From Lachnospiraceae bacterium (GTDB lineage Bacteria > Bacillota > Clostridia > Lachnospirales > Lachnospiraceae), in the NCBI GenBank assembly GCA_021201095.1, contig JAJQFO010000205.1, positions 39,067 to 75,307 on the forward strand: a stretch of DNA of 36,241 nt. Direction: 5' to 3'. How positions within the stretch are numbered: the first letter of the stretch is position 1; the number at the start of each line of letters is the position of its first letter. Made by a program: the position numbers and the translations under genes. The notes under the pieces are model-generated. The model did no database searches, was not told the origin of the DNA, and saw only the letters and a program-made list of their open reading frames with translations. Shown piece by piece: positions 1 to 36,241 of this stretch.

Positions 1-1
1 A

Positions 2-700
2 CAGAGTGCCCTGATGGCCGAGCAGGAATCCGAGCTGGAGGAGCAGGCCGTCCTGGTTGCCTCCCAGCAGGCAAGTCTGGATGAGCAGGAAGCCCTGATG
101 GCTGCACAGCAGTCCAGCATTGAAGAACAGGAGGCTCTGCTGGCCGCTCAGCAGGAAAAGATCGAGCAGATCATCGGTGTCAAGGCTGATCTGATCGCAG
201 CGCTGAAAGCGGAATTCACTGCACAGAATTTAAGTGTCACCATCGATGAGGACGGTTCCATCGTTCTCGATTCCAGCGTCCTGTTTGGTTACAATGAAAA
301 CATTCTGACAGAGGAAGGCAGTGCACTGCTGGGCGAGCTGCTTCCGACCTACTGCTCGGTACTTCTCTCCGAGGAATACGTGGATTATCTCGCGGAGATC
401 CGCATCGACGGCTACACAGACACCTCCGGCAGCTATTTTTACAATCTGCAGCTCTCCCAGGAGAGAGCGCTCGCCGTTGCAGAATACCTGCTCTCTCTGG
501 CGGGCAGTTCCATCTCGACAGAAGACATGGAAGATCTGCAGGAGAAGCTCTCCGTCAACGGACATTCCTGGGCAGATCCTGTTTATAACGAGGACGGTAC
601 GGAGAATGCAGAGGCATCCCGCCGTGTAGAAGTGAAATTCCGATTAAAGGATGAGGAAATGATCAATGAGCTGAAGGATATTCTGGATGAAGCGTCGTAG
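2..700 (+). CDS. OmpA/MotB-like C-terminal domain protein with coiled-coil repeats (5' partial)
   Basis: The frame is open to the left window edge, so the true start lies outside and only the C-terminal ~232 residues are seen. The first ~50 residues are Gln/Glu/Ala-rich and predicted coiled coil, built from 14-residue repeats such as ASLDEQEALMAAQQ. The second half is an OmpA-like peptidoglycan-binding domain: FGYNENILTEEG, then RIDGYTDTSGS, then NLQLSQERALAVAEYL, and finally ASRRVEVKF close to the end. Family knowledge says this fold binds diaminopimelate in peptidoglycan and occurs in MotB-type stators and envelope anchors. The N-terminal membrane segment that would decide between these lies outside the window. 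An intrinsic terminator follows about 170 nt after the stop. Confidence in the domain is high; the specific role is unknown. Confidence 0.85.
   Translation, partial: QSALMAEQESELEEQAVLVASQQASLDEQEALMAAQQSSIEEQEALLAAQQEKIEQIIGVKADLIAALKAEFTAQNLSVTIDEDGSIVLDSSVLFGYNENILTEEGSALLGELLPTYCSVLLSEEYVDYLAEIRIDGYTDTSGSYFYNLQLSQERALAVAEYLLSLAGSSISTEDMEDLQEKLSVNGHSWADPVYNEDGTENAEASRRVEVKFRLKDEEMINELKDILDEAS
29..154 (+). repeat. Three 42-bp coding repeats (14-residue coiled-coil unit)
   Basis: Units at 29-70, 71-112 and 113-154 encode SELEEQAVLVASQQ, ASLDEQEALMAAQQ and SSIEEQEALLAAQQ. The unit is two heptads long, so adding or losing a copy would lengthen or shorten the stalk without breaking the frame. 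A diverged partial unit continues to the left edge. Confidence 0.7.
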
Positions 701-872
701 AGTCTCCAGCAGCAGGATTTGCTTCACGGGAATGAAAAAACTGGAACAGCGCAAAAATGATATAAAATGAGCTAAATAACCAATCGGACAGGCGAGCACT
801 TTTTTCCCTTTCCTCCTGCACCGATCGCATCCAGCGGCTGCTGAGAATATGCTTATGCGGCCGTATACATAG

Positions 873-906
873 AAATCCCCGGTCTATCTCAACCGGGGAT
901 TTTCTT
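873..906 (+). terminator. Intrinsic terminator, probably for the OmpA-like gene
   Basis: A perfect 11-bp stem (873-883 with 892-902) and an 8-nt loop are followed by a T-rich run (TTTTCTT). It is about 170 nt after the OmpA-like stop. The two flanking genes converge, so it may act in both directions, but the T-run is better on the + strand. The rest of the 331-bp gap 701-1031 holds only this and the next terminator. Confidence 0.7.
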
Positions 907-941
907 CGATGTTTTTTACAGGAAATGCAAATTTTCTGTGT

Positions 942-978
942 GAAAAGAAAGCTTTCCACTATAAAATGCTAGGAAAGC
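942..978 (-). terminator. Probable intrinsic terminator for aspS
   Basis: Read on the - strand, GCTTTCC (978-972) pairs with GGAAAGC (957-951) across a 14-nt loop and is followed at once by TTTTCTTTT. It lies 54 nt after the aspS stop codon. The stem is only 7 bp, so confidence is moderate. Confidence 0.5.
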
Positions 979-1031
979 ATATGAGATCGATTGCGGCCCA
1001 AGCCGTCACCAGACTCATGTGAAATCCCGTA

Positions 1032-2810
1032 TTACGCCTTTTTCTCATCCTTCACGATCTGGATGTGCACATCCCGGAGCTGCTTCTCTTCCACCTCGGC
1101 CGGTGCGCCCATCATGACGTCCTGCGCGTTTTTGTTCATCGGGAAGGGGATGATTTCGCGGATGCTCTCTTCTCCGGCGATCAGCATGACCATACGGTCC
1201 ACGCCCGGCGCGATGCCTGCGTGAGGCGGTGCTCCATAGCAGAACGCGTTGTACATCGCGGGGAATTTTGCCTTTACATCTTCTTCGCCGAGGCCGACGA
1301 TGTTGAATGCCTTGATCATGATCTCCGGATCATGGTTCCGGACGGCGCCGGAGGAAAGCTCTACGCCGTTGCACACAAGGTCATACTGGTAAGCCAGGAT
1401 TTCCAGCGCCTTTTCCTGACTTTGGGAGGCCTCTTCCAGCGCAGCCAGACCGCCCTGCGGCATAGAGAAGGGGTTATGGCAGAATTCCAGCTCGCCGGAC
1501 TCTTCGCCGATCTCATACATCGGGAAATCGACAATCCAGCAGAATTCGAAGCTTTCCTTATCCATATAGCCATCGAAGCGGGTGCCGATCATTTTCAGCA
1601 GCACGCCAGCGCCCTTCTGTGCATTTTTAAGACTTCCGGCGGTCAGCGCCACAAAGTCGCCCGGCTTCAGGCCGAGTGCCGCTGCCACAGCGTCTTTTCT
1701 CTCTTTGACAAATTTGGAAATCCCGCCAACGACCTCACCCTGTTCATCGAGGCGGAACCAGTACGCCTTCTGCCCGCTCTGTACCTCCGCGTCCGCGCAC
1801 AGCTTGTCAATCACTTTTCTGGTACCGGTAAAGGACGGCGCCACGACTGCCTTGACCGTCTGTCCCGCAAACGGCCCGAAGCCGCAGTCCTCCAGTACGG
1901 CGGTCGCATCCTGCACCTCCAGATGAATCCGCAGATCCGGCTTGTCTGTGCCGTAGCGGTCCATCGCGTCCAGATAAGCGATCCGCTGGAACGGAGGCTT
2001 TGAAGCGGACTTGTAAATCCCATATTTCGAAAAGATGGGCGGGAGCACGTCTTCGAGAACGGTGAACACGTCCTCCTGATCCGCGAAGGCCATCTCCATG
2101 TCCAGCTGATAGAATTCTCCCGGGGACCGGTCCGCGCGCGCGTCCTCATCACGGAAGCAGGGCGCGATCTGGAAATAACGGTCAAATCCGGAAGCCATCA
2201 AAAGCTGTTTAAACTGCTGAGGTGCCTGCGGCAGCGCATAGAATTTGCCCGGATGGTTCCTGGACGGCACCAGATAGTCGCGTGCACCCTCCGGAGAGGA
2301 ACAGGTCAGGATCGGCGTCGTAATCTCCAGGAAATCATGCGCGATCATGCTCTGGCGCAGATCGGCGACAATCTTGCTCCTCAGTATAATTTTGTCCTTC
2401 ACCGCCGGATTGCGCAGATCCAGATAGCGGTATTTCAGACGGAGATTCTCATCCGCGTCTTTGGAATGGTTAATCTGGAACGGCAGCTCATTGTAGCGGC
2501 ATCTGCCGAGCAGCTCCACCTTTTCCGGCACGACCTCGATCTCACCGGTCGGAAGCTTGTCATTTTTGCTGCTGCGCTCCCGCACCATCCCTTCGACAGA
2601 GATCGTCGACTCATAGTTCAGCCCGGACAGCTGCTCCATGATCTCTTCCGTCTCCACGACGACCTGCGTCGTCCCGTAAAAATCCCTCAAAACCAGAAAT
2701 CCCAGATTTTTGCTTACCTTGCGGAGGTTTTCAAACCAGCCTGCCAGCTTCACCTGTTTTCCGGCATCGCTGAGTCTTAATTCTCCGCAGTTGTGTGTTC
2801 TTCCCTGCAT
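1032..2810 (-). CDS. aspS: Aspartyl-tRNA synthetase (bacterial type, with GAD insertion)
   Basis: This cytoplasmic class II synthetase charges tRNA-Asp with aspartate using ATP. The 592 residues show an N-terminal OB-fold anticodon-binding domain (~1-110), then SSPEGARDYLVPSR, motif 2 (FRDEDARADRSPGEFYQLD), a GAD insertion (~285-420) and motif 3 (GAPPHAGIAPGVDRM). Length and order match bacterial AspRS. I chose the ATG at 2810 over an in-frame ATG at 2837, because GAGAGAGGA lies just upstream of it and the family N-terminus (RTHNCGELRLSD) follows directly. The upstream ATG has no ribosome binding site. The OB-fold is divergent: FYGTTQVVVE stands where a form like REGIVQVV is usual. No T-box motif was seen in the leader. 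The upstream neighbour on the same strand is the hydratase, 187 bp away. Confidence 0.95.
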   Translation of the reverse strand: MQGRTHNCGELRLSDAGKQVKLAGWFENLRKVSKNLGFLVLRDFYGTTQVVVETEEIMEQLSGLNYESTISVEGMVRERSSKNDKLPTGEIEVVPEKVELLGRCRYNELPFQINHSKDADENLRLKYRYLDLRNPAVKDKIILRSKIVADLRQSMIAHDFLEITTPILTCSSPEGARDYLVPSRNHPGKFYALPQAPQQFKQLLMASGFDRYFQIAPCFRDEDARADRSPGEFYQLDMEMAFADQEDVFTVLEDVLPPIFSKYGIYKSASKPPFQRIAYLDAMDRYGTDKPDLRIHLEVQDATAVLEDCGFGPFAGQTVKAVVAPSFTGTRKVIDKLCADAEVQSGQKAYWFRLDEQGEVVGGISKFVKERKDAVAAALGLKPGDFVALTAGSLKNAQKGAGVLLKMIGTRFDGYMDKESFEFCWIVDFPMYEIGEESGELEFCHNPFSMPQGGLAALEEASQSQEKALEILAYQYDLVCNGVELSSGAVRNHDPEIMIKAFNIVGLGEEDVKAKFPAMYNAFCYGAPPHAGIAPGVDRMVMLIAGEESIREIIPFPMNKNAQDVMMGAPAEVEEKQLRDVHIQIVKDEKKA

Positions 2811-2854
2811 GTTTTTGTTGTCCTCTCTCTGTTTCATTTGATTCGTAACTGTTC

Positions 2855-2881
2855 ATTGCCCTCACAGTTACTTTCATTCTA
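2855..2881 (-). promoter_or_regulatory. Inverted repeat in the aspS leader
   Basis: GTAACTG (2855-2861) and CAGTTAC (2875-2881) form a perfect 7-bp inverted repeat with a 13-nt loop, about 45 nt upstream of the aspS start. It could be a leader hairpin or a protein-binding site. No T-run or T-box consensus accompanies it, so the function is unknown. Confidence 0.3.
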
Positions 2882-2997
2882 TTTTTTGCGGCCGCAGGCT
2901 TGCTTTTCTGCAGTCGCACTTATGCTTTTATCCTCTGCGAAAGGTCCGCATCTATGCAAAACCATTTTTCACGAAATCGCTTCTTCCGACCCGGTAC

Positions 2998-5436
2998 TTA
3001 TTTCTGCAGCTTCATCCGGTTCCGGTTGAAATTGATCAGACAGCCCGCTTTGACGATCTCTTTTTCATTTTCGGTCATATCCGCGATGTACAGAGTCATC
3101 TTTTTCGCCGGCTCCTGTGCCCCTGCGGGAATCACATACGCCGGAATGTCCTTCATGTCGCCTTCCAGAGCCTTCTTGACATCCGGCACGTAGATGTAGT
3201 CGCCAACCGCGAAGTCCGGCTCTCCTTCCATCTGGAACGGAAGCATGCCCCAGTTCATGACATTGGAGCGATAGCGCTTGGTCGCGTATTCGCTGCAGAT
3301 ATTCGCCAGTCCGCCGAGCACTCTCTGGCAGCTCGCGGCCTGCTCCCTGGCGGAGCCGTCGCCCGGCTTCACACAGTAGATCATGCTGCCGATTTCGATG
3401 CTCTCCTGATCCGCATCCGGAGCAATCTCCCGCACCTTCGCCAGCGCAGCGGCAAGTGTTTCATCCCGCTCTGCCGCGGCGGCCATGCCGGAGGAGAGAC
3501 GGATCCGCTCCAGACGGTCAACCTCTTTTGCCTTGCCCACATACGCCGGGTCGCGTCTGGAGAGGGTAAACTCTGCCAGCCCCAGCGGATTAGAGCGGTA
3601 GGAAGACGTCTCTCCGGAAGGAATCAGCTCGTCCGTCGTCGTCACCTTATCCATGATTTTCGAGCATACGCGCAGCAAAATGTTGTCTGCGAGCGCTTCC
3701 ATCTGGGGCCAGTCCTTGATGTTCGGGCCATAGACCAGCGCCTCGTCCGGGCTGGCTTTTTCAAAGCCCTGATAGACACGCGCCCGGTATGCGCTGTCGT
3801 CGTAATGGTACTCCGCCACCTGATGGCCGCCTCCGGATTTTACCGCATCCGATGCGCCCGCAGCCGAAGTGCCTGCGCTCTGGGTACCAAAGCTGGCTCC
3901 TGAAGTATAGCGGCTGCCCTGCCCGAGCTCGTCGCTGCTCTTTGCGAGCAGATCCGCATACTGCTCTGCCGAGGTCAGCACACCTCCATTGGCGGCGGTA
4001 GCGGCGATCGAACGTGCGTCCATCAGCGCGACTGCGGAGAGCTGGCCGGCGCCCGGCTTGGAGCCTTCGCGGTTCGGGAAGTTTCTCGTCGTGTGGCGGA
4101 TGCTTAAGGCATTATTTGCCGGCGTATCACCCGCGCCGAAACACGGTCCGCAGAAGGCGGTCTTGACTGTAGCGCCTGCCGCCATCAGTGCAGCGAGCGC
4201 CCCCTTCTCCATCAGATCCATAAATACCGGCTGGGAAGACGGATAAACAGCCAGCGTGAATGCTCCGTTGCCGATGCTCTTCCCCTTCAGGATCCGGGCA
4301 GCCTCCATCAGGTTGGTATAACCGCCGCCCGCGCAGCCGGCAATGATGCCCTGCTCGACCATCAGCTTGCCGTCCACGATCTTATCCGTCAGATGGAAGT
4401 CCACCGACGTATTTTCGGTGAGCGCCGCTGCACTCTTTTCCACCTCACGCAGAATGTCGCCCGGATTTGCAAGTAGCTCATCAATCTCATACGTGTTGCT
4501 CGGGTGGAACGGAAGCGCGATCATCGGCTTCACGGTGCTCAAATCTACATAGACCAGTCCATCATAATAGGCCACATCCGCAGGCTTCAGCTCACGGTAG
4601 TCCTCCCCGCGCCCATGCTGCACCAAGTAATCCTCTGTTTCCTCGTCTGTCTGCCAGATGGAGGAAAGGCAGGTGGTCTCTGTGGTCATGACATCGATTC
4701 CGTTACGGTAATCCGTGGTCATCGAGGCCACGCCCGGCCCGACAAATTCCATCACTTTATTTTTCACATAGCCATTTTTAAATACAGCGCCGATGATTGC
4801 CAGCGCGATATCCTGCGGTCCTACGCCCGGTGAAGGCTTTCCATCCAGGTAGATGGCCACCACACCCGGGTACGCCACATCATAAGTATCACGCAGCAGT
4901 TGCTTTACCAGCTCGCCGCCGCCCTCGCCGACCGCCATCGTGCCCAGCGCGCCATACCGCGTGTGGGAATCGGAGCCCAGGATCATTTTCCCGCAGCCGG
5001 CCATCGTCTCTCTCATATATTGATGAATCACCGCAAGATGAGGCGGCACATAGATCCCGCCGTATTTTTTCGCCGCCGAAAGGCCGAATACATGATCGTC
5101 CTCATTGATCGTGCCGCCGACCGCGCACAGAGAATTGTGGCAGTTGGTCAGAACATATGGGATCGGGAATTTCTCCATGCCGGAAGCCTTCGCAGTCTGG
5201 ATAATGCCGACAAATGTAATATCGTGTGAAGTCATCGCGTCAAAGCGGATTTTCAGATGGGACATATCGTCGGAAGTGTTGTGCGCCTTAAGTATGGAAT
5301 ACGCGATCGTGCCCTTCCGGTCTTCTTCTTTGTCTGCCGTCTTTCCGCAGACTGAGGACACCTTCGCCGCGTCCTCTTCCGGAATGATCTCCGTGCCGCG
5401 GATCAGCCAGGCGCCGTTCTCGAATAATTTAATCAT
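2998..5436 (-). CDS. Aconitase-superfamily hydratase (YbhJ-like)
   Basis: An 812-residue cytoplasmic protein of the aconitase/isopropylmalate isomerase superfamily, whose members add and remove water on hydroxy-acids through a 4Fe-4S cluster. Candidate cluster cysteines are Cys368 ([11 protein letters not shown]) and the pair Cys429/Cys432 (FCGPCFGAG). [12 protein letters not shown] (~154-165) is the aconitase SDSHT motif. A swivel-type domain follows near the C-terminus ([13 protein letters not shown]). The sequence resembles the YbhJ-type 'putative hydratase' branch more than canonical AcnA/AcnB, so the substrate is uncertain. Residues ~503-538 are Gly/Ser/Ala-rich and look like a low-complexity insert, in line with the protein being longer than the ~750 residues of YbhJ. 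The start is supported by AAGG...GGGAG just upstream. No other citrate-cycle gene is nearby. Confidence 0.85.
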
Positions 5437-5523
5437 AATCTCCCGCCTTTCTTTTGTTGAGGGTTCCTGTCTCCGTCATTTGCCAGATAAAAATAGAGAC
5501 CGGATCCCGGGGTCATGCCAGAT

Positions 5524-5661
5524 TTCGTCAGGTGCGTATTCGGCCAGACTGCGTGTTTCGCAACAGGTGCATGCCTGATTCTGCTGCACATTTCATGACA
5601 GGTACATGTCTGATTCCGCAGCGTGCTTCGCATCAGGTGCATATCAATCTTCGCGTGACAT
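5524..5661. repeat. Four imperfect ~35-bp tandem repeats upstream of the hydratase gene
   Basis: Units begin at 5524, 5557, 5592 and 5627, each opening with TTCG followed by a CAGGTGCAT-like core and a GATTC..GC tail. Copies 2-4 are exactly 35 bp apart and copy 1 is 33 bp long. They lie between the putative hydratase promoter and its start codon, so they would be transcribed as 5' leader. The only reading frame through them looks spurious. Confidence 0.7.
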
Positions 5662-5688
5662 TATCTCTGGCTGGCTACAGTTCCTCTC

Positions 5689-5717
5689 ATTTTACCACCT
5701 ATATTCTCATTCCACAA
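5689..5717 (-). promoter_or_regulatory. Putative promoter for the hydratase gene
   Basis: On the - strand, a -10 box TAAAAT (5694-5689) lies 17 nt downstream of TTGTGG (5717-5712). The -10 matches the sigma-A consensus at 5 of 6 positions; the -35 is weak. It would give a leader of about 245 nt that contains the 35-bp repeats. Confidence 0.35.
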
Positions 5718-5774
5718 CAATTTTTTCATTTCACTCTTGTATTGGATTTGGAAAAATGCTAGACTGAAAGAAAA

Positions 5775-5788
5775 CGTAAACGTTTTCG
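5775..5788. promoter_or_regulatory. cre-like / LacI-family operator upstream of the GGDEF gene
   Basis: CGTAAACGTTTTCG fits the catabolite-responsive element consensus TGWAANCGNTNWCA everywhere except the two outermost bases. It lies within the inverted repeat GAAAACG-TAAA-CGTTTTC (5770-5787). It is 72-85 nt upstream of the chosen ATG of the GGDEF gene, in the 423-bp divergent gap 5437-5859. CcpA or another LacI-family repressor could bind here; no binding is proven. Confidence 0.4.
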
Positions 5789-5859
5789 AAAGACACCTGA
5801 CGATCCGGCAGCGGATATTCCTTCCGATCCCTGCCCTGCCAAAATGGAGATCACCGATT

Positions 5860-6948
5860 ATGATCCATACCTACATCCGGTCAATAGAATCTGAATATGA
5901 AAAAACAAACCGGCACTGGCTGAACATTCACCTGTCCATCTGTGCCTGCCTGGCGGCGATCTCTTTTTTGCTGGAGGTGTTTTTGTTTTTTATTCTGGAC
6001 GCCATGGATATGGTCAGCGCATCCGCTCCTGTCTATGTGGAACTATATGTGGTCATTCCCACGGGGATGAACCTTCTCATCCTGCTGGTGATCTTTTTGG
6101 TGCGTAAAAAATATCCGAAGAGACTGACTCTGCAGGCCTACACGGTATCTCTCGGGCTGGCGGGCATCTGTTTTGTTCTGTTTACCATACACAGCATTTT
6201 CCCGTCACTGTATTTTCTCTTCGCAATCCCACTGATGTTTTCCTGTATTTATGGAAATTATCTGCTGACCACCGTGACCGCCATTTTCGTATTCGCGGCG
6301 CGGATCGTCGGCGATGTTGTGATCAAATGGGACTCTGAAAAGGGAATGGTTCTGGATTCCAGCTACAATGTCGTCAACTTTGCTCTCTCTTTGATGATTA
6401 TGGCAGGATTTTATGCAGCATGTATGATACTGATCTATTTTGTGCAGGAACGAAGCCACGCGAATGTCAAAAAGGAGACGGAGCGCGTCCAGTTCCGCCA
6501 GGGTATGATTGTTGACCAGTTGACGTCCCTGTACAACCGCACTGCCCTGAACGAGGTGCTGGCGCATTTAAATGAAGACGATACTGGTCTGGTCTGCGCC
6601 ATGCTGGAAGCGGATCATCTGCTGGAGATCAATGATACACTCGGCCATCTGGCAGGCGACGAATACCTGAGAAGGCTGAGCGATATCATCCGCTCCGTCT
6701 GCGGCCAGCATCTGTCCTTCCGCTACAGCGGCAGCAAATTCTGCATCCTGTTCACCAGCATTTCGCCGGAAGAGGCGAAGGTGCTGTGCCGGCGTATCTG
6801 TAAGGAGGCGGCAAAAATTGTCGAGACTGACAGTCTCGGCCATACTGCAACCGTATCCTTCGGACTTTCCGTGCTGGAGGCCGGACAGACATCTGAAGAG
6901 CTCATAAGGTTCGCTGATGAAAATCTGATAAAAAGCAGGCAGAAATGA
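5860..6948 (+). CDS. Membrane protein with degenerate GGDEF domain
   Basis: The 362 residues comprise about six hydrophobic segments (~residues 25-200) followed by a GGDEF domain (~215-362). Active diguanylate cyclases make c-di-GMP using a GG(D/E)EF loop, but here the loop reads SGSKF (residues 290-294). The upstream helix (EADHLLEINDTLGHLAGDEYL) also has Glu in place of the usual first Asp. Loss of the loop acidic residues predicts no cyclase activity, so a sensor or c-di-GMP-independent regulatory role is likelier. The fold seems intact (DQLTSLYNR at its start, TVSFGLSVLE near the end). I chose the ATG at 5860, with GGAG about 10 nt upstream, over an in-frame ATG at 5737, because the extension is not hydrophobic or family-like. 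The 3' end, including the stop, is duplicated downstream. Confidence 0.85.
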   Translation: MIHTYIRSIESEYEKTNRHWLNIHLSICACLAAISFLLEVFLFFILDAMDMVSASAPVYVELYVVIPTGMNLLILLVIFLVRKKYPKRLTLQAYTVSLGLAGICFVLFTIHSIFPSLYFLFAIPLMFSCIYGNYLLTTVTAIFVFAARIVGDVVIKWDSEKGMVLDSSYNVVNFALSLMIMAGFYAACMILIYFVQERSHANVKKETERVQFRQGMIVDQLTSLYNRTALNEVLAHLNEDDTGLVCAMLEADHLLEINDTLGHLAGDEYLRRLSDIIRSVCGQHLSFRYSGSKFCILFTSISPEEAKVLCRRICKEAAKIVETDSLGHTATVSFGLSVLEAGQTSEELIRFADENLIKSRQK

Positions 6949-6996
6949 TCGCCAGATTAAATCTGATAAAAAGCGGGCAGAAATGATCGCAAGGTT
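6921..6996 (+). repeat. 38-bp tandem duplication of the GGDEF gene's 3' end
   Basis: Copies at 6921-6958 and 6959-6996 match at about 35 of 38 positions. Copy 1 carries the last codons (NLIKSRQK) and the stop; copy 2 repeats them as NLIKSGQK-stop beyond the real stop. The high identity suggests a recent duplication. Confidence 0.85.
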
Positions 6997-7040
6997 GATC
7001 GTCCGTACCTGCCGGAAGCCTTTATCCAAAACATTTTATG

Positions 7041-7130
7041 CTGAACATCATTCCTGGACCCGGCTTAATCCTGAACATCACATAGCCCTGATGCAAACCG
7101 TTGATCCTGAACACATAGCACTGACATAGC
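7041..7130. repeat. Three imperfect 30-36-bp repeats after the GGDEF gene
   Basis: CTGAACATCA occurs at 7041 and 7071, and CTGAACACAT at 7107. Related ACATAGC..TGA text follows copies 2 and 3. The repeats lie in the 333-bp gap 6949-7281, together with the 38-bp duplication, a terminator and a 15-bp repeat array. Confidence 0.5.
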
Positions 7131-7163
7131 CAGCGGCAGGAAACATCCTGCCGCTGTGCTTTA
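7131..7163 (+). terminator. Intrinsic terminator of the GGDEF gene
   Basis: A perfect 11-bp stem (7131-7141 with 7146-7156) and an AACA loop are followed by TGCTTTATC. The T-run is short but lies on the + side; there is none on the - side. It separates the convergent GGDEF and parC genes. Confidence 0.6.
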
Positions 7164-7200
7164 TCTGATTCGTGTCTGAGGCCATGCTCAGGCATTTTTT

Positions 7201-7260
7201 ATGTTTTGCCCTTTTATGTTTCGTTTTTTTATGTTTTACCTTTTTGTGTTTTACCTTTTT
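7201..7260. repeat. Four 15-bp tandem repeats just after parC
   Basis: On the + strand, units start at 7201, 7216, 7231 and 7246 as (A/G)TGTTTTACCTTTTT with small changes, 20-80 nt beyond the parC stop. The T-rich + strand can be read as MFxxF peptide repeats, but that frame runs antisense through parC and is not taken as a gene. Confidence 0.7.
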
Positions 7261-7281
7261 ATATCCCTTGTACAGACCTTT

Positions 7282-9543
7282 TTACTTCCGGATCTTCGTC
7301 CCCTTCGTATCTCTCCCGGCTACACGCAGCTTTGTGAGGTTGACTGTGCGGTCTTTATAGGAAACCTCCTGGGCGGCGTGATTCTCATTTGCCCCGCCTT
7401 TTTCAATCCAGTAAACCTCAGCGACCGCATCTCCATCGCCAAGCTTCATTCCCCGCACGCCCACAGCGGTCTTTTTCTTAACCGGAATCTCGGATACGGC
7501 AAAGCGCAGGAAATAGCCTTCCTCGGACGCCAGCACGATCTGCGTATGCTCAGAAGCAGCATAGACGGTAATCACCTCGTCGCCCTCCTGCAGCTTGGTC
7601 GCGGCCGCTGTGCGCCTGGAGGTGTCAAACTCGCTCCCGGCCACCTGCTTAACCATGGCCTGCTTTGTCACAAAGGTAACAACCGTGTCGCGGATGTCGT
7701 TCAGAGAAAGTACCCCGACAAAATTCTCCTCTGCGCTGTCGTAATTGCAAAGGTTATCAACCGGTGTGCCCTTTGCGCGGAATTTTCCAAACGGCACATC
7801 CTGCATTTTCAGCAGATGCACCTTTCCGTTGTCGGTAAAGACGCAAATGCGGTCGGTGTTCAGGCAGTGCAGCACATATTTGCTCTCCTGATCCGCAGCT
7901 TCCTTGTTGTGCTCATAGGTATTCTCATCCATGGAGCGCACATAGCCGAAGCGGTCCATCAGAAAGACTACCGGCAGCTCCTCGATGGGCGTCTCTTCGA
8001 TGACAATCTCCTCTGCATTCTCAATCGCGGTGCGCCTCGGACGACCGAATTCCTTTTTGAAAGCATCCAGCTCTTTGATAATCACTTTCGCCATGGAATC
8101 ATAATTGTTGAGAATGTCCTTGTACGAAGCAATGTTTTTCAGGGTTTCCTCGTGCTCTGCCATCAGCACCTCGATCTCCAGACCAATCAGGCGATAGAGA
8201 CGCATATCGAGGATCGCGTTTGCCTGCGCCTCCGTGAAATTCAGCTTTGCGGCCATTTTGCGTGATTTTTCCGTCTTGAAGCGAATCCCCTCCGTCACAC
8301 CGTTCACCAGGCAGTCCTTCACCTGGTCACGGCTGCGGCTTCCCCGCAAAATCTCTATGATCAGGTCGATCACATCGCAGGCGCGGATCAGGCCCTCCTG
8401 AATCTCGCTCTTCTTTTCTTCCTTATCAAGCAGATTTTTGTATTTGCGCGTCGTCAGTTCAAACTGGAAGTCGATGTTGTACTCCAGGATCTTCCGCAGA
8501 CTCAGGGTCTCCGGTCTGCCGTCTGCAACAGCCAACATATTGACGCCAAAGGTATCCTGCAGGCGGGTCTTTTTATAAAGAAGGTTTTTCAGCTTCTCCG
8601 TGTCAGCTCCCCGGCGCAGCTCCAGCACAATGCGAATGCCTTCCTTTGAGGACTGGTTGGAAATATCGATAATATCATTGGTCTTTCTCGTCTCCACCAG
8701 TGCGGCGACTTCATTTAAAAATTTGCCGATATTCGCTCCGATCATGGTATAAGGGATCTCGGTGATAACCAGACGTTCCCTGCCGCCCTTGGCCTTCTCC
8801 ACCTCTACACGCCCGCGCAGGCGAAGCTTTCCCTGGCCGGTCTCGTAAATCTGCAGCAGCTCGTCCTGGTTGACGACCAGGCCGCCGGTCGGGAAATCCG
8901 GACCCTTGATGTATTTCATCAGATCGGCATTGGTCAGCTTATTGTTCTTAATCAACGCCTTGACCGCGTCGATGACTTCCGCAAGGTTGTGCGGGGGAAT
9001 GCTCGTCACCATTCCGACCGCGATGCCGTCCGACCCGTTTACGAGCAGGTTCGGAATCCGCACCGGGAGCACGAGAGGCTCTTTTTCTGTCTCGTCAAAA
9101 TTCGGTCCGAAATCGACCACGTCCTTGTCCAGGTCAGCCAGAAACGCGACCTGCGTGATCTTCTGCAGCCTTGCCTCAGTGTATCGCATGGCCGCCGCGC
9201 CGTCGCCCTCGATCGAGCCGAAATTGCCGTGGCCGTCCACAAGGGGCAGCCCTTTTTTGAAATCCTGCGCCATCACGACCAGTGCGTCATAGATGGACGC
9301 ATCGCCGTGCGGGTGATATTTACCCATCGTATCGCCGACGATACGCGCACACTTTCTGTAAGGCCGGTCATAGCGGATCCCCAGCTCGTACATGTCGTAC
9401 AACGTCCGCCGCTGCACCGGCTTCAGTCCGTCGCGCACATCCGGCAGTGCACGGGAGATGATCACGCTCATCGCGTAATCGATGTATGATTTCTGCATAA
9501 TCTCGGAGTACTCCGCTCCGATGATGCGTTCTTCCTGTTCCAT
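7282..9543 (-). CDS. parC: DNA topoisomerase IV subunit A (ParC-like; GyrA/ParC family)
   Basis: This is the DNA-breaking subunit of a type II topoisomerase. The 753 residues start with the winged-helix/tower core and the catalytic tyrosine Tyr121 (AAAMRYTEARL), followed by coiled-coil and beta-pinwheel parts. Where GyrA carries the GyrA box (Q-[RK]-R-G-G-[RK]-G) after GY(I/V)..., this protein reads RSMDENTYEHNKEAADQE. It therefore has no GyrA box, which favours topoisomerase IV over gyrase. The quinolone-binding loop is HPHGDASIYD, with Ala82 at the usual serine. The start has an excellent AGGAGG 6 nt upstream. It follows parE after a 262-bp gap filled with hairpins. Databases may label it gyrase/topoisomerase IV. 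Confidence 0.88.
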   Translation of the reverse strand: MEQEERIIGAEYSEIMQKSYIDYAMSVIISRALPDVRDGLKPVQRRTLYDMYELGIRYDRPYRKCARIVGDTMGKYHPHGDASIYDALVVMAQDFKKGLPLVDGHGNFGSIEGDGAAAMRYTEARLQKITQVAFLADLDKDVVDFGPNFDETEKEPLVLPVRIPNLLVNGSDGIAVGMVTSIPPHNLAEVIDAVKALIKNNKLTNADLMKYIKGPDFPTGGLVVNQDELLQIYETGQGKLRLRGRVEVEKAKGGRERLVITEIPYTMIGANIGKFLNEVAALVETRKTNDIIDISNQSSKEGIRIVLELRRGADTEKLKNLLYKKTRLQDTFGVNMLAVADGRPETLSLRKILEYNIDFQFELTTRKYKNLLDKEEKKSEIQEGLIRACDVIDLIIEILRGSRSRDQVKDCLVNGVTEGIRFKTEKSRKMAAKLNFTEAQANAILDMRLYRLIGLEIEVLMAEHEETLKNIASYKDILNNYDSMAKVIIKELDAFKKEFGRPRRTAIENAEEIVIEETPIEELPVVFLMDRFGYVRSMDENTYEHNKEAADQESKYVLHCLNTDRICVFTDNGKVHLLKMQDVPFGKFRAKGTPVDNLCNYDSAEENFVGVLSLNDIRDTVVTFVTKQAMVKQVAGSEFDTSRRTAAATKLQEGDEVITVYAASEHTQIVLASEEGYFLRFAVSEIPVKKKTAVGVRGMKLGDGDAVAEVYWIEKGGANENHAAQEVSYKDRTVNLTKLRVAGRDTKGTKIRK

Positions 9544-9650
9544 GAAATCCTCCTGCGTTTCTTATTGCCAAAATTACAATTGATGTGTAAATGTGAAAAC
9601 CGCATTATTATTCGCTGCGCGAATGGCTCGGCCTTCGTCACCAATTATAC

Positions 9651-9813
9651 ATGTGTGAAAACCGGCTGCTCCGCTGCGTTGCAGCTCTCACACCCGCCCT
9701 CATTCACAACTTCGCACTATCGTGCTTCGTTGTTCATGATGGACGTTCGCCAAATCCACAGCCTGACATGCAAGCATGTCTGGCTGTGCACTTGGCTCAC
9801 TGTTTTCACACAT
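9651..9813. repeat. 163-bp palindromic element with 12-bp terminal inverted repeats between parE and parC
   Basis: ATGTGTGAAAAC (9651-9662) and its exact reverse complement (9802-9813) bound the element. The right end overlaps the parE stop codon. Inside is a near-perfect 15-bp hairpin (9757-9771 with 9774-9788, one mismatch, loop AA) and smaller stems, such as GTGTGA with TCACAC (9653-9693). A related ATGTGAAAAC sits at 9591, outside the left end. No coding capacity is seen. It could be a REP/MITE-like element or a processed intercistronic structure. Confidence 0.55.
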
Positions 9814-11734
9814 CCAGCAGCGCATCCTGCGCGTGCTCATAGATGAATTGCTTGCGCGGCGGCACCTCAGTGCCCATCAGCATCGCGGTCACGGAGGAGG
9901 CAATGCGGGCGTCCTCAATCTCCACACGCTGCATCACGCGGGTCTCCGGATTCAGCGTTGTCTCCCAGAGCTGCATGGCGTCCATCTCGCCCAGGCCCTT
10001 GTAGCGCTGCAGGGTAAACGGCGCCTTGTGCGTCCTGCGGTATTTTTCCAGTGCCTTATCATCGTAAAGGTACTGCTCCTTCCCTTTCGACGGAATCACC
10101 TTATACAGCGGCGGCATGGCGATATAGACATGCCCCTCGTAAATCAGCTCCGGCATGAACCGGTAAAACAGCGTCAGAAGCAGCGTGCTAATATGCGCGC
10201 CGTCGACATCCGCATCGGTCATAATCACAATTTTGTCATAGCGCAGCTTGGAAATATCAAAATCATTCCCGTACCCTTCGGAAAAGCCGCAGCCGAATGC
10301 GTTGATCATGGTCTTGATCTCCGCATTCGCGAGCACCTTGTCAATGCTGGCCTTCTCGACATTCAGAATCTTGCCGCGGATCGGCAGGATGGCCTGGAAA
10401 TTACGGTCGCGGGCAGTTTTTGCGGAGCCGCCGGCGGAATCTCCCTCGACGATAAATATCTCGCAGATGCTGGCGTCCCGGCTCTCGCAGTTGGCCAGCT
10501 TGCCGTTGCTGTCAAAGGAATATTTCTGTTTCGTGAGAAGATTCGTCTTCGCCCGCTCCTCTGTCTTGCGGATTTTGGCGGCCTTCTCCGCGCAGCTTAA
10601 AATATTTTTCAACACATCCAGGTGCTTGTCAAAATAGCGGGTAATCTCCTCGGCAGATACCTTTCCGACCGCCCGGTTGGCATCCTGGTTGTCCAGCTTG
10701 GTCTTGGTCTGCCCCTCAAAACGCGGATCCGGATGCTTGATGGAAATCACCGCAGTCATTCCGTTACGGACATCCGCGCCGGTAAAATTCGGATCCTTCT
10801 CTTTCAAAACGCCGATCTGCCGCGCGTAGGTGTTCATAACCGTCGTAAAAGCCGTCTTAAATCCGGTCAGGTGTGCGCCGCCCTCCGCATTATAAATATT
10901 ATTACAAAAGCCAAGCACATTTTCATGAAATTCATTCACATACTGAAAAGCAGCCTCCACCCGGATGCCTTCTGATTCTCCTTTAAAATAAATCGGCTCA
11001 CAGATCGGCTCGGACTCCTGGTTCATCTCCCGCACAAACCCGGTAATGCCTTCCGGCTCGTAAAAAAGGATCTCCTCCACCGGTTCCACACGCCGGTCTT
11101 CATAATGAATCTTCAGTTCCGGATTCAGATATGCGGTCTCATGCAGCCGGCTTTTCAGCTCCGTCTCGGAAAACCTTGTCTTTTCAAAAATCTCCGGATC
11201 CGGCAGAAACTGAATCCGCGTCCCCGTCTCCTTAGTCTTTCCAATCACCGGCAGCAGGCCTTTCTCCAGCTCAATCACAGGAACGCCCCGCTCATAGCGG
11301 TCATGATGAATTTTTCCGCCCAGCATCACCTGCACATCCAGCCAGGTCGAGAGGGCGTTGACCACAGAAGAGCCCACGCCGTGCAGTCCGCCGCTCGTCT
11401 TATAGGCGGTATTGTCAAACTTGCCGCCCGCATGCAGGGTAGTAAAGACCAGGCGCTCGGCCGACATCCCCTTTTCATGCATCCCGACCGGAATCCCGCG
11501 CCCATTGTCCTGAATCGTCGCGGAACCGTCCTTCTCCAGATAGACCTCGATCTGCGTACAGTAGCCCGCCAGATGCTCGTCCACAGAGTTGTCCACGATC
11601 TCATAAATCAGGTGATTCAGACCCTTGCGCGAAACGCTGCCGATGTACATTCCGGGGCGCTTGCGCACAGCCTCCAGGCCCTCCAGGACCGATATGCTGC
11701 TCGCGTCGTAGGTTTCTGTATTGCTTTTTGCCAT
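9806..11734 (-). CDS. parE: DNA topoisomerase IV subunit B (ParE-like; GyrB/ParE family)
   Basis: This is the ATPase subunit partnering the GyrA/ParC-type gene downstream. The 642 residues carry the GHKL ATP site (NSVDEHLAG, DNGRGIPVG, GGLHGVGSSVVNALS) and a transducer domain. The TOPRIM domain has EGDSAGGSAKTARDR and the metal-binding TDADVDGAHI, and the C-terminus has the usual RYKGLGEMDAMQLWETT. Its length is typical of Gram-positive ParE/GyrB. GAGGAG lies about 8 nt before the ATG. The absence of dnaA/recF neighbours and the lack of a GyrA box in its partner favour ParE, but the subunit alone cannot settle gyrase versus topoisomerase IV. The 325-bp gap upstream (11735-12059) holds a five-copy repeat array and the terminator of the preceding gene. 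No clear promoter was seen there. Confidence 0.88.
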   Translation of the reverse strand: MAKSNTETYDASSISVLEGLEAVRKRPGMYIGSVSRKGLNHLIYEIVDNSVDEHLAGYCTQIEVYLEKDGSATIQDNGRGIPVGMHEKGMSAERLVFTTLHAGGKFDNTAYKTSGGLHGVGSSVVNALSTWLDVQVMLGGKIHHDRYERGVPVIELEKGLLPVIGKTKETGTRIQFLPDPEIFEKTRFSETELKSRLHETAYLNPELKIHYEDRRVEPVEEILFYEPEGITGFVREMNQESEPICEPIYFKGESEGIRVEAAFQYVNEFHENVLGFCNNIYNAEGGAHLTGFKTAFTTVMNTYARQIGVLKEKDPNFTGADVRNGMTAVISIKHPDPRFEGQTKTKLDNQDANRAVGKVSAEEITRYFDKHLDVLKNILSCAEKAAKIRKTEERAKTNLLTKQKYSFDSNGKLANCESRDASICEIFIVEGDSAGGSAKTARDRNFQAILPIRGKILNVEKASIDKVLANAEIKTMINAFGCGFSEGYGNDFDISKLRYDKIVIMTDADVDGAHISTLLLTLFYRFMPELIYEGHVYIAMPPLYKVIPSKGKEQYLYDDKALEKYRRTHKAPFTLQRYKGLGEMDAMQLWETTLNPETRVMQRVEIEDARIASSVTAMLMGTEVPPRKQFIYEHAQDALLDV

Positions 11735-11840
11735 GTCACTTGCTCCTCTTCTTGATAAATATCCTGTTACTCCTGTCTTACCTGTATTTCCATCTGTTTC
11801 ATTCTGGAGCCAGCCTTTTTTAAGTAAAATGTTATGTTTT

Positions 11841-11999
11841 TCTACACTTTTCGGGCAGATTTTTCACGCTCTCTTACATTTTGCAGGCAGATTTTTTTCG
11901 TTTTCATACATTTTTCAGGTGGACTTCTCGTGCGTTCTTACACTTTTCAGGCGGATTCTTCGCGTTATTTACACTTTTCAGATGAGATTGATCTTCTTT
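11841..11999. repeat. Five imperfect 32-bp tandem repeats upstream of parE
   Basis: Units begin at 11841, 11872, 11904, 11936 and 11968, spaced 31-32 bp. Each opens with a TCTTACACTTTTCAGG-like core followed by a variable GCAGATTTTTC tail. The period is not a multiple of three. The array fills most of the space where the parE promoter and leader should be. Confidence 0.75.
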
Positions 12000-12000
12000 A

Positions 12001-12034
12001 AAGAAAAACCATCAGTCATTATAAACCGATGGTT
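12001..12034 (-). terminator. Intrinsic terminator of the beta-helix gene
   Basis: On the - strand, AACCATC (12034-12028) pairs with GATGGTT (12013-12007) and is followed by TTTCTT. It starts 26 nt beyond the stop of the upstream gene at 12060. Confidence 0.65.
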
Positions 12035-12059
12035 CTTAAATTTCAACCAGATGATTGGC

Positions 12060-12725
12060 TTATTCTTTCTCAACCACTTCTCCGCGCTTCTTATAGATGG
12101 AATTTGCCGGAACGACTCCGCGCACGGAGGAAAGCGGGTAGATATTGGAGCGCGAGCCGATGACTGTTCCAGGATTTAAAACCGAACCGCAGCCGACCTC
12201 CACCTCATCTCCCAGCATCGCGCCGAACTTCTTCAATCCTGTCTCGATATGTTCCGAACCATCCTTCACTACCACCAGCTTCTTATCGGATTTCACATTC
12301 GAAGTGATCGAGCCTGCTCCCATGTGCGCCTTATAGCCGAGTATAGAATCGCCCACATAGTTGTAATGCGGCACCTGCACCTTATTAAACAGGATCACGT
12401 TTTTCAGCTCCGTTGAATTGCCTACCACTGCGCCCTCGCCCACGATCGCGTTGCCGCGGATAAACGCACAATGGCGCACCTCGGCATTTTTACCGATGAT
12501 TGCCGGGCCGTGGATGTATGCGGTCGGCGCCACCGTCGCCGTCTTCGCAACCCAGACATTCTCGCCGCGTTTCTCATACTCCTCTTCCGGCAGCGTACTG
12601 CCAAGCTTCAGGATAAACGCGCTGATCTTCGGGAGCACCTCCCAAGGGTACTCGGCACCGGTAAACAAATCTTTGGCGATCGTTTCATTCAGATTGTACA
12701 GGTTTTTAATTTTACATGATTCCAT
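12060..12725 (-). CDS. Left-handed beta-helix protein (UDP-GlcNAc pyrophosphorylase-like hexapeptide-repeat protein)
   Basis: The 221 residues are dominated by hexapeptide repeats of the left-handed beta-helix type (for example AIIGKNAEVRHCAFIRGNAI and GAVVGNSTELKNVILFN). That fold is shared by acyltransferases and by the C-terminal part of sugar-nucleotide pyrophosphorylases. The N-terminal ~55 residues (LYNLNETIAKDLFTGAEYPW) are not a Rossmann nucleotidyltransferase domain. It may therefore be a stand-alone acyltransferase or a subunit related to GlmU/glucose-1-phosphate nucleotidyltransferases, and the substrate cannot be read from the sequence. GGAGGA lies 7-8 nt before the ATG. It follows topB by 104 bp on the same strand and ends in its own terminator. 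Confidence 0.8.
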   Translation of the reverse strand: MESCKIKNLYNLNETIAKDLFTGAEYPWEVLPKISAFILKLGSTLPEEEYEKRGENVWVAKTATVAPTAYIHGPAIIGKNAEVRHCAFIRGNAIVGEGAVVGNSTELKNVILFNKVQVPHYNYVGDSILGYKAHMGAGSITSNVKSDKKLVVVKDGSEHIETGLKKFGAMLGDEVEVGCGSVLNPGTVIGSRSNIYPLSSVRGVVPANSIYKKRGEVVEKE

Positions 12726-12829
12726 TTACTTTTCCTCCTCAGGCTTCTCTGGCACCAATCTGCCAGGTCATTCTGTTATTCTGATATCATCCAACCCCGG
12801 TTTCAGCTTTTCAACTAACTCCTGCTTTC

Positions 12830-15217
12830 TTACCGCGAGCCACTTCTCTTCGTATAGTATTTCGCCGCCTCATCAAACATGGGCCGCAGCTGGGTCTGAT
12901 TGTGCAGAGACAATACGCCGTCTGTCCGTTTTCGAATAAAGGTCTCCAGCTTTTCCATATACTCCTCACTCGTGATCTGACCTTCCGCGACATAAGTGAG
13001 TCCCTTCTCCCAGCTTGCGGTCAGCTCCGGGTTTAAAAGGGAACGGATGGAGCAGAATACTACATCGTGTATCATCTCGCCCTGCAGGGTGGGTGTCAGC
13101 ACCTGTGTCTTTTTATTCAATGCCAGATATTCATTGGCAACCAGTTTTTTGAGAATCTCGGCGCGTGTCGCGCTCGTGCCGATCCCGCTGCCCTTGATCT
13201 GCGCGCGGAGCTCTTCGTCCTCGATCAGCTGACCGGCGTTTTCCATGGCCAGTATCATGGAACCGGAATTGTAGCGTTTCGGCGGGGAGGTTTCTCCTTC
13301 GCGGATGCCAAGGGAGCGCACGGGCAGCTGCATGCCTTTGCGGAGGCCTTTCAAAATGTCAAGCAACTCCGTGCCGAATTCTGTCTCTGTATTATCAGCA
13401 GCACTGGCACTGCCATCACCATTGCCGGGAGCTCCGGCACTTCCATTGCTATCGCCGCCAGCATTCCTGCTGCCAGTTTCTTTCCCCGTTTCCGCCTTAT
13501 TTCTCTTTTTCCGGTCATTCGGATTACCGGCGACTTTAAAGTATCCCTCTGTCAGCAATACTTTAAAAGAATAGAAAAACTTTTCCTTGCCCATGACGGT
13601 TACCATGGTGATTTTCTGAAATTCCGCAGCAGGATAAAAAATGCTCAGGAATCTCCGCACAATCGCCGCGTAGACACCGTAAGCATGCCCCTTGAGGGAA
13701 CCGAGCGCCCCCAGCCCCTGTCCGGTGGGAATGATCGCATAGTGATCCGTGATCTGTTTATCATTGACATATCTCGTGCGGGCGATTCCTTTATAAGAAC
13801 CGCTGTTAAGAATTTCTTCTGCAAATTCTGCCGCAGGCGCAAAGCGTCTCAGACCAGCGATATTTTTATGTATTTCTTTTGCGACCGCTGTCGAGAGAAC
13901 GCGGGCATCGGTACGCGGATAGGTGACCAGCTTCTTCTCATAGAGCTCCTGTACAATCCGCAAGGTCTCATCCGGGCTGATTTTAAACATGCGCGAGCAG
14001 TCATTCTGAAGCTCCGCCAGGTTGTAAAGCAGCGGCGGGTTTTTCTTTTCCTTCTTTTTTTCGATGGAATCAATGCGGGTCGTCTCGTTTGCGGATGCGG
14101 TAAGGGTATCGCCTGTCCAGCCAACTGCTTTTTGTCCAGCTTGCAGCGCATTTGTATTACTCGTGGCTGCGGCAGTGCTTCGGCCTTCGTCTGCATCCCG
14201 CATATTGACCGCAGCAGCACCTCGCGCTGCCTGCAATTCCGTTTTCAGATTGGCACTTCCATCTGTCTTTCCCGGCAATGCTGCCGTGCCATTCAAAGCA
14301 GAGATGCTTCCTGGCATCAGGCTGGCAATCAGTGTCTGTGCATCTTGCTTCTCGCGAAAGCCATTTTCTTTATAAAGTTTCGGAGAAAGATACCAATTGG
14401 AGCCCTCGACTGCACGAAATTCCCCTTCAAGTCCAGGCTGACGAGACATTCCTGTGATATCCAGTCCCTGCTGGCGGGATGAAGTGCCTCCGTTCGCCAC
14501 ACCTCCAGGCAGCACGATTTCCTGCACAACTCTATAAAAGGGCGTCTTCACAAACTGCCGGATTTCCCGCTCGCGGCGGACCACCATACCCAGCACGCAG
14601 GTCATTACGCGGCCGACCGAGACAACCGTGCGGTTTTTCCCAAGATAATTTGAAATGGTATTTCCATATTTTAAAGTCAGGAGACGGGAAAAATTGATGC
14701 CCATCAGATAATCTTCCTTCGCACGCAGATAGGCCGCAGAGGCAAGATTGTCATACTCGGACAAGTCCTTCGCCTGCTCGATGCCGCGGTGAATTTCCTC
14801 TTCCGTCTGGGAATCGATCCAGACCCGGCGGCGCTTTTTGCCGTGAACCTTCGCCTCCTGCTCCACAAGACGGTAAATGTACTCTCCTTCGCGCCCGGAA
14901 TCGGTGCAGACATAGATCGTATCCACATCGGCCCGGTTCAAAAGCCGGCTCACAATCGCAAACTGCTTTTTCACGGACGGAATAACCTCGTACAGAAAAT
15001 GATCCGGGAGAAATGGCAGCGTATCCAGACTCCATCGTTTATATTTCGGATCGTATGCCTCCGGATAGCTCATGGTCACCAGGTGCCCGACACACCATGT
15101 CACTACGTAAGAATCCGATTCCTGATAGCCGTCGCCGCGCTTCATATTCTCATGCAAAGCCTTCGCAAACTCCTGCGCCACGCTCGGTTTCTCTGCAATG
15201 AACAACGATTTCGCCAT
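12830..15217 (-). CDS. topB: DNA topoisomerase III (type IA) with low-complexity inserts
   Basis: This type IA topoisomerase passes single strands to unlink DNA. The 795 residues begin with the TOPRIM domain (AEKPSVAQ with Glu9, then TDSGREGE with Asp106). The active tyrosine is Tyr433 in VTYPRTDARV, and GSGIGTSATRAEI lies near 676-688. I chose the ATG at 15217 because GGGAGGA precedes it by 6 nt and the protein then begins MAKSLFIAEKPS; the longer frame to 15343 has no family similarity. Three Gly/Ser/Ala/Asn-rich stretches, ~240-260, ~308-380 and ~575-612, interrupt the conserved fold and are probably disordered loops. No zinc-finger tail is seen. No relaxase or mobile-element gene is nearby, so it may be chromosomal. 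Confidence 0.92.
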   Translation of the reverse strand: MAKSLFIAEKPSVAQEFAKALHENMKRGDGYQESDSYVVTWCVGHLVTMSYPEAYDPKYKRWSLDTLPFLPDHFLYEVIPSVKKQFAIVSRLLNRADVDTIYVCTDSGREGEYIYRLVEQEAKVHGKKRRRVWIDSQTEEEIHRGIEQAKDLSEYDNLASAAYLRAKEDYLMGINFSRLLTLKYGNTISNYLGKNRTVVSVGRVMTCVLGMVVRREREIRQFVKTPFYRVVQEIVLPGGVANGGTSSRQQGLDITGMSRQPGLEGEFRAVEGSNWYLSPKLYKENGFREKQDAQTLIASLMPGSISALNGTAALPGKTDGSANLKTELQAARGAAAVNMRDADEGRSTAAATSNTNALQAGQKAVGWTGDTLTASANETTRIDSIEKKKEKKNPPLLYNLAELQNDCSRMFKISPDETLRIVQELYEKKLVTYPRTDARVLSTAVAKEIHKNIAGLRRFAPAAEFAEEILNSGSYKGIARTRYVNDKQITDHYAIIPTGQGLGALGSLKGHAYGVYAAIVRRFLSIFYPAAEFQKITMVTVMGKEKFFYSFKVLLTEGYFKVAGNPNDRKKRNKAETGKETGSRNAGGDSNGSAGAPGNGDGSASAADNTETEFGTELLDILKGLRKGMQLPVRSLGIREGETSPPKRYNSGSMILAMENAGQLIEDEELRAQIKGSGIGTSATRAEILKKLVANEYLALNKKTQVLTPTLQGEMIHDVVFCSIRSLLNPELTASWEKGLTYVAEGQITSEEYMEKLETFIRKRTDGVLSLHNQTQLRPMFDEAAKYYTKRSGSR
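13382..13495 (-). repeat. Low-complexity coding insert in topB (residues ~575-612)
   Basis: The stretch encodes a Gly/Asn/Asp/Ser/Ala-rich segment (core AGGDSNGSAGAPGNGDGSAS) between conserved topoisomerase blocks. The DNA shows imperfect ~27-bp repetition of GCACTKCCAT-like text. Confidence 0.5.
14078..14296 (-). repeat. Low-complexity coding insert in topB (residues ~308-380)
   Basis: The insert is Ala/Gly/Thr/Asn-rich and roughly 70 residues long. It lies between the segment ending LMPGSISAL and the conserved IEKKKEKKNPPLLYNL block, where related enzymes have only a short link. Clear unit repeats are not obvious. Confidence 0.45.
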
Positions 15218-15289
15218 GTAAATCCTCCCATATCTAAAAGTAAAAAGCTGCGTCCGACGGCTGCCGGAAATTCCTCGCACAGCCCTGCG

Positions 15290-15329
15290 CATAATAAAAC
15301 TGCCGCAGGTTGTTCGTTCTACGGCAGTT
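15290..15329 (-). terminator. Intrinsic terminator of the small coiled-coil gene
   Basis: On the - strand, AACTGCCG (15329-15322) pairs perfectly with CGGCAGTT (15305-15298) and is followed by TTATTAT. It lies about 15 nt after the stop at 15344 and separates that gene from topB. Confidence 0.6.
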
Positions 15330-15343
15330 AAGCCAGTCACCAA

Positions 15344-15745
15344 TTACTGCTTTTTCTTTTTCTCTGCCTCACGCAATCTTCGTTGGAGATCGGCCACTTT
15401 ATCTTCCAAAGCAGCATTTCTGGCTCCCAGAGCGATATTTTTTGCTTCCAGTTCGCTTTTCTGTTCTTCCAGTTCATCAATTCGAATACGATAAACATCA
15501 TTTGGCAACTCAATGGCCCCGGGAAGTAATTCTTTCACTGTCGTATCCCCTCCCTTTTCCTCATAGTTTAAAAGCACCTGCATGTAAAGCTCATTGGTAA
15601 GTTCACCTAATTGATTGTAGTCATCTACTGTAATATTCCCTGCTTTAAAATTCGCTTCTATACTTTTCAGTATATCATTCTCGAGGATTCTTTTCAATTC
15701 CTCAATTTCCTTTTTTGATGGATTCTTTGGATTGCCATCTGGCAT
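15344..15745 (-). CDS. Small coiled-coil hypothetical protein
   Basis: The 133 residues end in a strong coiled coil (IDELEEQKSELEAKNIALG, then DKVADLQRRLREAEKKKKQ). I do not recognise a family. The DNA is visibly more AT-rich than its neighbours. The frame is open upstream of the ATG at 15745 to about 15826 but offers only a TTG at 15784, inside the terminator hairpin of asd. The ATG has no convincing Shine-Dalgarno sequence. The gene could be a late arrival or the 3' remnant of a longer gene. Its own terminator follows. Confidence 0.45.
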   Translation of the reverse strand: MPDGNPKNPSKKEIEELKRILENDILKSIEANFKAGNITVDDYNQLGELTNELYMQVLLNYEEKGGDTTVKELLPGAIELPNDVYRIRIDELEEQKSELEAKNIALGARNAALEDKVADLQRRLREAEKKKKQ

Positions 15746-15782
15746 AAGAATGTCACGTATCCGCAGAACCTGAAATGGATGC

Positions 15783-15816
15783 AAAGAGCCGATTTCCTGA
15801 CAGGAACCGGCTCTTT
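15783..15816 (-). terminator. Intrinsic terminator of asd
   Basis: AAGAGCCG..TTTCCTG and CAGGAA.CGGCTCTT form a ~15-bp stem with one bulge or mismatch and a very short loop, then CTCTTTGC on the - strand. It starts 44 nt after the asd stop. Confidence 0.6.
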
Positions 15817-15859
15817 GTGAATGTTCTTAGTTTATATCTGGCATGCAAAATGGTCTGCT

Positions 15860-16951
15860 TCAGGCATTCTTAGCAGCAATATACCCCAGCGCTTTGAGCG
15901 TCTCTGCGCACAAGACTGCGCCGCCTGCCGCGCCGCGGACGGTGTTGTGGGAAAGGCCGACGAACTTGTAATCGTAGATGGTGTCCTCACGGAGACGTCC
16001 GATCGACACACCCATTCCATTTTCATAGTCTACATCCAGTACGACCTGCGGGCGGTTGTCCTCCTCCATATACTGAATAAACTGCTTCGGTGCGCTCGGC
16101 AGCTGCAGCTTCTGCGGAAGGCCGGAATAATTGACCAGCTTATCAATCAGCTGCTCTTTGGTCGGTTTTTTGCGGAACTTGACGAATACGGCTGCGGTGT
16201 GGCCGTTCAGTACCGGAACGCGGATGCACTGGCAGGTGATCTTCGGCTCAGAGGCCGGCTTGATCACACCGTCTTCCACGACGCCCCAGAGACGGAGCGG
16301 CTCTTTCTCGCTCTTCTCTTCTTCGCCGCCGATGTAGGGAATCACGTTCTCTACCATCTCCGGCCAGTCTTTAAAGGTCTTGCCTGCCCCGGAAATCGCC
16401 TGATAGGTGGTTGCCACTACTTCATAGGGTTCAAACTCGCGCCATGCGCTCAAGGCCGGAGCGTAGCTCTGAATGGAGCAGTTCGGCTTTACTGCGATGA
16501 AGCCGCGGGTAGTGCCAAGGCGCTTTTTCTGAGATGCGATCACCTCGAAATGCTCGGGATTGATCTCCGGAACGACCATCGGCACGTCCGGTGTCCAACG
16601 GTGGGCGCTGTTGTTGGAGACGACCGGGGTCTCTGTTTTTGCGTACTCCTCCTCAATCGCCCGGATCTCGTCCTTAGACATATCGACTGCAGAAAATACA
16701 AAATCAACGGTTGAAGCTACTTCCTCTACCTCATTGACATTTTTCACGATCAGGCTCTTGACACCTTCCGGCATCGGAGTCGTCATTTTCCATCTTCCTC
16801 CGACTGCCTCCTCATAGGTCTTGCCTGCGCTGCGGGGGCTTGCCGCCACCGTCACCACCTCAAACCACGGGTGATTCTCCAAAAGAGAAATAAATCTCTG
16901 GCCTACCATTCCTGTCGCTCCCAGGATTCCTACCTTCAGTTTCTGATCCAT
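15860..16951 (-). CDS. asd: Aspartate-semialdehyde dehydrogenase
   Basis: It reduces aspartyl phosphate to aspartate semialdehyde with NADPH, the branch point to lysine/diaminopimelate, threonine and methionine. The 363 residues show the Rossmann NADP site GILGATGMVGQRF and the catalytic cysteine Cys158 in VKPNCSIQSY. A second conserved block is AISGAGKTFKDW. The form SNNSAHRWTPDVPMVVPEIN resembles the archaeal/fungal-type branch found in many Clostridia. I chose the ATG at 16951 (MDQKLKVGILGATG) with AGGAGAG about 10 nt upstream; the longer frame from 17023 adds 24 unconserved residues. A consensus -35 lies about 265 nt upstream of the start, giving a long leader in which I found no recognisable riboswitch. 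Terminators sit on its downstream side. Confidence 0.95.
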   Translation of the reverse strand: MDQKLKVGILGATGMVGQRFISLLENHPWFEVVTVAASPRSAGKTYEEAVGGRWKMTTPMPEGVKSLIVKNVNEVEEVASTVDFVFSAVDMSKDEIRAIEEEYAKTETPVVSNNSAHRWTPDVPMVVPEINPEHFEVIASQKKRLGTTRGFIAVKPNCSIQSYAPALSAWREFEPYEVVATTYQAISGAGKTFKDWPEMVENVIPYIGGEEEKSEKEPLRLWGVVEDGVIKPASEPKITCQCIRVPVLNGHTAAVFVKFRKKPTKEQLIDKLVNYSGLPQKLQLPSAPKQFIQYMEEDNRPQVVLDVDYENGMGVSIGRLREDTIYDYKFVGLSHNTVRGAAGGAVLCAETLKALGYIAAKNA

Positions 16952-17190
16952 TTTTTCAATTCTCTCCTCTTGTAATGATTCTGAAAGAAAAGCGGGACAT
17001 TGCATTCCAACCTTATTCTCCAAAAACTGTCAAATAAAAGAAAGCCGTTCCTTCAACAGTGTTTATGCCGTCAACCGAATGGGGCAATATGGAGTTTATC
17101 AGAGCAATCCCTTGTTTCTCGAATCATGTAATAAAATAAAATGAATAATAACATGCGTCATGTCTTTGCACGGCACACATTTGTCTTCAC

Positions 17191-17219
17191 AGAATATACT
17201 CTTTTTGTCCTGATGTCAA
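17191..17219 (-). promoter_or_regulatory. Sigma-A promoter for asd
   Basis: On the - strand, a perfect -35 TTGACA (17219-17214) is followed after 17 nt by TATTCT (17196-17191), or after 15 nt by TATATT. It predicts a leader of about 235 nt before the asd ATG. It lies in the 683-bp gene-free stretch 16952-17634. Confidence 0.6.
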
Positions 17220-17283
17220 GATTACTTTTCATACTTTCCATAAATCATTGAAATATTCGTTCTCATATGCACTTCGAAACCAT

Positions 17284-17320
17284 TGTGAAAAAGTGTCCTG
17301 AATAATTACCATTTTTCACA
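17284..17320. promoter_or_regulatory. 9-bp inverted repeat upstream of the asd promoter
   Basis: TGTGAAAAA (17284-17292) and TTTTTCACA (17312-17320) are exact inverted repeats with a 19-bp spacer, about 65-100 bp upstream of the asd -35 box. Spacing and position suit a dimeric regulator site or looped hairpin; no factor is identified. Confidence 0.3.
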
Positions 17321-17427
17321 TTTCTTCCATAAATCGAACATAATCTCAACACATTTCGCGAGTATATTCACAGATGAAACAAATGAAGGACATCGGACCA
17401 ACATTTGTTTTTCATACATTTTTCTCT

Positions 17428-17458
17428 GGCGGGCAGCAATGCCCGCCCTCCTTTTTTT
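17428..17458 (+). terminator. Orphan intrinsic terminator on the + strand
   Basis: A perfect 8-bp GC-rich stem (GGCGGGCA, 17428-17435, with TGCCCGCC, 17440-17447) and a GCAA loop are followed by CTC and a run of seven T's after one C. On the - strand the hairpin is followed by A-rich DNA. No + strand gene lies upstream. Confidence 0.55.
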
Positions 17459-17470
17459 CCAGAAAGTGCT

Positions 17471-17562
17471 CTCTTTTTTGTCTTTACAGTATCTGAGAAA
17501 TCCTTCTCTTTTTTGTCTTTATATTATTTATTCCAGATAGCGTTTTTCTTTTTTCGACTTTA
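17471..17562. repeat. Three imperfect 35-41-bp repeats downstream of argH
   Basis: CTCTTTTTTGTCTTTA occurs at 17471 and 17506 (35 bp apart), with a weaker copy at 17547. TATCTGGAAT text from the argH tail also reappears near 17530-17540. The array begins about 70 nt after the argH stop. Confidence 0.6.
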
Positions 17563-17634
17563 CGTCGCCCTGGAAAGCTTTTCCATGTTCAGTCGCCAGG
17601 TGTTCGCACACCAGAGAGGCCGAACTTTCCTGTT

Positions 17635-19011
17635 TTATAATTCCAGATATTCCCTGTAAATTTCCAGCGTCTCACGCATGGCGGCCTCGCCCGGAGCTCC
17701 CTTCGTGAGGCGCTTTTCTACGCAGGTTTTCATGCTGATCGCTTCATAGATGTCATCCTCGAATACCTCGCTTTCCTCGCGGAATTCTTCCAGAGTCAGG
17801 TCGTCAAGAGCCTTTTCCTGTGCAATGCAGCGAAGCACCAGACGTCCGGAAATGCTGTGCGCATCGCGGAACGGCACCCCATGGTTCACCAGATAATCCG
17901 CCACGTCCGTCGCGTTGGTAAAGCCATTTTTCGCGGAGGCCTCCATCGCATCCTTGTTGAATTTCATCGTATCCAGCATGCCGGTAAAGAGCGGCAGGCA
18001 GGAGTTGACCGTGTCGATCGCATCGAAGGTGCCTTCTTTATCCTCCTGCATATCCTTATTATAAGCAAGAGGAAGTCCCTTCATCGTGGTCAGAATCCCC
18101 ATCAGGGACGCGTAAACGCGCCCGGTCTTTCCGCGCACCAGCTCGGCGATGTCCGGATTCTTTTTCTGGGGCATGATGCTGCTGCCGGTGCTGTAGGCGT
18201 CGTCAATCTCCACAAACCGATATTCATTGGAATTCCAGAGGATGATTTCCTCAGAAAAACGGCTCAGGTGCATCATGATGGTGGAAAGCGCGCTCAGGTA
18301 TTCAATCACATAATCGCGGTCTGAGACGGAATCCATGCTGTTTAAGGTCGGTCCCGCAAAGCCAAGCAGCTCCGCCGTATAGTCACGATCCAGCGGATAG
18401 GTCGTCCCCGCCAGAGCTCCCGCGCCGAGCGGACAGTAATTCATTCTTTTATAAATGTCCGCAAGCCGGGAGCGGTCGCGACGAAACATTTCAAAATACG
18501 CGCCGACATGATGCGCAAGCGTCACCGGCTGTGCCTTCTGCAGGTGGGTAAACCCTGGCATAAAGGTGCCGATATTCTCTTCCATAATGCGGAAAAGCAC
18601 GTTCAGCAGGTCCTTCAGAAGACGATCCGTCTCGCCTACCGCGTCCCGCACGTACATGCGCATATCCAGCGCCACCTGATCGTTGCGGCTGCGGCCCGTG
18701 TGCAGCTTTTTTCCTGCCTCACCGATCCGCTCTGTGAGGACTGCCTCCACAAAGCTGTGAATATCCTCGTATTCCGGCGTGATACGAAGCGCCCCGCTCT
18801 CCACATCCGCCAGAATTCCTTCCAGACCGCCGATGATCGCGTCCCGCTCCTCCTCTGTAAGAATGCCCTGCTTCGCGAGCATTTTCACATGGGCAAGACT
18901 GCCCTCAATGTCCTGACGGTACAGCCGTTTATCAAATGAAATCGATGCGTTAAAATCGTAGACCATCTGATCGGTCTTTTTCGTAAATCGTCCGCCCCAT
19001 AATTGTGCCAT
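17635..19011 (-). CDS. argH: Argininosuccinate lyase
   Basis: It splits argininosuccinate into arginine and fumarate, the last step of arginine synthesis, as a cytoplasmic homotetramer. The 458 residues carry the fumarase/aspartase-superfamily signature SSIMPQKKNPD and the family blocks KLHTGRSRNDQVALDMR and TGFTNATDVADYLV-like text (here KNGFTNATDVADYLV). The length is normal. I chose the ATG at 19011 (MAQLWGGRF), which has GGGAG 8 nt upstream, over an in-frame GTG three codons earlier that overlaps that ribosome binding site. No argG or other arginine gene is adjacent. The 5' leader contains an 18-bp repeat array that begins 16 nt before the ATG. Confidence 0.96.
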   Translation of the reverse strand: MAQLWGGRFTKKTDQMVYDFNASISFDKRLYRQDIEGSLAHVKMLAKQGILTEEERDAIIGGLEGILADVESGALRITPEYEDIHSFVEAVLTERIGEAGKKLHTGRSRNDQVALDMRMYVRDAVGETDRLLKDLLNVLFRIMEENIGTFMPGFTHLQKAQPVTLAHHVGAYFEMFRRDRSRLADIYKRMNYCPLGAGALAGTTYPLDRDYTAELLGFAGPTLNSMDSVSDRDYVIEYLSALSTIMMHLSRFSEEIILWNSNEYRFVEIDDAYSTGSSIMPQKKNPDIAELVRGKTGRVYASLMGILTTMKGLPLAYNKDMQEDKEGTFDAIDTVNSCLPLFTGMLDTMKFNKDAMEASAKNGFTNATDVADYLVNHGVPFRDAHSISGRLVLRCIAQEKALDDLTLEEFREESEVFEDDIYEAISMKTCVEKRLTKGAPGEAAMRETLEIYREYLEL

Positions 19012-19026
19012 ATTATCCACTCCCTG

Positions 19027-19098
19027 CTTATTCGTTGTGTTCTGCTAATTCTTTATGTTCCACTTATTCGTTATGCTCTGCTAATTCGTTGTGTTCCG
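19027..19098. repeat. Four 18-bp tandem repeats in the argH leader
   Basis: Units CTTATTCGTTGTGTTCTG, CTAATTCTTTATGTTCCA, CTTATTCGTTATGCTCTG and CTAATTCGTTGTGTTCCG start at 19027, 19045, 19063 and 19081. They alternate in a 36-bp higher-order period. AT-rich weaker repetition continues to about 19240 across the 296-bp gap. The first unit lies immediately upstream of the argH Shine-Dalgarno sequence. Confidence 0.8.
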
Positions 19099-19307
19099 CT
19101 TATTTATTCGTTTGCCTGTTTATTCATTTATTTGTAGTGTTCAATTGCTTATTTATTTCGTGTTTTCGTTTATATTTTCTATTATCTGCTTATGATAAAC
19201 CATTTATCGTTTTCTATTATCTGTTTATCATCTACTGTTTTTCATCGTCTATCGGTACATGTATTTCTTATTTCCTGATACACATTTTTCTTATTCTCTT
19301 TTTCCAG

Positions 19308-20042
19308 TCACAACAGCTGGTTTTCTTCTGCGGCCGCCTGCTTCGCAGTCTGTTTCGCAGCCGCCTGCTTTGCAGCCTCTCTTTCCCGCTTTGAAAACAC
19401 ACACCCGCAATAATCCTGACGATACAACCCATATTCCGCAGATAATTCCACGGAACGCTTATAGCCATTCTTCTTCTTAAAATCGCAGGGCAGCCATTTC
19501 ACTCCATACTCACCGGCCAGGCTTTCCCCGATCTCATTCAGTCTCTGCGCGTTTTTGAGCGGACTGATCGTCAGAGTCGTTGTAAAATAATCATATCCGC
19601 CCTCCGCCGCAATCCTGGCAGTTTCCCCAAGCCGCAGGTGAAAGCAGGCAGCGCAGCGCTCACCGCCCTCTGGTATCTGCTCCAGGTGGCGCACAGCTTC
19701 ATAAAACTCCGCCGGCTCAAAACGCCCTTCAATCAGACGAACCGGGTTTGGCAGAACGCCCTTCTGCCCCATCTCCCGGATCAGCCGTCCCTGTTCCTTT
19801 ACACGCCTCGCGTACTCCTCTTCCGGATAAATGTTGGGGTTGTAATAAAGCACCGTAATCCGGAAATAATTTGAAAGATATTCCAGCACATAGCTGCTGC
19901 AGGGTGCGCAGCAGCTGTGCAGCAGCAAAGCCGGTGCCGGATTCTGTAACGGCTTTTGAACTGTACCGCTGTCTTTTTCCCCTGACATGTTTACCGCAAT
20001 CACCTGCTCCAGTTCTTTTTGATAATTGCGCTTATTGCTCAT
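19308..20042 (-). CDS. queH: Epoxyqueuosine reductase QueH
   Basis: This cytoplasmic protein removes the epoxide from epoxyqueuosine in tRNA, the last step of queuosine synthesis. The 244 residues show the QueH (DUF208) cysteine sets: HSCCAPCSS (Cys44, Cys45, Cys48), ERCAACFHLRL and YCGCVFS. These bind an iron-sulfur cluster and a further metal in characterised family members. TTTLTISPLKN is also typical. GGAG lies 11 nt upstream of the ATG. The last ~23 residues (AAKQAAAKQTAKQAAAEE) are a lysine/glutamine/alanine repeat tail not expected in the family. No other queuosine genes are nearby. It sits downstream of the terminator that closes the peptide locus, so it has its own transcription unit. 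Confidence 0.92.
   Translation of the reverse strand: MSNKRNYQKELEQVIAVNMSGEKDSGTVQKPLQNPAPALLLHSCCAPCSSYVLEYLSNYFRITVLYYNPNIYPEEEYARRVKEQGRLIREMGQKGVLPNPVRLIEGRFEPAEFYEAVRHLEQIPEGGERCAACFHLRLGETARIAAEGGYDYFTTTLTISPLKNAQRLNEIGESLAGEYGVKWLPCDFKKKNGYKRSVELSAEYGLYRQDYCGCVFSKREREAAKQAAAKQTAKQAAAEENQLL
19311..19379 (-). repeat. Repeat-built C-terminal tail of QueH
   Basis: 12-15-bp units of GCYTGCTTYGCA-like DNA encode an AAKQ/TAKQ/AAKQ repeat that ends the protein. Conserved QueH sequence stops before it, at YCGCVFSKRE. Confidence 0.5.
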
Positions 20043-20072
20043 CGCGGTGCCGTCTCCTTCACTTCAAGACTA

Positions 20073-20124
20073 ACTGTCGCAGCATACCGGCCATATTGAC
20101 TGCCACAGCATACCAACGTTTACT
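20073..20124. repeat. Two imperfect 26-bp repeats upstream of queH
   Basis: ACTGTCGCAGCATACC (20073) and ACTGCCACAGCATACC (20099) head two units 26 bp apart. They lie in the 312-bp gap 20043-20354, which otherwise holds the terminator of the peptide locus; no clear queH promoter was seen. Confidence 0.4.
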
Positions 20125-20212
20125 CAGTCCTTTTCAACATGCTAAAGCTACCACAATCTCTCCATGCTGTCAATAAAAATCCGGGAACGGACGGATAGCA
20201 GTGCTGCCGGAG

Positions 20213-20265
20213 ACAAAAACGGATACAGCCGGTTCTCCTTCTTTCCGAAGTCCGGCTGTACCCAT
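20213..20265 (-). terminator. Intrinsic terminator closing the peptide-utilisation locus
   Basis: On the - strand, TACAGCCGG (20260-20252) pairs with CCGGCTGTA (20232-20224), extended by further GGA/TCC pairing, and is followed by TTTTTGTC. It lies about 95 nt after the stop of the cyclodeaminase gene and is one of the best terminators in the window. Confidence 0.72.
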
Positions 20266-20354
20266 CCGATTCATGTACTTATAAAAAGATCTGTATCAGT
20301 GAACTGCCTATCGTTTATAGCCCATTGGATTGCGGTCAGCTTATTTTAGCAGTT

Positions 20355-21296
20355 CTACAGACAGCACAGATACCTTCCGCAGATTACGTCCTCGACCGCC
20401 AGTCCCAGTGCGTCGAATAAGGTGATTTCCTCCTCAGACATTCTGCCCGGGATCTGGCCCAGCAGGATCTGTCCGATGGAGCCTTTGATGTGCTCTTCTG
20501 TGATCAGGCCTTCTGAAAGCGGGATCAGGTATTCGCCGGATTCTTTTTTCAGGGCTTCGATCTGATCTGCATAGAGGGAGGATCTGGCCATCAGCGCAGA
20601 TGTTACCTCACGGGTCGTCGGACTGAAGGTTCCGACTGCATTGATGTGAGTGCCAGAGCGGATCCATTCTGCCTCAAGGTATGCTTCCTTGCTCGGAGTG
20701 ACGGTGCAGACAATGTCGCAGTCCAAGACCGCCTCTTTGGGAGAATCGCACAGGATCACCGGCCGGCCGAATTTCGCTTCCATTTCGTTTTTATAGACTT
20801 CGGCGGCTTCCCGGCGGATATCGTAGATTTTCACGGTTTCAATCCCCGGGCGGACGCAGAGGATCGCTTCCAGGTGGGACCGGCCCTGTGCTCCGGCTCC
20901 GATGATGCCAAGCGTTTTTGCATCCTTCCGCGCCAGCAAATCGGTCGCCACGGCGCTGACCGCACCGGTGCGGATCTGGGTAATTGCATCTGCGTCTGCC
21001 AGCCCTGCGCAGGTCCCATGAGCCGACTCAAACACCATGACATAGCCATTGTGGGAGGAATAACCAGTGCCCACGTTTTGTGGAAAAGAATTGACAACCT
21101 TAGCACCGAAATAATCATTTTCGCCCAGATAAGCAGGCATAAAGCCAAGCACTTCCCCGTGCGGCAGCTTTGCCATTGCGCGGACAGGCTGGCTGGCCTT
21201 TTTGCTCTCCAGTGCCATCATTGCTTCCCGCATGAGGGCAATGCAGGTATCCATCTGCAGTTTCTCAAATACTTCTTCTTTTTCTACAATCTTCAT
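20355..21296 (-). CDS. Ornithine cyclodeaminase / mu-crystallin family protein
   Basis: The 313 residues match the family throughout: KLPHGEVLGFMPAYLG, then GYVMVFESAHGTCAGLADADAITQIRTGAVSAVAT, the NAD-binding GIIGAGAQGRSHLEA (~132-146), and NAVGTFSPTTREV. Members deaminate ornithine to proline, reduce cyclic imines or oxidise alanine, so the exact substrate is open. GGAG lies about 10 nt before the ATG. It is the last gene of the peptide locus, 201 bp after the M61-like peptidase, and is followed by a strong terminator. That setting suits processing of amino acids or cyclic imines released from imported peptides (inference). Confidence 0.88.
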   Translation of the reverse strand: MKIVEKEEVFEKLQMDTCIALMREAMMALESKKASQPVRAMAKLPHGEVLGFMPAYLGENDYFGAKVVNSFPQNVGTGYSSHNGYVMVFESAHGTCAGLADADAITQIRTGAVSAVATDLLARKDAKTLGIIGAGAQGRSHLEAILCVRPGIETVKIYDIRREAAEVYKNEMEAKFGRPVILCDSPKEAVLDCDIVCTVTPSKEAYLEAEWIRSGTHINAVGTFSPTTREVTSALMARSSLYADQIEALKKESGEYLIPLSEGLITEEHIKGSIGQILLGQIPGRMSEEEITLFDALGLAVEDVICGRYLCCL

Positions 21297-21309
21297 TTAA
21301 CCTTGTCTC

Positions 21310-21490
21310 CTTATCCTCGGCACTTCTTCGGCTGTCTTTACTCCAAATGTTTCTTAACCCATCATAATTACGAGTATTCGCTTAGCCTCTTGAGCTCTGA
21401 ATATTGCTTTAGCCGCTTTATTTCAGGACATTCCTTCGGCTGCCCTGGTTACGGATGTTTTTCGATCGTTCTGGCCAGGAATGCTCCTTC
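21310..21490. repeat. Degenerate repeats between the M61-like and cyclodeaminase genes
   Basis: GGCACTTCTTCGGCTGTC (from ~21319) and GGACATTCCTTCGGCTGCCC (from ~21424) head two related units of about 36 bp, each ending in ATGTTT. Looser TTCGCTTAGCC/TTGCTTTAGCC copies lie between them. They are heavily diverged. Confidence 0.4.
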
Positions 21491-21497
21491 ATTTTCC

Positions 21498-22907
21498 TTA
21501 ACCCCGGACACTCCACCGGTATCCGTCCCGTTCTTCTCCCGTCAGCTCTACATCTCCTCTGTGGGATGCCTTGTTCACCTTTACACGGCAAGGTTCTACG
21601 TTAAAATATCCGCCGAATCCGTCCGGATCCGGCACCAGCTCGCCGCCGTTTGACATGTTTTCAAAATCAGGCGTCAGGTCAAAACCGGCTATTTCACTGC
21701 CGATTCGGAGGAAATCTTTATAGTCCGGCTGGGATTCATTCAGCAGCACCAGCTCGATATCCAACAGAGATTTCTCTCCATTGGTTGCCCGACGTATCTG
21801 CGCATCAAGGTTGGACAGGTAAATGATTCCCCTCGCGTAGGGCAGACGCTGCGCCGCACGGTCTTCCCAGTAGAGCCTGCCAAGCGAGATATTATCCAGA
21901 TGGATGTAGGGATTTTCATAATAGGTTGCGGCTTTTTCGTTGATTTCTTCGGCAAGGGCTGATAGCGGTGCGATCCCCATTTCCAGTTGTACCATGACCG
22001 AATAGTACTCGGCGCTGCCCTCGACATACCAGGTGCCCGCTCCAGGCGGATCATCCGAAAGGGAGGGCCAGTTATGCACCATCTCATGCGCCAGCAGAGG
22101 CTGAAGCTCTTCCGCCGTCAAACCATCCTGCGTTCCATAGCCAAACAGATAGGAGCGCTGCGCCGCCGTACCGCCGCCGCCGGGGAAATGGTTTCTCCGC
22201 GCGAAGACACGATAGTCGCCGCCCTTATCCTGAAATTTTTTTGACAGGTACAGAAACATCTTTGTGATGTTTTTCGCTGTCCCTTCCGCGTCGATCGGCA
22301 TTTCGTCAAACCAGTAAAAACCGACCGTTCCCTCTTCGACCGCATGTACCTTTCCGACCGCATAGAAGGTAAACAGCAGCTCCATCACGGAAATCTCTTT
22401 GGTAATGGACTTTTCGGCACTGTAGCTCCAGATACCGCGGCATCCGTCCGGCAGCAGGGAAAGATCCCAGGTAAGCGTGCTGGAAAGCTTCTGCTCCAGA
22501 TTCTCCGGATGGATCAGAAACGTGGCTCCTGCCCCGTTCACGCCGCCTTTTTCCGCGACAAGGTCAAAATAAGGACTGGAGCGGTAGCCTTCCGGCTGCA
22601 CCCTCGGCAGTATCCGGTAGCTGCAGCGAAGCTTTCCCTGTGTTTCCCGGTCGGAAATGTAGCGCTGGCGATAGATAAAACCCATTTCTGCTTCACCGTC
22701 CCTGGCGGAATACTCGATTTCTCCATTATCATCAGAAAAGCGGAGCGTTTCAAGCGGACAGAAAGGTATTTTTACGATTTCCAGAATCCGCGCCGCGAGG
22801 ACACCGCCCGCTTCCGTTTTCTGGTCAGATTCCCAGGTGATCTGAAATGCGGAAACGGTATCTGCCGTGCGATCCCATTCCGGCTGAATTTTCAGACAAA
22901 AATCCAT
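21498..22907 (-). CDS. M61-like zinc metallopeptidase
   Basis: The 469-residue protein has no signal peptide, so it is probably cytoplasmic. It carries the zinc motif HEMVHNW (274-280), followed by GTWYVEGSAEYYSV with Glu296 as the likely third ligand. This arrangement is found in M61 (glycyl aminopeptidase-type) and related M1-clan enzymes. The N-terminal half is beta-rich, as in those families, but diverged from the canonical M61 N-domain. No PDZ domain is seen. GGAG lies 9 nt upstream of the ATG. It lies between the class V aminotransferase and cyclodeaminase genes, consistent with trimming small peptides brought in by the Opp system. Sequence specificity cannot be judged. Confidence 0.82.
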   Translation of the reverse strand: MDFCLKIQPEWDRTADTVSAFQITWESDQKTEAGGVLAARILEIVKIPFCPLETLRFSDDNGEIEYSARDGEAEMGFIYRQRYISDRETQGKLRCSYRILPRVQPEGYRSSPYFDLVAEKGGVNGAGATFLIHPENLEQKLSSTLTWDLSLLPDGCRGIWSYSAEKSITKEISVMELLFTFYAVGKVHAVEEGTVGFYWFDEMPIDAEGTAKNITKMFLYLSKKFQDKGGDYRVFARRNHFPGGGGTAAQRSYLFGYGTQDGLTAEELQPLLAHEMVHNWPSLSDDPPGAGTWYVEGSAEYYSVMVQLEMGIAPLSALAEEINEKAATYYENPYIHLDNISLGRLYWEDRAAQRLPYARGIIYLSNLDAQIRRATNGEKSLLDIELVLLNESQPDYKDFLRIGSEIAGFDLTPDFENMSNGGELVPDPDGFGGYFNVEPCRVKVNKASHRGDVELTGEERDGYRWSVRG

Positions 22908-22962
22908 TTTTCCAGTCTCCTTTCATGAAAGCATTTTTTACCCAGCTATATTTCTTTATTCC

Positions 22963-23090
22963 TTCGAAAAACCATATTTCAATACATCTCAATTTTCATT
23001 CTTGCGTCGGAAAGCATGTTCCGGTGCATCTGAGCCTTTATCCTTCCCCCGGAAAGGCATGTTCTAATGCATAAAATATTTTTCAGCATC
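22963..23090. repeat. Three imperfect 44-bp tandem repeats after the class V aminotransferase gene
   Basis: Units start near 22963, 23007 and 23051. Each opens with a TCGGAAAGCATGTTCCGGTGC-like core, well kept in copies 2 and 3. They fill most of the 184-bp gap to the M61-like gene. Confidence 0.55.
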
Positions 23091-23091
23091 T

Positions 23092-24411
23092 TTACTTTCC
23101 ATACTCTTTCCGAAAAACCCTCTCCAGCACCTCCATCAGGCGATCGATGTGTTCCTTCCTATTATAATAATGGAGGCTGACTCTCACGTACTGACGGACA
23201 GCCACCGTAATATCCGCCCGCTCCAGTTCTTTTTTCAGCACCTCCCGGTATTCTTCCGGGCAGAGAAAGCTAATGCTTCCGCTCCAGGTCGCCGGGTTTT
23301 CTGAGCCGAGCAGCTGCAGGCGCACCCCCGACTGATACGGATTAAAGTCGTTCCGGCCAGACTGTTTTAGAGCAGACATTTCCAGCTCTGAAGAGTTTAG
23401 AACTGAATGGTTTGGAGCTGAATAGTTTGAATCTGAATCGCTCAGATCAGTCTGATTCAGTTCTGAACGAATCAGCCCGGACTGTTTCAGACAGTCCCGA
23501 TAGTATATTTCCAGCTCCCGGATATGAGCCGCAATATTTTCCACTCCGATCTCCAGGAGCAGCCCCACGCTCTCACTCATGACGGCAATTCCGTAATTAT
23601 TCCCGGTGCCGGATTCCATCCGGGGGGCACCGCTGACAAAGGTGGGGACACCTGCCTCGGTAAATCCCGGGCGAAAATCCAGACTATCTATTCGAATATT
23701 GCCGCCGCACACCGGAGGTGTGATTTTGTCCATAATTTCCCTTCTACAATAACAGAATCCAGCGCCCATCACACCGAGCATGCCCTTAAAGCTCGAGGAA
23801 GCCAGGATGTCAATTTTCATTTTCTGCACGTCCACCGGCAGGCGGCCCATTCCCTGCACGGCGTCCACCGAAAGCAGAATCCCGCGGCTCCGGCATACCT
23901 CACCCAGACGGGCAATGTCTGTCACATAGCCGGAAGAGGACTGCACCCAGGAAAGGGCGATCACCTTTGTCCGTTCTGTTATTTTCTGTATATAATCCTC
24001 CGCGCGGAAAACTCCGTTTTCGTTCTGTACCCAGACAGGCTTTATGCCCTTTTTCTGCGCCGCCGCCCAGGGCAGCCAGACCGTGGCAAAATCGCCGTTG
24101 CCGAGGATCACCTCATCCCCTTCCTCAAACGGATAAAACGAGGAAAGCAGATTGTTTCCCTGCGTGGTATTATCTGTAAAAAAAATATCCTCGGAGTCAG
24201 CGTGAATCAGTTCCCCAAGACGTTTTCGGCATTTCTCTCTGATGCTAAAGCTGTCTCCGTGTGTGGGGTGTCCCAGATGATACGCATAATCATCCAGGAA
24301 TTCCCTGGCGGTTTTCAATGTGCGTTCCGGCTGAAGTCCCAGTGTGGAGCAGTCCATATAGGCCCTGTCCCCCAGCCAGGCATATTCATCCAAAAACCTT
24401 TTTTCAATCAT
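23092..24411 (-). CDS. Class V aminotransferase (PLP) with a pentapeptide-repeat insert
   Basis: The 439 residues belong to fold-type I, class V PLP enzymes (cysteine desulfurase/isopenicillin epimerase-like). The PLP lysine is Lys209 in ASSSFKGMLGVMG; Asp183 in SVDAVQGMGR contacts the pyridine ring; FFTDNTTQGNN is the phosphate-binding region. The reaction may be transamination, epimerisation or C-S lyase chemistry and cannot be fixed. Residues 311-355 are nine five-residue units (SELNQ, TDLSD, SAPNH, SVLNS, SELEM and so on) inserted in the C-terminal small domain, just before GVRLQLLGSENP. GGAGG lies 5 nt before the ATG. It is downstream of the S9 peptidase and upstream of the M61-like gene, so it probably acts on amino acids or peptides from the same pathway. 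Confidence 0.85.
   Translation of the reverse strand: MIEKRFLDEYAWLGDRAYMDCSTLGLQPERTLKTAREFLDDYAYHLGHPTHGDSFSIREKCRKRLGELIHADSEDIFFTDNTTQGNNLLSSFYPFEEGDEVILGNGDFATVWLPWAAAQKKGIKPVWVQNENGVFRAEDYIQKITERTKVIALSWVQSSSGYVTDIARLGEVCRSRGILLSVDAVQGMGRLPVDVQKMKIDILASSSFKGMLGVMGAGFCYCRREIMDKITPPVCGGNIRIDSLDFRPGFTEAGVPTFVSGAPRMESGTGNNYGIAVMSESVGLLLEIGVENIAAHIRELEIYYRDCLKQSGLIRSELNQTDLSDSDSNYSAPNHSVLNSSELEMSALKQSGRNDFNPYQSGVRLQLLGSENPATWSGSISFLCPEEYREVLKKELERADITVAVRQYVRVSLHYYNRKEHIDRLMEVLERVFRKEYGK
23347..23481 (-). repeat. Nine 15-bp tandem repeats encoding S-x-L-x-x pentapeptides
   Basis: On the + strand the unit is like TTTRGARCTGAATRG; the middle copies (for example TTTAGAACTGAATGG, TTTGGAGCTGAATAG, TTTGAATCTGAATCG) are the least diverged. 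The units code for residues 311-355 of the aminotransferase. Confidence 0.85.
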
Positions 24412-24543
24412 CCAAGCCTCCGTTTAAACCTCCATTATTGAAATATGATTCAAGCGACAAAAGGACATGTTCCCGCAAATTACTCCGTACTTCGCAGCTT
24501 CACGCCAGTCTGTCTTTTGTGTACACGATTTTCTGCGAATCGA

Positions 24544-24665
24544 TCCGCCATCACTTTTCTCATAAATATTGAGGGAACCAGTCCGCCATCACTTTTCTCA
24601 TAAATATTGAGGGAACCAGTCCACCATTACTTCTATCATAGATACCGATGGAACCAGTCCGCCAT
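24544..24665 (-). repeat. 38-bp tandem copies of the S9 peptidase gene's 3' end
   Basis: On the - strand, three full units (24665-24628, 24627-24590, 24589-24552) are followed by a short partial copy. Each starts with ATG and reads M(A/V)DWF(H/P)(R/Q)YL-stop in its own frame. Unit 1 is the real gene end; units 2 and 3 are nearly identical to each other. They fill half of the gap to the class V aminotransferase gene; the other half (24412-24543) shows nothing recognisable. Confidence 0.92.
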
Positions 24666-26810
24666 CGTCCGGTAATAATGCTGCAGCTGGTCCGGGTCGG
24701 ACGGCTGCTCATGCCCGCAGTGCGGGTACAGGACCATTTTGATCGGAAAATCCTCCGCATGCGAGTCCTTGAGCGCCACAAACAGCTGGTGCGCCCCTTC
24801 CACCGGGCAGCGGTAATCCTCCATCCCATGCAGGATCAAAAACGGTGCGGAGACCTTTTCCATGCCGCAGATTGGCGATTTCTCGATCTCGTGTACCATA
24901 AATTCCCCGAAGGTCGGGTAGCCCTCTGAAGACCCCTGCATATCGGACGATGCATAGTCGATCAGGTTGTTCACGACCGAGCGCTGCGTAATGTATGCCC
25001 GGAAACGGTTCGACCGGGTGGCGATATAATTGGTCATATAGCCCCCGTAGCTTCCGCCGGTCAGACCTATGCGGTCAGAATCAATCCAGGAGAAACGGCT
25101 GCAGGCCTCGCTGACAAACTGCAGAATATCCATATAGGCAGAGCCGTCAAACGCCCGGTCCTGGTTCCGGTGAACATCCCCGTAGCCGGAGGAGCCTCTC
25201 GGATTGCAGAAAATCACGCCGAAGCCCTCGCCCGCAAAGCATTGCATCTCCAGGTCAAAGCCATAGGTATAAAACGGATGCGGTCCTCCGTGGATGTAGC
25301 AGATGCAGGGATACTTTTTCCCTGCTTCCATCCCCTGAGGCGGCAATGCAAATCCATGCACCCGGCTCTCCCCGTCCAGTGTATCAAAGAAAAAATCCTC
25401 CGCGCGGCTCAGCGCGACATCCTGAAGCCATGCTTCATTCGACTGCACCAGAAGCTCCATCCGGCCGTCCTTTTCATCCATCAGATAATAGGCTTCCGGG
25501 CGGTCGGTTTCCGTTTTCGTGACCAGCACCTTCCCGTTATGCGGAACGCCCATCCCGTTATAGGCAGCCTTTCCTCCGGCCAGCTTTTCCGGACGGTGGT
25601 TTTCCCCATAAATCGGCACCTTCCAAATCGTGCCCGCCCCAAAGCTTCCGCTGTGAAAAAGGACACTGCAGCCGTCCGATGAAATACGCATTTTCTCCAG
25701 CCCTCGCCCGCAGCCGGCATTGTAGGGGAACTGCACAGAGTCAAAGCACTCTTCCGTTTTCTCAAAAATCCTTACCTGCTCCTGCCCGTCCGGCGTAATC
25801 CGGTAAAGACTGCAGGACGGATAGGTCCCGGTCGGCTTTTCCGGATAGTCCAGGATGCCGACGATAATGTATTTTCCGTCCGGCGTAAAAACAGGCGTTA
25901 CCGGATTCGGATAGGAAACCACCATCTGATCCTTCGTCACGCGCGTGATCACGCAGGTATCCACATCAATCAGCAGTACATCCATTGCGATACTGATCTC
26001 TTTATCACAGTAGAGATTCGATTCACAGAGAATATGGCGGCTGTCCGGCGCCCAGCCTGCGTGCATAAAATTCGCATTCTCGCTGGTGATTCGCCGGGCC
26101 TTCGCGCTGCCGTCCGACGGCACCACCCAAAGCTGCATCACCTCCGGCTGTGCAAAACCCAGCCCGTCAAATTTATAGCCAAAGTCCGTGATGACCACCG
26201 GCTCCTTCGCCCGCTCTCTGGCGTAAGCCGCCTCCTCATCCGGATCCGGGATCTGCTGCAGCCATTCCTCATCCATATCGCCGGATGAAAAGGACGTAAA
26301 TGCGATCCATTTTCCGTCCGGCGACCATATTGGATTCATCAGCCCGAACCGCATCGTGGTCAGCTGACGGCAGCTTTCCGTGTCCAAATCACAGACAAAC
26401 AGCTGGGTACCGGCCTTTTCCACTGCAGATAGAAACAGAATTTTCGTGTAATCCGGTGAAAAGACCGGGTTCGTCTCCCCGTGTCCGCCGGCGGTAATCC
26501 TTTTCTGCCTGCGGTTTTGCCCACTGACCTGTATGCCATTTTGTCTGCCGTCCTGCACACTATCCGGTCTGCAGTCCTGCTCACTGTCCTGTCCACCGCT
26601 CTGCGCGTTGTCTTGTCTGCTGTCCCGTCTGTCAAAGTTGTTTGCGTCCGTTCGTGCCTGCAAGACGATCTGACTGACCCTTTTTCCATTCTCCTCATCA
26701 TATCTGGAATCCGCGTAAAGAATTTCGTCCGTCAGCGGATTGTATTCCCCAAAAGAAATGGTTTCTTTCTTTTTAAAATCTTCAAAGCTGCTTTTCCTTT
26801 TCTCCGCCAT
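24636..26810 (-). CDS. S9 family peptidase (prolyl oligopeptidase/acylaminoacyl-peptidase type)
   Basis: A 724-residue serine peptidase with no signal peptide, so probably cytoplasmic. The first ~450 residues form a WD40/TolB-like beta-propeller (NPIWSPDGKWIAF, PVFTPDGKYIIVG) that limits access to short peptides. The C-terminal alpha/beta-hydrolase domain carries Ser587 (GGSYGGYM), Asp665 (HGMEDYRCP) and His700 (PHCGHEQPS). Residues ~61-104 are a Gln/Asp-rich tetrapeptide-repeat insert in the first blade. Its start overlaps the end of the upstream GntR-S9 gene by 29 nt in another frame, with AAGGA 7 nt before the ATG, so translation is probably coupled. The 3' end is tandemly duplicated. It presumably degrades peptides imported by Opp (inference). 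Confidence 0.93.
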   Translation of the reverse strand: MAEKRKSSFEDFKKKETISFGEYNPLTDEILYADSRYDEENGKRVSQIVLQARTDANNFDRRDSRQDNAQSGGQDSEQDCRPDSVQDGRQNGIQVSGQNRRQKRITAGGHGETNPVFSPDYTKILFLSAVEKAGTQLFVCDLDTESCRQLTTMRFGLMNPIWSPDGKWIAFTSFSSGDMDEEWLQQIPDPDEEAAYARERAKEPVVITDFGYKFDGLGFAQPEVMQLWVVPSDGSAKARRITSENANFMHAGWAPDSRHILCESNLYCDKEISIAMDVLLIDVDTCVITRVTKDQMVVSYPNPVTPVFTPDGKYIIVGILDYPEKPTGTYPSCSLYRITPDGQEQVRIFEKTEECFDSVQFPYNAGCGRGLEKMRISSDGCSVLFHSGSFGAGTIWKVPIYGENHRPEKLAGGKAAYNGMGVPHNGKVLVTKTETDRPEAYYLMDEKDGRMELLVQSNEAWLQDVALSRAEDFFFDTLDGESRVHGFALPPQGMEAGKKYPCICYIHGGPHPFYTYGFDLEMQCFAGEGFGVIFCNPRGSSGYGDVHRNQDRAFDGSAYMDILQFVSEACSRFSWIDSDRIGLTGGSYGGYMTNYIATRSNRFRAYITQRSVVNNLIDYASSDMQGSSEGYPTFGEFMVHEIEKSPICGMEKVSAPFLILHGMEDYRCPVEGAHQLFVALKDSHAEDFPIKMVLYPHCGHEQPSDPDQLQHYYRTMADWFHRYL
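26499..26630 (-). repeat. 12-bp tandem repeats encoding an xxQD tetrapeptide insert
   Basis: About eleven 12-bp units (+ strand form like TCCTGTCYRCYG) encode SRQD, GGQD, SEQD, SVQD, GRQN and similar in the second S9 peptidase, residues ~61-104. A 24-bp higher-order period is visible in the middle. Confidence 0.8.
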
Positions 26811-29673
26811 TTTGCGTTCCTTTCAGATATGTGTCAAACCAGTCCACGATTTCCTGTATGTGCCGTTTCTGAAAATGCAGCAGCCCGGTGCGGCTGACCC
26901 CATGGTTTTCCCCGGGGAACATGACCAGCCGGACAGGGACGTCCCGGCGCCTTTCTTTGATGGAAATAAACATCTGCTCCGCCTGTTCAAAGGAGCAGCG
27001 GTAATCCTGATAGCCGTGCAGCAAAAGCAGCGGCGTGCGGATTTTGTCCATATCGCGAATGATGCTTGTCCGGGCACGGTCTGTCAGGCATTTGCGGACA
27101 TTTACATCCCGGTAATCCATGGCAGCGGAATAAAAACCAATATCTCCGGTGCCATAGGAGGTCGCCTTGTTGACAAACACACGCTGTCCGGCTGCCGCCG
27201 CAAAACGATCCGTCTTCATGATGATTTTGCATGTCATATAGCCGCCGTAGCTCCCGCCGGTGATGCCGACGCGCTTTTCATCCACATAGCCCTTCGCAAT
27301 CACCGCATCCAGAAACTGCATCAGGTCTTCGTACGCAGACTCGCCCCAGGAATCCTCCTCGTTGGAAAAGCTGAGTCCATAGCCATAGGAACCCCTCGGA
27401 TCGCAGGTAATGACCACATAGCCTGCGTTTGACAAAATCTGTATCTCATGCCAGAAATCATTGGTAAAGCAGACCGTAGGGCCGCCGTGGATATAAAGGA
27501 CGGCCGGATATTTTTTCCCTTCCTCAAAGCGGGCCGGGAGGCATACCCGTCCATGGATTGTGACCTTCCCATCCCGGGAGGGGACGTCCAGCTCTTCTGT
27601 CTCGCCGAGGGAGCACTCATTCAGCCAGGGGTTCGAATCCAGCACCCGCCGGAAGCTGCCCGAACGAACATGATACAGGTAGAGGTCGCGGATGGTGCGA
27701 TAGTCGCCTCTCGTCAGAAGAAGATTCCCCTTTACAGGCAGGCAGAATTCATGAATGGAAAAAGCGCCCCCTGCTACCAGCTCCGGGGCAGAATTTCCTT
27801 TTAAAGAGATCCGGTAAAGCCTCTCCGTTCCTTTCTCATAACCTAAAAACCAGGCATATTTCCCATCCACTGTGAAATACGGCTTTTCATCACCATACTG
27901 TGTCCGGCTCGAGGCGAGATTTTCCAGTCCCGGTCCTTCCTTCTCGGAATCACGGAACAGACAGGTGGTGGTGCCATCGGAAAGATTGAGCTTGTTCAGC
28001 CAGACGGTACTGCCGCCATTTTCAAAATAATAAAAGGGATACACCAGTGCGGCTCCGTCTTCTGTGAAAGCTGCCGGTACGTCCGCTGTAAGAAAAGCTC
28101 TGCTGGTCAGCTGCCGAAGGGTGACGTCCTTACCGGCTGCCGAACCGTCCCCGCTCTCCGCAGAAAGGCCTTTGCAGTCCGTCAGAACGTCCGCACAGTC
28201 TGCCAGGAGCAGCTCCTGTGAAGAGTAATGCGCGCCGGTATAAATCTGCCCATAGCAGGCAATCTGCTTCCCGTCCGGTGAAAACACCGGCAGATGGCAC
28301 GGAACCCTGCCGTTGGTCTTCCGCCAGGCGGCGCCGGAATCCCTCTGCTCGTCCTGAACCGTCGGTTTCTGAGACTTCCGCCAGCCTCCAGTCTGGTCCG
28401 TTCCCGTCAGGCGCTGCGGCAAAATTCTCTGCTTCCCGTCCGGTGAAACGATGCCGATGCAGGAAATGCTGCCGTCCAGCACTCCTTTGCACTCATCGCG
28501 TTTATAATCAATCGTTGTAATTTCAACCGGTTCCCATTCTTTTTTCTTCTTCCAGGCCGCTTTCTGCTCCGGAGTCATCTCCGTGAACGTCAGACCTTCT
28601 TCGATCTCCGTTTCCCAGAGCGGAGCTTCAAAGCAGAAGTAGTCTGTCTGTGTGCAATAATCAAAATTCAGAATGCCATGGCGCACCGTTGTAAGCTGCC
28701 TGGGCAGCTTGCCATCCTCCAGAATCCAGATCTGGTATTCTCCGGATCGGTCAGAGAGATAAGCAATTCGTCCATCCGCAAGGAAGCGCGGATGGCGGGT
28801 GCATTCCGACAGCCTTTTCTTCGCGGATAACTCTCCCTCTGCCGGTAAATTTCCCTCTGCGGATACCTCTGCTGATAAATCTCCTTCTGCAAGCGGATAC
28901 TTTTCCCCCGTTTTCAAATCAATCATCCACACAGCCGGCAGGAACCGTCCGTCCTCCACTCTGGCCTTGTATTCTGTCAGAAGTGCCCGCTTCCCGTCCG
29001 GAGATATCTGCGGATCGGAAAGATATACAATTTCATCCATACTTCCCGCAGAAAAAGCCCTGCGTGATTTCCACAGCACCGGAGCGTCAAAAAATTCTTC
29101 GTCCTTTTCCAGACAAAGATCCGTCTTCAGCGCGGCGAGCGCTTTTTCCTCATTTTTTTCCATGAGAGCTTTCAGCAGCTCACGATGCCTGTTTTCAATT
29201 TCCCTGTTGGAATTATCCCGGAAAGCAATGTTGGAAAAGGTCCCGTCCGCCTTTGTCAGCAGACCGTCCAGCGTATCCTCGATAAAGGTATCCTGGCACA
29301 GCTTTGCCAGTCCCATATGAAAATCATGATTCAGAACCGGGCCATCCGGCGGAAAAAGCTTTTTGATCTCCGAGGTCTCCACGTCCTTTATAATGCGGTG
29401 AACCACCAGCGATTCGATCACAAAGCGCAGCCGCTGGATCCTCAGAAAATCAGCGTCATTATAAACATTCAGCTTATAGCCCTTTCTTGGATAGCTCCTG
29501 ATCAGGCCTTCCTGCGCCAGCCGGTGGAGCGCTTCCCTGGCCGTCGCCTTGCTGACGCCCAGGGTTTTGCAGATGTCATTTTCCACAATCCAGTCATCCG
29601 GCTTATATTTTCCTTCTGTAATATCCTGCAGAAGCAGGCTGTAGCATTTATCCGTCAATGTTTCTGTCTGCAT
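26782..29673 (-). CDS. GntR-family regulator fused to an S9 peptidase
   Basis: One uninterrupted 963-residue frame. Residues 1-70 are a GntR winged helix-turn-helix (LGVSKATAREALHRLAQEGLI is the recognition region). Residues ~75-190 resemble a shortened FCD ligand-binding domain: RLRFVIESLVV, LNHDFHMGLAKL and NRHRELLKALMEKNEEKAL are family-like. Candidate metal positions are Asn115, His119, His163 and Asp185, where FCD proteins usually have Asp and three His. From ~215 a beta-propeller begins, then an alpha/beta hydrolase with Ser808 (GGSYGGYM), Asp890 (HGYQDYRCS) and His924 (GENHGVS). GGAG lies 7 nt before the ATG and nothing suggests a join by sequencing error. It sits between an aminotransferase gene and a second S9 gene. 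It may repress or activate the locus while hydrolysing the inducer (inference). Confidence 0.92.
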   Translation of the reverse strand: MQTETLTDKCYSLLLQDITEGKYKPDDWIVENDICKTLGVSKATAREALHRLAQEGLIRSYPRKGYKLNVYNDADFLRIQRLRFVIESLVVHRIIKDVETSEIKKLFPPDGPVLNHDFHMGLAKLCQDTFIEDTLDGLLTKADGTFSNIAFRDNSNREIENRHRELLKALMEKNEEKALAALKTDLCLEKDEEFFDAPVLWKSRRAFSAGSMDEIVYLSDPQISPDGKRALLTEYKARVEDGRFLPAVWMIDLKTGEKYPLAEGDLSAEVSAEGNLPAEGELSAKKRLSECTRHPRFLADGRIAYLSDRSGEYQIWILEDGKLPRQLTTVRHGILNFDYCTQTDYFCFEAPLWETEIEEGLTFTEMTPEQKAAWKKKKEWEPVEITTIDYKRDECKGVLDGSISCIGIVSPDGKQRILPQRLTGTDQTGGWRKSQKPTVQDEQRDSGAAWRKTNGRVPCHLPVFSPDGKQIACYGQIYTGAHYSSQELLLADCADVLTDCKGLSAESGDGSAAGKDVTLRQLTSRAFLTADVPAAFTEDGAALVYPFYYFENGGSTVWLNKLNLSDGTTTCLFRDSEKEGPGLENLASSRTQYGDEKPYFTVDGKYAWFLGYEKGTERLYRISLKGNSAPELVAGGAFSIHEFCLPVKGNLLLTRGDYRTIRDLYLYHVRSGSFRRVLDSNPWLNECSLGETEELDVPSRDGKVTIHGRVCLPARFEEGKKYPAVLYIHGGPTVCFTNDFWHEIQILSNAGYVVITCDPRGSYGYGLSFSNEEDSWGESAYEDLMQFLDAVIAKGYVDEKRVGITGGSYGGYMTCKIIMKTDRFAAAAGQRVFVNKATSYGTGDIGFYSAAMDYRDVNVRKCLTDRARTSIIRDMDKIRTPLLLLHGYQDYRCSFEQAEQMFISIKERRRDVPVRLVMFPGENHGVSRTGLLHFQKRHIQEIVDWFDTYLKGTQNGGEKEKQL
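28819..28890 (-). repeat. 18/12-bp repeats encoding an AEGxLx hexapeptide insert
   Basis: Units encode AEGDLS, AEVS, AEGNLP and AEGELS (residues ~262-285) in the first propeller part of the GntR-S9 fusion. One copy is short by two codons. The period is 18 bp, or 12 bp for the short unit. Confidence 0.7.
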
Positions 29674-29817
29674 GTTTCTCTCCGTCCTGTGATGGCAAAT
29701 ATTTCCTGATTATGTACGATATCTATTTCAGTTGCTGCAAAAGAAAAGTCATCCTTAAGTTTATTCCGGTGAAACCGTTCAGCCAAATACTCCAATGCCA
29801 GGCTGCCGAAAGCATTT

Positions 29818-31047
29818 TTAGCGCAGGTGCTCCATAAAGTCCATGGACTTTTGCAGTTCCTTTGAGGGCACGGCCAGACTGTAGCGGTAAAACTGTGCGC
29901 TGTCATGGTAATCCGTCCCCACATCCCCGTAAAACAGGGCTTCCTCTTCCAGAAAGCGGCGGAGCGCTTCGTCGTCCATGCCTGTCCGGCGGTAATCTAC
30001 CCAGGCAACATAGGTGCCCTGCGGATGCACCACGCGGGCGCCGGGAAGGATTTCCGGCAGTCTCTGCTCCAATATGCGGACATTTTCCCGGATCACTTCG
30101 CACAGTTCTTCCACAAAGGCTTTTCCCTCCTCTGTGTAAGCTTCCATCAGTCCCGCGTAAAGCATCGGGTCAATGCTGCCGTAATGGTCGGCATATTTCT
30201 GGTGTATGTATCGCCCCCGCAGCGCAGGATTCGGGATCAGCACATTCGCATGATTGACGCCGGTCAGACTCATGCACTTGCCCAGAGAAGTACAGGTCAT
30301 CGAAAGTCCTTCAGTGCCTGAGATCTCCCCAAATGGAACGGCTCTTACGCCCTCATCCAGTATGACTTCAGCAAAAATTTCATCCGAATAAACCGGAACC
30401 TGATAGCGGCGCGATAAGGCGTCCAGCTCTTCTAACTCTTCTCTCGGGAAGAGCGTTCCGGTCGGGTTATTCGGATTGCAGAGGACGATCAGGCCGATCT
30501 GACCGGAAGCCAGGCGTTTTTCCAGAGCCGGAAAATCGATCCGGTACCCGTTTCGCCGTCCAGTCATCTTCTGCCCCTGTTTTTCCTGCTCCTGAGCCAT
30601 CTGCGCCTGGTCTTCCGGCTCCAGAAGCCGCAGATATTCAAACGGAAGCCCCATTCTTGAGGCGGCCTGGGCGTAGCGGTTGTATCCGGGGCTGAACACA
30701 AGGAGGCTTTTTTCTTTTGAGCAGAAAATCCGTATCGCACTCGCCAGCCCGAAAATCGTGCCGTGGGTCGGCACAATCCATTCCGGACTGACCTCCCAGC
30801 CGCGGACATGCTGCATCCACCAGACCACCCGCTCATTGTAGCGGTCATTTTGCATGGTAAAGGCATACAGGCCGCGCTCTGCACAGGATGCCACCCCGCG
30901 TGAAAACGCCGGGCAGGTCGGAAAATCAAATTCCGCGCCCCAGTAGCACACCAGCCCCGCATCCTTTACCCGCTGCGGAGTCATCATATCCTTCAGCGAC
31001 TGACTGTTGCTTCTGTCGACACGTCTGTCAAAAAGAGAGCTTCCCAT
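29818..31047 (-). CDS. MalY/PatB-type PLP aminotransferase (cystathionine beta-lyase-like)
   Basis: The 409 residues are a fold-type I aminotransferase. The opening FDRRVDRSNSQSLKDM resembles the MalY/PatB N-terminus. Key residues are Asn194 (LCNPNNPTG), Asp222 with Tyr220 (VYSDEIF), and PLP-binding Lys257 (TSLGKCMSLTGVNHAN). Such enzymes cleave cystathionine/cysteine C-S bonds or transaminate. I preferred the ATG at 31047 (AAGGA about 12 nt upstream) to an in-frame TTG at 31074. Residues ~145-162 (Gln/Glu-rich) look like a small loop expansion. It follows oppF by 90 bp and precedes the GntR-S9 gene by 144 bp, with no convincing terminator or promoter in either gap. It may therefore be co-transcribed. 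Confidence 0.85.
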   Translation of the reverse strand: MGSSLFDRRVDRSNSQSLKDMMTPQRVKDAGLVCYWGAEFDFPTCPAFSRGVASCAERGLYAFTMQNDRYNERVVWWMQHVRGWEVSPEWIVPTHGTIFGLASAIRIFCSKEKSLLVFSPGYNRYAQAASRMGLPFEYLRLLEPEDQAQMAQEQEKQGQKMTGRRNGYRIDFPALEKRLASGQIGLIVLCNPNNPTGTLFPREELEELDALSRRYQVPVYSDEIFAEVILDEGVRAVPFGEISGTEGLSMTCTSLGKCMSLTGVNHANVLIPNPALRGRYIHQKYADHYGSIDPMLYAGLMEAYTEEGKAFVEELCEVIRENVRILEQRLPEILPGARVVHPQGTYVAWVDYRRTGMDDEALRRFLEEEALFYGDVGTDYHDSAQFYRYSLAVPSKELQKSMDFMEHLR

Positions 31048-31137
31048 AATAACATTGATTCCTTCTTTCTGCAACTTTTATTCCCACAAAGCAACGAGCC
31101 AGGCAGCCGTGCTTCTTCTGCCATTTATTTTTGCCCT

Positions 31138-32109
31138 TTACCCCAGATGGTGGCACGCCGCATAGTGATCTCCGCCCAGCGGTTTCATCTGCGGGGTACT
31201 GTTTTTACATTCGTCTGTCGCGTAAGGACAGCGCGCGGCGAAGCGGCATCCCGGTCCGGGGTTCACAGGAGAGGAAACCTCTCCCTGCATTCCTTTTGAT
31301 TCACGGCTTTTTTCATAGTCCGGATCTGCTACCGGCACCGCATCCAGCAGGCCGACCGTGTAAGGATGCGCCGGATGGTCGTAAACCTCATCGACATCGC
31401 CGATCTCCACTATTTTCCCGGAATACATCACTGCCACGCGGTCCGAAATATAGCGGACGACGGAGAGGTCATGCGCCACCACCAGGTAGGTCAGGTTTCT
31501 CTGCTCCTGGATGTCGATCAGCATGTTGATGATCTGCGCCTGCACGGACACATCCAGAGCGGAGGTCGCCTCGTCGCAGACGATAAATTCCGGGTTGAGC
31601 GCGAGCGCTCTGGCAATTCCTACACGCTGGCGCTGGCCGCCGGAAAATTCATGCGGGAACCGGTTGGCATGCTCCCGGTGCAGCCCTACACAGTCCAGCA
31701 GATCGTAAACCATCTGCTGCCGTTCTGCCCGGTTTGCGCCGATCGAATGAATATCCAGTCCCTCCGAAATAATCTCGCCGACTGTAAAATAGGGGTTCAG
31801 CGAAGCATACGGATCCTGGAAAATCATCTGCATTTTGCAGGCCAGCTTTTCCTTGCGGATCTGGCGCTGAGAATAATTTGTAATATCTTTTCCATGGAAA
31901 AAAATGCTTCCGCCGTCCGAATTATAAAGATTTACAAGCGTCCGGCCCACCGTGGTCTTTCCGCAGCCGGACTCTCCCACCAGGCCAAGTGTCGTGCCTG
32001 CTTCAATCGTAAAGGAGATATCATCCACGGCATGGAGGGTTTTCCCATGGCCAAGGCCGAAATATTTTTTCAGGTTTCTGACATCCAGCAAAACTTCTCT
32101 GTCACTCAC
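31138..32109 (-). CDS. oppF: Oligopeptide/dipeptide ABC transporter ATP-binding protein (OppF-type)
   Basis: One of two ATPases driving peptide import at the inner face of the membrane. The 323 residues show Walker A GESGCGKTT, the signature FSGGQRQRV, Walker B FIVCDEATSALD and the OppD/F-type C-terminal extension (GCRFAARCPYATDEC). The start is a GTG with GGGAGG 11 nt upstream; it follows oppD by only 18 bp. In Opp systems OppF and OppD form a heterodimer. OppF is assigned by gene order and length, since peptide and nickel importers share this architecture. Confidence 0.9.
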   Translation of the reverse strand: MSDREVLLDVRNLKKYFGLGHGKTLHAVDDISFTIEAGTTLGLVGESGCGKTTVGRTLVNLYNSDGGSIFFHGKDITNYSQRQIRKEKLACKMQMIFQDPYASLNPYFTVGEIISEGLDIHSIGANRAERQQMVYDLLDCVGLHREHANRFPHEFSGGQRQRVGIARALALNPEFIVCDEATSALDVSVQAQIINMLIDIQEQRNLTYLVVAHDLSVVRYISDRVAVMYSGKIVEIGDVDEVYDHPAHPYTVGLLDAVPVADPDYEKSRESKGMQGEVSSPVNPGPGCRFAARCPYATDECKNSTPQMKPLGGDHYAACHHLG

Positions 32110-32127
32110 CGTCTCATACGCCTCCCT

Positions 32128-33195
32128 TCAGCTCTCTGCCTGTGTCCGCGCAAGCTTCAGTACGTCCTGGTCGCGTCCGACCAGCTGCGGCACTTCGACC
32201 GGACATTCCCGGTCAAGCAGCCAGCAGTTCGCGGAATGCTCCTCCGTAATCTGGTAGCTGCACGGCGCGTGATCCATACAGACATTCATGCAGTACGGGC
32301 ACCGGGCCGCAAACCCGCATCCGCGCGGCGGTGCAAACAGATCCGGCGGCGTCCCCGGAATGCTGTAAAGGCGGCTGCGCTCCTGCGCGTGCAGCTGCGG
32401 CACAGACCCCAGCAGCCCCCAGGTGTACGGGTGCCGCGCATGATAAAAAATATCATTCAAAGAGCCTGTCTCAATGATCTGTCCCGCATACATGACTGCC
32501 ACCCGGTCTGCCATCCGCGCCACGACTCCCAGGTTGTGCGTGATGAAAATGATGCTCATATTCGCTTCCCGCTTCAGATCATTCATCAGATTCAGGATCT
32601 GCGACTGAATGGTCACGTCCAGTGCCGTCGTCGGCTCATCCGCAAACAGGATCGCCGGATCACAGGACAGAGCCATCGCAATCATCACGCGCTGCCGCTG
32701 CCCGCCGGACATGGTATGCGGAAAGCGTTCAAATACCTGTTCCGGATTGGGAAGTCCCACTTTCGCAAGCAGGGAAATCGCCTTCTCCCTCGCCTCCTGA
32801 TAAGGAACCTTTGCATGCTTGCGGATCGCCTCGCAGATCTGCTTTCCCACCTTCGTGGTGGGGTTCAGAGAAGTCATGGCATCCTGGAAAATCATGGAAA
32901 ACTCTTTTCCGCGCAGCTTTTCCATTTCCTTATCGCTGAGCCTGGCAATATCTACGTCCAGACTGCCGTTGGTATAGCGGATCGACCCGCCCCGGATTTC
33001 CGCAGGAGGCTCCGGATTCAGGCGCATGACCGTCTGCACGGTCACAGATTTCCCGCAGCCGGATTCTCCGACGATGGCCAGCGTCTCTCCCCGGTCGAGG
33101 GAAAAATCAATCCCCCGCACCGCCTGCACCTCACCGTTTGCTGTTAAAAATGATACCTTCAGGTTTTCAACTGTCAGCAGCCGTTCTTTTCCCAT
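32128..33195 (-). CDS. oppD: Oligopeptide/dipeptide ABC transporter ATP-binding protein (OppD-type)
   Basis: This is the partner ATPase of OppF. The 355 residues contain Walker A GESGCGKS, the signature MSGGQRQRV and Walker B ILFADEPTTALD. The cysteine-rich C-terminal region (FAARCPYCMNVCMDHAPC...NCWL) is typical of OppD/DppD proteins. GGGGAAGG lies just before the ATG. It lies 73 bp downstream of oppC. Confidence 0.9.
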   Translation of the reverse strand: MGKERLLTVENLKVSFLTANGEVQAVRGIDFSLDRGETLAIVGESGCGKSVTVQTVMRLNPEPPAEIRGGSIRYTNGSLDVDIARLSDKEMEKLRGKEFSMIFQDAMTSLNPTTKVGKQICEAIRKHAKVPYQEAREKAISLLAKVGLPNPEQVFERFPHTMSGGQRQRVMIAMALSCDPAILFADEPTTALDVTIQSQILNLMNDLKREANMSIIFITHNLGVVARMADRVAVMYAGQIIETGSLNDIFYHARHPYTWGLLGSVPQLHAQERSRLYSIPGTPPDLFAPPRGCGFAARCPYCMNVCMDHAPCSYQITEEHSANCWLLDRECPVEVPQLVGRDQDVLKLARTQAES

Positions 33196-33268
33196 TGTAC
33201 CTTCCCCGTTGTTCTTTCCCTGCGTTATGATGTACAGATTTCTCCATTCTTCATTTATACCTGCCGCT

Positions 33269-34255
33269 CTACGCGTGCGCCTTCATTCTTTTAAGCTTCC
33301 GAAGTCTCCGTGCATTGTATTCCTCATCGCGCAGCCTCGGATCCAGGGCGTCACGGATACAGTTGCCCAGCATGAAAAACGCAAAAATCATCACTGTGAT
33401 CACCACAGACGGCCATAAAAACAGGTGGAATTTGGAAGGAATCAGGAAATAGCTGACGCCGTCCGTCGACAGCTGCCCCAGCGAAACTCCCGGCGGAGTC
33501 ACGCCCAGACCGATATAGGCCATACCGGCTTCTGTAAAAATCGCACCCGGGATCGAGGAAGAAAGACCGACGACAATATTTCCGAGGATATTTGGAAGAA
33601 TGTGCCGGAAAATAATCCTGCCAGCCCCGGCTCCCTGTACCTTTGCCGCCAGCGTAAATTCCCGGTTTTTAAACTGCAGCACACGCCCGCGGAAGGAGCG
33701 GGCCGACCCCATCCAGCCGGATAACGCCATGGCGATGATCAGGGAGCGTACCGAGCCGCCCATCACAATAATCAGAAGAATCAGGTAAATCAGCGAGGGG
33801 ATACAGAGCATGATATCGCAGATGCGCATGATGGCCATATCCACCCAGCCGCCGCACCAGCCAGCGATGGCACCAATCACCGTTCCCAGGATGAAGGGAG
33901 CAAGCGCTCCAAGAAAGCCTATAACTAAGGAAGCCCTCGCGCCGACCCAGACGCGTGTCCACATATCGCGCCCTGTCACATCCGTTCCAAAGAGGTGCTC
34001 CAGGGAAGGTTTCAGATTTGTGTGCAGCAAATCGGTAGCGGTATAGGAATACGGTGAAAGGATGGGGGCAAAAATGGCCAGCAGGATCATGATCAGGATG
34101 ATCACAATGCAGACATCCGCCAGCCGGTTCCTCAGCAGACGCTTCCAGACCTCCGGCCAGTAGCGGACCGAGGGACGCACAATCTGCTCACTGTCCCGCC
34201 GGCTGTCATCCACCGGGGTAAAGTCAAATGTTGTTTTCTCATCTTTTCCGTTCAT
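33269..34255 (-). CDS. oppC: Peptide ABC transporter permease (OppC-type)
   Basis: The 328 residues have a ~40-residue cytoplasmic N-terminus, one early membrane segment (LADVCIVIILIMILLAIFAP), the periplasm-side TDVTGRDMWTRVWVGAR block and a BPD_transp_1 domain of about five segments. The EAA-type loop contacting the ATPases is around RIIFRHILPNILGNI. These features are standard for OppC. AAGGAG lies 5 nt before the ATG. It is downstream of oppB by 81 bp. Confidence 0.92.
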   Translation of the reverse strand: MNGKDEKTTFDFTPVDDSRRDSEQIVRPSVRYWPEVWKRLLRNRLADVCIVIILIMILLAIFAPILSPYSYTATDLLHTNLKPSLEHLFGTDVTGRDMWTRVWVGARASLVIGFLGALAPFILGTVIGAIAGWCGGWVDMAIMRICDIMLCIPSLIYLILLIIVMGGSVRSLIIAMALSGWMGSARSFRGRVLQFKNREFTLAAKVQGAGAGRIIFRHILPNILGNIVVGLSSSIPGAIFTEAGMAYIGLGVTPPGVSLGQLSTDGVSYFLIPSKFHLFLWPSVVITVMIFAFFMLGNCIRDALDPRLRDEEYNARRLRKLKRMKAHA

Positions 34256-34336
34256 TTGTGCTCCTTAATGAATTCCCGGCAGGGATTTTGAATTCTGTGG
34301 TAAGGAGGCGTACTCCATACTCTGCAGAAAATGGTC

Positions 34337-35254
34337 TCACATAATTTTCACTCTCGGATCAATCAGTCCGTATACCAGGTCCACAATAAAGTTTGCCGCC
34401 ACCACGACCACCGCCTGAAAGACAACCAGGCCAAGCGCCATCGTATAATCAAGCTCATTGATAGAAGTGACGAAATACCGCCCCAATCCCGGTATGGAGA
34501 AAATCTTTTCGATCACATAAGATCCCATCAGAAGCCCGGCAATCTCCAGGCCAAGGTTTGTAATCAGAGGCAGAATGGCGTTGCGGATCTGATGAAAAAC
34601 GGTAATCCGCACACGGGAAAGACCTTTTGCTTTCGCAGTTTTTAAATAATCCTGCTGTCCGACCTCTAGCATCAGCGTGCGCATGGAACGGCAGTGGCTG
34701 GCTACCAGTCCCAGTGCAAGGCAGAGCGTCGGAATGATGGTATGGCGGAAGCTGGTCCATCCGCCGGCCGGCAGCAGCCCAAGCCTTACCGACAGAACCA
34801 GCTGAAGGACTGCCGCCAGCACATAAGAAGGAATGGCAGTCGTCAGAATGGTCAGCAGCTGTGTCGAAAGATCGACCGCGCCGCCCCGTCTCCCGGCTGA
34901 GATTATCCCCAGAAGAATTCCTGTCGGAATGCCGATTATCATCGCCTGGAGGGCAAGCTGTGCCGTGACCGGGAAATACTGGATGATCACATCATTCACG
35001 CTCCGGCCCGCATGCGCCAGGGAATACCCGAAATTCAGATGGACGAGATTATTCATAAAGCGCAGATACTGCTGCCATAAAGGGTCATTCAGGCCATAAT
35101 AGTCCATCAGCTTCTCCGCGTTTGTCATATCCAGCGGGTTAGCAACAATAAACGGATTGCCCGGAAGCATCCGGATCAGAAAAAAACAGATCGTAGCGAT
35201 CGCCCAGATCGTGGCAACCGATATCAGAAGACGTTTTAAAATATATTTTGCCAT
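34337..35254 (-). CDS. oppB: Peptide ABC transporter permease (OppB-type)
   Basis: The 305 residues start with the usual OppB N-terminus (MAKYILKRLLISVATIWAIATICFFLIRMLPG), a first membrane helix followed by GDP-like text (here GNPFIV). Several more helices and the EAA-type loop (VFHQIRNAILPLITNLGLEIAGLL) follow. I chose the ATG at 35254 because the longer frame back to 35416 is not hydrophobic or family-like, although the ribosome binding site here is weak (GAGAAAAG). It follows oppA by 151 bp. Confidence 0.92.
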   Translation of the reverse strand: MAKYILKRLLISVATIWAIATICFFLIRMLPGNPFIVANPLDMTNAEKLMDYYGLNDPLWQQYLRFMNNLVHLNFGYSLAHAGRSVNDVIIQYFPVTAQLALQAMIIGIPTGILLGIISAGRRGGAVDLSTQLLTILTTAIPSYVLAAVLQLVLSVRLGLLPAGGWTSFRHTIIPTLCLALGLVASHCRSMRTLMLEVGQQDYLKTAKAKGLSRVRITVFHQIRNAILPLITNLGLEIAGLLMGSYVIEKIFSIPGLGRYFVTSINELDYTMALGLVVFQAVVVVAANFIVDLVYGLIDPRVKIM

Positions 35255-35353
35255 AGCTTTTCTCAACTTTCCGGCAACCGAGATCCTGCCATCTCTCCGG
35301 CGAAAGGTCATCAGGCAGGAAATCCAAAAAGGACACAGCAGCTTATTTTCATG

Positions 35354-35379
35354 CTGCCCCGATGCTGACACCGGGGCAG
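35354..35379 (-). other. Intercistronic hairpin between oppA and oppB
   Basis: CTGCCCCG (35354-35361) and CGGGGCAG (35372-35379) form an 8-bp stem with no T-run on the - strand. An alternative GCAGC/GCTGC stem overlaps its downstream side. Such hairpins after substrate-binding-protein genes often protect the upstream mRNA and give more binding protein than permease; that role here is inference. Confidence 0.4.
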
Positions 35380-35405
35380 ACACAAATATACAGGTGTTCT
35401 TTTGA

Positions 35406-36241
35406 TTAGTGCGCATACACCACTACATTTGCAAAGGAATATCCATAATCCAGAGTGGATTCATACGTATATCCCTCTACATAGTCCTGGGTGATGAAAT
35501 AGCTGCCGCCCTCCTGGATCGGGAAGTATACATACGCGCTGTAGAGCATCTGCTCCGCCTCGGCCACCTTGGAGAAATAGCTTTCCTCGTCAAAATCAAC
35601 GTATGCGTCAGCAATCAGTGCGTCGTATTCCTCATCGGCGTGCATGGATGCCATGGAAGCGGGGACGCCGGAAGCCTGGAAGCCTGCCGGGTCAGACACC
35701 TCGCCGGTGGTAATCCAGTAGTTCAGAAGCTCCAGCTCATCGTCCGTATTTACGGAGAGCTGCTGCAGATAAATATCGAAATCCATGTAAACCATCGACA
35801 TAACAGCGGAAGAAATCGGCTGCAGGTTGATCGTAATATTGGTCAGCCCCAGATCATTTTCCCAGATGGAAACAGCCGTTTCCGCGAGAAGCTTCTGCGC
35901 GTCTGTTTCAAAGGTGAGGTAGGTAATCGTTGGAAGCTCAGATACATCGCTGTAGCCCAGCTCGTCCAGAGCCGCCTGCAGGTATTCCTTTGCTGCATCC
36001 GTATCGCCGGAAAGCGGAGCAACCTCCTCCAGCTCATATTCGTCTACATAAGCTGTTCCTTCCGTCGTGCCGGTCACAGAGGATGCCACATAGCGGTTCG
36101 TCGCCTGTCCGCTGCCGAGTACAGAAGCAATCGCCTCACGGTCAAGGGCATAGCAAAGAGCTTTGCGGAAATTCTCATTCTGCATCAGAGCGGTCACATC
36201 ATCGCCTCTGGAGGTGAAGCCGGCTCCGTCCGTATAAGTGC
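35406..36241 (-). CDS. oppA: Peptide ABC transporter substrate-binding protein (OppA-type, 5' partial)
   Basis: The C-terminal ~277 residues of a family 5 extracellular solute-binding protein; the frame is open to the right window edge, so the signal peptide and N-terminal lobe are outside. Family-typical text includes NENFRKALCYALDREAIASVLG near the left of the fragment, YLTFETDAQKLLAETAVSIWENDLGLTNITINLQPI in the middle and YSAYVYFPIQEGGSYFITQDYVEGY near the end. It would be a lipoprotein that captures peptides outside the cell. It is the first gene of the visible opp operon, so the promoter of the locus lies beyond the window. Confidence 0.9.
   Translation of the reverse strand, partial: TYTDGAGFTSRGDDVTALMQNENFRKALCYALDREAIASVLGSGQATNRYVASSVTGTTEGTAYVDEYELEEVAPLSGDTDAAKEYLQAALDELGYSDVSELPTITYLTFETDAQKLLAETAVSIWENDLGLTNITINLQPISSAVMSMVYMDFDIYLQQLSVNTDDELELLNYWITTGEVSDPAGFQASGVPASMASMHADEEYDALIADAYVDFDEESYFSKVAEAEQMLYSAYVYFPIQEGGSYFITQDYVEGYTYESTLDYGYSFANVVVYAH

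Follow-up and report, generated by a model that had tools for sequence, protein, structure and literature searches.

In a draft genome of a Lachnospiraceae bacterium, one gene encodes a GntR-type regulator joined to a complete S9 serine peptidase. This GntR-S9 fusion is real and rare. Judging from its sequence and its gene neighborhood, the protein is probably a working regulator-enzyme of its own operon, that is, an autoregulatory repressor-peptidase. Coordinates refer to the window (the whole stretch of 36,241 nucleotides that was analyzed) unless a locus or contig is named, and all of the window genes described here lie on the minus strand.

One open reading frame encodes a regulator and a peptidase

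The fusion gene (26782..29673) is a single uninterrupted open reading frame with an ATG start, and it encodes 963 amino acids. The initial annotation had described a 963-residue frame with a GntR domain, a shortened FCD domain, and an S9 peptidase, and the reading frame and the Pfam domains bear this out. Residues 1–70 (29464..29673) are the GntR winged helix-turn-helix (PF00392 at residues 8–66, E = 3e-13). Residues 71–190 (29104..29463) are the shortened FCD sensor domain, which we assigned from a match to PF07729 (residues 114–184, E = 9e-7) and from an alignment. This match covers profile positions 51–121 of 125; the initial part of the FCD model is unmatched. A linker, read by eye, spans residues 191–212 (29038..29103). 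It is followed by the beta-propeller of the S9 peptidase, which we call S9-A (residues 213–690, 27604..29037; PD40 repeats with E = 4e-8, and alignment), and by the catalytic alpha/beta-hydrolase domain (residues 691–963, 26785..27603; PF00326 at residues 740–952, E = 2e-42). The GntR, FCD, PD40, and Peptidase_S9 matches all exceed their curated Pfam cut-offs.

The catalytic triad reported in the initial annotation is complete: Ser808 (codon at 27250–27252), Asp890 (27004–27006), and His924 (26902–26904) are identical across all four of the fusion proteins that we found. With the Peptidase_S9 domain, the Ser-Asp-His triad, and the propeller repeats all present, the protein belongs to the S9 peptidases and is predicted to be a hydrolase. 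The GntR, FCD, and S9 domains are each over the Pfam cut-off in all four fusions, and the N-terminal winged helix places all four in the GntR superfamily. The peptidase half also matches solved structures of S9 family peptidases (PDB 8wt1 and 7ep9), which have the PD40 propeller and triad domain as in the fusion; the fusion adds an N-terminal regulator. When the regulator half alone was compared to solved structures, the matches were mostly confined to residues up to about 105. None of the 16 NCBIfam families that matched the fusion reached its cut-off. The best match, Dpp5, was far below, and we rejected membership in both Dpp5 and the lasso-peptide isopeptidases for this reason.

The window copy has a low-complexity in-frame insert at residues ~264–290 that is absent from two other fusions in the alignment. 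Similar inserts, with tandem repeats, are found in two other genes of the window, at 26543–26593 (the second S9 peptidase) and 23388–23438 (a class V aminotransferase).

To our knowledge, GntR-enzyme fusions are known chiefly as MocR proteins, in which the enzyme fold senses. Like the fusion, members of the MocR/PdxR/GabR subfamily have a GntR DNA-binding domain and an enzyme fold in one polypeptide. Unlike MocR, whose enzyme part is an aminotransferase domain of fold type I, the fusion has an S9 beta-propeller serine peptidase with a complete catalytic triad, and an FCD sensor is kept in between. As no aminotransferase match was found in any of the four fusions, the protein is not a MocR, although it may work like a regulator-enzyme of the MocR type. 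The initial annotation knew of no described GntR-FCD-S9 fusion, and we found no description of a GntR-S9 fusion in open-licence PMC full text either (articles were mostly judged by title and the start of the abstract). One candidate, PMC11878206, contains both “GntR” and “Peptidase_S9”, and we rejected it as a prior description: in the excerpt used here, GntR is a neighboring gene only.

The fusion recurs in other genomes and is rare

The same colinear fusion is present in three other draft genomes, with 47–50% identity to the window protein. The four fusion genomes (G000, which is the window genome, G450, G1125, and G598) represent three genera and two families. A scan of the genome_contigs collection identified 11 loci, two of which have the whole fusion: L039 (884 amino acids, 47% identity) and L040 (876 amino acids, 50% identity). 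These are the G598 and G1125 loci, respectively, with identical fusion BLAST scores. All four genomes are drafts of 90–390 contigs, and L039 and L040 are from uncultured or metagenome-assembled genomes. According to the initial annotation, the fusion would be refuted by a sequencing frameshift or an assembly join, or by homologs in which the two parts are always separate genes. We rejected an artefact on the strength of the uninterrupted fusion in three further genomes, and “always separate” is false, as the parts are fused in four genomes; separate forms also exist.

Full-length matches (profile positions 1–879 or 2–879) were found in 2 of 397 genomes in the family search (G000 and G450), 2 of 392 in the order search (G000 and G598), and just G000 in the class and phylum searches (1 of 391 and 1 of 398). 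The genomes in these searches were drawn from larger groups, and some fusions could have been missed, because scoring was limited to the top two candidates of each genome at E-value limits of 1e-40 or 1e-90. Within narrower groups, the fusion is found in 2 of the 11 genomes of G450’s genus (G450 and G1125), in 1 of 7 in G598’s genus, and in 1 of 19 in G598’s family; it is absent from all 35 of the same-genus relatives of the window genome. We rejected spread by phages, as 600 candidate stretches in viral_contigs included no relative. Among plasmids, 563 records match the fusion and none of them covers 80% of the protein; the best ten of the 563 matches start from residue 203 on, so they include the peptidase part only.

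The fusion gene lies in a peptide import and degradation locus

The initial annotation placed the gene in a locus for oligopeptide import and degradation, which agrees with the Dpp/Opp-type transporter and peptidase genes around it. In the direction of transcription, the window begins with the gene for a DppA/OppA-like binding protein, which the contig end truncates to its C-terminal part (35406..36241). This gene appears to be divided between two contig ends, those of C176 and C104, with its N-terminal part at L122:8246–9177. Next are DppB/OppB-like and DppC/OppC-like permeases (34337..35416 and 33269..34255) and DppD/OppD-like and DppF/OppF-like ATPases (32128..33195 and 31138..32109). The fusion gene sits between a PatB-like C-S lyase or class I aminotransferase gene (29818..31074; TIGR04350, below cut-off) and the gene for a second S9 peptidase, S9-B (24636..26810, 724 amino acids), which overlaps the 3' end of the fusion gene by 29 bases. 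Beyond S9-B are a class V aminotransferase (23092..24411), a 469-residue M61-like protein with an HEMVH motif (21498..22907; Pfam M61 with E = 0.027, below cut-off), and a member of the ornithine cyclodeaminase/mu-crystallin family (20355..21296), whose matches of the pyrroline-2-carboxylate-reductase type are below cut-off. An amidohydrolase at L122 is most similar, among NCBIfam families, to Xaa-Pro dipeptidase; its score of 255 bits, where the cut-off is 500, indicates similarity only.

These genes suggest that the locus may serve the use of proline-rich peptides. We propose this because Dpp/Opp import, two S9 peptidases, the M61-like protein, the Xaa-Pro-dipeptidase-like amidohydrolase, and the ornithine-cyclodeaminase-family gene are found together. 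Also, the use of hydroxyproline is controlled by an FCD regulator, HypR (excerpt of PMC6608401).

Unfused relatives and the origin of the fusion

We read 11 loci with an unfused S9-A: L041–L048, G308 (L116), G342 (L117), and G1333 (L143). In all 11, S9-A is a separate gene (664–721 amino acids as longest open reading frames) and S9-B follows directly. Other gene content was determined by BLAST against the window’s and L048’s genes, within the stretch examined. PatB is present in 10 of 11 (not L117), the M61-like protein in 10 of 11 (not L041), the amidohydrolase in all 11 (weakly in L041), the ornithine-cyclodeaminase-family gene in 7, and Dpp transporter genes in 4 (L048, L116, L117, and L143). 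The HEMVH protein, which occurs in the fusion genomes as well, possibly represents an undescribed peptidase family.

Two of these loci, from Treponema (L048) and from G342 (L117), which belongs to the window’s family, contain stand-alone GntR genes with a short FCD domain in the same operon type. In Treponema, a 195-residue GntR is encoded first in the gene row (L048:2774–3361). In G342, a 216-residue GntR (L117:14206–14856) is encoded just ahead of the ornithine-cyclodeaminase gene, and a second GntR of 200 residues is divergent (L117:14904–15506). These regulators are 30–32% identical to the regulator half of the window protein, have no peptidase attached, and are more closely related to that half than any other protein we found. 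They share its invariant pocket residues (see below). Unlike the fusions, they are encoded apart from S9-A, and the FCD model is matched over nearly its whole length by two of the three, whereas the fusions match its second half only. Such a GntR was not found in 8 of the 11 unfused loci (L041–L047 and L116), within the stretch examined.

In a tree of S9-A that includes all of the unfused loci except L143 and is rooted on S9-B, the four fusion peptidase halves form one clade (SH-aLRT 100), and therefore one fusion event suffices. The two GntR-bearing unfused loci split first, as a pair (95), and the rest are together at 94. In a tree of GntR proteins, a branch with support of 91/81 separates the regulator halves, together with the three stand-alone GntRs, from 23 other GntRs (22 from related genomes and L049). 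As the root is drawn, a general GntR (L017) is placed with the locus proteins; this placement, long-branch warnings, and the odd letter make-up flagged for one of the G342 regulators (L117_GntRb) make the GntR clade tentative. The simplest history would be that the regulator was in the operon, was fused to the peptidase once, and was lost elsewhere.

G1333 has the same operon type (L143:6274–14445; S9-A, S9-B, PatB, M61-like protein, and amidohydrolase), flanked by a divergent MocR gene (L143:14595–16049, plus strand). As GntR plus aminotransferase, this MocR is a different regulator-enzyme fusion.

Purifying selection acts on both halves in the closest pair

The closest pair of fusions (G1125 and G450) shows purifying selection on each half: dN/dS is 0.027 for the winged helix, 0.026 for FCD, 0.131 for the propeller, and 0.084 for the S9 domain, with dS of 0.46–0.84. 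The linker is identical in this pair at 19 of 19 residues (over 19 codons, dN is 0 and dS is 0.20). We took dN/dS from this pair only, as dS among the three diverged lineages was saturated or not computable. Amino acid identity among those three lineages is 53–57% in the winged helix, 38–40% in FCD, 23–26% in the linker, 44–52% in the propeller, and 69–73% in the S9 domain. Within the winged helix, the wing motif PRKGY is kept in all four fusions. Position 46 of the recognition helix, which we equate with Arg55 of HypR, is Gly in three of the four; it is Ser in the stand-alone GntR of Treponema, which likewise lacks the Arg.

The sensor domain looks like a shortened FCD pocket

Arg83, Glu87, Asn115, His119, His163, and Asp185 are invariant in seven of seven proteins (four fusions and three stand-alone GntRs). 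As given in the excerpt of PMC6608401, the pocket and metal residues of HypR are Arg92, Glu96, Asp138, His142, His186, and His208. The spacings 83–87, 115–119, 119–163 (44 residues), and 163–185 (22 residues) equal HypR’s 92–96, 138–142, 142–186, and 186–208, whereas the stretch from Glu87 to Asn115 is 14 residues shorter than HypR’s Glu96 to Asp138. In the numbering of TM0439, again from that excerpt, Asp130 is replaced by Asn and His196 by Asp. Instead of three metal-binding histidines, then, there are two at HypR spacing, and the third position is Asp in all seven proteins. By these spacings, the pocket looks kept, with an Asp-to-Asn and a His-to-Asp change.

In the FadR subfamily, the alpha-helical C-terminal domain has 150–170 residues (excerpt of PMC4494728). 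At about 120 residues (71–190), the fusion’s FCD domain is shorter than this, and the stand-alone GntRs have just 195–216 amino acids in total. In the four fusions, FCD scores 25.8–29.7 bits against a Pfam cut-off of 24.3 bits, from profile positions 51–123 of 125 only. Because the domain is short and His196 of TM0439 corresponds to Asp, metal and ligand binding may differ. The FadR-subfamily (FCD) regulators HypR, TM0439, CitO, and NanR share the winged helix and FCD with the fusion, and HypR, as excerpted, has in common with it the pocket Arg and Glu and two of the three metal-type histidines. Unlike these four regulators, the fusion has an S9 peptidase attached.

A candidate operator lies at the dppA promoter

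The first gene of the operon is dppA, and the window does not include its promoter, which is at the end of C104 in G000 and on C145 in G598. The dppA upstream region of all four fusion genomes carries TTGACATRYTCAG, and this first candidate box includes a -35-like hexamer (TTGACA). A second box, TTCA(G/C), lies 32–33 bases beyond it, with a -10-like hexamer between them. This promoter reading was made by eye and is best in G000, G450, and G1125 and weaker in G598. We searched six genomes with the two-box pattern: each fusion genome had one match upstream of dppA, the two unfused genomes (G342 and G308) had none, and a reversed control matched in none of the six. One extra match is elsewhere in G000 (C67). 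Among 123 loci, six match, and all six are copies of the four dppA places in the fusion genomes. We consider the candidate operator to be a lead because the pattern was written after looking at the sequences and includes the -35 hexamer. Two of the four fusion genomes are close kin.

The candidate boxes do not fit the FadR-type TKGT/ACMA consensus, and no canonical TNGT-ACNA site was found in the dppA promoter regions of the four fusion genomes. A scan of L113, L114, L117, L048, L116, and the window regions for TNGT-ACNA gave one match, in the unfused G308 (L116). NanR, which is an FCD-type regulator, is an exception to the palindrome and has direct-repeat operators (excerpts of PMC8012715 and PMC4494728). 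In G342 and Treponema, inverted repeats are visible by eye close to the stand-alone GntR genes (L117:14800–14960; L048:2700–2800 and 3340–3450). They might be the operators of these unfused regulators, and they differ from the boxes of the fusion clade.

How the fusion may work

If the fusion is an autoregulatory repressor-peptidase, with an operon-borne, short-FCD GntR joined to the cytosolic S9-A of that operon, it would act as follows. As a dimer or higher oligomer, it would place its winged helices on the two-box site that overlaps the -35 and -10 of dppA. Imported peptides or their small carboxylate products would bind in the FCD pocket (Arg83 and the Asn/His/His/Asp metal-type site), and the promoter would be released. 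The transporter, the peptidases, and the fusion would then rise together, as expected from the gene order. Finally, the S9 domain would cut the peptides, and once these were gone, the abundant repressor-enzyme would close the operon. Because the fusion gene itself belongs to the operon that its product would control, repressor and peptidase would rise together, which predicts negative autoregulation and a fast shut-off.

It is plausible that the inducer is removed by the fusion’s own peptidase. That domain alone would not account for loss of the inducer, because S9-B, the M61-like protein, and the Xaa-Pro-dipeptidase-like amidohydrolase are co-encoded. We are doubtful, on balance, about the most specific version of this idea, in which the fusion would represent a new class of self-limiting one-component regulators: a GntR repressor that senses imported peptides, acts on the dpp-peptidase operon to which its gene belongs by way of a non-canonical two-box operator, and has its own inducer destroyed by the attached S9 peptidase.

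The repressor half and the peptidase half might instead both work with no allosteric or kinetic coupling, with the join providing one regulator per enzyme. The first three steps above would be the same. A stand-alone GntR and a stand-alone S9-A do occur in one operon elsewhere, where they presumably work unlinked, and among the distant fusions no region is less conserved than the linker. However, the close pair has identical linkers, and the fusion has been kept over three genera and two families even though a repressor made at the level of an enzyme should be costly. We consider simple co-expression a serious possibility, though short of an even chance.

Another proposal, which we think unlikely, is that the S9 half is the sensor: peptide binding or an acyl-enzyme in the propeller or catalytic pocket would move the winged helices, and turnover would be secondary. 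The MocR proteins would be a precedent (excerpt of PMC5320631), a MocR flanks the same operon type in G1333, and the FCD domain is shortened, with about half of its model matched. Still, seven proteins, three of them stand-alone GntRs, have the same FCD pocket residues without exception, and FCD has a dN/dS of just 0.026 in the close pair. Our estimates for the autoregulatory repressor-peptidase and for these two alternatives overlap, and they do not add to one.

The loss of the position-46 Arg in three of four fusions might indicate that the GntR half is a non-regulating relic that serves dimerization or localization. This seems improbable given the low dN/dS of the winged helix in the close pair, the PRKGY wing in all four fusions, and the candidate operator; also, the stand-alone GntR of Treponema lacks the same Arg.

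Last, we give hardly any credence to an artefact of sequencing, assembly, or annotation, or to two products via internal initiation at Met212: the draft of the window genome has 362 contigs and an estimated contamination of 5.35%, and Met212 is present in all four fusions, but the frame is uninterrupted in the three other genomes, and no conserved ribosome-binding site is seen by eye before Met212 (a weak GGGAA in the window and nothing clear in the other three), unlike the purine-rich sites ahead of the starts of the four unfused S9-A genes that we inspected.

In the fusion, a full peptidase lies behind a still-conserved sensor, and the two halves also occur naturally unfused in the same operon type. 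With these natural unfused versions, the question of coupling becomes testable, as the effect of the join on induction threshold, memory, and shut-off. The analysis also supplies a peptide-catabolic locus with a regulator, with a candidate operator, and with a guess as to its class of substrate; this locus is found in several Clostridia-type genomes and in Treponema.
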